Part shown: positions 1 through 49,235 of the stretch, piece after piece
How the letters are laid out: every line of letters begins with the position of its first letter
Position numbering within the stretch: the first letter of the stretch is position 1
DNA from: a virus
IMG/VR virus record: IMGVR_UViG_3300032893_000075
Coordinates: 1 to 49,235 of that record
Direction: 5' to 3' (one strand)
Length of the DNA stretch: 49,235 bases
Translations under genes and position numbers: made by a program
Notes under the pieces: generated by a model
Databases searched by the model: none
What the model was told of the DNA's origin: nothing
What the model saw: the letters and a program-made list of their open reading frames with translations, nothing else

Positions 1-118
1 CGAGGTCGTCACCGGCCCATAGGTGGTACCGCCGTCGAGCGAGAACTGCACCGTCATCGTTCCCAGCGAGCCGCCGGTGATGCACTTGATGGTGATCGAC
101 TTGTGGGGAGCGGTGGCA
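1..118. repeat. Terminal direct repeat, left copy
   Basis: Bases 1-118 match 49118-49235 at 117 of 118 positions. The one difference (115 G, 49232 A) lies in the sheath gene and gives GCC versus GCT, both Ala. The sheath reading frame runs through the joined ends without interruption. The repeat is therefore the overlap of a circular or circularly permuted molecule, not a gene duplication. Confidence 0.93.
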
Positions 119-423
119 ACGGTGACCGTGGCCAAGCTGGTGCCGACCTGTGTGACGCTGCTCGCTTTGCCGGTCACCGACGGATTAACCGCCATCGCAT
201 ATTGCGGTTGGCCGCTGCGCGCGGTGAACGCGCAGACCTCGGCGAGCCGGCCGGTTCCGAGCTTGCTCGGAATCGACGACGGGTCACCGATGGCGATAAG
301 CGTGTTGACGGTGGCTACCGGGGAGACGTCGAGGTGCACGATCGTCCGAGCGAGCTGCGCCGGCGTGGCGCGAACCTGGCCACCATTGGTCTGAATCGAC
401 CAGGCAGAATTTCCGAGCGACAT
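1..423 (-). CDS. Contractile tail sheath protein, N-terminal part (continues at 49235)
   Basis: This is the first 141 codons of the sheath gene; the rest is at 47720-49117 once the terminal repeat is collapsed, giving 606 residues. The ATG at 421-423 follows the TAA of the upstream gene directly and has a GGGAGAG ribosome site. The sheath polymerises around the tail tube and contracts to drive the tube through the envelope. The N-terminus here starts MSLGNSAWSIQ and leads into a beta-rich insert with the motif SLDGGTTYG. Its position matches sheath gene L of Mu: after the connectors and before the tube. Sheath assignment rests on synteny, length and the C-terminal half rather than on this fragment. 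Confidence 0.85.
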   Translation of the reverse strand, partial: MSLGNSAWSIQTNGGQVRATPAQLARTIVHLDVSPVATVNTLIAIGDPSSIPSKLGTGRLAEVCAFTARSGQPQYAMAVNPSVTGKASSVTQVGTSLATVTVATAPHKSITIKCITGGSLGTMTVQFSLDGGTTYGPVTTS

Positions 424-684
424 TTAAACTCTCCCGTGCAGCGTCAATTCGAGCGCTGCGTCGAAGTCGGCGTCGGAGATGCGCGTGGTGAGCGAGACGC
501 CATGCTCGAACACGCGCTTACCCTTCTCATCGTGCGTCCCGTGCAAACGGGCGATCACCGCGCCGACTTTCCAGGGCGCGAGCTCCAAGCGTTCCGCGTG
601 GTCACGGATCGTCGGCAGCAATTCGGGCGCAGACGTCTGCGCCGCAACCGGCGGAGCCGCCGGCGGCTGATCTTTTTCATCCAT
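424..684 (-). CDS. Small protein between tail connector and sheath (86 aa)
   Basis: Unrecognised 86-residue protein. The first 20 residues are Pro/Ala/Gln-rich and probably disordered; the rest looks helical (LLPTIRDHAERLEL, then an HGTHDEKGKRVFEHG segment). It sits where Mu carries its small gene 38, directly before the sheath, and its stop codon abuts the sheath ATG. A role in tail assembly is inferred from position only; I see no family motif. Confidence 0.7.
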   Translation of the reverse strand: MDEKDQPPAAPPVAAQTSAPELLPTIRDHAERLELAPWKVGAVIARLHGTHDEKGKRVFEHGVSLTTRISDADFDAALELTLHGRV

Positions 685-699
685 GTCGGAGACTCCGCT

Positions 700-1398
700 T
701 TAGGTCGGGGTAACGCTCACGGTCGCACCGATTGCGTGCGCCGCTGCCGTCGTGCCGTTGATGCCGCGCGAGAGGCCAGTAAAGCTCGTAGCCGTGAGGC
801 CGCTGTAACTCATCTGCTCGCCGTCGATGTGCAAGACGCCGGTCGCCGGATAGTTCCCGGCCGTCGCATCGACATTCGCCGTCGTGTCGCCGGCCAGCAT
901 GGCCACGGTGAGCGTCGCCGTCTTTGACTGATCGACGGAATCGACCTCTCCGTACGAGAGAGATTTTTCGGATGCAGTGAAGCGGAACATCGCGATTACT
1001 TCGATCTCTTGCCCCTGCTGATCGGTATCCGGCTCAATATCCCAAACTTCGTCGATGAGCTTGAAGTAAGGCCCTGCAATCGAATCGTCCGGGTTTTCGG
1101 GATCAGGGTTTGCCTGATACCAAAGCGCAGCGATATAGCGCGCTCGCAGGTCCCATACTTCGTCGATCGTCCTTCCCCACAATCGCGCGGCGACATTCAG
1201 CTCGACATCGTTGAAGGACTCGGGAACGTCGATCGCCTGCGATAGCGGGCCGCTCACCGGATAAATCACGATGGACGGCGGCGCGCGACCGGCCGCGATA
1301 TAGTTCTTTCCCGTCAGCACACGCGCGAAGGCTTTGAGCGACGGCGCCCCAGCGAGCGCCTTGCCGAGCGTCGTAATCGGCGATTGAGGCGACGGCAT
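700..1398 (-). CDS. Tail connector/terminator-like protein with C-terminal beta module
   Basis: 232 residues in the position of Mu gp37 (DUF1834-like), between the virion morphogenesis protein and the sheath. The N-terminal ~155 residues are a mixed alpha/beta domain with segments such as DVPESFNDVELNVAARLWG, typical of proteins that cap the tail tube. After residue ~157 comes a separate module with the pattern DTTANVDATAGNYPATGVLH, then SFTGLSRGINGTTAAAHA. That module recurs as a detachable unit in many phage virion proteins. The start ATG overlaps the previous stop by one base. Tail terminator is the best call; a neck protein is the alternative. Confidence 0.65.
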   Translation of the reverse strand: MPSPQSPITTLGKALAGAPSLKAFARVLTGKNYIAAGRAPPSIVIYPVSGPLSQAIDVPESFNDVELNVAARLWGRTIDEVWDLRARYIAALWYQANPDPENPDDSIAGPYFKLIDEVWDIEPDTDQQGQEIEVIAMFRFTASEKSLSYGEVDSVDQSKTATLTVAMLAGDTTANVDATAGNYPATGVLHIDGEQMSYSGLTATSFTGLSRGINGTTAAAHAIGATVSVTPT

Positions 1399-1985
1399 TA
1401 CTCGCTCGCTCTCTCATACCAACGCTGCATAGCGTCGATGACTCCGCTCTCTACAGCCTTGCTCCAAAGCGGAGGTAGCTCGCTCCCCTCGGGGATGATC
1501 TGCCGCTGCGGCAAGACGCGCTCGCCGACCGTATGCGCGCGCGCAAATGTCTGATGCGTTCCGCGCGTCGCCTCGCCCTTCTTGTTGATGGCGCGGCGCT
1601 TGCGAATCAGCTTTCCGTTTTTGTCGAAGGTCAGGAACTGTTGCTGCGCCTTCACCTGACGCGCGCGAAACGTCATGCCCTCCTGATGAGCCTCGAGGAG
1701 GTCACGCTTCGACTTTCCGACGCCGATGACCGCGCCGTCGCGCGCGCCGAATTCGAATGCGAACGGCAGCTTTCGCGAGAGCAGCGCCGGCCGGCCGCGC
1801 ACCGTCAACTGCCAGCGCTTTCCCGCCGGGTCGATGCTCTTCGAGAATTCCTCTCGGAGCACGCCCTTGAGGTTCTGCTTGACCGGCTCGAGCAGGCGCT
1901 GTTGCTCGGGCGCGTTGCGCTCGCCGAGCGAGCGGAGTTGCCCCGCAAGCCGCCCTAGCTTGCGCTCATCGCCCGTCATTGACAT
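1398..1985 (-). CDS. Phage virion morphogenesis protein (Mu gpG / P2 gpS-like)
   Basis: 195 residues with the usual layout of the tail-completion family. There is a helical N-terminus (LGRLAGQLRSLGERNAPEQQ), the block VLREEFSKSIDPAGKRWQ where a conserved family passes from helix to a W-containing segment, and a basic middle. The C-terminus (GVIDAMQRWYERASE) is helical. Family members are needed to complete tails before head joining. The gene lies among connector genes. ATG at 1983-1985 is three bases after the upstream stop; a second ATG at 1979 could also serve. Confidence 0.75.
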   Translation of the reverse strand: MSMTGDERKLGRLAGQLRSLGERNAPEQQRLLEPVKQNLKGVLREEFSKSIDPAGKRWQLTVRGRPALLSRKLPFAFEFGARDGAVIGVGKSKRDLLEAHQEGMTFRARQVKAQQQFLTFDKNGKLIRKRRAINKKGEATRGTHQTFARAHTVGERVLPQRQIIPEGSELPPLWSKAVESGVIDAMQRWYERASE

Positions 1986-1988
1986 CGA

Positions 1989-2666
1989 CTACCAGCCCCG
2001 CGGATGGTCGCCGTAGGGATAGACCGGAATCAGCGGGCCATCGACCGTCGTCGACGTGTCGACCATGCTGTCGGGCTTTCCCTTTTCGCCGATACTGGCA
2101 AAAAACTTCTTTGCCTCGTCGGCGGCCGTGAAAACGTTCGCATCGCCTGGCGCTGCCTCGACGGGCGCCAGGCCGCGGCCGCGCTTGAGCACTTCATATA
2201 CCCATGCGGCCGCGTGCGTCGTCGCATCGTCTCCCCAGCTCTGCAGCGGAGGATGGATGGCGTCTCGCATCAGCTGCATCGCTTCCGTCGTCACCGCCGA
2301 ACATGCGTTCTGCCTCAGATCGAAGCGCGCCGCGGTGACCTCGGCGCCGCCAGTGACAACGCCGTTGCGGTCGATGGTGTAGACCGCGTTCAGCGTATAG
2401 ACGTGCGCGGCAAAGGTCAGATCGGCGAAGGTATCGTCGAGCGTGTATGACCACGACGACCCTGCATCGCTCACGATAGGCGCTGACCAATTGGTATCGC
2501 CCACCCATTGCCACGTGAACGCCATCACGCCGAGCGCGCCCGCCGTGCTGATTTGGATGCTGAACGGGCGCGGTTCGAACTGCCCCAAGAATAGGCTCGG
2601 CACGTTGTAGCGCGACAGCAGCGCCGGCGTGACGAGCAATCCTGGTGGAACCGGGCCCGTTCCCAT
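1989..2666 (-). CDS. Head-tail connector-like protein (Mu gp36 position)
   Basis: 225 residues. The first ~110 form a beta-rich domain (FSIQISTAGALGVMAFTWQW) that resembles phage Ig-like inserts. The C-terminal half is helical (TTEAMQLMRDAIHPPLQSWG, VYEVLKRGRGLAPV) and fits the helical bundle of DUF1320/gp6-type connectors. It directly follows the 167-aa head gene, with ATG adjacent to the upstream stop. The N-terminal beta half is not usual for that family, so this may be a fusion. Function is inferred from gene order and fold impression. Confidence 0.55.
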   Translation of the reverse strand: MGTGPVPPGLLVTPALLSRYNVPSLFLGQFEPRPFSIQISTAGALGVMAFTWQWVGDTNWSAPIVSDAGSSWSYTLDDTFADLTFAAHVYTLNAVYTIDRNGVVTGGAEVTAARFDLRQNACSAVTTEAMQLMRDAIHPPLQSWGDDATTHAAAWVYEVLKRGRGLAPVEAAPGDANVFTAADEAKKFFASIGEKGKPDSMVDTSTTVDGPLIPVYPYGDHPRGW

Positions 2667-3170
2667 CTACTTCTTCCGCGCCCCCATTTGCGAGCGCACA
2701 TGCTCGAGCTGCGCCTCGACGGACGCCAACTTGGCGCCCGCTGCCTCGAGCATCTTCTGCGATGCCGACTCGGAGAGCTTCAAGCGCTCGATGAGCTCCG
2801 AGCTTTCGCGGCGTGCATTGGCGAGCTCCTCTTCGAGTTTCGCGACCTGCGCCTTGACGCGCACGTTCTCGGCCGGATCGCCCTCTCCGACGCCGAGCAG
2901 CTTGGCCGAGATGCGATCATCGCGCTCGAGCATCGCGAAGGTCGCCGGGCTGATTTCGACGGGAACGCCGCCATTTTTATCCGGGTCGAATGGCGCCGGA
3001 TTATCGACCACGCGCACCTTGATCTCGTGATCGGGCCAAGGGAGGCCATGCTTCTCCTCCGGATTGGGCCGCTTGGCCTTGTTCTCGACCCAGCGCTCGA
3101 GGCCGCACCAGCGGCGCTTGAATCCGGGCATGGGGATGGCTCGAACGACGGCGATTTGCTCTTGGTTCAT
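2667..3170 (-). CDS. Head-associated coiled-coil protein (Mu gp35 position)
   Basis: 167 residues beginning MNQEQIAVVRAIPMPGF, preceded by AAGGAGCC; the reading frame is open further upstream but only this ATG has a ribosome site. Residues 5-90 are a small globular domain with Trp-rich and Pro-rich segments (RRWCGLERWVENKAK). Residues ~100-160 are a heptad-like coiled coil (VAKLEEELANARRESSELIE). It lies immediately downstream of the capsid gene. It may be an accessory head or neck protein; no family was recognised with confidence. Confidence 0.65.
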   Translation of the reverse strand: MNQEQIAVVRAIPMPGFKRRWCGLERWVENKAKRPNPEEKHGLPWPDHEIKVRVVDNPAPFDPDKNGGVPVEISPATFAMLERDDRISAKLLGVGEGDPAENVRVKAQVAKLEEELANARRESSELIERLKLSESASQKMLEAAGAKLASVEAQLEHVRSQMGARKK

Positions 3171-3214
3171 TTTGAAATGGCTCCTTGCTGTGAAGGGGTG
3201 GAGCGGGGATTTGA

Positions 3215-4165
3215 TTACGTGGGCTCGTTGCGCTGCATCAGCTGCGGGTGCGTGTAGCTGCACTCGTAGCGGGCATCCTGGCCGATGAAGTATTCCTTCT
3301 TGTCGAACCAGAGTTGCGAGCCCGGGCCGACCTCATCGGTCTCGACGCCCTGGCGGCGCTGGAACATGATCGGGCGCATCCCGTCGGCTTCCGCCGCCAG
3401 ATACCAGACGCCCGCTTCATTGTTCATGTACTGATTCAGCACCGGCTCGAGCTTGCCCTTCAGCGGGTTCTCGCTCGGGCCCGTGGTGCCCGACAGCGCA
3501 TAGGCCGTCGCCGGGGTGAGCCACTGGGAGTTGCAGATTTGATCCGCCGCCCATTCGTTGCTCGCCTCGACGATGAGCTTGATCTTCGTCTCGGGTCCGA
3601 TCCACGGAGAGCCGTCGGGCAGCTTGATTTTCCGCAGCTGCACCAAGCCCGCCATGACGTTGGCGTGGCTGAGCGGCTTGGCCGTGTTGTAATTCGAATA
3701 CGTGCCCGACACGATCGCGAGCGGGTCGGTCGGATGCGACGCGCTGAAGAAGTTCTGCCCGTCGTAGCAGGACTTCGACACGCCCGCTTGCGTGGTCGTC
3801 GCGACGAGCGAATCCTCGTGACGCGCCCACTTCGCCGCGTATCCTCGCGCGCGCTGAATCGCCAGGGCGACCAGGCCGCTCAAGTCGTCGCGGATTTGGA
3901 TTTCCTGGAACCGCCACGAAATTTCCCAGTGACGGTTGATCACTTCCCACGTGATCGAGCCCATCTCGTTGAGCACGCGCGAGCCTTTGAACTCGCGAAC
4001 CGATGCTTCATCGAGCAACCACGCGTGCAGCGAGCTGCGGCTCGTGCTCGGAACTTCCATTCCGAACGCAGGCCACACGCGCGGCGAGGCGTTCAACATC
4101 CGAATGAATTCGGTGTCGAACTCTTGGAAGATTCGGTTTGCTGCTGGATTGATCGTGACGCCCAT
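3215..4165 (-). CDS. Major capsid protein, Mu gpT-like
   Basis: 316 residues matching the Mu gpT major head subunit type. Visible landmarks are ITWEVINRHWEISWRFQEI followed by QIRDDLSG, then YDGQNFFSASHP, and the LPDGSPW loop before KIKLIVEASNEW. These occur in the order seen in the family. The start at 4165 (MGVTINPAANRIFQ) has a GGAG site nine bases upstream; an earlier ATG at 4201 lacks one. It forms the HK97-fold capsid shell. Upstream lie the decoration protein and protease/scaffold, as expected of a head operon. Confidence 0.9.
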   Translation of the reverse strand: MGVTINPAANRIFQEFDTEFIRMLNASPRVWPAFGMEVPSTSRSSLHAWLLDEASVREFKGSRVLNEMGSITWEVINRHWEISWRFQEIQIRDDLSGLVALAIQRARGYAAKWARHEDSLVATTTQAGVSKSCYDGQNFFSASHPTDPLAIVSGTYSNYNTAKPLSHANVMAGLVQLRKIKLPDGSPWIGPETKIKLIVEASNEWAADQICNSQWLTPATAYALSGTTGPSENPLKGKLEPVLNQYMNNEAGVWYLAAEADGMRPIMFQRRQGVETDEVGPGSQLWFDKKEYFIGQDARYECSYTHPQLMQRNEPT

Positions 4166-4256
4166 GTGGTGGACTCCGTCGGGGCAAACGCCCCGCATCA
4201 CGCGCTCGCGCGCGTTGTGTTGTGCGGGGGCGAGCCCCGGATTTCTGACTAGGCGA

Positions 4257-4517
4257 CTAGGTGGCGGAAGAGGCGACGGCGCGCTTGATAGAGCCGTCGT
4301 CGATGTTCAAATGATCGAAAGCGGTCAATTCATAAGCGGAGCTGATCGCATCGACGACGATTTGCTTGGCCGTCTCTGCGGCGCGAATCTGCGCGGCAAT
4401 CCCTGAGCGCTCGAGCATGAGCTCGGCTTCTCGCCGCAAGCGCTCGAGGCGTTCGTCGACGACCTGGAGCGCGAGATGGTCTTCGCGTTCCAGCGTCGAC
4501 GCTTTGCTTTTGTCCAT
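4257..4517 (-). CDS. Small helical protein between decoration and capsid genes (86 aa)
   Basis: 86 residues, almost entirely charged helix (LQVVDERLERLRREAELMLE). It probably forms a coiled coil. The gene starts four bases after the decoration gene stop and is followed by a ~90-base gap before the capsid ATG. Function unknown. Its place in the head operon suggests a head assembly or capsid-bound role, but nothing in the sequence proves it. Confidence 0.65.
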   Translation of the reverse strand: MDKSKASTLEREDHLALQVVDERLERLRREAELMLERSGIAAQIRAAETAKQIVVDAISSAYELTAFDHLNIDDGSIKRAVASSAT

Positions 4518-4521
4518 TAAC

Positions 4522-6045
4522 TTAGGCGGCGAGGAATCCGAGATTCTTCAGCGCGAGGACGACGTCGCCGACGGTGTAAGCCGTCGATCCGCTATTTCCG
4601 GTGTAGGTCGAGTCGCTCTTCGCGCCCGTGCCCGAACCGGCGGTGAAGCCGGTCGTGGTGCCGGTCGTGCTCTGCTGCGCGACCGCAGTCGCACCGAAGA
4701 ACCCGATCGAGCCGCCGCTCTTGCCGATGTTCACCACGCCGCGAGTGCCGCCGATGGTGATCGCGCCGTCGGCGCCCGAGCCGTTCTTCGCGCCGCCGTC
4801 GATGGTGACCGCGCCGCCGTTGGCGTTGCCGCCCGAGCCCGCGCCGCCAGCGATGGCGACCGCGCCGCCAGTGCCCGAGGTCGCGCCGCCCGCGCCGCCA
4901 GTGAGCTGCGCAGCGCCACCGGCGCCAGTTGCGCCACCAGCGCCGCCGACCGTCTTGCCGATGCCGCCGGCCGCCGATCCTTGGCCCGCGCCGCCGGTCA
5001 CCGAGGCGACACCGCCCGCCGAGTTGCCAGCGGTTCCCGCGCCACCGGCCACGGCGGCCGCACCGCCAGTGCCCGAAGTGGCGCCGCCCGCGCCGCCGGT
5101 CAGCGCCGCAGCGCCGCCGGTTCCGGTCGCGCCGCCCGCGCCGCCCACGGTCGAAGCCGCGCCGCCCGCCGCCGATCCCTGACCAGCTCCGCCGGTCAAG
5201 CTCGCCGCGCCGCCCGCGCTGTTTCCCGCCGTGCCGACGCCGCCGGCGACCGCTGCCGCGCCGCCGGTGCCGGAGGTTGCGCCACCGGCGCCGCCGGTGA
5301 CATTGGCCGCGCCACCCGCTCCGGTCGCGCCGCCCGCGCCGCCGGTGAGGCTTGCCGCGCCGCCGTTGCCGCTGGTCTGGCCCGCGCCGGCTGCGACGGT
5401 GAGGGCGCCGCCGACGGTCGCCGCCGTGGTGCTCGCGACGACGTTGACGGTGTGGTCCGCCTCCTTGGCGAAGACCGGATCGGCGCCCGATCCGAAGGTC
5501 TTCACGCCGGTGAAGGTCTCCGTGCCGGCCAAGTGCGCCGCGCTCGCGTCGGTGACGGTGATGAGGGTGTTGAGCAGCGTTCCGAGCGCGATGCTCACTT
5601 CCATCAGCACCGGGCCGCCGATCGAGGTCGAATCGAGGCGCACCAGGCGACCAGCGACCGGCCGCGTCGAGCCTCCGCTCGAGAGGCTGACCGTTTGGTC
5701 ATCCACGGCATAAAGGACGGTGCCCGGCTGCGTCGTGGCGAGAACCGGATTCGAGCCGTCGTTCTGGAATCCGAAGATTCCCTGCTCGAACTCGATCGAG
5801 AGCGAGCCATCGGCCGTATAGCCGGTGACCGTCGAATCGTAACGGTCCAGATCGCGACCGCGCGGCCAGGCCACGCCGACGCAATAGGCGCCCGAAACGC
5901 TGGCCGCCGCCGGGCGCGCGTAGCCCGAGGTGTCCAGCATGACGAGGGCACCCTGATAGATGATCGTGCTGCCCTTTTGCGGCGCCGTGCCGCGGGTGAC
6001 GTCCGAGCATTGGGGCCGCTGAACGCCCTGAGCCAAAGCAGTCAT
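4522..6045 (-). CDS. Capsid decoration protein with Gly/Ala-rich repeat domain and fibre-like C-terminus
   Basis: 507 residues in three parts. Residues 1-150 look like a DUF2190-type head decoration domain (IIYQGALVMLDTSGYARPAA; SLSIEFEQGIFGF). Residues ~212-433 are a low-complexity Gly/Ala/Thr repeat built on GGAGGATGTGGAA-like units. Residues 434-507 (VVNIGKSGGSIGFFGATAVA, ending VGDVVLALKNLGFLAA) match a C-terminal motif seen in phage head fibres and appendages. The ATG has an AGGAGA site. It lies between scaffold and capsid genes, so it probably binds the capsid surface and projects a long glycine-rich arm. The repeat composition resembles mycobacterial PGRS proteins, which I take as convergent. 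Confidence 0.8.
   Translation of the reverse strand: MTALAQGVQRPQCSDVTRGTAPQKGSTIIYQGALVMLDTSGYARPAAASVSGAYCVGVAWPRGRDLDRYDSTVTGYTADGSLSIEFEQGIFGFQNDGSNPVLATTQPGTVLYAVDDQTVSLSSGGSTRPVAGRLVRLDSTSIGGPVLMEVSIALGTLLNTLITVTDASAAHLAGTETFTGVKTFGSGADPVFAKEADHTVNVVASTTAATVGGALTVAAGAGQTSGNGGAASLTGGAGGATGAGGAANVTGGAGGATSGTGGAAAVAGGVGTAGNSAGGAASLTGGAGQGSAAGGAASTVGGAGGATGTGGAAALTGGAGGATSGTGGAAAVAGGAGTAGNSAGGVASVTGGAGQGSAAGGIGKTVGGAGGATGAGGAAQLTGGAGGATSGTGGAVAIAGGAGSGGNANGGAVTIDGGAKNGSGADGAITIGGTRGVVNIGKSGGSIGFFGATAVAQQSTTGTTTGFTAGSGTGAKSDSTYTGNSGSTAYTVGDVVLALKNLGFLAA
4747..5412 (-). repeat. Glycine-rich coding tandem repeat
   Basis: Codes for residues ~212-433 of the decoration protein. Short units of about 13 residues (TGGAGGATSGTGGAA type) are grouped into a higher-order unit of about 66 residues that returns nearly three times (AGTAGNSAGG and GGAGQGSAAGG recur at that spacing). 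Copies differ at scattered positions, so the array is old enough to have diverged yet kept its glycine periodicity. Confidence 0.9.
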
Positions 6046-6069
6046 GGATATCTCCTGGTGGTAGTGCGG

Positions 6070-6825
6070 CTACTTGGCCGCGGGCTTGTTGTTGCGGTCG
6101 AGCACCGCACGGGCATTGTTCGCGAGCCGCGACACTTCGGCCGCGACCGGATCGAGCTCGGCGCTTTCGTCCTCGCCGTTGCGAGCCGGCTCGACGAACG
6201 TCGAAGCCGCAACGGGCGCCGACGCGGCGACATAATCCTGCAGCGACTCCAAGTCCTCGTCGCTAATGGGCACGGAGCACACCGCGTCGATGACCTGCGC
6301 CGCGGTAATCGTCGTATTGGCGACATGGGCATCGTTCGCCAGCTTGTCGACCGCCGCGAGCCAAGCCTTCTTGGTGGGCCCGCGCAATGCGACGGCCATC
6401 GTCTTCTGAATCTGCCCGAGCGAAAGCGTCGGCTGCTTGCCAGGCGATCCGGCGAGGCCGCGCTCGAGCGTCACGCGCAACGCCGCGCTGCGCCCGACCG
6501 CGCAGACCTTGGCAACCTGCTCGCGCGCGCTCATCGCGTCCTCGAGCACCGCGAGGGCCGCGTCGAGCTTCTTGGCGCCGGTGGTCGCGAGCACCTTGGT
6601 CTCGAGCTCGACGAGCGCGACCATACGCATGCGACGCTGGTCAGCCGTGGCCTTCGGGTCGAGGCCGAGCGCCTTGGCCTCGTCTTCGTCCTCGTCGTCA
6701 TCCTCGTCTTCGTCGCCATCGGGCTCGGCGCACTTGGCGCAAAACTTTTTCGCCGAAGGGCCCATCATTTCGCTGCAGCCTTCGCACTTCCACTCGTTGT
6801 CTGCGTCGCTCGCGTTCTTGGTCAT
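6070..6825 (-). CDS. Putative nested scaffold protein from internal start
   Basis: An in-frame ATG at 6823-6825 (MTKNASDADNEW) within the protease gene is preceded by AGAGGA at six-base spacing. Use of it would give a 251-residue protein with only the zinc ribbon, the acidic stretch and the helical scaffold half, lacking the protease. Lambda Nu3 is made this way inside gene C. The start lies exactly at the domain boundary. This is inferred from the ribosome site and position. Confidence 0.55.
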   Translation of the reverse strand: MTKNASDADNEWKCEGCSEMMGPSAKKFCAKCAEPDGDEDEDDDEDEDEAKALGLDPKATADQRRMRMVALVELETKVLATTGAKKLDAALAVLEDAMSAREQVAKVCAVGRSAALRVTLERGLAGSPGKQPTLSLGQIQKTMAVALRGPTKKAWLAAVDKLANDAHVANTTITAAQVIDAVCSVPISDEDLESLQDYVAASAPVAASTFVEPARNGEDESAELDPVAAEVSRLANNARAVLDRNNKPAAK

Positions 6826-7722
6826 GTGGTCCTCTACGCGAGCAGAGCGCCCGCGTGGTTGTGCCGCGGCGACCGCCGTCAGCGCGCCGTTGAAATTACC
6901 GATCTCGTCGATGAGGCCGGCGGAGACCGCCTTCGAGGCGATCATCACGTCGCCCTTGCCGAAGTCGGCGAGCACCGTCTCGACATCTTCGCCGCGACCT
7001 TCAGCCACGGCGGCGACGAACAAATCCGCCAGGTCATCGATACGCACCTGCAGGCGGCCGACCACTTCATCATCGACCGGCTTCGATCGCTTTCCCGGAG
7101 ACTGCGACGAGATGACCTCGATCTCGCGCACGCCGCGCATCTCATCTTGCGCGCTGTAATCGACGATGCCGCAGCGCACGCCGATCGAGCCGACCTCGCT
7201 CGTCTCCTCGGCGATGATGTGCTGCGTCTGCGAGGCGAGCCAATAGCCAGCGCTCGCGCACATCCCATCGACGTACGCCCAAACAGGCTTATGCTCGCGG
7301 GCGGCGCGGATTGCCTTCGCCAGCTCGTTGACGCCGTCAGCCTCTCCGCCAGGCGTGTCGAAGCGAAACAAGATCGACGCCACCGAACGATTGCTCAGCG
7401 CCGCCTCGAGACCACGCCAAATGGCGTCGTAGCTGGTGCCGCCGCTGATGTCGCTGAAGAGCGAGGCGTGCCGAAAGAGCGGGCCCTCGACCGAAATGAC
7501 TCCGACGTTGCCGGTGATGCGCAGCGTGCCGCCCGTGCCTTCGACGGGCGCACTCGGCTCATCGATGCGCGGCCGAGATGCCTTGCGCGCTTCCCAGTCG
7601 GCGCGCGCCTGCTGCAGCGCCGCCGCGTCGATCTTGCCGCGCGACCACACGCCGAAGACCACGCGCAGCCATGTCGGCTCAATCGCCCAGGGGGCAGCGA
7701 GCACGCTCGGAATCGGCTTCAC
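6070..7722 (-). CDS. S49-family prohead protease fused to scaffold
   Basis: 550 residues. Residues ~70-260 are an SppA/S49 serine peptidase domain: FRFDTPGGEADG, then CASAGYWLAS with the likely nucleophile Ser157, VGSIGV, and a Lys near 211 (SPGKRSK) as general base candidate. Residues 314-335 form a Cys4 zinc ribbon (CEGC ... CAKC) followed by an acidic run. The remainder is helical and scaffold-like. The protease matures the prohead and removes the scaffold. It overlaps the upstream gene by four bases. The layout resembles lambda C/Nu3, with the scaffold as the C-terminal part of the protease. Confidence 0.88.
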   Translation of the reverse strand: MKPIPSVLAAPWAIEPTWLRVVFGVWSRGKIDAAALQQARADWEARKASRPRIDEPSAPVEGTGGTLRITGNVGVISVEGPLFRHASLFSDISGGTSYDAIWRGLEAALSNRSVASILFRFDTPGGEADGVNELAKAIRAAREHKPVWAYVDGMCASAGYWLASQTQHIIAEETSEVGSIGVRCGIVDYSAQDEMRGVREIEVISSQSPGKRSKPVDDEVVGRLQVRIDDLADLFVAAVAEGRGEDVETVLADFGKGDVMIASKAVSAGLIDEIGNFNGALTAVAAAQPRGRSARVEDHMTKNASDADNEWKCEGCSEMMGPSAKKFCAKCAEPDGDEDEDDDEDEDEAKALGLDPKATADQRRMRMVALVELETKVLATTGAKKLDAALAVLEDAMSAREQVAKVCAVGRSAALRVTLERGLAGSPGKQPTLSLGQIQKTMAVALRGPTKKAWLAAVDKLANDAHVANTTITAAQVIDAVCSVPISDEDLESLQDYVAASAPVAASTFVEPARNGEDESAELDPVAAEVSRLANNARAVLDRNNKPAAK

Positions 7723-7922
7723 GCCAGCACCGCAGCTGCATCGCTCAAGCTGTTGAACAGAGCTTGAACAGGTTCGCCGATCATTGGCTCCCCGAGGCCG
7801 TAATGCGCCGGACAGGCCATGAAATACGCCCCGACCTGGTACACATGACCGCCAAGCTCAAGCGCTTCACCGGCGTCGCGCATGATCTTCCAGCGCTTCA
7901 AATTGATACGCTCGACGATCAT
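7719..7922 (-). CDS. Small protein between portal and protease (67 aa)
   Basis: 67 residues (MIVERINLKRWKIMRDAGE ...). It overlaps the portal stop by four bases (ATGA) and the protease start by four bases, so it is translationally coupled on both sides. The sequence gives a short beta-helix impression (GHVYQVGAYFMACP). No family recognised. Tight coupling within the head operon makes it a real gene, possibly a head accessory. Confidence 0.7.
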   Translation of the reverse strand: MIVERINLKRWKIMRDAGEALELGGHVYQVGAYFMACPAHYGLGEPMIGEPVQALFNSLSDAAAVLA

Positions 7923-9271
7923 GCTGCCTCACTCGGTTGCGACTGCTGTTGGCCCGGCTGCGGCGCCGCGGGCGGGATCGGCGCCGCCGCGGGAACCTGC
8001 ACCGAGCCCTTCGGCAAAAGCGGGATGCGCCACTGCTCGCAGAACGCATCGACGTCGAAGCTCGGCACGTTCAGCCGCAGAAATTGGATCGCCTGCCCGA
8101 GCGCCGCGTACATCTGCGCGACCGCGCGATTCTGCGCCGTCGAGTCGACGATATAGCGCGCGCGCGGAGCGAGCTCAGGGTCGCCGTAGTTCAGAAGCGC
8201 ATAGGGGCGCGCCAGCTGCGGCCCGAAGACGCCCCACTCTCCCGCGGCATCGTCGTGCTTGATGTCGTCGCGAATGTACTCGCCGACGCCCGCCGCCGCG
8301 TAGGAGCCGCCGCCCTTGATCTCAGTCGTCAGGTTGTGGCCGAGATACAAAATCGCCAGCGCGACGGCATTCGCATTCAGCGCGTCTGAGATCGCCGCAT
8401 TGCCCGTTCCGTTGAACTCGAACGGCTCAGCGTCGAAGCTCGGCTCGCCATTGGCGCGCTGCTCACAAGGGATGATTCCCTCGGCGCCCATCGACTTGCG
8501 CATGCCGTCGGTGTAGCGCTGCACGGCCTTTTCGTGCTGGTCGCCTTCGCCGCGCGGATACTTCGCCTTGATGATGCCGATGCCGTTCTTTTCGCTATTG
8601 CGATTCTGATCGCGCAAAGCGAACTCGTGACCCATCCACGGACGCCAGGAGGCGAGGATCATCGCCTCTCGCCAGCTGTTCTCTCCGTTCGGCTCGTCGA
8701 TCACCCAAGGCTGCTCGCTCGGATTGATGAGCCCGGTCATCGTCGGCGATGGCGCGCTCACATCTACGAGGCCAGGCGAAGCGACATCAACGACGCCGGC
8801 GTCGTAGGTCTGAATTCGATAGCCGCCCTCGGACCAATACCAAGTCACAAAGCCCGGCCAATAGGGGCGCAGCCGAAAGATTTGGCGACCGCTCGACGGA
8901 GACAGCATCAGCGCGCGCTGTCCAAACGCCACGCCCATCGTGATCGACCACTTCTTGTATTGCCGACGCACCGCCGACGGGCACATTGCCGGCCAATCCT
9001 CGGCGAACTCTCGTGCAGCTCGACGCGCGTCGCGGTTCTCGGCCGCCGGCTCGAACTTGATTTCAGCCGCCATGAACCCCGACAACCGCGTTCCGAGCAC
9101 GCCGCGCAAGCGCGGATTCCAGAGCATGCGCTCCGTCAGAAGCGTCGAGACGCGAAAGCGGCCGGTGACATGCTGCGCGATGACTGCTCTAACCTGCTCG
9201 ACCGTGTGAAATTCGGTCGTAAGCGGGATAGGTGGCTCGACATAGATGCGCGGCGGCTTCTCGTCGGCCAT
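7919..9271 (-). CDS. Portal protein, DUF935 (Mu gp29-like)
   Basis: 450 residues with the order of features seen in Mu-type portals: an N-terminal helical region, a central beta/stem region with NGIGIIKAKYP, and the block AILYLGHNLTTEIKGG followed by a Gly/Ala-rich turn and GVGEYIRDDIKHDD. The C-terminus is Pro/Gln-rich. The dodecameric portal forms the DNA channel at the capsid vertex. The gene lies directly after the large terminase with a three-base gap. DUF935 is my best family call; a more distant portal is the alternative. Confidence 0.82.
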   Translation of the reverse strand: MADEKPPRIYVEPPIPLTTEFHTVEQVRAVIAQHVTGRFRVSTLLTERMLWNPRLRGVLGTRLSGFMAAEIKFEPAAENRDARRAAREFAEDWPAMCPSAVRRQYKKWSITMGVAFGQRALMLSPSSGRQIFRLRPYWPGFVTWYWSEGGYRIQTYDAGVVDVASPGLVDVSAPSPTMTGLINPSEQPWVIDEPNGENSWREAMILASWRPWMGHEFALRDQNRNSEKNGIGIIKAKYPRGEGDQHEKAVQRYTDGMRKSMGAEGIIPCEQRANGEPSFDAEPFEFNGTGNAAISDALNANAVALAILYLGHNLTTEIKGGGSYAAAGVGEYIRDDIKHDDAAGEWGVFGPQLARPYALLNYGDPELAPRARYIVDSTAQNRAVAQMYAALGQAIQFLRLNVPSFDVDAFCEQWRIPLLPKGSVQVPAAAPIPPAAPQPGQQQSQPSEAA

Positions 9272-9274
9272 TGA

Positions 9275-10927
9275 TCACCCATTCCCGAAAATGCGAATCT
9301 CTCGCAAGGCGTCGAAGGTCGCGACGTCCATTCCCTGGACCTTCTTGGGTTCGGGCCGCGGCAGGAATCTCCAGGCCACGTAACGAACGCCGTCGGGACC
9401 ATGCTGGAAATTGCCCTTTTCGACCAATCCGCCCTTGGGGCCGATTGGAGCTCGCCGAAACGAATCGACCAGCGAAGGGAATCCCTCGGACGGCTCCTTG
9501 CACTTGCGCGAGATGAGGATTTGCCGCTGCTCGAGAAGCGTGTGCATCTGCGCGCGCGACTCGCGCACGCCAGGGTTCCAGGGAATGCCGTGCTTCCAAT
9601 GCACGTCCGGCCCGATGATCTTCCATCCATCCGACTGCATCGCGACGAACGATGTCGGCTGCGCGAAGTTGTGATTCGCGTTCTGCCTGCCTCCGGTGCC
9701 GTCGCCCACAAGCAGGATGGGCGGCTTATCTGCGCCGTGAGACGGGCGGTAGCCGGCTGCATAGAGCGCCTGCGAAAAATCCGGCTCGACACCGCGCACG
9801 CCGATTTGATCGAGCACGGCCAAGACGAGCCGACCGTCGAAGCGATAGATCTTGCAGATGGCGCCGATAACTCCCGGCTCACGCTGGAAATCGACGCCGC
9901 AAATGTACGGATAGCCGAGACCGCTGCCGATGAGCGCTCCCGTAATCTGGACGGTGATGTCGGTCCAACCAACGTCGGGCACATCGCCGATATGGCCGCC
10001 GCGCTCGACCGGGAGAGGCCGAAAGGCGGGATACGCCGTCTTGGTCGCCAAGCGCATCGGCGCGTCCGGGTCGGTGTCCGCCGCGGCGGCTTCCGGCGAT
10101 ACGACGCGAATCGCTGCCGCGCGCTTGTCGAGCGCGACACGTGAGACCGCGTCGTTCTTGCGCGGATCGAGCAGGTAGAACTGCCCGACGATTTCGCCGC
10201 CCTCGATCCCCGTCGCCGCCAGCGAGACCCAATCGCCCGACTCGTTTTGCGGCCGGTTCGTCGCCACGACGACCAGGCCGTCGACGTTGCGCGTGGCCGA
10301 GACCGCATTCACATAAACGGCTTCGTCCTGGTCCTGGCCCTCGTTGATGTGCACCGCGCGGATGCGCAGCTTCGCCTCGCGAAGCCGCTTTGGATTCCGC
10401 GAGGAGACGAACGCGAGCGTCGAGCCGGTAACGAAACGGAGCCACGGGTCGCGGAGGTCATCCGATCGATCGGCAATCCAATCGGGACGCGAAACCTCCT
10501 CGATCGCCTCGATAACCTCGCGCCGTTGGCCCGTCGAGAGGTTCACGTTGTACTGCCATTCGTCGGGCCACTCGAGGCCGATGCAGACGATCGCCAAGCC
10601 GACGAACCAGGTCTTACCCGAGCCGCGAGCGCCGCCGAGCAGCATCACGATCGCCCGTTGCGGATCGACCACGCCGCGCCGCGAGGATTCGAGCCAGCGC
10701 GCGAAACCTTGGCCGGCTTCCGTTTGGGACTCTTTGAGCCGAACCGTTTTCGCCGCGCATTCGCGCTCGACATAAGCGCGCGCACGACAATCCCACGCGC
10801 CACCGACACGAAAGAGCTCCGCCCCGGTATGATCTTCGACGACGAGGCGCGCATCGATCCAGCGCTCAGGAGAGAGCAGCTGGCGCTGCAGTCTCGCGAC
10901 GCGTTCCCGCCTCGAGAGCGCCGGCAT
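9275..10927 (-). CDS. terL: Terminase large subunit
   Basis: 550 residues. The ATPase Walker A is LLGGARGSGKTW (residues ~97-107); the Walker B/catalytic Glu is in AVHINEGQ (~191-198). A nuclease domain follows, with the first acidic residue in ICGVDFQ and a later VGDGTG. The enzyme pumps DNA into proheads and cuts it. ATG at 10925-10927 has GGAG upstream and lies within the last 62 bases of the preceding small gene. Gene order terminase, portal, protease, capsid is standard. Circular permutation of the window fits headful packaging but could also be an assembly result. Confidence 0.92.
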   Translation of the reverse strand: MPALSRRERVARLQRQLLSPERWIDARLVVEDHTGAELFRVGGAWDCRARAYVERECAAKTVRLKESQTEAGQGFARWLESSRRGVVDPQRAIVMLLGGARGSGKTWFVGLAIVCIGLEWPDEWQYNVNLSTGQRREVIEAIEEVSRPDWIADRSDDLRDPWLRFVTGSTLAFVSSRNPKRLREAKLRIRAVHINEGQDQDEAVYVNAVSATRNVDGLVVVATNRPQNESGDWVSLAATGIEGGEIVGQFYLLDPRKNDAVSRVALDKRAAAIRVVSPEAAAADTDPDAPMRLATKTAYPAFRPLPVERGGHIGDVPDVGWTDITVQITGALIGSGLGYPYICGVDFQREPGVIGAICKIYRFDGRLVLAVLDQIGVRGVEPDFSQALYAAGYRPSHGADKPPILLVGDGTGGRQNANHNFAQPTSFVAMQSDGWKIIGPDVHWKHGIPWNPGVRESRAQMHTLLEQRQILISRKCKEPSEGFPSLVDSFRRAPIGPKGGLVEKGNFQHGPDGVRYVAWRFLPRPEPKKVQGMDVATFDALREIRIFGNG

Positions 10928-11279
10928 GCCTCGTCTCCAGCTCGGCGAGCGCGCGCTCGAGCTCGGCTAGCTGCTCGGAGAGCTTCGCCGGGTCGAGCAC
11001 CTTCGACGCCTGCTCGATTTGCTTCATCGCATCGCGACGCATCTGCTCGGGCGGAATCGCCGTGTCGCGCATCGTCGCCTCGACGAGCAGAAGCGCGGCG
11101 CGGCCAAGCCACGCGTGCGCATCATCGGCCTTCGAGGGACGCGGGCCGAGGTCGGCGAGCTTCGCCGACCATTCCGCGACGACGTCGCGCCCTTGAAGCG
11201 CCCGCGCCTTTGCGGCCGCGCGCTCTGCGCGCCGCTTATCGCCGGCGCGCTTGCCGCCGGATGCTCGCTTTTTTCTCAT
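10866..11279 (-). CDS. Putative terminase small subunit
   Basis: 137 residues from MRKKRASGGKR; an alternative ATG lies at 11300. The N-terminus is strongly basic, then a helical body (DDAHAWLGRAALLLVEATMR) and a Leu/Glu-rich coiled coil (LSEQLAELERALAELETRHA). Small terminases bind the packaging site and oligomerise into rings. Its position directly before the large subunit, with a 62-base overlap, and the basic N-terminus support the call. I see no certain helix-turn-helix. Confidence 0.5.
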   Translation of the reverse strand: MRKKRASGGKRAGDKRRAERAAAKARALQGRDVVAEWSAKLADLGPRPSKADDAHAWLGRAALLLVEATMRDTAIPPEQMRRDAMKQIEQASKVLDPAKLSEQLAELERALAELETRHAGALEAGTRRETAAPAALS

Positions 11280-11412
11280 GTTGGCTCGCTCTCGCGGCAT
11301 ATGCCGCGCAAACGGGTGAAACGATTCGGCCTTGGGGCCCCTTAGCCCTTCGATCCGCCAAAAATAGGTCGCGTTCGCGCAACCTTCATGGGGGTACGGT
11401 CCATGATTTCGA

Positions 11413-11440
11413 GGCCACCCCCCCTCGGGGGAGGGTGGCC
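11413..11440. repeat. Strong inverted repeat before terminase genes
   Basis: The arms GGCCACCC and GGGTGGCC are perfect and continue inward through a C-run/G-run pairing around a TCG loop. No T-run follows on either strand, so it is not a classical intrinsic terminator. It could be a packaging-site element or an RNA processing structure. Confidence 0.6.
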
Positions 11441-11526
11441 CGAGGAGGGGTGAAACTCTCAGCCGACGACCACAGGGCGCAGGAGTGCCAGGTCAAAGAT
11501 GCCGGCAATTGAGCATGTTGCGAAGA

Positions 11527-11558
11527 AGCGATTGTGGCGATTACAGCGATTGTGGCGA
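11527..11558. repeat. Two direct repeats of AGCGATTGTGGCGA
   Basis: The 14-mer AGCGATTGTGGCGA occurs at 11527-11540 and 11545-11558, 18 bases apart. They lie just downstream of the stop codon of the 74-aa gene. Such iterons can bind a small terminase or a regulator; neither is proven. Confidence 0.5.
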
Positions 11559-11562
11559 AAGG

Positions 11563-11787
11563 TCACTCTTCGCTGGGTGCCAGTAGCAGATGGGGCAATG
11601 CGTCTTCGGACTGTCCGATTCTCCCGCTTATCCTCGCATGTTCAAGACGAATGGCCATGAATTGGGCTCTAACGCGCAGGGTTCCTAGCAATTGCTTCGC
11701 CACGTCGACAGTCATGTCTCCTGCACGTAACTTCGCTCCAATTGCCTTGGCCTCCATTTCGAGATCATAAACACGCTCCGGTTTCAT
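11563..11787 (-). CDS. Small helical protein (74 aa)
   Basis: 74 residues (MKPERVYDLEMEAKAIGAKL ...), wholly helical in character with alternating charged and hydrophobic positions. ATG overlaps the upstream stop by four bases, so it is coupled to the AT-richer zinc-finger gene before it. No family recognised. It is the last gene before the gap preceding the terminase. Confidence 0.6.
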   Translation of the reverse strand: MKPERVYDLEMEAKAIGAKLRAGDMTVDVAKQLLGTLRVRAQFMAIRLEHARISGRIGQSEDALPHLLLAPSEE

Positions 11788-12506
11788 TTGGTCCCTCCTT
11801 GCGTTTTGATCAAAACTCCAAGTTCTCTTAAGGCAATAAGAGAATGCGAAATTCGTCTCGCCGTTAATATGGAAACCCGTTTGGATTGTGCCCAGGACTT
11901 CAAGTAACCGTACTCGGTTCCATCTCCCCATTCCCATCCCATGGCATCACAGCCGCAAGATCTAGTAGGGTACTTACCTCGGACGAGGCTTTCATAACTC
12001 ACAACAATCTCCGATGAACATTCACATCGACATCGCCATTTAGATCGTCTGTCCGGCCTATAACGGACAAGTTCAACGATCGTTAATCGACCATGTATCT
12101 CTCCCAGTCTGTCTTTCATCATCGATTGCCCGTCCATTGGACGGGGTGCGCATCCACAAGACTTCGTTCTTCCCCTGGTAAGCACAAATCCAAGAATCGA
12201 TTTCAACGTTCCGCATTCACAACGCACGAACCATTTCGGGCGCCTTTTCGAAGAAGGAGCACGCCCAACAACGGTCCATCTGCCAAACTTGGCCCCAATG
12301 AAAACCTTCCCACCGCGCCGCCCGTTCGGACATCGATCTATTTGCCTCTTGCTCCTTTGACGCCGCACAGCCTCACGGCCAACGCCGAGCCTTTCAGCGA
12401 GCTCGATATCGAGAACATGACCAAGTGGCTGGGCATCCCAATCGATGCCGCCTTCGTGTTTGCGTTTGGTATGTCCCTCCTCTCCGCAAACTGAGCAGCG
12501 GTTCAT
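11784..12506 (-). CDS. Zinc-ribbon DNA-binding protein with two AP2-like phage repeats
   Basis: 240 residues. The N-terminus has a small zinc motif (CSVCGEEGHTKRKHE), then a helix-turn-helix-like stretch (LAERLGVGREAVRRQRSKRQ). Two tandem copies of a phage DNA-binding repeat follow: FGRWTVVGRAP ... CECG ... KSCGC and GRLTIVELVRY ... CRCEC ... RSCGC. Such repeats occur in HNH/AP2-type homing-endonuclease relatives. No HNH catalytic triad is visible, so it may bind without cutting. The gene is visibly AT-richer than its neighbours and probably was acquired separately. It overlaps both neighbours by four bases. Confidence 0.72.
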   Translation of the reverse strand: MNRCSVCGEEGHTKRKHEGGIDWDAQPLGHVLDIELAERLGVGREAVRRQRSKRQIDRCPNGRRGGKVFIGAKFGRWTVVGRAPSSKRRPKWFVRCECGTLKSILGFVLTRGRTKSCGCAPRPMDGQSMMKDRLGEIHGRLTIVELVRYRPDRRSKWRCRCECSSEIVVSYESLVRGKYPTRSCGCDAMGWEWGDGTEYGYLKSWAQSKRVSILTARRISHSLIALRELGVLIKTQGGTK

Positions 12507-12712
12507 TTGAATTCCTTGATGCACCACTCGACCACCGCGCGCTCCTCGGCGACGATCCTCTTCCGCTCTCCTCTTCCAATCCGCTTTATCGGCAAGGGCT
12601 CGACCTCGCGACGCGCATAGCGCGAGACCTGGTCAGTGCTGATGGGCACGCCAGCCGCCTCGGTGAGCACTTGCGCAATCTCGCCGCGGCCGTCGAGCAT
12701 CTTGCGTCTCAT
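12503..12712 (-). CDS. Small helix-turn-helix DNA-binding protein (69 aa)
   Basis: 69 residues. The segment VPISTDQVSRYARREVEPLP followed by IKRIGRG is a winged-HTH pattern of the AlpA/MerR/Nu1 type, where a second helix chooses the site and a basic wing follows. It overlaps both neighbours by four bases. It may regulate transcription or act as a packaging/excision accessory. Too short for a firm family call. Confidence 0.6.
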   Translation of the reverse strand: MRRKMLDGRGEIAQVLTEAAGVPISTDQVSRYARREVEPLPIKRIGRGERKRIVAEERAVVEWCIKEFK

Positions 12713-13209
12713 ATCCACCCTCTCATCTCGGCATACTTGACGAGCAGCGGATCGAGCGCCGACAGCCGCCGCCGCACCTGCCAAACGCTGAGCCCGACGC
12801 GCACAGCGATTTCGCGATGCGTCCATTGGCCAATGCAGCTCTTGGCCATAATCGCGAATCGATTGCCGGCGCCTCGATAGCGCACGAAGTTCCAGCCGCC
12901 ATCCTCGCGTGCGCGCCGCTGCGCAGCTGGAAACGGCATCTCGATATCGCGCACGGCCAGGCGCTCGAGCGAGAGCCGCAAAATCTCAACGTCGATGGGC
13001 GCGAGCGCATCGAACTTCGCGCGCGCCTCACGCTCGCGACGTTCCTGCTCGAGCTGCTCATCGGTCGCAGTCGTATTCGCGTGCGAGAGCGCATGCGGTG
13101 GTGTCTCGTGCACGTGAATCACATCGTTGCCGAGCTGCCGCGGGTCGTACCGATGCTTGCTCAGCATCCACGTGCGGGGCAGCAGGCGATTTGCAGCTGA
13201 CTCGCTCAT
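12709..13209 (-). CDS. Basic protein with C-terminal helix-turn-helix (166 aa)
   Basis: 166 residues starting MSESAANRLLPRTWMLSKHR. A charged helix lies at residues ~55-80 (EQLEQERREREARAKFD). The C-terminal 45 residues contain WTHREIAVRVGLSVWQVRRR, a good helix-turn-helix of the sigma-region-4 or recombinase-activator type. Start and stop overlap the neighbours by four bases. It may be a late-gene regulator, given its place between replication genes and the terminase. That role is inferred from position. Confidence 0.6.
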   Translation of the reverse strand: MSESAANRLLPRTWMLSKHRYDPRQLGNDVIHVHETPPHALSHANTTATDEQLEQERREREARAKFDALAPIDVEILRLSLERLAVRDIEMPFPAAQRRAREDGGWNFVRYRGAGNRFAIMAKSCIGQWTHREIAVRVGLSVWQVRRRLSALDPLLVKYAEMRGWI

Positions 13210-13439
13210 GACTCGACACTCGCCCGCTTGTGCAGGCCAAAACTCCAGTGCTGGAAATCGCTGCCAAAGGTCAGCGTGGGCGGTTCGCCCTGGTCGATGA
13301 GCGCGTGACTGTCCTTCAGGTCGCCGAGGAACATGTATAGCCACGGCTCGACGATGCTCTGAGGCAGGCGGAGCATCTCGCGCTCGATGCCTCGCACCGC
13401 CTCTTGCGCTTCCCGGATTTGCTGCTCGATGAGGCTCAT
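13206..13439 (-). CDS. Small conserved-looking protein (77 aa)
   Basis: 77 residues (MSLIEQQIREAQEAVRGIE ...). The N-terminal half is a helix; the C-terminal half contains PWLYMFLGDLKDSHALIDQG and ends in an HWSFGL segment. A GGGGGAC site precedes the ATG. Both ends overlap neighbours by four bases. Function unknown. Confidence 0.65.
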   Translation of the reverse strand: MSLIEQQIREAQEAVRGIEREMLRLPQSIVEPWLYMFLGDLKDSHALIDQGEPPTLTFGSDFQHWSFGLHKRASVES

Positions 13440-13727
13440 CGTGTCCCCCCATCGCGCGCCATACGCTGTGGGAACGCCGGAGAGCCCCAATAGGCGCACT
13501 CCGAGCAGAACCAGTCCGCACAGCAGTACTGCGCTCCTGGCGTCACACAGCGCGCCGCACGCTCGCAGGCGAAGCATGGCCAGCCTTCCGGCGAAACCTG
13601 GTTCACCGCAGCCATGACGCGCCCGAGGTCGGGCGGGCAAGCGCGCATAGGCGGCGCAAGCGCGCATAGGCGGCGCAAGCGGCTGGTGGCACGCCGTCAG
13701 CAGAATCACCGCGATGAGCAGTCTCAC
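13436..13727 (-). pseudogene. Cys-rich lipoprotein gene broken by a 19-bp tandem duplication
   Basis: A GTG at 13727 overlapping the upstream stop (GTGA) begins VRLLIAVILLTAC, a good lipoprotein signal with lipobox LTAC. After residue ~24 the frame is lost at two exact copies of a 19-base unit (13637-13674). Removing one copy restores a single 90-residue reading frame that joins ...QPLAPPMRACPPDLG to VMAAVNQVSPEGWPCFACE and ends at 13436, overlapping the next start. The rest contains paired cysteines (CFAC, CC, CSEC). As given, either the gene is broken or a separate 59-residue product starts at 13615. An assembly error at the repeat is possible. Confidence 0.65.
13637..13674. repeat. 19-bp tandem duplication
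   Basis: The unit GCAAGCGCGCATAGGCGGC occurs at 13637-13655 and again at 13656-13674, followed by a 7-base partial third copy. The length is not a multiple of three, so the duplication shifts the frame of the lipoprotein gene that contains it. Confidence 0.95.
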
Positions 13728-14086
13728 AGCTCGCCTCGACGCTCGAGCCAAGTTTCGAAGCGTTCGGCGACGACGTCTTCGTCGTGCCGCTGCGCCCAGT
13801 CTTCGCCGTAGACCTTGGTCGCCCACGCATCCAAGCGGCGACCAAACGCCTTGAATCGCGTTCGCGCAGCGCGCCGCAGATCTTCGCCTTGGTGGCAATC
13901 GGAGCAAACGACGAGCAGGTCATCTGGGAGCTCGTTGCCAAGCCGGTCGTAGTTCAGGTGGTGCACTTCGAGCCCGAACGTAATCGGGCATCGCTGGCAT
14001 CTGCCGCCGGCCCGCGCGATGGCTGCGCGCCTCCGCTCCGCCCATTCCGGCGAGCGCAGATAGCTCATGTATTGGGCGCTTCGCAT
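13724..14086 (-). CDS. HNH endonuclease
   Basis: 120 residues. A basic helix (SPEWAERRRAAIARAGGRC) leads to the HNH core: CQRC, then LEVHHLNYDRLGNELPDDL and VVCSDCH. The four cysteines bind structural zinc and the HH...N...H residues form the metal-dependent nuclease site. Standalone HNH proteins near terminases often assist cleavage at packaging, which fits here although the terminase lies 3 kb downstream. The stop overlaps the GTG start of the next lipoprotein gene. Confidence 0.88.
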   Translation of the reverse strand: MRSAQYMSYLRSPEWAERRRAAIARAGGRCQRCPITFGLEVHHLNYDRLGNELPDDLLVVCSDCHQGEDLRRAARTRFKAFGRRLDAWATKVYGEDWAQRHDEDVVAERFETWLERRGEL

Positions 14087-14130
14087 CTACCGGCTCTCCG
14101 TTTTGCCGATTGAGCGAAACGCCAAAAACA

Positions 14131-14253
14131 GGTGGTTCCGACCAGCCCCCCTATAGGGGCGGGAACCACCCGCCCTAATAGGGGGTGGTTCCGAGGTGGT
14201 AGATACCAGATATCTATTCATTTTCGTCAACCTCCTGGGTGGTTCCGGGAACC
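14131..14253. repeat. Alternating GGTGGTTCC / GGAACCACC elements
   Basis: GGTGGTTCC occurs at 14131, 14184 and 14238, and its reverse complement GGAACCACC at 14162. The complement at 14162-14170 can pair with the copy on either side, giving two mutually exclusive hairpins. One has an inner GCCCC/GGGGC stem. The copy at 14238 is followed by GGGAACC, making a small palindrome inside the 3' end of the helicase gene. No T-run follows. Confidence 0.75.
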
Positions 14254-15815
14254 GTTGCCAAAAAAACGCCGTTTGGCGCCTTTTTGATGAGGCTAAGTCC
14301 GCGTAACTTGGCAACCGACTGAAGCACCTGCTGACGATGTTTTTTGAGCGACTCCGCTACCTGATTCGCACTAGAAATGGACTTCGTAGAGATGACCTCG
14401 AGCACGCGCCGGTCGAGCTCGCTGAGCGCGGATGCAGCGCTCGGCTCAAAGCGTCCACTCGCGCCATGGAAGGTCAATCCGATGATGCCGAGCAGGCCAA
14501 AGCGAGCCTTGGACACGACGAGGCGCGCGCTGCGCCAGCCGTGATTATCGGCTTCCGCTTTGACGTCGAGATGCAAGAGCACTGCGGCTGCATATTCGAT
14601 TTCACCGGCCTCTTTGCCGGCCGATAGAAAATCAAGCGGCTCGTCGGAGTCGCGACGCTCTTTGGAGCCATAAGCCGCGCGATTGATGCTGCTGATCACG
14701 AGAATCGGCACTCGTAATTCAATCGCGAGCTGTTGAAATTCATACGCGCGCGCAGCCGTGACGAGCCGTCGATCATCGTCGGTGGAACCGACGGCGAACG
14801 CTTGCAGATAATCGATCACGAGAAACGGCGGCCGACCAAACCGCGCTTCCAATTGCTTGGCATAGGCGCGCACCGTCGAGACCGGGTCAGGATCGAAAGC
14901 GATCGGCAATACGAAAACACGGCTATTCGCCGTCGCCTCACGCGTTCGATCAAGCGGAACCACGCCGCGCATGACGTCGCGCCAGCTGCACTTGATTCCC
15001 TTGTCATTCAAAATCTGGCATGCGCGTCGCGCCTGAAGCTCTTCAGGCTGCATTTCGGTTGTGACGTACAGACCGCAAGCGCTTGGATCGCTGGCGACGC
15101 TGCGACCCTGCATGAGGGTCGCGAGCGTGGTCTTACCAGCACCAGGGCCCGCCTGCAGCATCACAAGCTCCCCGGGAAACAACCCGCCTCCTAGCTGCTC
15201 GTCGATGCAACGGATGCCCGTGGTGACTGGCGCGCGCTTGAGCGCGATCGAATCGGCGGTGATGGCGGTACCGAGCTCGATGAGCTGCGGACGCTTCGAC
15301 GAGACCTCATCGCGCGCACGTTGCAGCGCCGTCTCGGCGAGCGTGACCAGGTCAGATAAATTGCTTTCGTTTGAGTATCCGCGTGCGGCAATTTCGCGCG
15401 CACTCTCGACGAGGCGGCGCGCAGTGCCTTTATCGCGCACCACCTGGGCGTGATAGGAGACGTTTTCAGACGTCACCATGCGAGCCATGAGGTCGGTCAG
15501 ATAATCGACGCCTCCGCACGTGTTCAGCTTGTCGATGGTGCCGAGCGTGCGCATCTGTTCGGCCACGCTGATCAGGTCAATCGGCTGGCCATCGGCGTCG
15601 CACGAACAGATAGCCTGATAGATGGCTCGCAGCGCCGGATGATAGAAGTCATCGACGCTGACAAGGTCTTTGACCTGGTCGAACTTCAGCGCGTGCACGA
15701 GCACAACGCCGATCACGTTCTCTTCCGACTCCAAGCTGTTGGGGGGCGTCGGCGACGAGATAAATGCGCGCGCCGGGAGACGACTGCGAGGAATGTCTCG
15801 ACCAGGTCTACGCAT
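14214..15815 (-). CDS. DnaB-like replicative helicase
   Basis: 533 residues from ATG at 15815, placed just after the stop of the resolvase gene. Residues ~25-150 form a DnaB N-terminal domain (SEENVIGVVLVHAL, DDFYHPALRAIYQAI). A linker is followed by the RecA-like domain with Walker A GPGAGKTT (~223-230) and Walker B FLVIDYLQAF. DnaB-type ends such as LVVSKARFGLLG follow. The last ~70 residues (LDRRVLEVISTKSISSANQV ...) look like an added winged helix. It should unwind the replication fork. No phage primase or polymerase is seen, so host enzymes are probably used. Confidence 0.88.
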   Translation of the reverse strand: MRRPGRDIPRSRLPARAFISSPTPPNSLESEENVIGVVLVHALKFDQVKDLVSVDDFYHPALRAIYQAICSCDADGQPIDLISVAEQMRTLGTIDKLNTCGGVDYLTDLMARMVTSENVSYHAQVVRDKGTARRLVESAREIAARGYSNESNLSDLVTLAETALQRARDEVSSKRPQLIELGTAITADSIALKRAPVTTGIRCIDEQLGGGLFPGELVMLQAGPGAGKTTLATLMQGRSVASDPSACGLYVTTEMQPEELQARRACQILNDKGIKCSWRDVMRGVVPLDRTREATANSRVFVLPIAFDPDPVSTVRAYAKQLEARFGRPPFLVIDYLQAFAVGSTDDDRRLVTAARAYEFQQLAIELRVPILVISSINRAAYGSKERRDSDEPLDFLSAGKEAGEIEYAAAVLLHLDVKAEADNHGWRSARLVVSKARFGLLGIIGLTFHGASGRFEPSAASALSELDRRVLEVISTKSISSANQVAESLKKHRQQVLQSVAKLRGLSLIKKAPNGVFLATVPGTTQEVDENE

Positions 15816-15817
15816 AA

Positions 15818-16528
15818 TCACCGGCCACGCCCCGGCGCCCACTTCCGCCGCCGCTGATTTAGCTGTCGGTCGATGCCGTCATTCGCCGCCTTGATAATGC
15901 GTTCCTTCCATTGCTCCGGCGTGAGCTGCTCTCGAGGCGGCATCGGCACGTCCAGCTGCAAATCCTCTTCATCCTCGAGCGAGATGACGGGCGAGCTACG
16001 CTGCTCGGCGAGGATTCGATCGTGAATCTCAATCGCCTCGGGATGTACGCCACCGTCGAGCACGAGCGTTTTGCGCGGATGACTGCTACTGTCGCGATTC
16101 TGCTCAGGCACATGGACGCCGTACGCGCGGCACCAGTCGACCGTCAGTGATTTGCGCCAGGGCGCCGCGATGAACTCGGCGATGCGCGCCCAATCGACGG
16201 CGTAGACCTCAGCGAGACGCTTGAAGTCGATAACCACGGCACACTCGACGCCGACGGCGGCGAGCGCAGCGAGCGCTTCTCGCTGGTCATGGCGCAGCTT
16301 GGCCAGCGGGAACGAATGCTCACCCGTCTCTTTGGCCTCGAACGCGATGGCGCGGCCGCCATTCTTAGCGCCGATAAAGTCGACGGGCGCGTCGGAGACG
16401 AAGATAGCCTCTCCGTTTTTGCCCGGCGCCGTCATCGGCTGTTGGCGCATGAGGACGGCTCGGCCCTCCTTGCGATAGTCGCGGGCCGCGCGCGCGATGG
16501 CCGCCTCGAGCTCTTTGCCGCGGCTCAT
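15818..16528 (-). CDS. RecU-like Holliday junction resolvase
   Basis: 236 residues from ATG at 16528 (MSRGKELEAAIARAARDY), overlapping the upstream stop by four bases. Residues 1-135 match the RecU type: basic N-terminus, then DAPVDFIGAKNGGRAIAFEA with the acidic/Lys metal site (D...E-x-K), HSFPLAKLRHDQ, and a final beta strand VECAVVIDF. The C-terminal ~100 residues are extra and ungrouped. Resolvases cut branched DNA before packaging. The gene lies next to the helicase, as fits a replication/recombination unit. Confidence 0.8.
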   Translation of the reverse strand: MSRGKELEAAIARAARDYRKEGRAVLMRQQPMTAPGKNGEAIFVSDAPVDFIGAKNGGRAIAFEAKETGEHSFPLAKLRHDQREALAALAAVGVECAVVIDFKRLAEVYAVDWARIAEFIAAPWRKSLTVDWCRAYGVHVPEQNRDSSSHPRKTLVLDGGVHPEAIEIHDRILAEQRSSPVISLEDEEDLQLDVPMPPREQLTPEQWKERIIKAANDGIDRQLNQRRRKWAPGRGR

Positions 16529-16935
16529 GCTGCACCCTTTTTCTTTGCCACCCATCGCCGCTGATACTCGCGACGGATCTGGCGCATACGTGCCGCCCAT
16601 GAGAGCGCTACATCGAGCACGTGTCGCGGATGCTCGATGAGGTCCTCTTCGTCGATGTCGAGCTTCTTACACGCGCGGCTCAGCTTCTGAAGGGCATCGA
16701 CCTCGATTTGCCGCACACGCTCGCGCGTAACGTGCATCAGCGCGCCAACCTGCTCGAGCGTCAACGGGCCGTTATCGGCGACATCAAGCGCGCAGCTCTC
16801 ATCGAAAGCGTCGCTTTTCCGCCTGGCGTTCTTCTGCGGCTGCACGTCGAGGCGATATCGGCACGCAAAGGGGCACGGGCGCACATAGGACGCGCCGCCG
16901 GGCAGGCAGTCGCCGCGGACCACCGGCAACTTCAC
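16525..16935 (-). CDS. Sigma-region-4-like DNA-binding protein of myxobacterial type
   Basis: 136 residues from GTG at 16935, overlapping the upstream stop as GTGA. The N-terminus carries paired cysteines (RPCPFACRYRLDVQ). Next come SCALDVADNGPLTLEQVGAL and MHVTRERVRQIEVDALQKL, a typical sigma-70 region 4.2 helix-turn-helix. The combination of the Cys block, SCALDVAD and region 4 is what I know from chromosomal proteins of Myxococcota and related deltaproteobacteria. It may redirect host RNA polymerase to late promoters or act as a regulator. The function is inferred. Confidence 0.78.
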   Translation of the reverse strand: MKLPVVRGDCLPGGASYVRPCPFACRYRLDVQPQKNARRKSDAFDESCALDVADNGPLTLEQVGALMHVTRERVRQIEVDALQKLSRACKKLDIDEEDLIEHPRHVLDVALSWAARMRQIRREYQRRWVAKKKGAA

Positions 16936-17135
16936 GCGCCCGCCTTTCGGCGGGCTTTGACGTCGTGCTCGTAGTAGTCGACCTCGAGCCGCACGCGCTC
17001 GAGCGCGTACACAACCTGTTGCCCCCACGGCGACTCGCCGAACGAAGAGACCTGCAGTGCTGCCGCATGCGTCTCCTCGAGCAAGAGGCGCAGGCGGCGG
17101 ACCCAGCTCTCGTGTACCGCGTCTGACATGGTCAT
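16932..17135 (-). CDS. Small helical protein (67 aa)
   Basis: 67 residues (MTMSDAVHESWVRRLRLLLE ...), predicted mostly helical with a basic C-terminus (YYEHDVKARRKAGA). Four-base overlaps with both neighbours show it belongs to the same translationally coupled chain. No family recognised. Confidence 0.6.
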   Translation of the reverse strand: MTMSDAVHESWVRRLRLLLEETHAAALQVSSFGESPWGQQVVYALERVRLEVDYYEHDVKARRKAGA

Positions 17136-17284
17136 CGCTTCGCCGCCAGACGCCGGAGTGCTTCATCGCGACGAAAGCGATCGACCGCGCACTCGCCGCA
17201 CAGGAGAACGCGCCGGCCGGGCGCGAGCTCGTGCAGCGCTGCGCCGTCACGGCCGCACACGAGGCAGATACGCACGGCTTTCAT
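17132..17284 (-). CDS. Zinc-ribbon mini-protein (50 aa)
   Basis: 50 residues from ATG at 17284, overlapping the methylase stop by four bases. Two CxxC pairs (CLVCGRDG and LLCGECAVDRFRRDEA) make a small zinc ribbon with a basic tail. Such proteins often bind nucleic acid or act as adaptors. No further assignment is possible. Confidence 0.62.
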   Translation of the reverse strand: MKAVRICLVCGRDGAALHELAPGRRVLLCGECAVDRFRRDEALRRLAAKR

Positions 17285-17829
17285 CGCCAGACCTTCCCGA
17301 ACGGGGCGAAGAACGTCGCAAAGCGCATCGGCCGATGGCCCCAATAGAGGAGCACCGAGGGAAACGGCGCCGTTCCGCTCTCTGCCGCGGGCGGCTCAGC
17401 TGTGGCGAACAACGATTTTTGACGCTTGTCGGCGCGCCCGCGCGGATGCACGAGCCGGCCGCGCCATTCGCACTTGGCGACGACGCCGCCGATGTTGTCT
17501 TGATACCAAGCGGTGTCCGAGCGATTGGGTACGAGCGCGATGATCTCGACGCCGCACATGCCCCAGAGCGACGCCTTGCGCATGAATGCGCCGATGGCCT
17601 CGCCGTAGGGAGGATTCATCCAGACGAGCCCCATGGCGTTCCATGGCAGGCGCAAACCGTCTTGGCCGCGGTCGAGACGATATTCGACCGTCGCGTGCAC
17701 GATGCTGTCGGCGTTCGAGCACGGGTCGAGCCCGATGGGTCCCATGTTGAACGCGCGCGCCGGCGCGAGAACCTCCTCGGGACTGTTCCAGTCATCATGC
17801 TCCGAGGTGAACAGCGCGCCGCCGACCAT
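17281..17829 (-). CDS. Dam-type phage DNA adenine N6-methyltransferase
   Basis: 182 residues. Landmarks of the phage Dam family (PF05869) are clear: an N-terminal EHDDWNSPEEVLAPARAF, LDPCSNADS, and the catalytic NPPY at ~72-75 inside MGLVWMNPPYGEAIGAF. The SAM-binding region is minimal, as usual for this short family. It methylates adenine in phage DNA, commonly to evade restriction or time packaging. The gene lies in the early part of the leftward unit. Confidence 0.88.
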   Translation of the reverse strand: MVGGALFTSEHDDWNSPEEVLAPARAFNMGPIGLDPCSNADSIVHATVEYRLDRGQDGLRLPWNAMGLVWMNPPYGEAIGAFMRKASLWGMCGVEIIALVPNRSDTAWYQDNIGGVVAKCEWRGRLVHPRGRADKRQKSLFATAEPPAAESGTAPFPSVLLYWGHRPMRFATFFAPFGKVWR

Positions 17830-17831
17830 GG

Positions 17832-18065
17832 TTACTTGACCGCCTGGTACGTGCCGCGAGCCACCTGCCGCACGAGCCTCTGAGCGACCAGGCCGCGCAG
17901 CTGGTTCCGCACCGTCGAGTTTGCGCGCGCGGCCGGGCGATAGCCGGGGAAGCAGCGGCGGGCCAGCTCGGCGATGGTGAGGTGATCGGCGCGCTCGAGC
18001 GCTTTGAGCACCTTGGCGCGCCGGCCCGCGGCGATGGCTTTTTTCTGCTGAGGCGTGAGGGGCAT
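17832..18065 (-). CDS. Winged-helix DNA-binding protein (77 aa)
   Basis: 77 residues from ATG at 18065, preceded by AAGGAGA. A basic N-terminal helix (QQKKAIAAGRRAKVLKALE) leads to LTIAELARRCFPGYRP, then STVRNQLRGLVAQRLVRQV and a beta wing (ARGTYQAV). This is a compact winged helix-turn-helix. It could be an early regulator. Family not assigned. Confidence 0.65.
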   Translation of the reverse strand: MPLTPQQKKAIAAGRRAKVLKALERADHLTIAELARRCFPGYRPAARANSTVRNQLRGLVAQRLVRQVARGTYQAVK

Positions 18066-18069
18066 CGTT

Positions 18070-18276
18070 CTAGTCTCCTTGGCGCACTGCGCGTGCGCGT
18101 TCTGCGACCATTGGGTCGACCTGCTCATCGAGCTCAAATGGCATCCATCCATGCATGTGGTGATGCAGACACACCCACGCGCCCGAGACGTGATCAGGAA
18201 CCTGGGCGCGGCGCGAGCACCGACGGTCGTTCTTCGTCTTGGCGACGCAACGACGCGTGGCAAAGAGAGCCACCAT
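18070..18276 (-). CDS. Small Cys/His protein (68 aa)
   Basis: 68 residues from ATG at 18276 with GAGGGGG upstream; an in-frame GTG at 18291 is less likely. The segment RCVAKTKNDRRCSRRA followed by WVCLHHHMHGW resembles small zinc-binding proteins of the C-x-K-T...RC...C-x2-HH type found in many phages. Function unknown. Confidence 0.6.
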   Translation of the reverse strand: MVALFATRRCVAKTKNDRRCSRRAQVPDHVSGAWVCLHHHMHGWMPFELDEQVDPMVAERARAVRQGD

Positions 18277-18327
18277 GCAAAGCCCCCTCACGCGCCCGAC
18301 GTCGGCGCGTAGCGTGAGAAAGAAGAG

Positions 18328-19191
18328 CTACTCGGGCGAACCGACGAACAGCGGAAGCAATGTGCGATCTTTGACTTTCGCGCGGACTTCTCCGAAGGCG
18401 TGCCGCTTGATCTGCTCCGGCTGATAGAGCGCGTACGAGAACTGCGGCCTACCGCCGTTCAGGCTGAAACGCAGGCGCGCCTCGATACGATATCCGCTGC
18501 CGCCTTCGAAAACCGGAATACCGATGCAGAAGGCCCGCGGAATCTTGGTGCTGGTGGTCTCGTGCTCGAGCTTGTTGACGAGAGAGAACTCGCCGGTGGT
18601 CTGGTCGACCTTGCGCTCGAATTCGCCCTTCGTGCGAATGACGAGGAGGCGCGCCATCTCGAGCACTTTCGCAGGCTGCGCGAAGTCTTCGCCCTCTTTC
18701 GCGGCGACGAGATCGACCATATTATCGTCGATGAACTGAGCGAACTCGTCTTGCGACATTGGGCGCTCGTTGCGTTCTAGCCACCGCTTCCACTGCGCCG
18801 ACAGCGGGCAGGCATACACGCTGCGATGGCCACACCAGCGCGGCTCGTGAGTCTCTTTCTCGTGGTAATCGAAGACGGCGGTCAGCTGCACCTTTTCGGC
18901 GTCTGCATAAACTACCGAATGCTCATCCTTGAACCGCTCGATGTGCTCGATGAACGAGTCGAGCTCCTGATGCTGCGCCGTGCCCTTGAGGCGCAGCGGA
19001 CGCGAGGCTCGCGCGTCGGCCAGATCGATTGCCTGCTTCAGCACCTCCGCTCGCATGGAGCCGGGCACCACCGCGATAGGGATGCCCTCGTAATCGGTAA
19101 TGCGATCGTGAGCGCGCGCGATGTCCATGCCGGCGACAACGGCCGCCGACACGTTGTTCTCTCCAGAGGAGTACTCGTTCTCGTCGGCCAT
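18328..19191 (-). CDS. DUF2303 (YfdQ-like) protein
   Basis: 287 residues. Features of the YfdQ/DUF2303 family are present: IAVVPGSMRAEVLK near the N-terminus, LDSFIEHIERFKDEHSVVYA, a Tyr/His-rich beta region (VFDYHEKETHEPRWCGHR), LSAQWKRWLERNERPMSQDE, and a C-terminal IPVFEGGSGYRIEARLRF. The family is common in temperate phages, with no proven activity; it usually lies near recombination or regulatory genes, as here. AAGAGGGG precedes the ATG. Confidence 0.82.
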   Translation of the reverse strand: MADENEYSSGENNVSAAVVAGMDIARAHDRITDYEGIPIAVVPGSMRAEVLKQAIDLADARASRPLRLKGTAQHQELDSFIEHIERFKDEHSVVYADAEKVQLTAVFDYHEKETHEPRWCGHRSVYACPLSAQWKRWLERNERPMSQDEFAQFIDDNMVDLVAAKEGEDFAQPAKVLEMARLLVIRTKGEFERKVDQTTGEFSLVNKLEHETTSTKIPRAFCIGIPVFEGGSGYRIEARLRFSLNGGRPQFSYALYQPEQIKRHAFGEVRAKVKDRTLLPLFVGSPE

Positions 19192-19194
19192 TGG

Positions 19195-19524
19195 TTACCC
19201 CTCTTCCTTGAGATTGCGCAGGTTGTTCGGCCGCAGCGGCACGTCCCTCAGCGTCTGCTGTTTCGGATCGCTGCGATGCAGATCGCCCTCCTCGTCGGGA
19301 AAGAAGAGCGTCGATTCGGTGGTCGCGCGCGGAATCTTCGAGGTCACATCGGCCTTGAGGAACACCTGCCGATTTTCCGGGCGCACAGTGATCTTCAGGT
19401 TGATGAAGCCGGCCTTCCGCGACTCGACGACTGCCTTCACCAACTCGGGTAACATCTCGGTCAGCTGGCGATGAACCTTGCCCTCGTCGAGATCTGTCAA
19501 TACATCCTGAAAATCACGCTGCAT
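19195..19524 (-). CDS. Conserved phage protein partnering DUF2303 (109 aa)
   Basis: 109 residues from ATG at 19524 (MQRDFQDVLTDLDEGKVHRQ), preceded by AAGGGGGAAA. The middle is a beta pattern (INLKITVRPENRQVFLKADV) and then PRATTESTLFFPDEEGDLHR, which recurs in small phage proteins coded just upstream of DUF2303 genes. It overlaps the regulator gene before it by 11 bases. The biochemical role is not known. Confidence 0.7.
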   Translation of the reverse strand: MQRDFQDVLTDLDEGKVHRQLTEMLPELVKAVVESRKAGFINLKITVRPENRQVFLKADVTSKIPRATTESTLFFPDEEGDLHRSDPKQQTLRDVPLRPNNLRNLKEEG

Positions 19525-19741
19525 CACTTTCCCCCTTGGGTTCGTAAAGCACGATCGGCGCCGGGTCGATTCGCAGCACCTTGGCAATGGGCACCGCGAA
19601 CCGCGTCGGACACCGACGCTTGCCGTTACACATCTGGCAGAGATGCCCTTGCGAGACTTCGACGCCCATCTTTGCGAGCCGGCGTCTCAGCTCGATCTGC
19701 GTCATGCGACGCCTGTGTAGCGCCGCCTCGATGGGTGTCAT
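19514..19741 (-). CDS. XRE-family regulator, first gene of leftward unit (Cro-like position)
   Basis: 75 residues. The helix-turn-helix covers residues ~12-40: MTQIELRRRLAKMGVEVSQG then HLCQMCNGKRRCP. The small size, one-domain layout and position as the first gene after a repressible promoter match Cro-type or early-regulator proteins. The promoter at 19752-19781 lies immediately upstream. No ribosome site is seen before the ATG, which lies only about ten bases downstream of the -10, so the message may be leaderless or nearly so. Confidence 0.75.
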   Translation of the reverse strand: MTPIEAALHRRRMTQIELRRRLAKMGVEVSQGHLCQMCNGKRRCPTRFAVPIAKVLRIDPAPIVLYEPKGESDAA

Positions 19742-19751
19742 GCTACGAAGG

Positions 19752-19781
19752 TATTTATCGCAATCTGCGAATTTATGTCAA
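19752..19781 (-). promoter_or_regulatory. Leftward promoter with operator in the spacer
   Basis: On the minus strand, -35 TTGACA (19776-19781) and -10 TAAATA (19752-19757) are separated by 18 bases. The palindrome TCGCA-GAT-TGCGA fills 19758-19770 within that spacer. A repressor bound there would block RNA polymerase directly. It drives the whole minus-strand unit beginning with the regulator at 19741. Confidence 0.78.
19758..19770. promoter_or_regulatory. Operator site OL (TCGCAATCTGCGA)
   Basis: Palindrome with perfect 5-base arms and a 3-base centre. The same consensus appears at 21229-21241 and 21264-21276 near the rightward promoter. Shared sites on two outward promoters point to one common repressor, most likely one of the neighbouring XRE proteins. 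Confidence 0.75.
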
Positions 19782-19810
19782 GGGAATCGCGCTCGCCGTC
19801 TGCGATGCAA

Positions 19811-19828
19811 AATTGCGCTATTGCAATT
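19811..19828. promoter_or_regulatory. Inverted repeat AATTGC-N6-GCAATT
   Basis: Perfect 6-base arms with a 6-base spacer, about 30 bases upstream of the GTG of the plus-strand XRE gene. The half-site differs from the TCGCA operator, so it may serve a second regulator or be autoregulatory. Confidence 0.5.
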
Positions 19829-19856
19829 ACGAATATCCCGGGTAGGGTGAAACTCA

Positions 19857-20297
19857 GTGGAACGTCGACCGCAGATCGCTTTCGGCCAGGCGATGTCTCG
19901 GCTCATGGAGTCGCAGAGAGAACTTCATGGAGACATGACTCAGCGAGAGCTTGCTCGTCGGGCAGGCTTGCCGGCGAGCACCATTTCCTATCTCGAGGAC
20001 GGTTCGAGAGAGTTTCGCGCGTCACACATTGACCGAATTTTTTTCGCCTTCGGGCTCGACATCGCGACCGCGTCCGCGCTGCTGCACATGATTGCCAAGC
20101 AGATGCAGGCCGAGACGTTCTCGGGTCAGATTGACGACGTGATTCCGGGCGCGAGCGGCGCCGTGCGCGACCCTCGTGCTGCTGCGGCTCTAGCTGTTGG
20201 ATTTGCTGCGCTGAAGAAACGAAAAAGAGGGCGACCCAGGAAGTCTAAGAAACCATCTCCACCACGGAAATCCGAGCCCCGAGAACCAGTGCTTTGA
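19857..20297 (+). CDS. XRE-family regulator with basic AT-hook-like tail
   Basis: 146 residues from GTG with GTAGGGTG upstream. Residues ~26-58 are a helix-turn-helix (MTQRELARRAGLPASTISYL then EDGSREFRAS). A helical middle follows. The last 30 residues are highly basic and contain GRPRK, an AT-hook-like core (KKRKRGRPRKSKKPSPP). It is divergent from the leftward regulator across the operator region, the usual place for a lysogeny repressor. No protease-type (LexA) domain is present. The 3' end overlaps the oppositely transcribed receiver gene by 53 bases. Confidence 0.75.
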   Translation: MERRPQIAFGQAMSRLMESQRELHGDMTQRELARRAGLPASTISYLEDGSREFRASHIDRIFFAFGLDIATASALLHMIAKQMQAETFSGQIDDVIPGASGAVRDPRAAAALAVGFAALKKRKRGRPRKSKKPSPPRKSEPREPVL

Positions 20298-20649
20298 TGA
20301 TCGCGACGTTGTCCTTCGGACAGTAGCTGAACGCCTTCAGGCGCATCGCCCGAATCTCATCATCTTTGACCGGCATCGTGGTGATCATGATCACCTGAGC
20401 GAGCCGGCTCACCTGGCGAAACGCCGGTATTAGATCGATTCCGTTGACGCTGCGACCCGTGAAACGGACGTCGAGCAGGATGACCACCGGCCGGTGCACC
20501 GCGGCGAGAGCGAGCCCCTCCTCGAGTGATGCCGCGGTTAAGACCTCCTCGTTTTCTAGCCCGATAGCAGCGTAAGCCTCCTCGACCTGCCGAACCAGCT
20601 TCGTGCGCGTCCTCACATCGTCTTCTACGATCAGCGTGACGTAGGCCAT
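20245..20649 (-). CDS. Stand-alone response-regulator receiver domain
   Basis: 134 residues, one CheY-like domain and nothing else. The acidic pocket is D10-D11 (LIVEDD), the phospho-acceptor is D60 (VVILLDVRF), followed by GRSVNGIDLI, Thr90 (MITT) and Lys112 (YCPKDN). All residues needed for phosphorylation are present. No output domain or histidine kinase is near. It is transcribed against its neighbours, in the middle of the switch, with AGGGGG upstream of the ATG. It may tie the lysis/lysogeny decision to a host kinase; that is inference. Confidence 0.88.
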   Translation of the reverse strand: MAYVTLIVEDDVRTRTKLVRQVEEAYAAIGLENEEVLTAASLEEGLALAAVHRPVVILLDVRFTGRSVNGIDLIPAFRQVSRLAQVIMITTMPVKDDEIRAMRLKAFSYCPKDNVAIIKALVLGARISVVEMVS

Positions 20650-20772
20650 TGTCCGATACCCCCTCTAGGCGCGGAAATGACTGGGAAGGAACTGCTCAGC
20701 GACGAGTTGTATACGGGTCCTGCTCTAGAATCTGTCTGCCGTCACACGTGTTCAGTAGACTTTGTATGTCGT

Positions 20773-20786
20773 AGATCACATGATCT
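20773..20786. promoter_or_regulatory. Palindrome AGATCA-CA-TGATCT
   Basis: Perfect inverted repeat (6-base arms, 2-base centre) ending two bases before the preferred ATG of the XRE gene at 20788. It lies between the divergent receiver and XRE genes and may be an autoregulatory operator. An ACACGTGT palindrome lies 22 bases further upstream at 20744-20751. Confidence 0.6.
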
Positions 20787-20787
20787 G

Positions 20788-21168
20788 ATGCAGATGGCGA
20801 GACGTCGCAAGTATCAATACAGTGGACGGGTGTCCCCCGAGCTTCGACACCGCATAGGCCGACGCATCGCCGAGCTACGCCACGCACGCGGGTTTTCACA
20901 AAAGGAGCTCGCCGAGGCCGCCGGCATCGCGAAGGACTATGTTCCCCGCTATGAGAGCGGCAAAATCTTCCCGGCCAGCTGCATCGAGGAGCTGGCCGTC
21001 GCGCTCGGCGTCGATGTCGTCGAGCTCTTTCAGCCCGACGAGCTCAAGAAGCCGGCCGAGGTCGTGCTCGTCATCAACATGATCGAGCGGTACGCCAAGA
21101 AAGATCCGAAGGCCCTGAAGGTCGCCGCTGGCATCCTCTCTGCGCTCTCTGCCTTGATCGACAGGTAA
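20788..21168 (+). CDS. XRE-family repressor-like protein
   Basis: 126 residues from ATG at 20788 (next ATG 20794); an in-frame ATG at 20677 would add 37 residues with no typical fold and no ribosome site. The helix-turn-helix is IAELRHARGFSQKELAEAAG, then IAKDYVPRYESGKIFP, and LAVALGVDVVELF completes the five-helix XRE fold. The C-terminal helix (KALKVAAGILSALSALID) could dimerise. No Shine-Dalgarno is seen, so translation may be leaderless as with lambda cI. It lies just upstream of the rightward promoter. Confidence 0.75.
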   Translation: MQMARRRKYQYSGRVSPELRHRIGRRIAELRHARGFSQKELAEAAGIAKDYVPRYESGKIFPASCIEELAVALGVDVVELFQPDELKKPAEVVLVINMIERYAKKDPKALKVAAGILSALSALIDR

Positions 21169-21228
21169 CCCCCCTCACTGGGATTCCGCACCATTCAAGA
21201 GACGGCCCTCCGCGCCGCTTTTTCGCGT

Positions 21229-21241
21229 TCGCAGTTTGCGA
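21229..21241. promoter_or_regulatory. Operator site OR-distal (TCGCAGTTTGCGA)
   Basis: Same consensus as the leftward operator. It lies 35 bases centre to centre from the operator in the rightward promoter, upstream of its -35. Two sites at this spacing would allow cooperative binding by repressor dimers. Confidence 0.7.
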
Positions 21242-21251
21242 CTTTTTTGCC

Positions 21252-21284
21252 TTGACGTGACGTTCGCAATTTGCGAAACATAAC
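21252..21284 (+). promoter_or_regulatory. Rightward promoter with embedded operator (TCGCAATTTGCGA at 21264-21276)
   Basis: TTGACG at 21252-21257 (or GTGACG at 21257-21262 with a 16-base spacer) and CATAAC at 21279-21284 form a plausible promoter. The palindrome TTCGCAATTTGCGAA at 21263-21277 sits between them, mirroring the leftward promoter. A leader of about 130 bases follows before the first gene at 21415; it contains a small CCGCA/TGCGG hairpin at 21360-21372. Confidence 0.68.
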
Positions 21285-21414
21285 TTCGTCACCCTGTGAG
21301 AGCACCGACGCCTCCGAGCCGGAGACCCCGGCGGTAGGGACCTTCCCCGAGATGCGATTCCGCAGAGTGCGGCGCGGAGGGGCAGAGCGAGCAAGGGAGA
21401 CGGGGAGAGGGAAC

Positions 21415-21633
21415 ATGGTTGAGGTCGCTGAAGTGCCGTTGAAGGAACTCGGAAAGCGCGGGCTCGAGTGCAAGAAGTTGGACCGACATGCGCAGATGAA
21501 GCGCAATCCTGTCGCGTGGAACCTGGGCACGACGCCGATCGGCGAGATGCCCGACGGCGAGGGCGGCGTGCTCGAGGGCGCCAATTGCAAGCACTGCTGC
21601 TCGACGATCTGGCGCAAGCAGGTGCGCCAATGA
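21415..21633 (+). CDS. First gene of rightward unit, small protein (72 aa)
   Basis: 72 residues from ATG at 21415, preceded by GGAGAGGG; an upstream in-frame ATG at 21271 overlaps the operator and is rejected. The sequence has VEVAEVPLKELGKRGLECKK and a C-terminal CKHCC. Unknown function; the first gene after a repressed promoter is often a regulator or antiterminator, but nothing here shows that. Confidence 0.6.
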   Translation: MVEVAEVPLKELGKRGLECKKLDRHAQMKRNPVAWNLGTTPIGEMPDGEGGVLEGANCKHCCSTIWRKQVRQ

Positions 21634-21809
21634 TGCCGCAGACGCCATATCGCAAGGCGAAGCGCGACACCGTCCTGCCGTTCCCGGAGATCGACCGGAA
21701 GCGACGCGGCCATCGCGTTTACAGCTTCATCCTCGCGGTATGCCTGAGCGTGATGCTGTTCGCTCTCGGCGGCATCCTGATGGCGCTCTGCTATCGGGTG
21801 CATCAGTGA
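21630..21809 (+). CDS. Small single-pass membrane protein (59 aa)
   Basis: 59 residues. A basic N-terminus (YRKAKRDTVLPFPEIDRKRR) is followed by one membrane segment, VYSFILAVCLSVMLFALGG, continuing ILMALCY. The basic side implies an N-in orientation. ATG overlaps the previous stop by four bases. Unknown function. Confidence 0.65.
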   Translation: MMPQTPYRKAKRDTVLPFPEIDRKRRGHRVYSFILAVCLSVMLFALGGILMALCYRVHQ

Positions 21810-22090
21810 AGGCCGCCGTGCGCAGGATCGGCGGCGCGATGTTCTGGTCGCTCGACGAGGAGATTCCCATCCTCGTCGAGGAGCCCGCGCTGCGGCCGCT
21901 CGTGCCCGAATTCGACGCGGGGCTCGCCAAGCCGGCGAGGCCGCTCGAAATCGAGCAGCCCTATCACGCCGAGTTTGACGACACCGAGCGCACCAACGTC
22001 GGCAGCCGTAGCGCCACGCGTTGGATTGAGCGCGATCAGGTCGACGGCGCCGCCGAGCGTCCGTGCAGGTTCTTCAAGGTCGCCGCGTAA
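21806..22090 (+). CDS. Small acidic protein (94 aa)
   Basis: 94 residues from GTG at 21806 (GTGA overlap with the upstream stop); ATG at 21839 is an alternative. It contains FWSLDEEIPILVEEPALRPL and a C-terminal RTNVGSRSATRWIERDQVDG. No family recognised. Its stop overlaps the nuclease ATG by one base (TAATG), so it is coupled to the recombination genes. Confidence 0.58.
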   Translation: MKAAVRRIGGAMFWSLDEEIPILVEEPALRPLVPEFDAGLAKPARPLEIEQPYHAEFDDTERTNVGSRSATRWIERDQVDGAAERPCRFFKVAA

Positions 22091-23112
22091 TGCTCGAGCT
22101 GCTCACAGAGTCGCGCGCGCAGACCGCGCGCCGATGCCTGCGCGAGGAGCATCTTCGCTATCGAGAGGGCATCGTCCCAGTGCTCTCGATGGTCGAAGCG
22201 TTGCGCATCGGCACGCTCGGGCACCATGCGCTCGAGGCCTGGTGGCGCGCGTCGCGTGATGAGCGCTTCGAGCGCGCGATGCAAGCCATCGAGGCCTTCG
22301 CGACGCCCGACTCGAACCCGTTTGAGCTCGTGGCCATCGAGGAGCTTATCCGCGGCTATGACGTTCGATGGGGCGATGAGCCGCTCGAGGCCATCGGCGT
22401 CGAGCTCGAGTTTCGAGCGCCGCTACGCAATCCCGACACCGGCGCTGCGTCCCGGACGTTCCAGCTCGCCGGCAAGATCGACGTGCTTCTGCGCTCACAG
22501 CAGCGGACGCTGATCATGGACCATAAATTCTCGGGCGAAGAGATTGGCCCCGGTTCGGTCTTCTGGGCGCGCTTGCGTATGGGTGGCCAGTCGAGCGGCT
22601 ACATCCGCGGCGCGGAAGCGCTCGGGCACCCCGACGTCGACGGCTTTATCTACGACGTCATCCGCAAGCCGTCGCTGCGGCCGCACAAGGCGACGCCGGT
22701 GGCGGAGCGCAAATACACGCAGCCGAAGATCGACAAAAAGACTGGCGCCGTGCTCGAGCCGCCACGCCTGTACGCCGCTCAGCGCGAGCAAGACGAGACG
22801 CCGGCCGAATACCGCGAGCGCGTGCGCGAGGACATCGCGACGTCTCCCGATAAGTATTACCAGCGCGCGACGGTTGTTCGGCTCGAGGAGCAGCTGCGCG
22901 AGCATGACCGCGAGCTTTGGCTGCTCTCGCAGACGCTACTCGCGACGCGCCGGCTCGGCATCGCGCCGCGGAACACCGACGCGTGCGCGCGCTACGGATC
23001 GGTCTGCAATTACTTCTCCGTCTGCGCCGGCGAGGACCAGCTCGATAGCCATCGTTTCACGCGGCTCGAGTGGAAGCACCCCGAATTGACCCCGGAGGGC
23101 CTGAACCTATGA
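22090..23112 (+). CDS. PD-(D/E)XK nuclease with Fe-S cysteines (Cas4/AddB-like)
   Basis: 340 residues. The nuclease core is LAGKIDVLLRSQ followed by TLIMDHKFSGEEIG (D, then D-x-K motif). A Cys near residue 16 (ARRCLREEHLRY) and a C-terminal C-x6-C-x5-C (CARYGSVCNYFSVC) match the 4Fe-4S clamp of Cas4 and AddB. Substrate is probably 5' or 3' DNA ends. It heads a set with a Sak4-like ATPase and an SSB-like protein, so it probably supplies the exonuclease of a phage recombination system. Not part of a CRISPR locus. Confidence 0.85.
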   Translation: MLELLTESRAQTARRCLREEHLRYREGIVPVLSMVEALRIGTLGHHALEAWWRASRDERFERAMQAIEAFATPDSNPFELVAIEELIRGYDVRWGDEPLEAIGVELEFRAPLRNPDTGAASRTFQLAGKIDVLLRSQQRTLIMDHKFSGEEIGPGSVFWARLRMGGQSSGYIRGAEALGHPDVDGFIYDVIRKPSLRPHKATPVAERKYTQPKIDKKTGAVLEPPRLYAAQREQDETPAEYRERVREDIATSPDKYYQRATVVRLEEQLREHDRELWLLSQTLLATRRLGIAPRNTDACARYGSVCNYFSVCAGEDQLDSHRFTRLEWKHPELTPEGLNL

Positions 23113-24089
23113 GTGCAAAGACAGCAGCGGCGGCGACACCTGCGCCGGCCGCGAAACAACGCACGCCGCTCAGCGCGGTGAAGCCCGAGGCCAAGCGCGC
23201 GCCGATGGTGGTGCTCGTGCACGGTCTGCCCGGCGTAGGCAAAACCACCTTCGCCTCAAAGTTCCCTGAGCCCATCTTCGTCTGCGCGGAACGGTTCGGC
23301 GCTGATGAGCTCTGCGTCGCGCGCTGGCCCGACGACATCGAATCCTGGGCGGATGTCCTCGAGATCCCGCGTCGGCTCGCCGACGAGGAGCATCCGTATA
23401 AGACGCTCGTCATCGACAAGATTGACGACCTCGAGCCGCTGGCATTCGCCGCGGTCATTCAGCGCGACGCCAAAGGCGCGACGAGCATCGACGAAGTGGG
23501 AGGCGGCTGGAACAAGGGCCAAAAGGCCGCCGTCGATGAGTGGCGCCAGCTGGTGGCGGCCCTCGAGCGCCTGGTCGCCAAGCGCGGCATGAATGTAGTG
23601 CTCGTCTCTCACTCGGTGCGCCGCGGGTTCAAGAATCCCACGGGCGAGAACTTCGACCGCTGGGAGCCGAACATCAGCCAGCCGAGCGCCGGCCTCCTCG
23701 TCGGCTGGTGCAAAGAGGTCCTTTTCGTCGAGGAGGAGGTCGCGGCGGCCAAGCTGCCCGGCGATAAGCTCGGAAAGGCGAAGGGCATCTCGACCGGCGT
23801 GCGCCTGATGCGCACGCGCTATCACGCCGCGTACGACGCGAAGAATCGGCACAGCCTGCCCGACCCGCTGGCGCTCGACTATGGCGCATTCAGCGAGGCG
23901 ATGGCCGCCCACCGCGTGGCTTCGCCGGCCGAGCTGCGCGCGAGCATCGAGGAGAAGCTCGCCGAGCTCGGCGACACCGACGTCGCCGCCAAGGTCGGCA
24001 AGGACGTCGCAGCGGCCGGCGACGACGCGGAGAAGCTCGCCATCATTGACAACCGCGTGGCGGCGACGCTGCGCAAGAAAGGGGCCTAG
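23109..24089 (+). CDS. Sak4-like RecA-fold recombination ATPase
   Basis: 326 residues. Walker A is GLPGVGKTTFA (~39-49) and Walker B is TLVIDKIDDL (~99-108). FVCAERFGADEL, then VVLVSHSVRRGF as the later core strand, place it with AAA_24/Sak4 phage nucleotide-binding proteins, which act as short RecA-like single-strand annealing or recombinase proteins. The C-terminal ~70 residues are helical and Ala-rich. ATG overlaps the nuclease stop by four bases. Confidence 0.85.
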   Translation: MSAKTAAAATPAPAAKQRTPLSAVKPEAKRAPMVVLVHGLPGVGKTTFASKFPEPIFVCAERFGADELCVARWPDDIESWADVLEIPRRLADEEHPYKTLVIDKIDDLEPLAFAAVIQRDAKGATSIDEVGGGWNKGQKAAVDEWRQLVAALERLVAKRGMNVVLVSHSVRRGFKNPTGENFDRWEPNISQPSAGLLVGWCKEVLFVEEEVAAAKLPGDKLGKAKGISTGVRLMRTRYHAAYDAKNRHSLPDPLALDYGAFSEAMAAHRVASPAELRASIEEKLAELGDTDVAAKVGKDVAAAGDDAEKLAIIDNRVAATLRKKGA

Positions 24090-24091
24090 AG

Positions 24092-24553
24092 ATGCTCGCA
24101 GCGGGAAGTTATGGCGCCAGGCCGATCAAACGGCAGTGGGGATTTACGAGCAAGGGTGGTGAGCAGGTCGCAGTGACGTTCGAAATCGTCGACGCGTCCG
24201 ACGCCGGCCATCGCATCACCTGGTTTGGTTATTTCACCGAGGGAACCTGGGAGCGGACGGTCGAGTCACTGCGGCTCTGCGGCTTCGATCCTGCGGACAC
24301 GAGCGACTGGGAAGGGACGAACGACGTCACGGTCGAAATCGTCGTCGAGCACGAAGCCTGGGAAGGAAAGAAGCAAGCCAAGGTGAGATGGATCAACGAC
24401 CTTGCCGGCGGCAAGGGCGTGACGCTCAAAGAGCAGATGAACGACGCCCAGCGCCGTCAATTCGCGGCGCGCTTGAAGACGATGGCGGCAAGGCCCAAAC
24501 AGCCGAAGGGAGACACCAGCTTCCCGCCGCGAGACGAGCCGGAATCGTATTGA
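24092..24553 (+). CDS. SSB-like protein (DUF669 type)
   Basis: 153 residues with an OB-fold-like beta pattern: QVAVTFEIVDASDAGHRITW, FGYFTEGTWERTVESLRLCG, VTVEIVVEHEAWEGKKQAKV. These match the DUF669 proteins coded after Sak4 or Erf recombinases. The C-terminus is Pro-rich and acidic at the end (PPRDEPESY), as in proteins that recruit partners through a tail. It probably binds single-stranded DNA for the neighbouring nuclease and ATPase. Confidence 0.75.
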   Translation: MLAAGSYGARPIKRQWGFTSKGGEQVAVTFEIVDASDAGHRITWFGYFTEGTWERTVESLRLCGFDPADTSDWEGTNDVTVEIVVEHEAWEGKKQAKVRWINDLAGGKGVTLKEQMNDAQRRQFAARLKTMAARPKQPKGDTSFPPRDEPESY

Positions 24554-24809
24554 CCGAATTCACCCCAAGGGGTCGAAAGGCGTCGCGGTACTCGACCGGC
24601 GGCAGAGCCAAAGGCGAGGACGCCAAGTAGGCGAGGATGGCGCGAACCATCTGCCGTGCCCGCCGGCCAATGCGGGCATTCACGACGGCTGCGGCGCGGC
24701 GAGATGACGCGCACGCATGGTGCGGAGCTGGGGTGTTCAACAAAGCGTTGGGCGCGTGGGAACCCCAGCAAGCGAGGGCAGGACTCGCCAGCCGTCCTAG
24801 GAGAGGTCG
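24554..24809 (+). other. 256-base gap without a convincing gene
   Basis: A TTG at 24550 could start a 26-residue product ending at 24630, and an ATG at 24637 opens a frame that runs into the next gene out of phase. Neither has a good ribosome site or a recognisable sequence. The stretch ends with AGGAGAGG before the next real ATG. A small RNA or promoter cannot be excluded. Confidence 0.4.
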
Positions 24810-25172
24810 ATGCAGTTATCGATCAATTTTGCGGCGAAGTATCGCAGCGCCCGCGAGCGCATCTTTCAGCTGCTCGCCGACCTGGAATGGCACGGACACG
24901 CGGAGCTTGCGCGCGTCGGAGGCGTCCGCTATGGGGCGCGGCTGCTCGAGCTGCGTCGTCTCGGCTTTGCGATTAATGACGTCGAAGAGGGCGACGGCAA
25001 GCGCTATCGCCTCGTATCGCTGACGGCGGGCGTTCCGCAGGGCAAGCGCGTGAAGGTGCTGCTCGACGAGGCCGATGCGGATTTGCTGCTCTCCGGCGTC
25101 CTGAGCCCGCGCGCGAGGTTGCGCCTGGTGGATGCGCTGGCGTCATTCCGCGCGAACCGGGACAAGCTGTAA
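24810..25172 (+). CDS. Winged-helix protein (120 aa)
   Basis: 120 residues with AGGAGAGG upstream. FQLLADLEWHGHAELARVGG, then YGARLLELRRLGFAINDVEE and KRYRLVSL form a winged helix-turn-helix, seen in phage proteins that read sequence near replication genes. The C-terminal part (DADLLLSGVLSPRARLRLVD) is helical. It may regulate the accessory operon. No exact family. Confidence 0.65.
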   Translation: MQLSINFAAKYRSARERIFQLLADLEWHGHAELARVGGVRYGARLLELRRLGFAINDVEEGDGKRYRLVSLTAGVPQGKRVKVLLDEADADLLLSGVLSPRARLRLVDALASFRANRDKL

Positions 25173-25355
25173 ATGGAGCGCGACCCATTGTCATTGCTCG
25201 AGCGGGCCTACGTTGCTCTCTCGCAGGCCGCCGAAGAGCTTTCAGAGGCGGTGTCGGACTTGCGCAGCGTCCGGCGCCAAAAGGTTAAGAGCCTGCTCGA
25301 ACGCGTCGAAGAGATGCGAGACCAGCTGCGAGACGAGACGAGGTGGGGATTATGA
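25173..25355 (+). CDS. Small coiled-coil protein (60 aa)
   Basis: 60 residues, a continuous charged heptad helix (LERAYVALSQAAEELSEAVS, VKSLLERVEEMRDQLRDE). The ATG abuts the upstream TAA and the stop overlaps the next ATG by four bases. Unknown function. Confidence 0.6.
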   Translation: MERDPLSLLERAYVALSQAAEELSEAVSDLRSVRRQKVKSLLERVEEMRDQLRDETRWGL

Positions 25356-25789
25356 GACTGATCATCATGCTTCTGGTTCTGTCCGGCTGCTCGACGGAGC
25401 TCGAGCGCTCGAGGTCGTTCTCGCTGAGCGATGACGGCGGCGCGCCGGATATGACAGTCGCCGTGCTCGGCATGCAGTGCCGTCCCAATCTGGTGGTGCC
25501 GCCGTGCGGCCCTGGTTTGCAATGCTCGCCGGATTGCGACGTTGGCCTGACCTGCACCGTCGACGGCCAGTGCTTGCCTCCCTGCGGCAATGGCAACGTG
25601 AGTTGTACCGGCGGCACGGTCTGCACCGAGGGGCACGACTGCATTCCGCCGTGCCTCAATTCGGCCGGGCCAATTTACGAGAACGTGCCCGGCTCGTGCG
25701 AGGGCAGCGGGCTGATTACCACCGATGACCGGCGATGCGTTGTGCCTTGCTGGTTCTTCGTCTGCTCGCTGTTGGGAGGTCACTGCTGA
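25352..25789 (+). CDS. Cys-rich secreted lipoprotein
   Basis: 145 residues from ATG at 25352. The signal MRLIIMLLVLSGC has lipobox LSGC; the next residue is Ser, which by the E. coli Lol rule favours the outer membrane. A linker with SLSDDGGAPDM follows. The mature part has about 18 cysteines in EGF/Dickkopf-like spacings (CGPGLQCSPDC, GLTCTVDGQCLPPC, GGTVCTEGHDC). Such Cys-rich lipoproteins are common in myxobacteria. It may alter the host surface in lysogens or block superinfection; that is inference. Confidence 0.8.
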   Translation: MRLIIMLLVLSGCSTELERSRSFSLSDDGGAPDMTVAVLGMQCRPNLVVPPCGPGLQCSPDCDVGLTCTVDGQCLPPCGNGNVSCTGGTVCTEGHDCIPPCLNSAGPIYENVPGSCEGSGLITTDDRRCVVPCWFFVCSLLGGHC

Positions 25790-26244
25790 TGAAAGATATT
25801 GCCCGGCTCGCTGTCGCCACCGTCGAAGGTGTCGACCAATGTTTGACCGAGCTCGGCCACGGCGTGTCCGTCCTGCACGTCGAGGTCATGGCTAAGATCA
25901 AGAGCTACGAGGCGCGCGTCATCGAGCTCGAGCTGCAGTTGCAGAATGCGCTCGACCAGGCAAAGGAGAGAGAGGCGGCGCGCCTCGATGCCGTGAAAGA
26001 GCGCGACGAGGCGCTGGCCAAGCTCGCGCCGCCGACGCAGCGGCATCCCGACGTCTACCCGGGCTCGATCTCGGCCCTACGCGATGAACTATCCGCGAAA
26101 ATCGATTCTCTCCCCTTGCGGCAGCTGATGAGCGCCGGCGGCCGCATCGAGCGGCTTCGCGGTTTCATCGCCGGCCATATGGACCCCGAGGGTTGCCCAT
26201 GCAGCTACTGCGTGGGCGCTCGCGAAGTGCTGACCGACGAGTAG
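25789..26244 (+). CDS. Coiled-coil protein with Cys-rich end (151 aa)
   Basis: 151 residues. N-terminal helix (IARLAVATVEGVDQCLTELG), then a long coiled coil (IELELQLQNALDQAKEREAA ...). The end carries HMDPEGCPCSYCVGA, a CxCxxC cluster. ATG overlaps the previous stop by one base (TGATG). Similar helix-plus-Cys accessory proteins occur in phage early regions; function unknown. Confidence 0.6.
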   Translation: MKDIARLAVATVEGVDQCLTELGHGVSVLHVEVMAKIKSYEARVIELELQLQNALDQAKEREAARLDAVKERDEALAKLAPPTQRHPDVYPGSISALRDELSAKIDSLPLRQLMSAGGRIERLRGFIAGHMDPEGCPCSYCVGAREVLTDE

Positions 26245-26247
26245 CTG

Positions 26248-26451
26248 ATGCGCCTCTACATCGACATTCCCGACCAGGGCAACGACCTCGCCAATCGCCG
26301 CGCTGAAGTCACGACGGCGCGCGCTTTCGTCCTCGTCATGGGCGCGTGCTTCATCGTCGCGGGCCTGCTCGGGCGGCGCGGGTCAATCGGGCTCTATCAC
26401 ACGCCTGGCGGCATCTCGGATTCGACGGTGTGGTTTTGGAGGGATTGCTGA
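26248..26451 (+). CDS. Small single-pass membrane protein (67 aa)
   Basis: 67 residues. One hydrophobic segment, AFVLVMGACFIVAGLLG, lies at residues ~26-42 after a charged N-terminus. The C-terminus (STVWFWRDC) is aromatic. The stop overlaps the next ATG by one base. Unknown function. Confidence 0.58.
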   Translation: MRLYIDIPDQGNDLANRRAEVTTARAFVLVMGACFIVAGLLGRRGSIGLYHTPGGISDSTVWFWRDC

Positions 26452-27059
26452 TGCCCATCGACGGCGACATTGCGATGCTCGAGTCAGTGCTGGCCGAAGC
26501 AAAGGCGCGAATCGCCGAGCTGGAAATCGAGCGCGACGCTTGCTGGCGCCAGGCTTTTGCGCACGAGTGGGAAGTAATCGGCGAACTTGCGGGAATGGAA
26601 CGCGTATGCAGACTGCGACGCGACCTCGCCGCCCGCAATCTCGAGAGCGCGCGGAAGTGGCAGGTGAAATACGAGGAGTTGCTAGCAAGCGACGCCGCTG
26701 ACCACTACCGAAACGAGGCGCTCAAACTCGAGGACGAGCGCGACGCATTGCGGGCGCAGCTCGCCGAGGCGCAGGCGGGCGCGGCGGTGATGCGCCAAGT
26801 AATCGAGTCATTCATCGAGCACGACGACATCACCGAATATCCGAAACCTGACGGATCAATCGGCTCGGTTGCGCGCGAAGCCCTTGCCACCTCCGCAGGC
26901 GCCGCGGCGGCCGAGCGGATGCGGCGGCTGGAGCGGGTGTACGAGGCGGCGCGCCGACATCGACGCAAACACGACACACGTACAGCATGGGTAAAGGATA
27001 AACGAGATCTCGACGACGCCATCGTCGCCGTCGCCGAACTGGACAAGGAGCCGAAATGA
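26451..27059 (+). CDS. Long coiled-coil accessory protein (202 aa)
   Basis: 202 residues, with two coiled-coil blocks (LESVLAEAKARIAELEIERD; LKLEDERDALRAQLAEAQAG) joined by a Trp-containing segment. The C-terminal part is basic and ends in a helix (LDDAIVAVAELDKEP). This pattern is like Ea22-type phage accessory proteins. No catalytic motif is visible. Coupled by overlap at both ends. Confidence 0.6.
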   Translation: MPIDGDIAMLESVLAEAKARIAELEIERDACWRQAFAHEWEVIGELAGMERVCRLRRDLAARNLESARKWQVKYEELLASDAADHYRNEALKLEDERDALRAQLAEAQAGAAVMRQVIESFIEHDDITEYPKPDGSIGSVAREALATSAGAAAAERMRRLERVYEAARRHRRKHDTRTAWVKDKRDLDDAIVAVAELDKEPK

Positions 27060-27313
27060 GTGATGTTGAATGCTGCCCGTTTCAAACCACGTGTTGCGCT
27101 CGCAGTGGGTCCGTTCCGCGTGTAGTTCATATGCGTGCATATGAAGTCTACAGACATGTATTTGGTCAGCAGGAGGCACTAATCACCGGGGGATGCCGAG
27201 GAGGCTTCGGTATCGGAGAGTTATTTGCCTTTCTATACGCATATCCATTCCCAAAAGAGGAATGGCGCGACCGCGTGGACGAGGCAATTAGCGGTTTTAA
27301 GGCTCGCAAATGA
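27056..27313 (+). CDS. Small Cys-containing protein (85 aa)
   Basis: 85 residues. Cysteines cluster at the N-terminus (CCPFQTTCCARSG). The rest (YEVYRHVFGQQEALITGGCR, LFAFLYAYPFPKEEWRDRVD) looks globular and helical. The DNA is AT-richer than its neighbours. Four-base overlaps at both ends. Unknown function. Confidence 0.55.
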   Translation: MSDVECCPFQTTCCARSGSVPRVVHMRAYEVYRHVFGQQEALITGGCRGGFGIGELFAFLYAYPFPKEEWRDRVDEAISGFKARK

Positions 27314-27624
27314 GCGCGCCGCCGAATTTGACCGACGACGAGGCCGCGCTGTGGGGACTGTGCGACGGTGCCGACGAGGCGCATTTGAACGCGGCGGACG
27401 TGCGTTCCCTCCTGACCGCGATTAGCACCGCGCGCGGCGAGGCGAAGCGGATGCGGGAGGCGCTGCAAGAAATCGCCGACGAGGTCAACAAAGCACACGC
27501 GTGGCACCCGACCACTGGTATGAAGGTCGCCAAGCCGCCGCGTGTATTGCCGTCGGTGGTGAAATGGCTCAAGCCAATACTCGACGCCGCGCTCGCTGCC
27601 GAGGCGCGGGAGGGTGGCGAATGA
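27310..27624 (+). CDS. Small helical accessory protein (104 aa)
   Basis: 104 residues beginning MSAPPNLTDDEAALWGLCDG, then a long helix (LLTAISTARGEAKRMREALQ) and KWLKPILDAALAAEAREGGE. It resembles other phage early accessory proteins with a single amphipathic helix. No motif. Overlaps both neighbours by four bases. Confidence 0.58.
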   Translation: MSAPPNLTDDEAALWGLCDGADEAHLNAADVRSLLTAISTARGEAKRMREALQEIADEVNKAHAWHPTTGMKVAKPPRVLPSVVKWLKPILDAALAAEAREGGE

Positions 27625-27887
27625 AGCCGGTTGATTGGCGAAGCATGAGATGTCGCGCCTGTGGTCAGCGTGAAGGCTTGCAAGACGCGATTGCCGACCT
27701 TCGGATGTGGGCGATATCGCGCATTCATTGGTGCCGAATGGAAGAAGCCAAGCTCGGCGTCAGCGGCATCGGTATTTATGAGGCGTCCCAAGAGCGCCGG
27801 ACATTGCAGGCGGTACTGCGTCAGTTGGGATGCCCGGAGGAAGACTTTGATTCATCCGGTGCCAATGAACTGCGGAGAAAACCATGA
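27621..27887 (+). CDS. Small zinc-type protein (88 aa)
   Basis: 88 residues. MKPVDWRSMRCRACGQREGL holds one CxxC pair. A helical body follows (LQDAIADLRMWAISRIHWCR) and ends in an acidic/basic tail. It overlaps both neighbours by four bases. Unknown function. Confidence 0.55.
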   Translation: MKPVDWRSMRCRACGQREGLQDAIADLRMWAISRIHWCRMEEAKLGVSGIGIYEASQERRTLQAVLRQLGCPEEDFDSSGANELRRKP

Positions 27888-27994
27888 GCGCGTTTCTCCG
27901 CCACCCCTTCCGCGCCTGCCTGCTCGTCGCGCTGGTGCTCGCGCGGATGGCGGTGAGGGCGTGGGAGACGATGAGGAGTAGCAATGGGCGCTGA
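27884..27994 (+). CDS. Membrane mini-protein (36 aa)
   Basis: 36 residues: MSAFLRHPFRACLLVALVLA then a basic end (RMAVRAWETMRSS). One short hydrophobic helix with positive flanks. ATG overlaps the previous stop by four bases, and its 3' end overlaps the HNH start by 11 bases. Coupling suggests it is translated. Confidence 0.45.
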   Translation: MSAFLRHPFRACLLVALVLARMAVRAWETMRSSNGR

Positions 27995-28368
27995 TAGCAA
28001 TGCCCAGGCCGCCCGCCAGGTCGTGAACGTTGAAGTTCGGTTCGGCTTACGTCCGCATCCGAATAGCATTCCATGCGTCGACTGTGGACATGCCTGGAAA
28101 CCAGGAGAGCGACGTCACGAATACCACCACCACCGTGGATATCACCGCGACCACTGGTTTGATGTCGTCTCGGTTTGTACGAAATGCCATGCCGCTCATG
28201 GTGCGAAAGCATCGCAGACGCATTGTATTCATGGCCATGAATTTACGGTGGAAAACACGAAGCGCAGGGAGAACGGGACGCGTGAGTGTCGTGCGTGTCG
28301 TCGCGCTCAGAAAAAGCGCCAGCGGCCCGCTGCCTGGTGGCGTGCTCGGCGCGAAAGGAAAACAAAAA

Positions 28369-28376
<8 letters not shown>
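27984..28376 (+). CDS. HNH-type zinc protein (130 aa)
   Basis: 130 residues. CVDCGHAWKPGERRHEYHHH followed by GYHRDHWFDVVSVCTKCH forms an HNH-like core with two CxxC knuckles. A second motif, CIHGHEFTVENTKRRENGTR then ECRACRRAQ, is the small DNA-binding repeat often attached to phage HNH proteins. It may be a homing or nicking endonuclease. It lies in the accessory chain next to the Gp37/Gp68 gene. Confidence 0.75.
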
Positions 28377-29220
<844 letters not shown>

Positions 29221-29251
29221 CCCGCCGCCTGGACCGCGGCGAGGGGGATGC

Positions 29252-29461
29252 ATGAGTCGCAGTTTTCACATGGCGCTCAATATCGAAGCCGACTATCGCA
29301 AGTGGGGGAAATTCGTAACTCACGAAGGTCGACCCGTAACGGCTTACGAGTTCGAGCGATTTCGCGCCGAGTGCAAGGCGAAGGGTTGGGAGGTGTTTCC
29401 GCCCTGCGACAGTATCGACGAGAAGACAGGCAGATGCGCCGGGCACGGAGACGACGAGTGA
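29252..29461 (+). CDS. Small protein (69 aa)
   Basis: 69 residues with AGGGGGATGC upstream. YRKWGKFVTHEGRPVTAYEF then RFRAECKAKGWEVFPPCD suggests a small alpha/beta protein; the end is Cys/His-containing (CAGHGDD). Its stop overlaps the GTG of the excisionase-like gene. Unknown function. Confidence 0.6.
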   Translation: MSRSFHMALNIEADYRKWGKFVTHEGRPVTAYEFERFRAECKAKGWEVFPPCDSIDEKTGRCAGHGDDE

Positions 29462-29844
29462 CCGCCCTGCTCACCCCCGCCGAGGTCGCAGAGCGCCTAG
29501 GGCTGTCCAAGAGCGCCACGTACCGAGAGATCCGCGGGCACATGGTATACGTCCTGCTCGGCCGGCGCTCGATCCGCGTGCCCGAGTCGGCTGTCACCGC
29601 TTATCTCGAGAGGCGAACATGTCGCAATCCGACCACCTCTATCTCGTCGGCAAGATCTACTACTGCTGGTACTACGACGCGCAAGGGGTCACGCGTCGCA
29701 AGTCAACCAAGTGCCGTGACAAGCGAGCCGCCGCCGCCTTCCTTGCCAGGCTCGAGCGCGCCGCGCAGAGTGCGTCCGAAACCGCCAGGGACGCGACGCC
29801 ATGGACCGTCGACGACGCCGTCAACTGGTTCGTCGACAACGTGA
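29458..29844 (+). CDS. Excisionase/AlpA-like helix-turn-helix protein
   Basis: From GTG at 29458 (GTGA overlap). LLTPAEVAERLGLSKSATYR, then EIRGHMVYVLLGRRSIRVPE and SAVTAYLERR are a complete MerR/Xis-type winged helix. The natural end would be near 29640, but the frame stays open and overlaps the integrase by 226 bases with Ser/Thr/Pro-rich, unnatural sequence. Either a stop codon was lost or the tail is non-functional. Position before an integrase fits an excisionase. Confidence 0.65.
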   Translation: MTALLTPAEVAERLGLSKSATYREIRGHMVYVLLGRRSIRVPESAVTAYLERRTCRNPTTSISSARSTTAGTTTRKGSRVASQPSAVTSEPPPPSLPGSSAPRRVRPKPPGTRRHGPSTTPSTGSSTT

Positions 29845-29980
29845 CCGGAATCGCCCCGCAGACGGTGCGCATGTACATCGAAAAGGGCGCGCAGCTCGTG
29901 CGGCTACTCGGCGCGATCGACGTGTCCATGTTGTCGCTGCCAAACCTGCGCCAGTACATCAAGCAGCGCGAGTCGATACC
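29619..29980 (+). pseudogene. Tyrosine integrase, N-terminal part only
   Basis: ATG with AGAGG upstream. Residues 1-50 are an arm-binding-like domain (YLVGKIYYCWYYDAQGVTRR, then KSTKCRDKRAAAAFLARLE). Residues ~60-118 are a core-binding SAM-like domain (WTVDDAVNWFVDNVTGIAPQ, LVRLLGAIDVSMLSLPNLRQ). At about residue 119 the coding signal ends: the frame runs on to 30422 but only as a shadow of minus-strand genes. The catalytic R...H-x-x-R...Y domain is absent. The break is at ~29975-29985. Integration would need another integrase or this form is defective. Confidence 0.75.
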
Positions 29981-30325
29981 GGCTCGCTCGCATGCGGCGT
30001 GGAGGTCGCGGCGCACGTTCGCCACGAGATGCTCAGGCCTGACACATCCGACTTGTCGACAGCGCGAGCGGACGCAGTGCTCTGCCGGAATCCGGCCGAT
30101 CGCGAATTGCCAGACCAGGCGACGCACTGGCTGCCAGCACTGCGCGAGCTTGATGAGCGGCGCGCCGCTGCGATCATGCTTGCCGCCGAAGATCCAGCAA
30201 TCACCGACTGCCGTGGTACGACTCCAAACCTTCATTCGGAGGACAGCGCCGTCGAATCCATGGCGCGCCAGCTCGTCGAGAAGTTCGGCGAGGATGGGAT
30301 CGTCGATCGAGTCGGGGCGCGGCAT
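29975..30325 (-). CDS. HNH-type protein, C-terminus cut at the rearrangement point
   Basis: From ATG at 30325, about 117 residues before the joint. CWIFGGKHDRSGAPLIKL, then VRRLVWQFAIGRIPAEHC and CRQVGCVRPEHLVANVRRDL follow the phage HNH pattern CW-W-G...R...G-I-P...C...C-V-P-HL. The usual His before the first of these cysteines is replaced (SRC), so activity is doubtful. Past residue ~117 the frame reads antisense to the integrase, so the natural end is lost. The start overlaps the upstream stop by one base. Confidence 0.62.
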
Positions 30326-30645
30326 CAGCGATCGCCTTCGACGGCGCGCAGGCCGCGCGCCTCGGCCGCCGCAGCCGCCACGTCTTCGGCGTCAACAGCG
30401 TGCACGCGGGACAGGTCAATAAGCCACTTCCGCCCGTGTCTGGTCGCCGGCAGCCGGCCTGTTTTGCACAGGCGCTGGACAGTGGCCTCGCAGTAGCCGG
30501 TCGCCTGTGCCGTCTCAGCGACGCTCGCCCATTGCGTCGGCAGCCGTGCGGCCATTCTGGCGTTCTGTTCTTTCAGTTCAGCGACGTCGGCCCGAAGCGC
30601 ATGCAACTCGTCGCGGACTTCAGCTAGAAATGCATCGAGGCCCAC
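30325..30645 (-). CDS. Coiled-coil plus excisionase-like HTH protein (106 aa)
   Basis: 106 residues. A helix (LAEVRDELHALRADVAELKE) leads to WASVAETAQATGYCEATVQR, LCKTGRLPATRHGRKWLIDL and SRVHAV, a clear MerR/AlpA-type helix-turn-helix. It lies on the minus strand within the block that interrupts the integrase. Possibly the excisionase or regulator of a foreign cassette. Confidence 0.7.
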   Translation of the reverse strand: MGLDAFLAEVRDELHALRADVAELKEQNARMAARLPTQWASVAETAQATGYCEATVQRLCKTGRLPATRHGRKWLIDLSRVHAVDAEDVAAAAAEARGLRAVEGDR

Positions 30646-30852
30646 CTACCCGACCTCGAGCTCGCGTAGTCCCATGAGGAGCAGCGCGATGCTGCCACGC
30701 CGGCAAGGCAGACCACCGACGGCACGCTCAAGCACACCGCGAGAACTTCTGAGAGCCACGGCGGCGGCGATTACGCCGCGTTCCTCGACGAGACGCGCCA
30801 ACTTCTGCCGCTCGGGAACGGGAAGCTTGTCAGCGATTGGAGATTTTTTCAT
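30646..30852 (-). CDS. Small HTH-like protein (68 aa)
   Basis: 68 residues with AGAGG upstream. LVEERGVIAAAVALRSSRGV then LERAVGGLPCRRGSIALLLM matches a small helix-turn-helix pattern (variable first helix, R-x-x-L-x-R-A recognition). Stop abuts the next ATG. Probably a regulator of the minus-strand cassette. Confidence 0.6.
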   Translation of the reverse strand: MKKSPIADKLPVPERQKLARLVEERGVIAAAVALRSSRGVLERAVGGLPCRRGSIALLLMGLRELEVG

Positions 30853-30892
30853 GTCGTTTGCCTCTTGAGTCGAAGCTAACGACAGAAGACGA

Positions 30893-30908
30893 ATACGTCG
30901 AAACGTAT
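30893..30908. promoter_or_regulatory. Inverted repeat ATACGT-CGAA-ACGTAT
   Basis: Perfect 6-base arms around CGAA, in the gap between the minus-strand genes at 30852 and 30919. On the minus strand a TTATAC box overlaps its edge and could be a -10. It may be an operator for the small HTH gene downstream. Confidence 0.5.
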
Positions 30909-30918
30909 AAAAGGCGGA

Positions 30919-31206
30919 TTATTTCTGTGCGGATTTCTGCGAACGTACGGCTTTCAATGCGCCGTCGATTTCAGCACGTGTGATGCGCCAGCCGTTCTGA
31001 GAGAGCCACTTTGCGGCCTCGGCCGACGAAATATCACCAACGATGGCTCGTAGCTCGGCGACTACGGCTTGTAGACGTCGCTTCGACGCCGGCCGCCCAC
31101 GCTTCTGTTCCTCGTCGGCTCGAAACCCAAGGTGGTCGAAAATACGGGTGAGGTGCTTGAGCTCTTCCAGCAGACGATCAACCTGCGCAAGGCGCTCGTC
31201 AGTCAC
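30919..31206 (-). CDS. Hypothetical protein of the minus-strand cassette (95 aa)
   Basis: 95 residues from GTG at 31206 (VTDERLAQVDRLLEELKHLT); the frame is open up to 31359 but the extra 51 residues cross the rearrangement point. A coiled coil is followed by a basic segment (KRGRPASKRRLQAVVAELRA) and a C-terminal helix-turn-helix-like part, AEAAKWLSQNGWRITRAEID. Probably a DNA-binding regulator. Start uncertain. Confidence 0.5.
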   Translation of the reverse strand: MTDERLAQVDRLLEELKHLTRIFDHLGFRADEEQKRGRPASKRRLQAVVAELRAIVGDISSAEAAKWLSQNGWRITRAEIDGALKAVRSQKSAQK

Positions 31207-31217
31207 CCACGGCAGGC

Positions 31218-31508
31218 GTGGCTGTGATTTGTTCGACCAGGCATAGCAACGATAGGTTGTGGCGGGATGCTGTAAGCGGTTGCTACGTCCATCGATCCGT
31301 GGCGAGACTCGACAAGGGAATCCCGAATCCGAAGGTGCGGCCAGTGCTTCCGGCGCCATGGGAACTGAGGTTTGATTTGAGTATTTTCCCGAACAGGGAG
31401 ATTCAAGAGCAGGAGATTTTGAACCTATTCGACGAAGGTGGCCGTGCGCTCGGGCTCGGTACCTTTCGCGGGCTGTACGGGAAGTTCATCGTCGAAAACT
31501 GGGAGTAA
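31218..31508 (+). pseudogene. C-terminal fragment of a conserved phage early protein
   Basis: Real coding sequence appears only from about 31284: RDAVSGCYVHRSVARLDKGI, then ELRFDLSIFPNREIQEQEI and RALGLGTFRGLYGKFIVENW. This matches the C-terminal half of a phage protein I know as ~200 residues, ending in a G-x-G-x-x-R-x-x-Y/G-x-F block. No ribosome site or good start precedes it. The N-terminus is missing at the same rearrangement that cuts the integrase. Confidence 0.55.
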
Positions 31509-31610
31509 ACCGAAGCCCGGCCCGGCGCTGCGCGGCGGGGCCAGGCAAGGCGGCGCAGGGATGGGCAGGGCCAGGTAGGGCTGGGCATGGCCTGGCAAGG
31601 CAAGGGTAGT
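31509..31610 (+). repeat. Degenerate GGCAAGG/GGCATGG tandem repeat
   Basis: About 100 bases of short imperfect units such as GGCCAGGCAAGGC, GGGCTGGGCATGGCC and TGGCAAGGCAAGGG. It runs from the stop of the gene fragment into the start of the next gene. I recall similar GGCAAGGC tracts after homologues of the same upstream gene in other phages. Role unknown. Confidence 0.75.
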
Positions 31611-32003
31611 TTTAATAAGGGGTTTCAATTGAGCATCATCGACCAAAGGCTAACCCACGATCCGCTGTGTCCGTTTAGGCGTGAGCGCGACGACCGAATC
31701 GCCACCCTCGAACGCGAGCTGGCCGAGGTCAAGCAAGAATGCGAATGGCCTCGCTACAAGCGGCTAGCCGAGGAAAATGGCAACGCGGCGCGGGCGCTTG
31801 AAACTAAGCTGGACGCGGTAAAACGCGAGCTGGCCGACGCGCGGCGGGCGCTGGCGACGGCGCAGGTGCGCTTGAGCGAAATCAGCGGCCGAGCATGGCG
31901 CGAGGACGGTGGCGCCTACGGCTACGTCGTTGCTGACGCCGAAATTGTAGGCGTGATCGACGAATTAAAGAGCGCACTGGCCGCGCGCGAGAAGGGGGAA
32001 TGA
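31587..32003 (+). CDS. Coiled-coil accessory protein (138 aa)
   Basis: ATG at 31587 lies inside the GGCAAGG repeat; TTG at 31629 with AAGGGG seven bases upstream is an equally good start (124 aa). The body is a long coiled coil (RIATLERELAEVKQECEWPR; AVKRELADARRALATAQVRL) with a C-terminal helix (VIDELKSALAAREKG). Unknown function; probably an early accessory protein. Confidence 0.6.
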   Translation: MAWQGKGSFNKGFQLSIIDQRLTHDPLCPFRRERDDRIATLERELAEVKQECEWPRYKRLAEENGNAARALETKLDAVKRELADARRALATAQVRLSEISGRAWREDGGAYGYVVADAEIVGVIDELKSALAAREKGE

Positions 32004-32302
32004 CTATGAACAATCGAGTGCTAATGGCGCTATCGCTGATAGTCGTCGCGCTGGGCGGATTCTTCGTCGGGCGCGCCACCGGGGAGGCCACCGCTTGCAT
32101 GCATGAATTCTTTCAAAGCGCCGTGGAAATTACCAAGGCCGCGGTCTCCTCAGTCGGCTCTGATCAGATTTGCCGACCTGGCGATGTGATGGAATACGGC
32201 GGATTGCCCCCAAGGGGATGCATCAAGGTTAGTGACCTCAACGGTGGCGTGTATGGATGGGTTGCCGTCGACGCTACGAACCTGCACATAGGGCCGCGAT
32301 GA
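32000..32302 (+). CDS. Membrane-anchored or secreted protein (100 aa)
   Basis: 100 residues. The N-terminus MTMNNRVLMALSLIVVALGG then FFVGRATG is a membrane anchor or uncleaved signal. The rest (VAVDATNLHIGPR) is small and polar, with two cysteines (ICRPGD, RGCIKV) that could form a disulfide outside the membrane. Overlaps both neighbours by four bases. Confidence 0.58.
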   Translation: MTMNNRVLMALSLIVVALGGFFVGRATGEATACMHEFFQSAVEITKAAVSSVGSDQICRPGDVMEYGGLPPRGCIKVSDLNGGVYGWVAVDATNLHIGPR

Positions 32303-32649
32303 CCGACGCCGAACTGCAACGCCTGCGCGCGCTGGCGCAGGCCGCGACGCCGGGGCCGTGGAGAGATAATCACGTGGGCGCCGTCAAAAACGAAGCCGGT
32401 CGAGATATTCCAATTACATATTCTGACGCCGCCTTCATCGCCGCCGCTCGCAACGCCATGCCGGCCCTGCTCGACGAGATCGACCGCCTGCGCGCGGCCG
32501 AGGCGATTGTGCGTACGCTGGCGAATCAGCCCATCGAGACAACGATACCCTGCGTGTTTTGTTTTCAGGGGATGATCATGAACGGACGCCGATCGCATGC
32601 GGACAATTGCCCGTACGCGAAAGCCGTCGAGCACGTGCAGGGGCGCTAG
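32299..32649 (+). CDS. Ea22-like accessory protein (116 aa), last rightward gene
   Basis: 116 residues. LQRLRALAQAATPGPWRDNH, then DAAFIAAARNAMPALLDEID is the pattern of Ea22-type phage early proteins. A C-terminal Cys/His cluster (CVFCFQG ... HADNCPY) follows. Its stop overlaps, tail to tail, the stop of the minus-strand hydrolase gene by four bases. No terminator hairpin separates the two units. Confidence 0.7.
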   Translation: MTDAELQRLRALAQAATPGPWRDNHVGAVKNEAGRDIPITYSDAAFIAAARNAMPALLDEIDRLRAAEAIVRTLANQPIETTIPCVFCFQGMIMNGRRSHADNCPYAKAVEHVQGR

Positions 32650-33290
32650 GCATTCGGCGCCTGCACCGCCTCCGCCGCCTCGATCCCTCCCCACTGCTCG
32701 AACAATAGCGAAGCCTGCGCGCTGAAGTCCTCGACCGCCACCGGCCATCCCGCCCCACTGCCCGGAAACGCCACCCACGTCACGCCATGGTCAACGCCAC
32801 CGTTGCGCGGGCTCGAAGGGATTCCCAGCAGCTGCGCCAGCGCGATCGAGCCCTCGCCGAGCTTCCTGTGCGGCCCGACGTCGGCGACAATGGCGGCGAC
32901 GGCGCGCTCCTTGTAGGCCACCATCACCAAGTCACCGAGCTTCACCCCGCGCCGCTCGAGCTCGGGCGGGATCGAGATATATGGCACCATCGACGAGTCG
33001 ACGTAGCGCGCGGGATCATCGAACGCGCGCGAGCGATCCTGTAGCGCCGTCTGGCTGATGTAATAGCCGGGCGCCGGGTCATCGGGCCCCTGCACAAGTG
33101 GGGAGCCCATCGCATTGGTAACGACGCCCACCCATGCGCCATCGTCAGCCCTGGCGTTGCCCAGCGCGTCCAGGCCGCCGCCGCCCGGGTGATAGGCCCG
33201 TGGGCACCCATCGGCGTCGACCTCGTAACCTGACGTCCAGGCGAGCGCGCCGCGCACCAGCTGCACGGCGGCGATGGTGGTTGTGGTCAT
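32646..33290 (-). CDS. GH75-type hydrolase (chitosanase fold), candidate endolysin
   Basis: 214 residues from ATG at 33290 with AAAGGAGAC upstream. GYEVDADGCPRAYHPGG, YYISQTALQDRSRAFDDPAR, YVDSSMVPYISIPPELE and LGDLVMVAYKERAVAAIVAD followed by VGPHRKLGEGSIALAQLLGI match the GH75 order; Asp137 and Glu146 are the likely acidic pair. It ends the late unit after membrane and spanin-like genes, the usual place of a lysin. GH75 enzymes are known as chitosanases, so peptidoglycan as substrate is inferred. No signal peptide is visible. Confidence 0.72.
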   Translation of the reverse strand: MTTTTIAAVQLVRGALAWTSGYEVDADGCPRAYHPGGGGLDALGNARADDGAWVGVVTNAMGSPLVQGPDDPAPGYYISQTALQDRSRAFDDPARYVDSSMVPYISIPPELERRGVKLGDLVMVAYKERAVAAIVADVGPHRKLGEGSIALAQLLGIPSSPRNGGVDHGVTWVAFPGSGAGWPVAVEDFSAQASLLFEQWGGIEAAEAVQAPNA

Positions 33291-33372
33291 CGGAGTCTCC
33301 TTTCGATTTGCATCCCGAAAAGAACCCCCACTCCGAGCCCAAGCGCGAAAGCGCCCCATAGCTCAAACCAGG

Positions 33373-33744
33373 TCACCGTTTGCTGCTGCGACGTCGCTCG
33401 GCCGGCGTGGGCTCGGGGTCGTCTATGGGCTCAAGAGGGGGAAGCGGATGAGGCACAGAGGGGTGAAACGCAGGGGCGGGCCAGGACCAGCGGCCGGCAA
33501 AAGCGCGAACTTCGTCGCGCAGCTCGCCGCAGCGGCGTTCGCTTTCAGCGGCAGCCTGCTCGAGCGCGACGAGCCGGCGACCCATCTCTTCGCCGACGAC
33601 CGCAAACATATCTTCGAGGCGCTGAGTTTCCTGCAGGATTTCGTCGAGCGGCGGAGGGACGTAGCGGAGGGGGCGGCGCCTGGCGATGATGAAGAGCGAG
33701 ACCAAATTGCTCAGCGCCATGGCGGCGATGAGCGCGGCGATCAT
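33373..33744 (-). CDS. Spanin-like (Rz-type) inner-membrane coiled-coil protein
   Basis: 123 residues. N-terminal membrane anchor MIAALIAAMALSNLVSLFII followed by basic residues, then a coiled coil (QRLEDMFAVVGEEMGRRLVA, LEQAAAESERRCGELRDEV). The end is Pro-rich. This is the layout of i-spanins, which disrupt the outer membrane after the cell wall is cut. It lies directly before the GH75 gene. No separate o-spanin was found inside it. Confidence 0.55.
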   Translation of the reverse strand: MIAALIAAMALSNLVSLFIIARRRPLRYVPPPLDEILQETQRLEDMFAVVGEEMGRRLVALEQAAAESERRCGELRDEVRAFAGRWSWPAPAFHPSVPHPLPPLEPIDDPEPTPAERRRSSKR

Positions 33745-34490
33745 GCGGCACGCAATCGGCGAGCCGTCCTCGCCGCCGGGTGCTTCTTGGTGCTCTCGCG
33801 CCAGTTGGCAGGCCGCACCGGGTGATAGACGCGCTTGCGCGCCTCGACCTGCCCATCGGCGCCAGCGTCGCGAACGATGGCGTATCCGCCAGCCGCGATG
33901 CTCAGCGGCGAGCCCAGCACGCCCATCTGGTCAACGGCTGTGCCCGGCGGAGCGGCCGCACTGAACCAGGCCGGCAATACAAAATTAGAGCCGTCGACCT
34001 TGGTTCCATCCGCGCAGCTGACGGCAAAGGCCTGCTCTTGCACCGGGTCGCAGAGCTCGAGCGCCACTTCGCCGTGCGACTGGCCAGTCTGTCGATCGAC
34101 CAGCGGCCCATCACTCCAAAATCCCGCGAAGACGTCGAGCGCCGTCTCCGCCGCCTCATGGCTGAGAACGCCCGCCAGCGAAGCGCCGGTGCCGCCCTTG
34201 TCGAAGAGCAGCTCGCCATCGGGCACGACGTCGAGAAAGGCACGGCCATAGGGCCGCCCCTGGCCATCGATGGCGTGATAGCCGAGCGCGCCGGCCGCGT
34301 CAGGGTGGTCGAAGACGATGAGCGCGATGGTGCCGGCGGGCGCCGCGGTGACGCCCGGCATCCACTCGACCGCGATCGGCACACGCTCCCAGGCCGCGCA
34401 GACGATCGCCAGATATAGCTGCAGCGCTTCGCCAATCTTCGCCATCGCATCGGCCGGCGCCTTGCTGCAGTTGAGGAGGGCGAATTTCAC
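33741..34490 (-). CDS. Phage protein with HEAAE motif (metallopeptidase-like)
   Basis: 249 residues from GTG at 34490 (GTGA overlap). The core AGVLSHEAAETALDVFAGFW then EVALELCDPVQEQAFAV matches a phage family with SHE-x-x-E...D-P...E-x-CDP. The H-E pair with later Asp/Glu/Cys suggests a metal site. A DGSNFVLPAWFSAAAPPG segment follows. It has no signal peptide. Role unknown; it lies in the lysis/envelope block, or could be a late virion protein. Confidence 0.58.
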   Translation of the reverse strand: MKFALLNCSKAPADAMAKIGEALQLYLAIVCAAWERVPIAVEWMPGVTAAPAGTIALIVFDHPDAAGALGYHAIDGQGRPYGRAFLDVVPDGELLFDKGGTGASLAGVLSHEAAETALDVFAGFWSDGPLVDRQTGQSHGEVALELCDPVQEQAFAVSCADGTKVDGSNFVLPAWFSAAAPPGTAVDQMGVLGSPLSIAAGGYAIVRDAGADGQVEARKRVYHPVRPANWRESTKKHPAARTARRLRAA

Positions 34491-35113
34491 AGCGGCACGC
34501 GCGCTGCACATGCCGTCGCCGAGTGCGAAGCCTGCCACGTCTTGAGCCGCGCAATCGCCTCGAGATACGGCTTCGTCGGCTCGCCGGTCTTCGGCACCTG
34601 CCCCTCGAGCCACGCCTCGACGGCGGCGACGGCGCAATTCAGTTGAGCGGGACCGACCTGGCCGCCGAGCGTTTTGAGTTGCGTCGCCCAGTCGGCGCCG
34701 GCGGTTAGCGCAATCGAGACAACCGCCGCGATCACGCTCTGCGCGGTGTTCGGCAGCTGGCCGAGCTCGCAGGCCCCGAGGGCCGCGCCGCCCGGAGTTG
34801 CGCATGCGAAGGGCATGAACAGCGCGAACGCCAGCACCTTCGCCGCCGTGGCGACCTGCGACGGATTGGCCTGTGCGAGCGCCGAGAGCGCGCCAGCGAT
34901 GGCGAAGTGCTCGACGGTGACCCAGCTGAACGCGTGCGACTGCAGACCTTGAATGGTCGCCGTGATGCTGGCGTTGACGGTAGCGATGAGCCACAAGGCG
35001 ATTGGCGTGTGCAGCGGGCCCGTCGACGGGGTGAAGCGCCGCAGGGCATAGCTGGCGAGCGTGAGCACGAGCAGGATGGCCGCCGGCCACCCCGTCAAAG
35101 ACAGGTTATCCAT
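34487..35113 (-). CDS. Multi-pass membrane protein, holin candidate (208 aa)
   Basis: 208 residues with AAAAGGAGAAG upstream. Hydrophobic segments: WPAAILLVLTLASYAL, PIALWLIATVNASITA, VLAFALFMPFACA and VIAAVVSIALTAG. A polar helical tail follows (YLEAIARLKTWQASHSATAC). Three or four membrane passes and the position before the lysin are compatible with a large holin, but no family is recognised. Confidence 0.5.
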   Translation of the reverse strand: MDNLSLTGWPAAILLVLTLASYALRRFTPSTGPLHTPIALWLIATVNASITATIQGLQSHAFSWVTVEHFAIAGALSALAQANPSQVATAAKVLAFALFMPFACATPGGAALGACELGQLPNTAQSVIAAVVSIALTAGADWATQLKTLGGQVGPAQLNCAVAAVEAWLEGQVPKTGEPTKPYLEAIARLKTWQASHSATACAARVPL

Positions 35114-35137
35114 GGTGCTTCTCCTTTTGGTTTGGAA

Positions 35138-35530
35138 CTATCGAGAGCGGCGCGTGGGGTCGTCGTCGACGATTTCCTCGACGATGGCGCTTCGATCGCT
35201 GAGCTTTTCGCTTAATCGGCGAATCTCTCCCGTGTTCTCTCGCAGATTCTCCGCCAGGCGCTCGCGAGTGAGCGCGCGCAATTCGCGGAGCTCTTCAAGC
35301 TCATCGGTCGAGATCTCGCCTCGCTTTGGACTCGGCAAGAGCGCCGGCACGGCTCCGCGCGCGAGCGTTGCCGCAACGACGCCGCCGAGCCATCCCATCA
35401 ATTCATGATTGAGCTGGCCGAACTTGATGAGGTCGATGGCCAACAGTGTCCCGAGAACAAATAGGACGCTGCACCAGGCGAAGATCTCGCCGACCGTTCG
35501 GTCAATGATGGGGCGCTGCGAATGCTCCAT
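35138..35530 (-). CDS. Two-pass membrane protein, holin-like (130 aa)
   Basis: 130 residues. Two membrane segments, IFAWCSVLFVLGTLLAIDLI and LMGWLGGVVAATLARGAVPA, in the first 65 residues, then a charged coiled coil (TDELEELRELRALTRERLAE). Size and layout fit a class II holin or a membrane-anchored regulator. It overlaps the 39-aa membrane gene by 29 bases. Confidence 0.55.
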   Translation of the reverse strand: MEHSQRPIIDRTVGEIFAWCSVLFVLGTLLAIDLIKFGQLNHELMGWLGGVVAATLARGAVPALLPSPKRGEISTDELEELRELRALTRERLAENLRENTGEIRRLSEKLSDRSAIVEEIVDDDPTRRSR

Positions 35531-35621
35531 GATGCACCAAATACAGGGTTATTGCGGCGACAAACGGTAGGAACGGAATGAGATAAGTCAGGTAGCGGAG
35601 ATAGCGAATTCTCGAATGCAT
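35502..35621 (-). CDS. 39-residue membrane protein in lysis block
   Basis: ATG at 35621 has a strong GAGGGGAAGG upstream. The product starts MHSRIRYLRYL and has one membrane segment (TYLIPFLPFVAAITLYLV) with a basic N-terminus and a His-rich end. Its 3' end overlaps the following two-pass membrane gene by 29 bases. It could be a small holin, antiholin or lysis regulator. Confidence 0.55.
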   Translation of the reverse strand: MHSRIRYLRYLTYLIPFLPFVAAITLYLVHHGAFAAPHH

Positions 35622-35638
35622 TGCCTTCCCCTCGTCCG

Positions 35639-36418
35639 TCATTGCTGGAATCTCCAGGGTTCAATGCGAGCGATACAAGTATAAATGTCCTCCGCTATTT
35701 CATCGTAACCAGGGGCTTTGTAGTGAAGCCAATCCGATTGTAGATAGGCCGTGTTCACGTTAGCAAGAGAGCAAAACTCGACCTCGGGATATCGAGCGGC
35801 CGCAATTGGCGGCATGTAGCCGTTTAGCTCTTGGTCGTATGGATCGATCGCTGTACCGGCGCCGCTCGGCGGATCAGAAATCAGCACCACCCGGCAATCG
35901 TGCGAGCAGTCGGCGAGAATCTTGTCGACGAGGCTCGCAAGCTCGACGCCAATCTCGCCCTTTGGCGAGGGGAAATTACCGGCAATCGCTGCTTGATTCG
36001 CGTCATTTTTTCCGATCATCAGCGCCACGATGTCGGGCTGATATTCGGCCATAGGGCCATCGATCAGCGACGCCAGTTGCGAGATTACATAACCGGGGTG
36101 GCCCTCGTGGCTGTAGTCGCGCTCGAGGAGCGGGTCGCCCTGGTCGTTTTGCAGAGACCCAACGAAGTCGCTCTTGATGCCCGCAGCGCTCAGTCGCTCT
36201 TTCAGAAATGGTCGATAGCCGCCAGGCACATACAGGCCGTCGGTGTTGCTGTCACCGGCGGGCATGATTTTCATGCGCTTGATTTGGGGAGCCGGGCCCC
36301 AATTCATATCGAAGCCCATATCAGAGCCGCCGTCGTCCATCAGCAGCGAGGTCGAGACCGATGGCACACTGAACGTGCACGCTGAGAGAAGCAGCGAGAC
36401 CAAAAACAAAGACTTCAT
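35639..36418 (-). CDS. Secreted SGNH/GDSL hydrolase lipoprotein
   Basis: 259 residues. Signal MKSLFLVSLLLSAC has lipobox LSAC; Thr at +2 favours outer-membrane sorting by the E. coli rule. A linker with LLMDDGGSDMGFDM follows. The SGNH fold shows GDSNTDG (Ser57), EGHPGYV (Gly block), MIGKNDAN (Asn138) and DWLHYKAPGYDE (Asp229, His232), so all catalytic residues are present. Likely substrates are acetylated sugars or lipids of the cell surface. It may alter the receptor during lysogeny or release. Confidence 0.85.
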   Translation of the reverse strand: MKSLFLVSLLLSACTFSVPSVSTSLLMDDGGSDMGFDMNWGPAPQIKRMKIMPAGDSNTDGLYVPGGYRPFLKERLSAAGIKSDFVGSLQNDQGDPLLERDYSHEGHPGYVISQLASLIDGPMAEYQPDIVALMIGKNDANQAAIAGNFPSPKGEIGVELASLVDKILADCSHDCRVVLISDPPSGAGTAIDPYDQELNGYMPPIAAARYPEVEFCSLANVNTAYLQSDWLHYKAPGYDEIAEDIYTCIARIEPWRFQQ

Positions 36419-36430
36419 AGACCTCTCCCT

Positions 36431-37432
36431 TTATTGGACCATGCAGCGCCAGTTAGTTCCGTCGCTGCGACACATGGTGCAAGAGTTATTGACCTTCACG
36501 CAGGCTGTCAGCGTCGAGGCAGAGCCGTTAATCGTTTCGCTCGCATTCTGTGCACAGGCGATGTTGTGCGAAGCAGCGCCGCCTGCGTCGTCGCACACAA
36601 ACACGGTCCACCCATTGCCGCACGTCGACGGAGACGGCAACGTATAGGTGCGTGCCGAGCTCGTATCTGTAAATGCTGCTTCGGTTTCGGTGCAGGTCCC
36701 TGCTGTGCTGTTGCTATATGGGTTGCGAGTGAACTTCACCCCGACGGTCGACAAGATGAGGCGCGTGTTATTCGCGGTGACTCCCGCCATCGTGTGATTG
36801 GCGGAGTCTTGGATGTAACTCATTCCCGAGGCGCCATAGGTTATCTTGACGCCGAGCGAATCCGAAATGACGACGTTTGCGCCGCTGCCGTGGCCGGCTG
36901 CATTGCTGATCGTGCCGTCGGGATAGAAGCCTAGTACCTGTGTCCCGTTGTTATCGAGGCGCAACAATCGCGAAGTGGTATTGCTCAGCGTCGTCGAGTT
37001 ATTGAAATAGATCCCAATGCTCGAGGAGCCGTCGGCAACGTTCGAATTGAATCGCAAACCCGTCGTATTTGTCGCGCTCGCTCCCGCCGTCGCGATCGTA
37101 TTTGCTGCCAGCGTCAAAGTCGCCGGCTTGAATGCGACCGACGTCGCGGTCCCATTGCCGATGCCGATTGCCCCTGCGCCGGTCAAATCGAGGTTATTGC
37201 CGGAGAGAGTGAAGTTGCCGAGCGACGTTCCGGTCGCACTGAATGTCGTGAGTGCGTTCGATGAGTCGTCGCTACAAGTCAACGCGCCGGTGCAATTGAT
37301 CTTGAAGCGAATCGGCAGATTGACGCCGCCGTTTTGGATGCGCATCGGCGGAATGCTGTCGCCCCTGCGAATCGACGTGCCAGCGCCGGCGCACCCCGTG
37401 AGCAGCGCCAGCAATAGCGCCAGGCGCTTCAC
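36431..37432 (-). CDS. Fibre-like protein with a lipoprotein signal
   Basis: 333 residues from GTG at 37432 (GTGA overlap). It begins VKRLALLLALLTGC, a lipobox LTGC, next residue Ala. The rest reads like a trimeric phage fibre: SNALTTFSATGTSLGNFTLS, NNTTG-type beta turns, LLRLDNNGTQVLGFYPDGTI, and a Cys-rich C-terminal knob (TCGNGWTVFVCDD, CVKVNNSCTMCRSDGTNWRC). Virion fibres normally lack export signals, so this may be placed on the host surface. The signal could also have been picked up by chance; SignalP-type testing is needed. Confidence 0.72.
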   Translation of the reverse strand: MKRLALLLALLTGCAGAGTSIRRGDSIPPMRIQNGGVNLPIRFKINCTGALTCSDDSSNALTTFSATGTSLGNFTLSGNNLDLTGAGAIGIGNGTATSVAFKPATLTLAANTIATAGASATNTTGLRFNSNVADGSSSIGIYFNNSTTLSNTTSRLLRLDNNGTQVLGFYPDGTISNAAGHGSGANVVISDSLGVKITYGASGMSYIQDSANHTMAGVTANNTRLILSTVGVKFTRNPYSNSTAGTCTETEAAFTDTSSARTYTLPSPSTCGNGWTVFVCDDAGGAASHNIACAQNASETINGSASTLTACVKVNNSCTMCRSDGTNWRCMVQ

Positions 37433-37761
37433 AGCCGCACCTGATCGAGCGGCAAGCACTCGACGTCGCACGTCGCGGTTCCGCCGCTGTCGGGACACTT
37501 GAGGAACACGCTCGAGATGGCGATCGGCGCGACCACCCCACCCCAGATGCGCGACTCGCCCGGCAAAAGATGCGCGGTAAAGGTGGTGCCACCGTCAAAA
37601 CTGACATCAACGTTGTTAGATGACTCGGGGCGATTGGCAATCCGCATCCAGTAGCACTGCGGATAGCCAGCCGACGGGAGAGTGCTGACGGTCTCGCCGG
37701 TATGGTCGACGGAGATCGGCGACGAGCCGGAAAGCGTACCGGCATAGGGGATTTGCGCCAT
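37429..37761 (-). CDS. Small beta-sandwich virion-like protein (110 aa)
   Basis: 110 residues: IPYAGTLSGSSPISVDHTG, CYWMRIANRPESSNNVDVSF, DGGTTFTAHLLPGESRIWGG. This is the pattern of small phage beta-sandwich proteins that coat fibres or heads. It begins a new transcription segment after the plus-strand lipoprotein and overlaps the fibre-like gene by four bases. Possibly a fibre partner or chaperone. Confidence 0.6.
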   Translation of the reverse strand: MAQIPYAGTLSGSSPISVDHTGETVSTLPSAGYPQCYWMRIANRPESSNNVDVSFDGGTTFTAHLLPGESRIWGGVVAPIAISSVFLKCPDSGGTATCDVECLPLDQVRL

Positions 37762-37777
37762 TTGGGTGGCTCCATTG

Positions 37778-37797
37778 GTTCACGCCGAGGCGTGAAC
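37778..37797. repeat. Hairpin GTTCACGC-CGAG-GCGTGAAC
   Basis: Perfect 8-base stem with a 4-base loop in the 116-base region between the divergent genes at 37761 and 37878. TTGACT follows at 37803 on the plus strand. No T-run marks it as a terminator. It may be an operator for the plus-strand lipoprotein or part of the 5' leader of the minus-strand genes. Confidence 0.55.
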
Positions 37798-37877
37798 AAA
37801 AGTTGACTTTCTGATCAAGAGGTGCACGGCGCTCTCCGGATTGCTGATCGGTCCGGAAAGTGCTTTGATGTTCGGAC

Positions 37878-38291
37878 ATGAAAACGATGCTGATCGTCTT
37901 GGTGCTGGCTGGCTGCGGCGGAGCTCCCATCGATCTCACGCCGAAACCAAACCAAGATCACGCGGTCGAGATCATTTGGGGCTATCTCGGAGCCAAAAGC
38001 TCATTGCCCGAGATTTCATGGCGTCCAATGACATCGTGCCCGAATGGCGAACCAGGCCTCGGGTTTGATGACGGCGAAGGAAAGTGCGTCGCCGGCCTAT
38101 ATAACTATAGCGGCGGATTCGCGATCATCATGTGGATGAACACGTCATTTCACGAGACAGCACTCGCCCATGAGCTCATTCATGCTTGGCAATTCAAGGA
38201 TAAGGGCATCGCTGATTCGACGCATTCAATCGTTGCCGACTGGCATCAGGTCCCCGGGATCAATTACAACCTACAGGATTTTGGCCTCTAA
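37878..38291 (+). CDS. HExxH putative metallopeptidase lipoprotein (moron)
   Basis: 137 residues, the only plus-strand gene among 16 kb of minus-strand genes here. Signal MKTMLIVLVLAGC has lipobox LAGC. The mature part contains MNTSFHETALAHELIHAWQF with H98-E-L-I-H102, a zincin active-site motif, and two cysteines (TSCPNGEPG, GKCVAGLY) likely paired. DNA is AT-richer than the neighbours. Its stop lies one base from the fibre stop, tail to tail. This is the profile of a moron: a separately expressed gene that benefits the lysogen. The protease call rests on one motif. Confidence 0.78.
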   Translation: MKTMLIVLVLAGCGGAPIDLTPKPNQDHAVEIIWGYLGAKSSLPEISWRPMTSCPNGEPGLGFDDGEGKCVAGLYNYSGGFAIIMWMNTSFHETALAHELIHAWQFKDKGIADSTHSIVADWHQVPGINYNLQDFGL

Positions 38292-38292
38292 C

Positions 38293-39555
38293 TTAGAGAC
38301 CCGGGACACTCAGCGCCTTATTGGCAGCGATAACAACTTCACCGATTCCAGCAGTAATCCCCGAGCTCGCCGCGCCGGCATTCACGAACATGCCGAACAT
38401 AAGCGCGCCCGCCGGCTGATGAGTCGTCGTCTCGGCGACAAGCTTCCCAGAGATGAAGAAACGGACTTTCGCGCCATATGGAGAACCAGAGCCATGGATC
38501 TCGATGCGGAACGATGCCATTTGATCTTGGCCAGCGAACGACACTGCAACACCTGAATCGACCTGCGCATTGCTTGCGCCTTCGGACGTTATGCACTGCC
38601 AATTCGCATTAGCATTGGATGCCTGGAAGAAAGCGCCCGAGGTAGCCCCTCCCCAAGACGTAGCCGACGTACTGAATCCGTGAATCACCTGCCAAGTCGG
38701 AGATCCGCCGGGCGCCGTGCCAACACCAACGTCATAATCCGCGACGATGCTCGAGAATGTCTCGACGTAAACAAGCTTGCAGGCCGTATCCAAGGCGCTT
38801 TGACTGCCGTTGCTGTTCGTCGTGGCAAGAGCCATAAACGGCCCCGGGTAATTCGCGTCGGCGGCTTCGCTGGTAATGGTGCCGCCGGTCGCAATGGTTG
38901 CCGACCACCGCTGAAAGTTGGAGATGGGCGCAGAGGTGGAACTGACGGACGTCGACGCGCCCACCCAATCCTCTCGGAACTCCATGCGCCCATGGCCCAT
39001 AGGGTATCCGACATGATCGATCGCAAAGCGCGTATTGCCGGCGGAGTCCTGCCAACTTGCCTGCGGCGTCTCCGAAGAGCGGAACGCATAGGTCTCGCTC
39101 GCGGTGAAGTGGTTCGCGAAGGCCAGCGTGATGCCGCTTGTCGCGTCGGTCATGCTCGCCGCGGTGGTCTGCGTGCCGCCGTAGGTATTGCCACCGTCGA
39201 CGCTCGTCTGGAACGTTGCCGTGCCGACGGAGCCGCCGACGATGATCTTCACCATAAAGCGCACGCCGGTGGCGATCTTCACCGAGCCGCTTGGCGTGAC
39301 TGTCCCGGTATCGGTGCCGGTGTGCGTGACGGAAGTGAAGCCGACGCCGCCGGAATTGATAGTCGGCACATCAAGCTTTACAGCGCTCTGAATGAAAGTC
39401 AGGTAATCCGTAGGGACCTTGACCATCTGAGCAACGCTGGCAGCGTTCAGTGCGTCATTGTCGGCTGGTAATGTAATAATCGGCGTCGCACCGGGAGCTG
39501 GCGCAGGCGCCGGCGTTTGAACCGCCGATGCGCTGCCCGTATAAGTCGAGCTCAT
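38293..39555 (-). CDS. Tail fibre or tip protein
   Basis: 420 residues. N-terminus is Pro/Ala-rich. Residues ~84-165 are the beta domain shared with the sheath and gpJ (VTPSGSVKIA, TSVDGGNTYG, ITLAFANHFTASETYAF). Residues ~180-420 form a jelly-roll-like domain (DYDVGVGTAPGGSPTWQVIH, ASFRIEIHGSGSPYGAKVRF, FISGKLVAETTTHQPAGALM) resembling carbohydrate-binding fibre tips. It lies directly after the gpI-like gene, the fibre position of Mu. It probably binds the host receptor. Confidence 0.72.
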   Translation of the reverse strand: MSSTYTGSASAVQTPAPAPAPGATPIITLPADNDALNAASVAQMVKVPTDYLTFIQSAVKLDVPTINSGGVGFTSVTHTGTDTGTVTPSGSVKIATGVRFMVKIIVGGSVGTATFQTSVDGGNTYGGTQTTAASMTDATSGITLAFANHFTASETYAFRSSETPQASWQDSAGNTRFAIDHVGYPMGHGRMEFREDWVGASTSVSSTSAPISNFQRWSATIATGGTITSEAADANYPGPFMALATTNSNGSQSALDTACKLVYVETFSSIVADYDVGVGTAPGGSPTWQVIHGFSTSATSWGGATSGAFFQASNANANWQCITSEGASNAQVDSGVAVSFAGQDQMASFRIEIHGSGSPYGAKVRFFISGKLVAETTTHQPAGALMFGMFVNAGAASSGITAGIGEVVIAANKALSVPGL

Positions 39556-40347
39556 TTAGACCCCTGCATAGCTGACGACGGAGCCGCCCCAATTTCCGGC
39601 ATGACCCCAGGTCGCAGCGGTTGGGAGCGTCTGCCACATTTGCCCTGATGAAAGCGAATAGATGCCGACGCAGGTCGCTTTCGCTGGGCGCCATTTTGAG
39701 ATGGTATTGCGCATGCGTGTCTGATCGGCGGCGCTCAGGCTTGGGTATTGATTCGCCGTGAAAACAACCGCGAAGCGGCTGCAAAAGTCGGTGTTATCGT
39801 CGAATTTCCACCAAGGCTGAGAGGCCGGAATCGAGCGCCCTGGCGTCATCCACGTTGGGGGCGTGACATTGGACGTCAGGACTCCAGTCAGCTGCGAGCA
39901 ATTCGTCACCACTAGATTCGGCGTCGGGTCCCACTTCGTTCCGAGCGTGAAGGCCGGTAACGGTAGTGTCAGAGTGAGCGCCAGGCCGTTCTGCTGTACC
40001 AGATAGGCGCCATCGAATCCGGTGAAGTGCAGGCCGAGGAGGATGCCGAGACCACTGCCAGAGAATTGCGCCAGCTGCAGCCAGAAGGGAGCGCGCGCGG
40101 CGATGGCGCTCGTTGCCTCGCTAGGCGCTGTGTCGAGCTGGCGCTCGCTGGCGATGAGCGCGATCGACTGGTCAGAGGCAAACGACGGCATGTGCTCGAG
40201 GTTGACCTGCGTCATCCACTCGACCGTTTTGTCGCCGAGCGCGCGCGCGAACGCACCGAAGATGCGCTTGCGGATGGTCCCTTGAACGGCTTTGAGGTTG
40301 GTTATCCAACTCTCGTAGAGCGAGCTCGAGACGCCTTGAACGCTCAT
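39556..40347 (-). CDS. Baseplate protein, Mu gp48 / P2 gpI-like
   Basis: 263 residues after gpJ and before the fibre, the gpI position. N-terminal helical part (YESWITNLKAVQGTIRKRIF) and middle beta domain (WKFDDNTDFCSRFAVVFTAN) with a C-terminal WRPAKATCVGIYSLSSGQMW. gpI-type proteins attach fibres to the baseplate wedge. ATG overlaps the gpJ stop by four bases. The call depends mainly on order, supported by size and the RP-x-K-x-T end pattern. Confidence 0.68.
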   Translation of the reverse strand: MSVQGVSSSLYESWITNLKAVQGTIRKRIFGAFARALGDKTVEWMTQVNLEHMPSFASDQSIALIASERQLDTAPSEATSAIAARAPFWLQLAQFSGSGLGILLGLHFTGFDGAYLVQQNGLALTLTLPLPAFTLGTKWDPTPNLVVTNCSQLTGVLTSNVTPPTWMTPGRSIPASQPWWKFDDNTDFCSRFAVVFTANQYPSLSAADQTRMRNTISKWRPAKATCVGIYSLSSGQMWQTLPTAATWGHAGNWGGSVVSYAGV

Positions 40348-41900
40348 GTGGTCGTCCAGCTAAAAGCGCTCGATGCGCTTTGCGACCATTGCGCCGATTC
40401 GAAGGCCCCCGGAGTTGCCGGAAGCTGCACGTCGGTTGTATAGCCGACGCTGTTGACGGTGATCGTCAGCGTGCCTGACACCTTTGTCACGCCTGGAGTA
40501 GTGCGCACCAGCGAGAGGATATAATCGTAATCGAGCAGGGGATTGATGCTAATAGGGGTGAAGGCATCGAGGCCGCCGAAGTATTTTTGCAGCCGTTGCG
40601 TCATCGACGTCTGTGAAGCCGTCAGCTGCGACGACGGGACGGTCACGGTGAGACCGCTGAGCGAAACCGCTCGACCCGTCGAGGTCGACACGTTCGGTGC
40701 ATCGGTCTCCATTGAAAACGCAGCAAGGAATTGCTGCATATTGGCAACGTCGACCGAAGCGAGAGGGGCGCCGCCGTTCCCCGCGATGACGATGTTGACT
40801 TTGTTGTTGACCGTTCCGTCTGGAGCTACGAGCACAATGCGCACGTTGGCATTCGCGTTGCGCACCAGGGTCTCGTATCCGCTCGCCGTCGGCGATATCG
40901 GAATCCATCGCCCATTGCTGTCCTGTGGGAAGGCGATGGCCGGAATGAGCCCGCGGCAGCGCGCGCCCAACGCCTGCGGCGTCTCGACGTCGGCGCCCAC
41001 CTGTGTGATATCGCTTCCCGGGGTTGTGAAGTAATAAACCTCATTCAGCAGGAACGACGGGTTTCCGCTGTTGTCGGCGAGCGTGACGGTGATGCCGTCG
41101 CCAATTAAGAGCGACGACGAGGTCTGAGTCGCCGACCACGCCGCGCCGTCGATGGCGTACTGCCAGCCAGCAACGCCCGCCACGCCGGAGGTAACAATGC
41201 GGATAGCCACCGAGTGCGGCGGGCTCGTCGGCGTTCCGCTCGGCGTGATGGTGCCGAGGCCGGTGCCAGCGTGCGCCACCGGCGAAAACGGGGGCGCCGG
41301 ATTACTCGCGGTGACGCCGGCATAGTTCGAGGTGATCATCTGCAGCGTCGAGCCGGCCATATCGTTGTAAACGAGACCGGCTGTGCTGTCGTTCGGGAAT
41401 TCGCTGCGGAAGGTCGCCGTCGTTGTGGTATTGGCGGCGATGGTGACCACCTGGTCGAGTACGTAGCGATTGCCCGATGGGAATTGAATCATCAGCGAAG
41501 GCCCGGGCTGAAGGGGGCCGTAGGAGCTCAGAGAGGTATTGGTGAGCGTGATGGTGCGGCGCGTGTAGGTCGCGTCGATGATCGGCGTGCCATAACGCTG
41601 CTGAGCGACGAGCGCCGCCCATCCGGTGACGTCGAGGACGTTGCCATCTGCGTCCGCCGGTGGCTGCGACTTGCCAAAGACGTAATCTTCGAACAGCGCG
41701 CACATCAGCGTGGCAATGGCCAGCCGAGCATTTGCGCGCATGAGCGCGATGACATAGGCCGACGTGCGCCAGACGCCGCCGGGATTCCAGTCGGTAACCC
41801 GCAAGCTGCGCCTGGTCGCCTCGGGAAGAACTTCTTGATTTAGAACCTCATCTTGCGTTGGAACGGCAATGATGTCGGTGAACGATGGTGCCTGCATCAT
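40344..41900 (-). CDS. Baseplate wedge protein J (Mu gp47-like) with inserted beta domain
   Basis: 518 residues. The gpJ parts are the N-terminal VPTQDEVLNQEVLPEATRRS, central QALGARCRGLIPAIAFPQDS and SGYETLVRNANANVRIVLVA, then DGTVNNKVNIVIAGNGG. Residues ~211-295 hold an inserted beta domain (TITPSGTPTSPPHS, AIDGAAWSATQTSSS, FLLNEVYYFTT) that also occurs in the sheath and fibre; standard gpJ lacks it. gpJ forms the baseplate wedge with gpW-like protein. Good order: gp46, gp47, gp48. Confidence 0.82.
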   Translation of the reverse strand: MMQAPSFTDIIAVPTQDEVLNQEVLPEATRRSLRVTDWNPGGVWRTSAYVIALMRANARLAIATLMCALFEDYVFGKSQPPADADGNVLDVTGWAALVAQQRYGTPIIDATYTRRTITLTNTSLSSYGPLQPGPSLMIQFPSGNRYVLDQVVTIAANTTTTATFRSEFPNDSTAGLVYNDMAGSTLQMITSNYAGVTASNPAPPFSPVAHAGTGLGTITPSGTPTSPPHSVAIRIVTSGVAGVAGWQYAIDGAAWSATQTSSSLLIGDGITVTLADNSGNPSFLLNEVYYFTTPGSDITQVGADVETPQALGARCRGLIPAIAFPQDSNGRWIPISPTASGYETLVRNANANVRIVLVAPDGTVNNKVNIVIAGNGGAPLASVDVANMQQFLAAFSMETDAPNVSTSTGRAVSLSGLTVTVPSSQLTASQTSMTQRLQKYFGGLDAFTPISINPLLDYDYILSLVRTTPGVTKVSGTLTITVNSVGYTTDVQLPATPGAFESAQWSQSASSAFSWTTT

Positions 41901-42301
41901 CCACCCCTGAGAAGCTGCGCCGTCACGCCATTGCTGGCGAGCACAAGCGTAAAGGGCCCATTGGTGCCCTGCCCGTTTGCGGTCAGGGTCAAGACGCCAT
42001 TAGCGAAGGACGCGGCAACGGTCGCGCTCAATACGCGAACGTCTCCGAGAAGCACCTGCGCGTGTTGCGTCTGAATATTATCGAGCGTCGATCGATCTGT
42101 GAGACTCAGCCGCTGACCGAACCATCCCCGGATGTCGATGCAGTCGTATGGCTTTGTCTCGCCGATTTCTTCGAATTCTTCCGGGTCGTGCAGCCAGCGC
42201 CGCGCGAGAGCGTAGGCGACATTCAGGTCGCCTGAGACGAGAACCTCAGGATCGTCGACGTCGTCGAGGCAACGCACGTCAATCCCGTAGTCGGTCGCCA
42301 T
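41897..42301 (-). CDS. Baseplate wedge protein, Mu gp46 / P2 gpW-like
   Basis: 134 residues with the family start MATDYGIDVRCLDDVDDPEV and LNVAYALARRWLHDPEEFEE, then YDCIDIRGWFGQRLSLTD. gp25-like proteins of this kind sit in the baseplate wedge with gpJ. The stop overlaps the gpJ ATG by four bases. The C-terminal ~45 residues form a beta pattern (LTLTANGQGTNGPFTLVLAS). Confidence 0.82.
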   Translation of the reverse strand: MATDYGIDVRCLDDVDDPEVLVSGDLNVAYALARRWLHDPEEFEEIGETKPYDCIDIRGWFGQRLSLTDRSTLDNIQTQHAQVLLGDVRVLSATVAASFANGVLTLTANGQGTNGPFTLVLASNGVTAQLLRGG

Positions 42302-42304
42302 GCT

Positions 42305-42931
42305 TTACCCCGTAATCACGAGCTGGCAGAAATCGAAACCGATAGCGCTCGCCATCGACGTCGTCGAGGCGTCGGTCAGCCAGCGGAGCTTGATCGTATG
42401 AGACCCGGCGGCGAGCGCAGCCAGATATCGAAATGAACAGCGCTCATGGATTCCCGTTCGGTTGTCGTGCACGAACCATCCTGAATCCGAATGATCGACG
42501 CCGTCGATGTTGAGGCCGAAATTGCATTGACCGTTCGCGCTCGCTGCAATGGCGGAGAAATACGTCGTCACATCCACGTGCACGAGATAGTTCTTCGTCA
42601 GCGGCGCATTGAATGTGTAGCTTGCAAACGGACCATCGACGAACGATTGACTATGCGTATTGTTGCCGTTGGCATTGTTCGTCTGACTGAACTGAACGCC
42701 CTGATATCCGACCTGCGCGAGGATGACATCGCAAATGGCCTGGAAATAAGCCGTCGCAATTCCAGCGGGGTCATTTGCGCCACCCTGCGCAAGCAATGCA
42801 ACGGCCGGATTTCCGTTGGCGACAATACCGCCGTTCGTCGATCCGGAATCGCTTTGCCTCTGAGCCCACTGAAGGGCCATCGCGATAACGTCGGCTGATG
42901 GCGCGTTTGGAGAATACGCGTAATTGGCCAT
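42305..42931 (-). CDS. Inserted virion protein with jelly-roll C-terminus (208 aa)
   Basis: 208 residues from ATG at 42931 (TGATG with the spike stop). Helical N-terminus (VIAMALQWAQRQSDSG); Asn/Gly-rich middle; C-terminal ~110 residues form a C1q/TNF-like beta sandwich (NYLVHVDVTTYFSAIAAS, CNFGLNIDGVDHSDSGWFVH, GSHTIKLRWL). Mu has no such gene between spike and gp46. It may form trimers at the baseplate or act as a receptor-binding tip. Confidence 0.62.
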   Translation of the reverse strand: MANYAYSPNAPSADVIAMALQWAQRQSDSGSTNGGIVANGNPAVALLAQGGANDPAGIATAYFQAICDVILAQVGYQGVQFSQTNNANGNNTHSQSFVDGPFASYTFNAPLTKNYLVHVDVTTYFSAIAASANGQCNFGLNIDGVDHSDSGWFVHDNRTGIHERCSFRYLAALAAGSHTIKLRWLTDASTTSMASAIGFDFCQLVITG

Positions 42932-43437
42932 CAGCCGCTCTTCACCGTTCCGCCGTTCTCGGCAATGGTGTCGGTCGCTGATGCCGTCGACCCGGAAACA
43001 GGATACGGCCCCGCCATGCCGCTCTCGACGTGCACATGACCACTCGTCGCATCTCCGACGCGTGCGACGTGATTGGTGCCGCTGTTGAGGATGATCGTCG
43101 TCGCGTTCAGCTTGAGCGTGGTCACGGTTGCGCCCGCTTCCCAGCTCGGCACGGCATAAGGGCGCTTCGGATCGCCGCGCTCCCAGCCGAGCAGGACAAT
43201 CGCGCCCGCCTGGACAACCGCGACGGCGCCCGGAATTCCTACGCGCACCATGACGTTCTTGCGCGGAGATAGCCGCGTATCCTCCGGCGTCACGTCGACA
43301 GTACTGCCGTCGCTGGCGCAAACATCGACGCGCGCGCGGTAGAGCGCGAGCAAATCGATAATCGGTGGCTTCCCCTCGTCGAACGGCAAGCCAACGATTT
43401 CGCGCACCAGCGCCCGAAATTTGGTTTTCAGGTCCAT
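42931..43437 (-). CDS. Baseplate spike protein, Mu gp45 / P2 gpV-like
   Basis: 168 residues. N-terminal helix, then the OB-fold core VMVRVGIPGAVAVVQAGAIV, LLGWERGDPKRPYAVPSWEA, and a C-terminal repetitive beta stretch ending TSGHVHVESGMAGPYPVSG and TIAENGGTVKSG. gpV-type proteins form the trimeric needle that pierces the outer membrane. The start overlaps the hub gene by ten bases. Short C-terminal end without an obvious iron-binding HxH other than HVHV. Confidence 0.8.
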   Translation of the reverse strand: MDLKTKFRALVREIVGLPFDEGKPPIIDLLALYRARVDVCASDGSTVDVTPEDTRLSPRKNVMVRVGIPGAVAVVQAGAIVLLGWERGDPKRPYAVPSWEAGATVTTLKLNATTIILNSGTNHVARVGDATSGHVHVESGMAGPYPVSGSTASATDTIAENGGTVKSG

Positions 43438-44102
43438 ACGTCAGCCCTGACGCGGTCATGTCTGACCCAGTGGTCGACCGCGATCACATTGCCAACGTCC
43501 TGCAAATTCACACCGGGCACGATGAATGGAGTCGTCGCGCCGATGACGAAACGGCCCTCCGCCGGCGCCTGCTCGAGCACGTCAGCGCCCGCCGGCATCG
43601 TCTGCGACGGCCATGTCTCTGCGCCGAGCCAGACCGTACCGTCCGAAAGCACGCGCCAGATAATCGACTGCCCGAGAGCATCGGCCGCCGCCCATGAAAG
43701 CTCATCGATCGCCTGCGCCGCAGGAATAGCCGAGAGCGTCCAGTGCGACAGCAGCACCGACAGAATCGATGCGGACACCGTCGATGATAGCGACTCCCCA
43801 ACCGCGCTCAGAATCGCATTCAGGGGGTCGCGCAGCTGAGCGTTTTCGTATGCCCCTGGCGAGATGACCTGCTCGAGCCCGCCGGCGCCGCCGACGACGC
43901 GCACACGAGCGGAATCGAGAAATACGCCCGACGGCTGCAGGATGGTTCCGACTAGCGACAGGCCCCCGGCTGCGGCGATGGTGACCTTCCCTGTAGGCGC
44001 CGTCGCCGTGTCGAGGTCAAGCCAGCCCCACCAGCTGCGGCGCTGCGGCATGTGCACGCGCATGCGCAGAACATCCGCGCCGGCGCAGGTAACGAGCGCC
44101 AT
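43428..44102 (-). CDS. Baseplate hub protein, Mu gp44 / P2 gpD-like
   Basis: 224 residues; short for the family (~350). DVLRMRVHMPQRRSWWGWLD and DTATAPTGKVTI at the N-terminus, IDELSWAAADALGQSIIWRV, and the C-terminal VIGATTPFIVPGVNLQDVGN, VIAVDHWVRHDRVRADVW fit hub proteins that plug the tube and bind the spike. Position between gp43-like and spike genes supports this. Shorter forms are known for gp27-like hubs. Confidence 0.72.
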   Translation of the reverse strand: MALVTCAGADVLRMRVHMPQRRSWWGWLDLDTATAPTGKVTIAAAGGLSLVGTILQPSGVFLDSARVRVVGGAGGLEQVISPGAYENAQLRDPLNAILSAVGESLSSTVSASILSVLLSHWTLSAIPAAQAIDELSWAAADALGQSIIWRVLSDGTVWLGAETWPSQTMPAGADVLEQAPAEGRFVIGATTPFIVPGVNLQDVGNVIAVDHWVRHDRVRADVWT

Positions 44103-44708
44103 TTACCGCACTGCGCCCGTGAACGCCGGCGGCTTTCCCATGCTCGGCTGTTGCGTCGGCGGGGGATTCGACGGCTTGGCCTTCTGGGCCGCTTCCTTGC
44201 GGACATTGCGAATGGCCCGCACCGGCGTCGTCGTCGCGCTACGCGATGACTGCGGAGGCAGCCAATGCCGCATATCGACGACCATCTTGGCCATACCTGG
44301 CTTGACTGGCACCAATGGGCCCACGCCAATGATCTGCACGTTCGTGATGCCGAGAAAGCGGATGCCGGGATAGTCGATCGATACCGGCTTTGGCGTCTGC
44401 CCTTCCTTGGGCACATAGGGTTGCATAATCAACGCAAGCGCTTCACGGTCGTCGTCGGTATAGGTCTCGAGCTCGAGCTGCATCGGCTGCGGATCGACGC
44501 CGTGATAAGTAGGATGGCAACCATCGGAGCCGGCCTTCTTTTTCGGATCTTCCTTCAGCTTGATGCCGCCTCGCGTGACAGAAGCGAACGCAGGAAGCAC
44601 CTGGCCGCCCAGAACACAGCGATCCCACCCCGTCGGCTTGAGCCCGCCGGAGACCTTCGCCGGGCCGAGCGGCGGAAAGAACGTGGGGCCGAATGTGCTT
44701 GAGCTCAT
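44103..44708 (-). CDS. Baseplate/tail protein at Mu gp43 position (201 aa)
   Basis: 201 residues. N-terminal FPPLGPAKVSGGLKPTGWDR, then PQPMQLELETYTDDDREALA and QIIGVGPLVPVKPGMAKMVV. The C-terminal 50 residues are basic and Pro-rich. Mu gp43 (DNA circulation protein) lies here; similarity is only positional. ATG overlaps the tape measure stop by four bases. Possibly a tube initiator that binds the tape measure. Confidence 0.55.
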   Translation of the reverse strand: MSSSTFGPTFFPPLGPAKVSGGLKPTGWDRCVLGGQVLPAFASVTRGGIKLKEDPKKKAGSDGCHPTYHGVDPQPMQLELETYTDDDREALALIMQPYVPKEGQTPKPVSIDYPGIRFLGITNVQIIGVGPLVPVKPGMAKMVVDMRHWLPPQSSRSATTTPVRAIRNVRKEAAQKAKPSNPPPTQQPSMGKPPAFTGAVR

Positions 44709-46306
44709 GCTGCCCTCAATTCGTCGATGAGACGCGAGAACTCGAGCCGCGCCTGCCGGTCGAATTGCTCGAGCTGGTCATTCACGTCTGTCCCGCCGGT
44801 AACGTGATATTGCGGCGCATAGGTGATGTTGACCTCGCCGCCGATCCCGGCCTTGCTGAGAGGGACAATCGCCTCGGGCCCCGATTCGCCGAACAGACCG
44901 ACCGTCGGGCGGTTGACAATGCCGCCCTCCGCAAAATGCGGCAACCCAAGGGCCATCGGCAAAGCCTGAAGGGTCGCCCCGATGACGCCCGATGCGACGC
45001 CGCGCCAATTGGTCTCGTGATAGCCGAGAGGAGCGAGTTGATTCTCGCCGGATACGCCGCCATGATTTCCCGTCAGCGTGTCGCCAATGTCGCGGAACAA
45101 ACGGCCCGAGCTCGCCTCTCGGCCAAGCTCGACAATGCTCAGCCAGCCCTTGGCGATGGTTGCCACGGTTTCGGCGACCACTTTCAGCGCTTCGCCGACC
45201 TCGATGGCGCCGGCCCTAATCTCAGGCCAAGCATTACGGAAGCCATCGATAAAGCCCTTCACGTCGTCGGCGATCTCGATGATTCCCTGCTGCACTTTCT
45301 CCAGACCTTCCGGCCCGGAGAGGTCGCCGAACATTGTCGTAAACGCATCGCTGAGCTTCTTGACCAGATCGGTACCGATCGGCCCCTCGAGCGTATTGAC
45401 GACATTATCCAGAAAGCCCTGAATCGCGCGCATTCCCGGAGAATCGGCAACGCGCTCAAAGAGCGTATCTTTCAGGTTTGCCAAGCGGTCGAGCGTCGCG
45501 CCGAGCGTCTTGCTACCCTGGTTCGTCGCCTCGCCGAGAGCGCCGCCTTCGCGCTGCGCGATCTGGTGCAGCGCCACCGATAGCAACGTCTTCGCCTTGA
45601 TCTGGCCGGCCTTGACTTGCTTCTCTGCCGACGTCGCCGAGATGCCCAACAGGTCGCCGAGGTCGCTGTAAAAATCCTTCTGCTTGATGCCCAGCTCTTT
45701 CAGCGCGCCACGGATGCGCTGCGGCTGAATCTCGATTCCGCGCAGCGCTTCGAGAGCAGACTTTGCGCCAGCCACGCCAGTCTTGCGGCGCGTTGCAACG
45801 TCGGTCGCCGCCGTGACCAGATCGTCCCATTGCTCGCTGTGCTCGTCGCCGCTCTCCTCGAGCAGCGGCAGCAAGGCCTCCTTGATAGCCTTGGGACTGA
45901 ACCGCGTGTCGCCGAAAGACTCGGCCAGCTTGTCGACCTTTTCGAGGCCCTCTTCGCCGACGTCGAGTTTGATCGCGAGATTCAGATCTTGCGCGTCCGC
46001 AGCGGCGCGAACCATCTCCTTGCCGAGGTCGACTACGCTGTCGACGATTTTCTCGATGACCTCGTAGGCCTCGCGCAAGCCGGTCGCCAAATCGAACGTG
46101 AACAGCGCGCCGCCCTTGCTCAGCGCCTCGAGATTGATCTCGAATCCTGCGAGGCCGGTCTTCGCCTTGCCGACCTCGCTCTCGAAAAGCTCGAGCTCAT
46201 GCCGGTGCTTCTTGGTCGCTCCCTCGGCTTTCTCGGCTGCCGCGGCATCCTTTTCGAGCGCACCGGAGAAATTACCGGATAGCTCGATTTTAAACTCGAG
46301 TGCCAT
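44705..46306 (-). CDS. Tail tape measure protein
   Basis: 533 residues. Helix-rich throughout, with a coiled N-terminus (KDAAAAEKAEGATKKHRHEL), a central segment with several heptads, and the classic C-terminal ALGLPHFAEGGIVNRPTVGL then FGESGPEAIVPLSKAGIGG. At ~1.5 Angstrom per residue this predicts a tail of about 80 nm, short for a Myovirus but similar to Mu-type tails. It follows the frameshifted chaperone gene. Confidence 0.9.
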   Translation of the reverse strand: MALEFKIELSGNFSGALEKDAAAAEKAEGATKKHRHELELFESEVGKAKTGLAGFEINLEALSKGGALFTFDLATGLREAYEVIEKIVDSVVDLGKEMVRAAADAQDLNLAIKLDVGEEGLEKVDKLAESFGDTRFSPKAIKEALLPLLEESGDEHSEQWDDLVTAATDVATRRKTGVAGAKSALEALRGIEIQPQRIRGALKELGIKQKDFYSDLGDLLGISATSAEKQVKAGQIKAKTLLSVALHQIAQREGGALGEATNQGSKTLGATLDRLANLKDTLFERVADSPGMRAIQGFLDNVVNTLEGPIGTDLVKKLSDAFTTMFGDLSGPEGLEKVQQGIIEIADDVKGFIDGFRNAWPEIRAGAIEVGEALKVVAETVATIAKGWLSIVELGREASSGRLFRDIGDTLTGNHGGVSGENQLAPLGYHETNWRGVASGVIGATLQALPMALGLPHFAEGGIVNRPTVGLFGESGPEAIVPLSKAGIGGEVNITYAPQYHVTGGTDVNDQLEQFDRQARLEFSRLIDELRAA

Positions 46307-46310
46307 CCGA

Positions 46311-46490
46311 TCACTTTCCTCTCAGCGTTTTGATCACGCGGATTTTGAATTCCGCGTCGAGCATGGCGCCGACACGCTGCTTGGTCGTGGGGTTCTCGAT
46401 GCCGTGGTAAGCAAGCAAGGCGTCCGCAGCTACCAGCAAATCGCCTTCGTCCTTCGCATCGCGAGCGGCCCTATAGGCCGCTAAAATTCC
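46311..46490 (-). CDS. -1 frameshift extension of the tail assembly chaperone (gpGT-like)
   Basis: Frame without ATG, 59 residues, reading GILAAYRAARDAKDEGDLLV, then AADALLAYHGIENPTTKQRV and LDAEFKIRVIKTLRGK, stop TGA at 46311 just before the tape measure ATG. It overlaps the zero-frame stop (46481-46483). A run GGGGG at 46489-46493 (AAG GGG GAA) allows -1 slipping of the GGG codon. Use would yield a fusion of about 285 residues. Lambda-like G/GT chaperones are made so and help tape measure assembly. It is the obvious open frame in this gap. Confidence 0.7.
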   Translation of the reverse strand, partial: GILAAYRAARDAKDEGDLLVAADALLAYHGIENPTTKQRVGAMLDAEFKIRVIKTLRGK

Positions 46491-47167
46491 CCCTTGGCAT
46501 ACTCCGCGGCGAGTCCGGCCAGCTGCGAAGAGGTGAGCGCCACCAGGAGCGCCGCACCAGGCCAGCGAAGGAATAAAGATGCCACCGGAACCGAGGCGTC
46601 CGCCACCGACGCCGTGGCGAAATCAAGCGCCAGTTTCCAACAGTCGGCGCCGTCCTTTGCCATTTCAGAGTTGAACATCCGCCAGACCATCTCGTCGGGC
46701 GATTGCACCGCGAGCTCGACGAGCGCGCCATCGAGGCGCAAGCGCCGCCAGACCACGCGCGGGTTGCGCTCCTGTGCCGCCTTGACGAGCTCGGGCGGGC
46801 CCTCGCCCTCCGGGCTTTCCATCATCGAGAGCGCGCCGCCGAGCTTTCTGCGCACGACGGTCGCGACCGTTTGCGGCAACGCTGGCCAGCGCCGCGTGAC
46901 GCTTCCCCAGTCGCCCGGCTCGGGCCAGAGCATGCAATCGGCCACGAGGGCGGCCGGGTCTGCATCGACCGTCTTCGGCTTGAACGTCGCCGCGACGGCG
47001 GACGACCACCCGGGAGAGTCTTGCTTCGGAGTGCCGAGCACGATCTTCAGCGTGTCGCTTTTTCCGCCGTCCGTCGGCAGCGTGAAGTCGAACGCCTCGG
47101 GGTAACGATTGGCATTCTGCGTGAGCAACGCCTTGCGCTCCTCGGGCGACGGAAGCGCGATGATCAC
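46481..47167 (-). CDS. Tail assembly chaperone (G-type product)
   Basis: 228 residues from GTG at 47167, overlapping the tube stop as GTGA. VIIALPSPEERKALLTQNAN at the N-terminus, then a beta-rich half and helical end (DEMVWRMFNSEMAKDGADC, VALTSSQLAGLAAEYAKGEF). It lies between tube and tape measure genes, the chaperone position (Mu gp41). The stop follows a G-run that can direct a -1 frameshift into a downstream open frame. Longer than usual (~140 aa), but order and frameshift agree. Confidence 0.68.
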   Translation of the reverse strand: MIIALPSPEERKALLTQNANRYPEAFDFTLPTDGGKSDTLKIVLGTPKQDSPGWSSAVAATFKPKTVDADPAALVADCMLWPEPGDWGSVTRRWPALPQTVATVVRRKLGGALSMMESPEGEGPPELVKAAQERNPRVVWRRLRLDGALVELAVQSPDEMVWRMFNSEMAKDGADCWKLALDFATASVADASVPVASLFLRWPGAALLVALTSSQLAGLAAEYAKGEF

Positions 47168-47661
47168 GGCTGATACTCGATGAAGTGATTGTTCTGGTCG
47201 TCGCTGATGGTGAGCGTGAAGAGCGGAATCTCGGCGGCCAGCGGATCTTGGTTGTCGCTCGAGTCGCGACCTTCTTCTTGGACCATCGCCGTGAGAAGCC
47301 GATCGGTCTTCAGCTTTGCCAGCACCTGACCATAGGTCACGGTCAGCTCGAACTCGACTTGACCGATGCCGATCGGCGCTTGCACCTGCGACGCGATGAT
47401 CGCCGCTTGCTGGCGCAACCAATCGCGGAACGAAAACCACTCGGAAAGCAGCGTGGTCAAGGAGGCGTCGGTCTCCTCCTCCTTGATGACGTAGCTGACC
47501 ATCTGCCCCTGCTTGTTGCGCACCGGCTCTTTCTTCGCGCCGTTCTTGTATTTGAGCGCCTTGAAGAACTTGAAGGTAAAGGCCGGCGCGCCCGTCACGG
47601 CGCACGTGGCCTGGAGATTCACCAGCGCGTGCTGAAGCTCGCGACCGTTGATGCTGGGCAT
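47164..47661 (-). CDS. Contractile tail tube protein
   Basis: 165 residues. N-terminal MPSINGRELQHALVNLQATC, FKFFKALKYKNGAKKEPVRN and VEFELTVTYGQVLAKLKTDR, PLFTLTISDDQNNHFIEYQP. The two beta-sheet faces and size fit the gp19/gpM tube family, which stacks as hexameric rings inside the sheath. It lies right after the sheath gene with a 58-base gap. The sequence carries no catalytic motif. Confidence 0.72.
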   Translation of the reverse strand: MPSINGRELQHALVNLQATCAVTGAPAFTFKFFKALKYKNGAKKEPVRNKQGQMVSYVIKEEETDASLTTLLSEWFSFRDWLRQQAAIIASQVQAPIGIGQVEFELTVTYGQVLAKLKTDRLLTAMVQEEGRDSSDNQDPLAAEIPLFTLTISDDQNNHFIEYQP

Positions 47662-47719
47662 AGACGACTCCCGTCGAGGCGAGGCCTCGCGTTTTCAGGT
47701 CAGGGAATGAGCGGGGGGC

Positions 47720-49235
47720 TTACTGGACGGTCAGGACGCCGGAGAACTGCACGTTATTGGATTCCTGCGTGACCTCGCCGAGAGCCTGAAACGTGTAGGC
47801 GACGTCGAGGCGCTTGGGCGATTGGCCGAGCTGCGAGGAGCGGAGCACGACGGCGGACGCCGCCGAGCACTGCGGATTGACGAAGTCGCCGCCCTTGGTC
47901 ATTCCAAGGGCGCGCTTGACCGCATTGTCGAGCAGCGTATCCCACGTGCGGGCGGCGCTCTCTGCGATCGTGCCGTCGCTGTTGACCTGCGGCCGCTGGC
48001 CCAGGAGCCCCTGCACGACGGGGCGAAGCGCCGCCACCATGATGTTGAGCGCGCGCAGACCGCCGGCGTCGACATAGCTCGTATTGGTGGTGAGGTTCTT
48101 CCAGCCGATGACGCCCGCGGTGATCGACAGGTAAGCCTTGAGCGGGCCGCCGTAGGTGCGCGCGGTGTTGATTTGCACGTCGTCGAGACCCGGGTTGATG
48201 AACTCGTCGCGGCCGCCGACGAACACGGACGTGCGCGTGAGATCAGACCCTCGAGCGGCGAGGATTACCGAGTCGGTGTCTGCGGTGTCGTAAAGCACCG
48301 TCGAGGACGGCATCACGATGTCGCCGGGCCCCGCGATCGTCGTCGCGCCCGCCGGCAAGAAGATATGCAGCGAGCCATCGCCCGTCGCCGTCTGAACATC
48401 CGGCTTCGTCGCCGCCAGCTCGTTGCGCGGGTCGGTCTCGACGTAGCGCTCCGCGGCCAGCCACGACAGCGGGCGAATATGCTTGCGCTGCGTGAGCGGA
48501 GAGGTGATGCGCATCCCGCCCGCCGAGCTCGGGCAGTTGACCATCGCCTCCCAGTCGAAAACGTTGTTATTGAAGCCGTCGAGCACAGAGCTATCGACGG
48601 TCGACGCCTGAGAGAACGCGCCCGCCGCCGAGCTCGGCATATTGGCGAAATGCAGCAAAGACGCCTGGAGGGTGCGGATCGCCTTCAGCGCGTTCAAGGC
48701 GTTCGTGATGTCGCTCGTCGAGAACCCGGGCCCGATGGTCAGGAATGAATAGGTCTCGCCGGCGTTGAAATTGCCGGAAGAGCTGCTGCACGTGAGATAG
48801 ATGCCCGTTCCCGGCAAGGTGACGACGCCGCCCGATGGCACCAGCATCGGCGGCAACGAGGTGTTTCCGTTGTCCAAGCTGATCGAGAGAACGGCGGTTC
48901 CAACCGCTCCCGCCTTCGCCACGGTGCAAACGACCTCGTAGTCGTCGATCGGACTGGCGGAACCGATAGCAACGGTTCCCACCCAGCCGGAGCCCGCCGT
49001 GACGGTGCCGTCGATGCCGACCACGTTGGTTTTGGTCGCAACGTAGGTCGCGGCGGCAAAGGTCAACGTGCAGTAGGTGCCTGGCACCAAGATGCCCGTC
49101 GACGACCATCCCGAGGCCGAGGTCGTCACCGGCCCATAGGTGGTACCGCCGTCGAGCGAGAACTGCACCGTCATCGTTCCCAGCGAGCCGCCGGTGATGC
49201 ACTTGATGGTGATCGACTTGTGGGGAGCGGTAGCA
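47720..49235 (-). CDS. Contractile tail sheath protein, main part (starts at 423)
   Basis: Gives residues ~142-606 of the 606-residue sheath when joined to 1-423. Residues ~100-290 hold two copies of a beta domain (SLDGGTTYGPVTT and SLDNGNTSLPPML, the latter followed by NFNAGETYSFLTIG). The remaining part has sheath landmarks: RNELAATKPDVQ, GRDEFINPGLDDVQINTART, GPLKAYLSITAGVIGWKNLT, and C-terminal QLGQSPKRLDVAYTFQALGE. Gene order (sheath, tube, chaperone, tape measure) agrees. The inserts would decorate the outer face of the sheath; this is inference. Confidence 0.88.
   Translation of the reverse strand, partial: ATAPHKSITIKCITGGSLGTMTVQFSLDGGTTYGPVTTSASGWSSTGILVPGTYCTLTFAAATYVATKTNVVGIDGTVTAGSGWVGTVAIGSASPIDDYEVVCTVAKAGAVGTAVLSISLDNGNTSLPPMLVPSGGVVTLPGTGIYLTCSSSSGNFNAGETYSFLTIGPGFSTSDITNALNALKAIRTLQASLLHFANMPSSAAGAFSQASTVDSSVLDGFNNNVFDWEAMVNCPSSAGGMRITSPLTQRKHIRPLSWLAAERYVETDPRNELAATKPDVQTATGDGSLHIFLPAGATTIAGPGDIVMPSSTVLYDTADTDSVILAARGSDLTRTSVFVGGRDEFINPGLDDVQINTARTYGGPLKAYLSITAGVIGWKNLTTNTSYVDAGGLRALNIMVAALRPVVQGLLGQRPQVNSDGTIAESAARTWDTLLDNAVKRALGMTKGGDFVNPQCSAASAVVLRSSQLGQSPKRLDVAYTFQALGEVTQESNNVQFSGVLTVQ
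49118..49235. repeat. Terminal direct repeat, right copy
   Basis: Repeats bases 1-118 with one synonymous change at 49232. Subtracting it gives a unit length of 49117 bases. Its presence at both ends marks a circular or permuted genome assembled into one contig. Confidence 0.93.

What the first reader, a model, noticed from the sequence alone, without database searches (positions are those of the whole stretch)
25352..38291. A phage carrying five lipoprotein signal peptides
Lipoboxes head the products at 13727 (LTAC, broken), 25352 (LSGC), 36418 (LSAC), 37432 (LTGC) and 37878 (LAGC). None has Asp at +2. Phages usually carry one (Rz1 or a superinfection-exclusion protein). An SGNH hydrolase, an HExxH protease, a fibre-like and a Cys-rich protein on the outside of the host suggest a surface-remodelling system.
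Basis: partly seen in the sequence, partly recalled or inferred. Interest (0 to 1): 0.75.

Follow-up and report, generated by a model that had tools for sequence, protein, structure and literature searches.

The report
Myxobacterial phage with surface lipoprotein genes
A phage that most likely infects myxobacteria (the phylum Myxococcota) carries four intact genes, and one broken one, for fat-anchored proteins that should sit on the outside of the infected cell; this is far more than most phages carry, matches the habit of the likely hosts, and fits a wider pattern in which their phages send fibre-like and esterase-like proteins to the cell surface.

Summary
Lipoprotein signals head four intact genes (25352, 36418, 37432, 37878) and one frameshifted gene (13727). 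The scan finds 5 per 49 kb here, against 0.09 in shuffled sequence, 0.17 in 132 other viral loci, 1.1 in myxophage-like records and 3.9 in Myxococcota chromosomes. The closest named phage is Myxococcus phage Mx4, so the host is most likely a Myxococcota bacterium. The SGNH and HExxH proteins have chromosomal relatives in that phylum that are mostly lipoproteins themselves. 'Surface-remodelling system' is only partly supported: the Cys-rich gene lies in the early region, while the other three form one low-GC block between the tail fibre and lysis genes. The HExxH gene there is reversed, as are lipoprotein genes in Mx4, Mx8 and other relatives. Unexpectedly, Mx8 and Mx9 have the same kind of block: tail-fibre-like proteins with a Sec signal fused in front of an ordinary fibre N-terminus, next to an SGNH hydrolase. 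My best explanation is that these proteins act on the envelope late in infection by masking or de-acylating the receptor, plus an early exclusion protein (0.35). Export is inferred from sequence; function is untested.

The parts
25352..25789 (+). Cys-rich lipoprotein (LSGC), early region, starts by ATGA overlap with the upstream gene; DDGGAPDM linker
   Evidence: 17 Cys in 148 codons; only weak Cys-rich relatives in Myxococcota
35639..36418 (-). SGNH/GDSL hydrolase lipoprotein (LSAC); DDGGSDM linker; blocks GDSNT, GKND, DWLH
   Evidence: PF13472 E 7.2e-10, PF00657 3.4e-6; relatives in Myxococcota genomes, most of them lipoproteins
36431..37432 (-). fibre-like lipoprotein (LTGC), 10 further Cys, GTGA overlap with the gene upstream
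   Evidence: no family match; weak likeness to Mx8p64 over 78 aa
37429..37761 (-). small Cys-containing protein, probably beta-rich, translationally coupled to the fibre-like lipoprotein; no signal peptide
   Evidence: no family match
37878..38291 (+). HExxH lipoprotein (LAGC), reversed between tail genes
   Evidence: 30-35% identical to a chromosomal Myxococcota lipoprotein
13206..13727 (-). broken lipoprotein gene (LTAC), frame shifted by a 19-base tandem duplication at 13641-13678
35138..35530 (-). membrane protein, probable lysis gene (holin-like), directly downstream of the block
   Evidence: sequence and position only; no family match
38293..39555 (-). probable virion tail fibre; its stop codon is one base from that of the reversed HExxH gene
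   Evidence: relatives in the tail operons of related phages; no signal peptide

Best explanation
This is a tailed phage with Mu-like head genes, a distant relative of Myxococcus phage Mx4, whose host is most likely a Myxococcota bacterium. It carries host-type outer-membrane lipoprotein genes as accessory genes. One group (37878, 37432, 36418) occupies an accessory slot between tail fibre and lysis genes, a place where other phages of this phylum also carry exported proteins. I think these proteins are made late in infection, exported, and held in the outer membrane. There the fibre-like lipoprotein would bind, and the SGNH enzyme de-acylate, the surface glycan or lipopolysaccharide that the virion uses as receptor, so that progeny are not caught by the dying cell or its debris and rivals are kept off. 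The HExxH protein would act in the same compartment. The early Cys-rich lipoprotein would serve as an ordinary superinfection-exclusion factor. Shown from sequence: lipoboxes, gene order, families, relatives, recurrence. Inferred: processing by signal peptidase II, outer-membrane placement, timing, substrate, and the effect on adsorption.
For: Lipobox excess over chance and over other phages. Outer-membrane sorting residues (rule from PMC5562445). Host phylum from Mx4 portal, capsid and gpD-like relatives and from prophages in Myxococcota MAGs. SGNH family with lipoprotein relatives in the host phylum; HExxH relative likewise. Low GC of the block, 0.574 against 0.631. Reversed lipoprotein genes in the tail region of Mx4 (independently annotated in OR576728), Mx8, L176, L177 and L240. 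The same kind of exported block before the lysis genes in Mx8 and Mx9: Sec-signal fibres p64/p14, and SGNH p67/p15. Mx8p64 and Mx9p14 are 96% identical over 240 residues but about 36% over the last 80, as expected of a receptor-binding tip. Cys content 4.0% in the lipoproteins against 1.2% elsewhere fits an oxidising compartment.
Against: No expression, localisation or binding data. The fibre-like gene has no relative in any collection searched, and its likeness to Mx8p64 is weak (E 0.01 over 78 residues). The window SGNH and Mx9p15 are not alignable by BLASTP, so they share a family and a position, not shown descent. AlphaFold models without an alignment were useless (pLDDT 39 and 36). The reversed HExxH gene may have its own timing. 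The lipoprotein density equals that of Myxococcota chromosome, so simple gene capture without a common function is possible.
Confidence: 0.35

Rival explanations
1. Host-gene capture without a joint function: Myxococcota genomes are so rich in lipoprotein genes that any phage there picks some up; the individual genes help the lysogen or infected cell in unrelated ways, or do nothing.
For: Lipoprotein density equals host chromosome (3.9 per 49 kb); SGNH and HExxH relatives are host lipoproteins; one of the five is already broken; cargo differs from phage to phage.
Against: Other myxophage-like records average only 1.1, so capture alone does not set the number; three of the genes are contiguous; the exported fibre/SGNH arrangement recurs in Mx8 and Mx9.
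Confidence: 0.3
2. The fibre-like product is a real virion fibre that is exported to fold with disulfide bonds and joins virions at lysis, or whose N-terminal helix is not processed at all; the lipobox is then incidental.
For: In Mx8, Mx9, L279 and L296/L297 the Sec signal stands exactly in front of the N-terminal domain that begins ordinary fibres elsewhere; fibre tip divergence; many Cys.
Against: A lipid anchor would hinder release; the window has another probable virion fibre at 38293; virions assemble in the cytoplasm (established knowledge).
Confidence: 0.15
3. Prophage-type lipoproteins handed between cells by outer-membrane exchange, like SitA, acting on neighbours.
For: SitA lipoproteins are carried by the Mx-alpha prophage and transferred with outer membrane (PMC5562445); sorting residues fit.
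Against: None of the four has a nuclease-type C-terminus in the family searches, and no SitB- or SitI-like neighbour was seen; the integrase-like gene is truncated.
Confidence: 0.07
4. Lysis factors: one or more of the lipoproteins is an outer-membrane spanin subunit.
For: Position beside probable lysis genes; lipobox.
Against: All four are 137-333 aa with enzyme, fibre or Cys-rich domains, without the short Pro-rich make-up of Rz1; no spanin family match.
Confidence: 0.05

Closest known systems
Myxococcus phage Mx4 (OK085710, OR576728)
   Same: Mu-like head and tail genes, portal 27% and gpD-like about 35% identical; a reversed 134-aa lipoprotein gene right after the tail fibre
   Different: Two lipoproteins by this scan; no SGNH or fibre lipoprotein recognised; unrelated lipoprotein sequences
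Myxococcus phages Mx8 and Mx9, genes p64-p67 / p14-p15
   Same: Fibre-like and SGNH proteins with N-terminal signals between tail and lysis genes; in Mx8 also reversed lipoproteins p58 and p59
   Different: Mostly Sec (type I) signals rather than lipoboxes; short-tailed phages; no clear sequence homology to the window genes
Superinfection-exclusion lipoproteins (Ltp of TP-J34, PMC3952083; T5 Llp and phage Cor from general knowledge)
   Same: Phage-encoded surface lipoproteins
   Different: No PHROG match; larger, enzyme-bearing, and partly in the late region
SitA of Mx-alpha (PMC5562445)
   Same: Outer-membrane lipoprotein carried by a myxobacterial prophage element
   Different: No nuclease domain, SitB or SitI partner found

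Membership tests
SGNH/GDSL hydrolase (35639-36418) | Pfam model above its cut-off, with catalytic blocks | tested here: met
   PF13472 40.1 bits against cut-off 32.9; GDSNT, GKND and DWLH read in the sequence
Bacterial lipoprotein | Positive n-region, hydrophobic stretch, [LVI][ASTVI][GAS]C near the N-terminus | tested here: met
Bacterial lipoprotein | Processing by Lgt/LspA and outer-membrane location | not testable with these tools
   needs lipid labelling and fractionation
Zincin-type metalloprotease (37878-38291) | HExxH and a family model match | tested here: inconclusive
   HELIH present; SprT-like only E 0.057, below cut-off; chromosomal relative keeps HExxH
Phage tail fibre (36431-37432) | Match to a tail-fibre family | tested here: not met
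   no Pfam, PHROG or NCBIfam match; weak likeness to Mx8p64
SitA | Lipobox | tested here: met
SitA | C-terminal toxin domain with SitB and SitI neighbours | tested here: not met
   no such domain; neighbours are phage genes
Rz1-type outer-membrane spanin | Short Pro-rich lipoprotein paired with or nested in an Rz gene | tested here: not met
   sizes and sequences; no spanin match
Superinfection-exclusion lipoprotein (Ltp/Llp/Cor type) | Sequence match to a described family | tested here: not met
   no PHROG match for 25352, 35639 or 36431; only phrog_19616, of unknown function, E 0.017, for 37878
Superinfection-exclusion lipoprotein (Ltp/Llp/Cor type) | Blocks adsorption or DNA entry | not testable with these tools
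   needs infection assays

The most novel reading that the evidence does not exclude
Phages of Myxococcota export receptor-binding-type proteins: tail-fibre-like proteins carrying a Sec or lipoprotein signal are placed on the host's outer membrane together with an SGNH esterase, as a built-in receptor-masking and receptor-destroying set comparable in purpose to a viral neuraminidase. The window is the lipid-anchored form and Mx8 p64-p67 the laboratory-accessible form.
Probability: 0.22. Interest if true: 0.8.

Novelty: new variant of a known kind. Interest (0 to 1): 0.5.

Why it matters
Signal peptides on tail-fibre-like proteins are unexpected, because virions assemble in the cytoplasm. If the exported forms are real, they give phages a way to rework the surface of the cell they leave, and Mx8 (a classical phage of the model Myxococcus xanthus) makes it testable at once. 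It also shows how strongly a phage's accessory genes can follow its host phylum's habits: the lipoprotein density here equals that of Myxococcota chromosomes.

Tried and rejected
Relatives of the SGNH, terminase, fibre-like and HExxH proteins in viral contigs: none. The same in annotated phages: none. Fibre-like protein in 284 genomes of the phylum of G009: none. Mx8p64-type fibre in 379 such genomes: none. AlphaFold of the HExxH and fibre-like proteins without an alignment: too poor to use, so no fold search was run. Similarity of the window's small protein and SGNH to Mx9p15 by BLASTP: none. Promoter and terminator scans of the block: no better than shuffles for promoters (1 found, 1.8 expected) and about twice the mean for terminators (6 found, 3.1 expected, sd 2.0), not used. 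L236, L243, L244, L246, L247 and L253 also show reversed lipoprotein genes near tail genes, but these may lie outside the phage or in domesticated elements, so they were not counted as support. The Mx9 and L207 lipobox hits in the myxophage set look spurious, so its rate of 1.1 is an upper estimate on that count; on the other hand the strict pattern misses Mx8p58 (LFAC).

Full report
What the window is. A virus record of 49,235 bases, GC 63%. The first ~118 bases recur at the end with one difference, so the contig is probably close to a complete, circularly permuted genome; IMG/VR itself classes the ends as linear. Head genes are Mu-like: gpT capsid PF10124 (2e-35), portal PF06074 (3e-24), S49 protease; other genes include a DnaB-like helicase, RecU, DUF2303 and a tape-measure protein. 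The best named relative is Myxococcus phage Mx4 (portal 27%, capsid 26%, gpD-like 35%), and full-length capsid relatives occur as prophages in a 'Deltaproteobacteria' MAG and related genomes. The host is therefore most likely a Myxococcota bacterium; this is inference from relatives. The tool did not name the phylum of the genomes searched around G009; 'Myxococcota' for them rests on the MAG title, genome size and the lipoprotein style.

The lipoboxes. All five are present as described. A rule-based scan finds 5 lipobox ORFs of at least 100 aa here, 0.09 on average in shuffles, 6 in 1.71 Mb of 132 other viral loci, 9 in 404 kb of 19 myxophage-like records, and 32 in 400 kb of chromosome from the likely host phylum. 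So the set is remarkable for a phage and ordinary for the host phylum. The signals are short (12-13 residues before Cys) compared with chromosomal ones (Mann-Whitney p 3e-4). By the M. xanthus rule cited in PMC5562445 all would go to the outer membrane.

The genes. The SGNH lipoprotein has chromosomal relatives at about 30% identity in the likely host phylum; six of the nine best (L165, L166, L168, L169, L171, L172) are read by eye as lipoproteins with acidic/Ala/Gly-rich linkers. The HExxH lipoprotein has one clear chromosomal relative, also a lipoprotein, sharing C..C, AGLYxxxGG and HELxH. The Cys-rich lipoprotein finds only weak Cys-rich matches. The fibre-like one finds nothing. The block 35600-38300 has GC 0.574 against 0.631 overall. 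The HExxH gene is reversed and ends one base from the stop of the tail fibre gene.

A recurring pattern. Reversed lipoprotein genes sit in the tail region of Mx4 (40560-40964, independently annotated in OR576728), Mx8 (p58, p59), L176, L177 and prophage L240. The cargo differs each time. In Mx8 and Mx9 the region before the lysis genes holds fibre-like proteins with Sec signals (p64/p14; p66), a small signal-bearing protein, and an SGNH hydrolase (p67/p15). Most of 63 viral loci with the same fibre N-terminus start at M-SRNGSG without a signal; only the Mx8 record (L278), L279 and L296/L297 show a hydrophobic signal fused directly in front. Mx8p64 and Mx9p14 diverge only at the tip. The old Mx8 sequence appears frame-shifted in the small gene and in p67.

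How it may work. I favour a late envelope-acting set that masks and de-acylates the receptor, plus an early exclusion lipoprotein. This is inference; the main rivals are unrelated captured host genes and exported virion fibres. Against a lysogen-centred model, the integrase-like gene keeps only an N-terminal part beside an HNH gene (PF13392 9e-5, below cut-off), although two XRE-type regulators remain. The integrase-like call itself is read by eye: no Pfam family matched. Mx4 is described as lytic in PMC10720576.

Limits. No SignalP or LipoP, no expression or localisation data, no alignment deep enough for structures. Relative positions in MAG contigs may cross prophage ends. The window was chosen for looking unusual, so its p-values are optimistic.

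Noticed in passing
L189 (Mx8) 36781-37854 and L198 (Mx9) 5383-6459: Tail-fibre-like proteins of two classical Myxococcus phages begin with a Sec signal peptide fused in front of an ordinary fibre N-terminal domain.
   Followed up: partly
L189 (Mx8) about 37860-38172: An unannotated signal-bearing small gene (MRRVLLLALVALPALA...) lies after p64 in an apparently frame-shifted stretch of the old sequence.
   Followed up: partly
L190 40560-40964: Reversed lipoprotein gene missed in Mx4 OK085710 (p68/p69 called on the other strand) but annotated in OR576728.
   Followed up: yes
window 29619-30325: Integrase-like gene cut down to an N-terminal part, with an HNH-type gene on the opposite strand.
   Followed up: partly
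window 13641-13678: 19-base tandem duplication that breaks the lipoprotein gene at 13727.
   Followed up: yes
window 4522-6045: 507-aa protein in the head region with long GGAGGATGTGGAA-type repeats, local GC 0.74; a similar repeat occurs in G004.
   Followed up: no
window 20245-20649: Stand-alone response-regulator receiver domain (PF00072 7e-10) between two XRE-type regulators.
   Followed up: no
window 28030-29220: DUF5131 protein (PF07505 1e-72), 54% identical to one in G004.
   Followed up: no
window 32646-33359: GH75 chitosanase-like protein near the probable lysis genes, a candidate endolysin.
   Followed up: no
L243, L246, L247: Three tail loci of one genome each carry a related 373-377 aa Cys-rich lipoprotein; in L243 and L246 it lies beside a sigma-factor-like gene.
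   Followed up: partly
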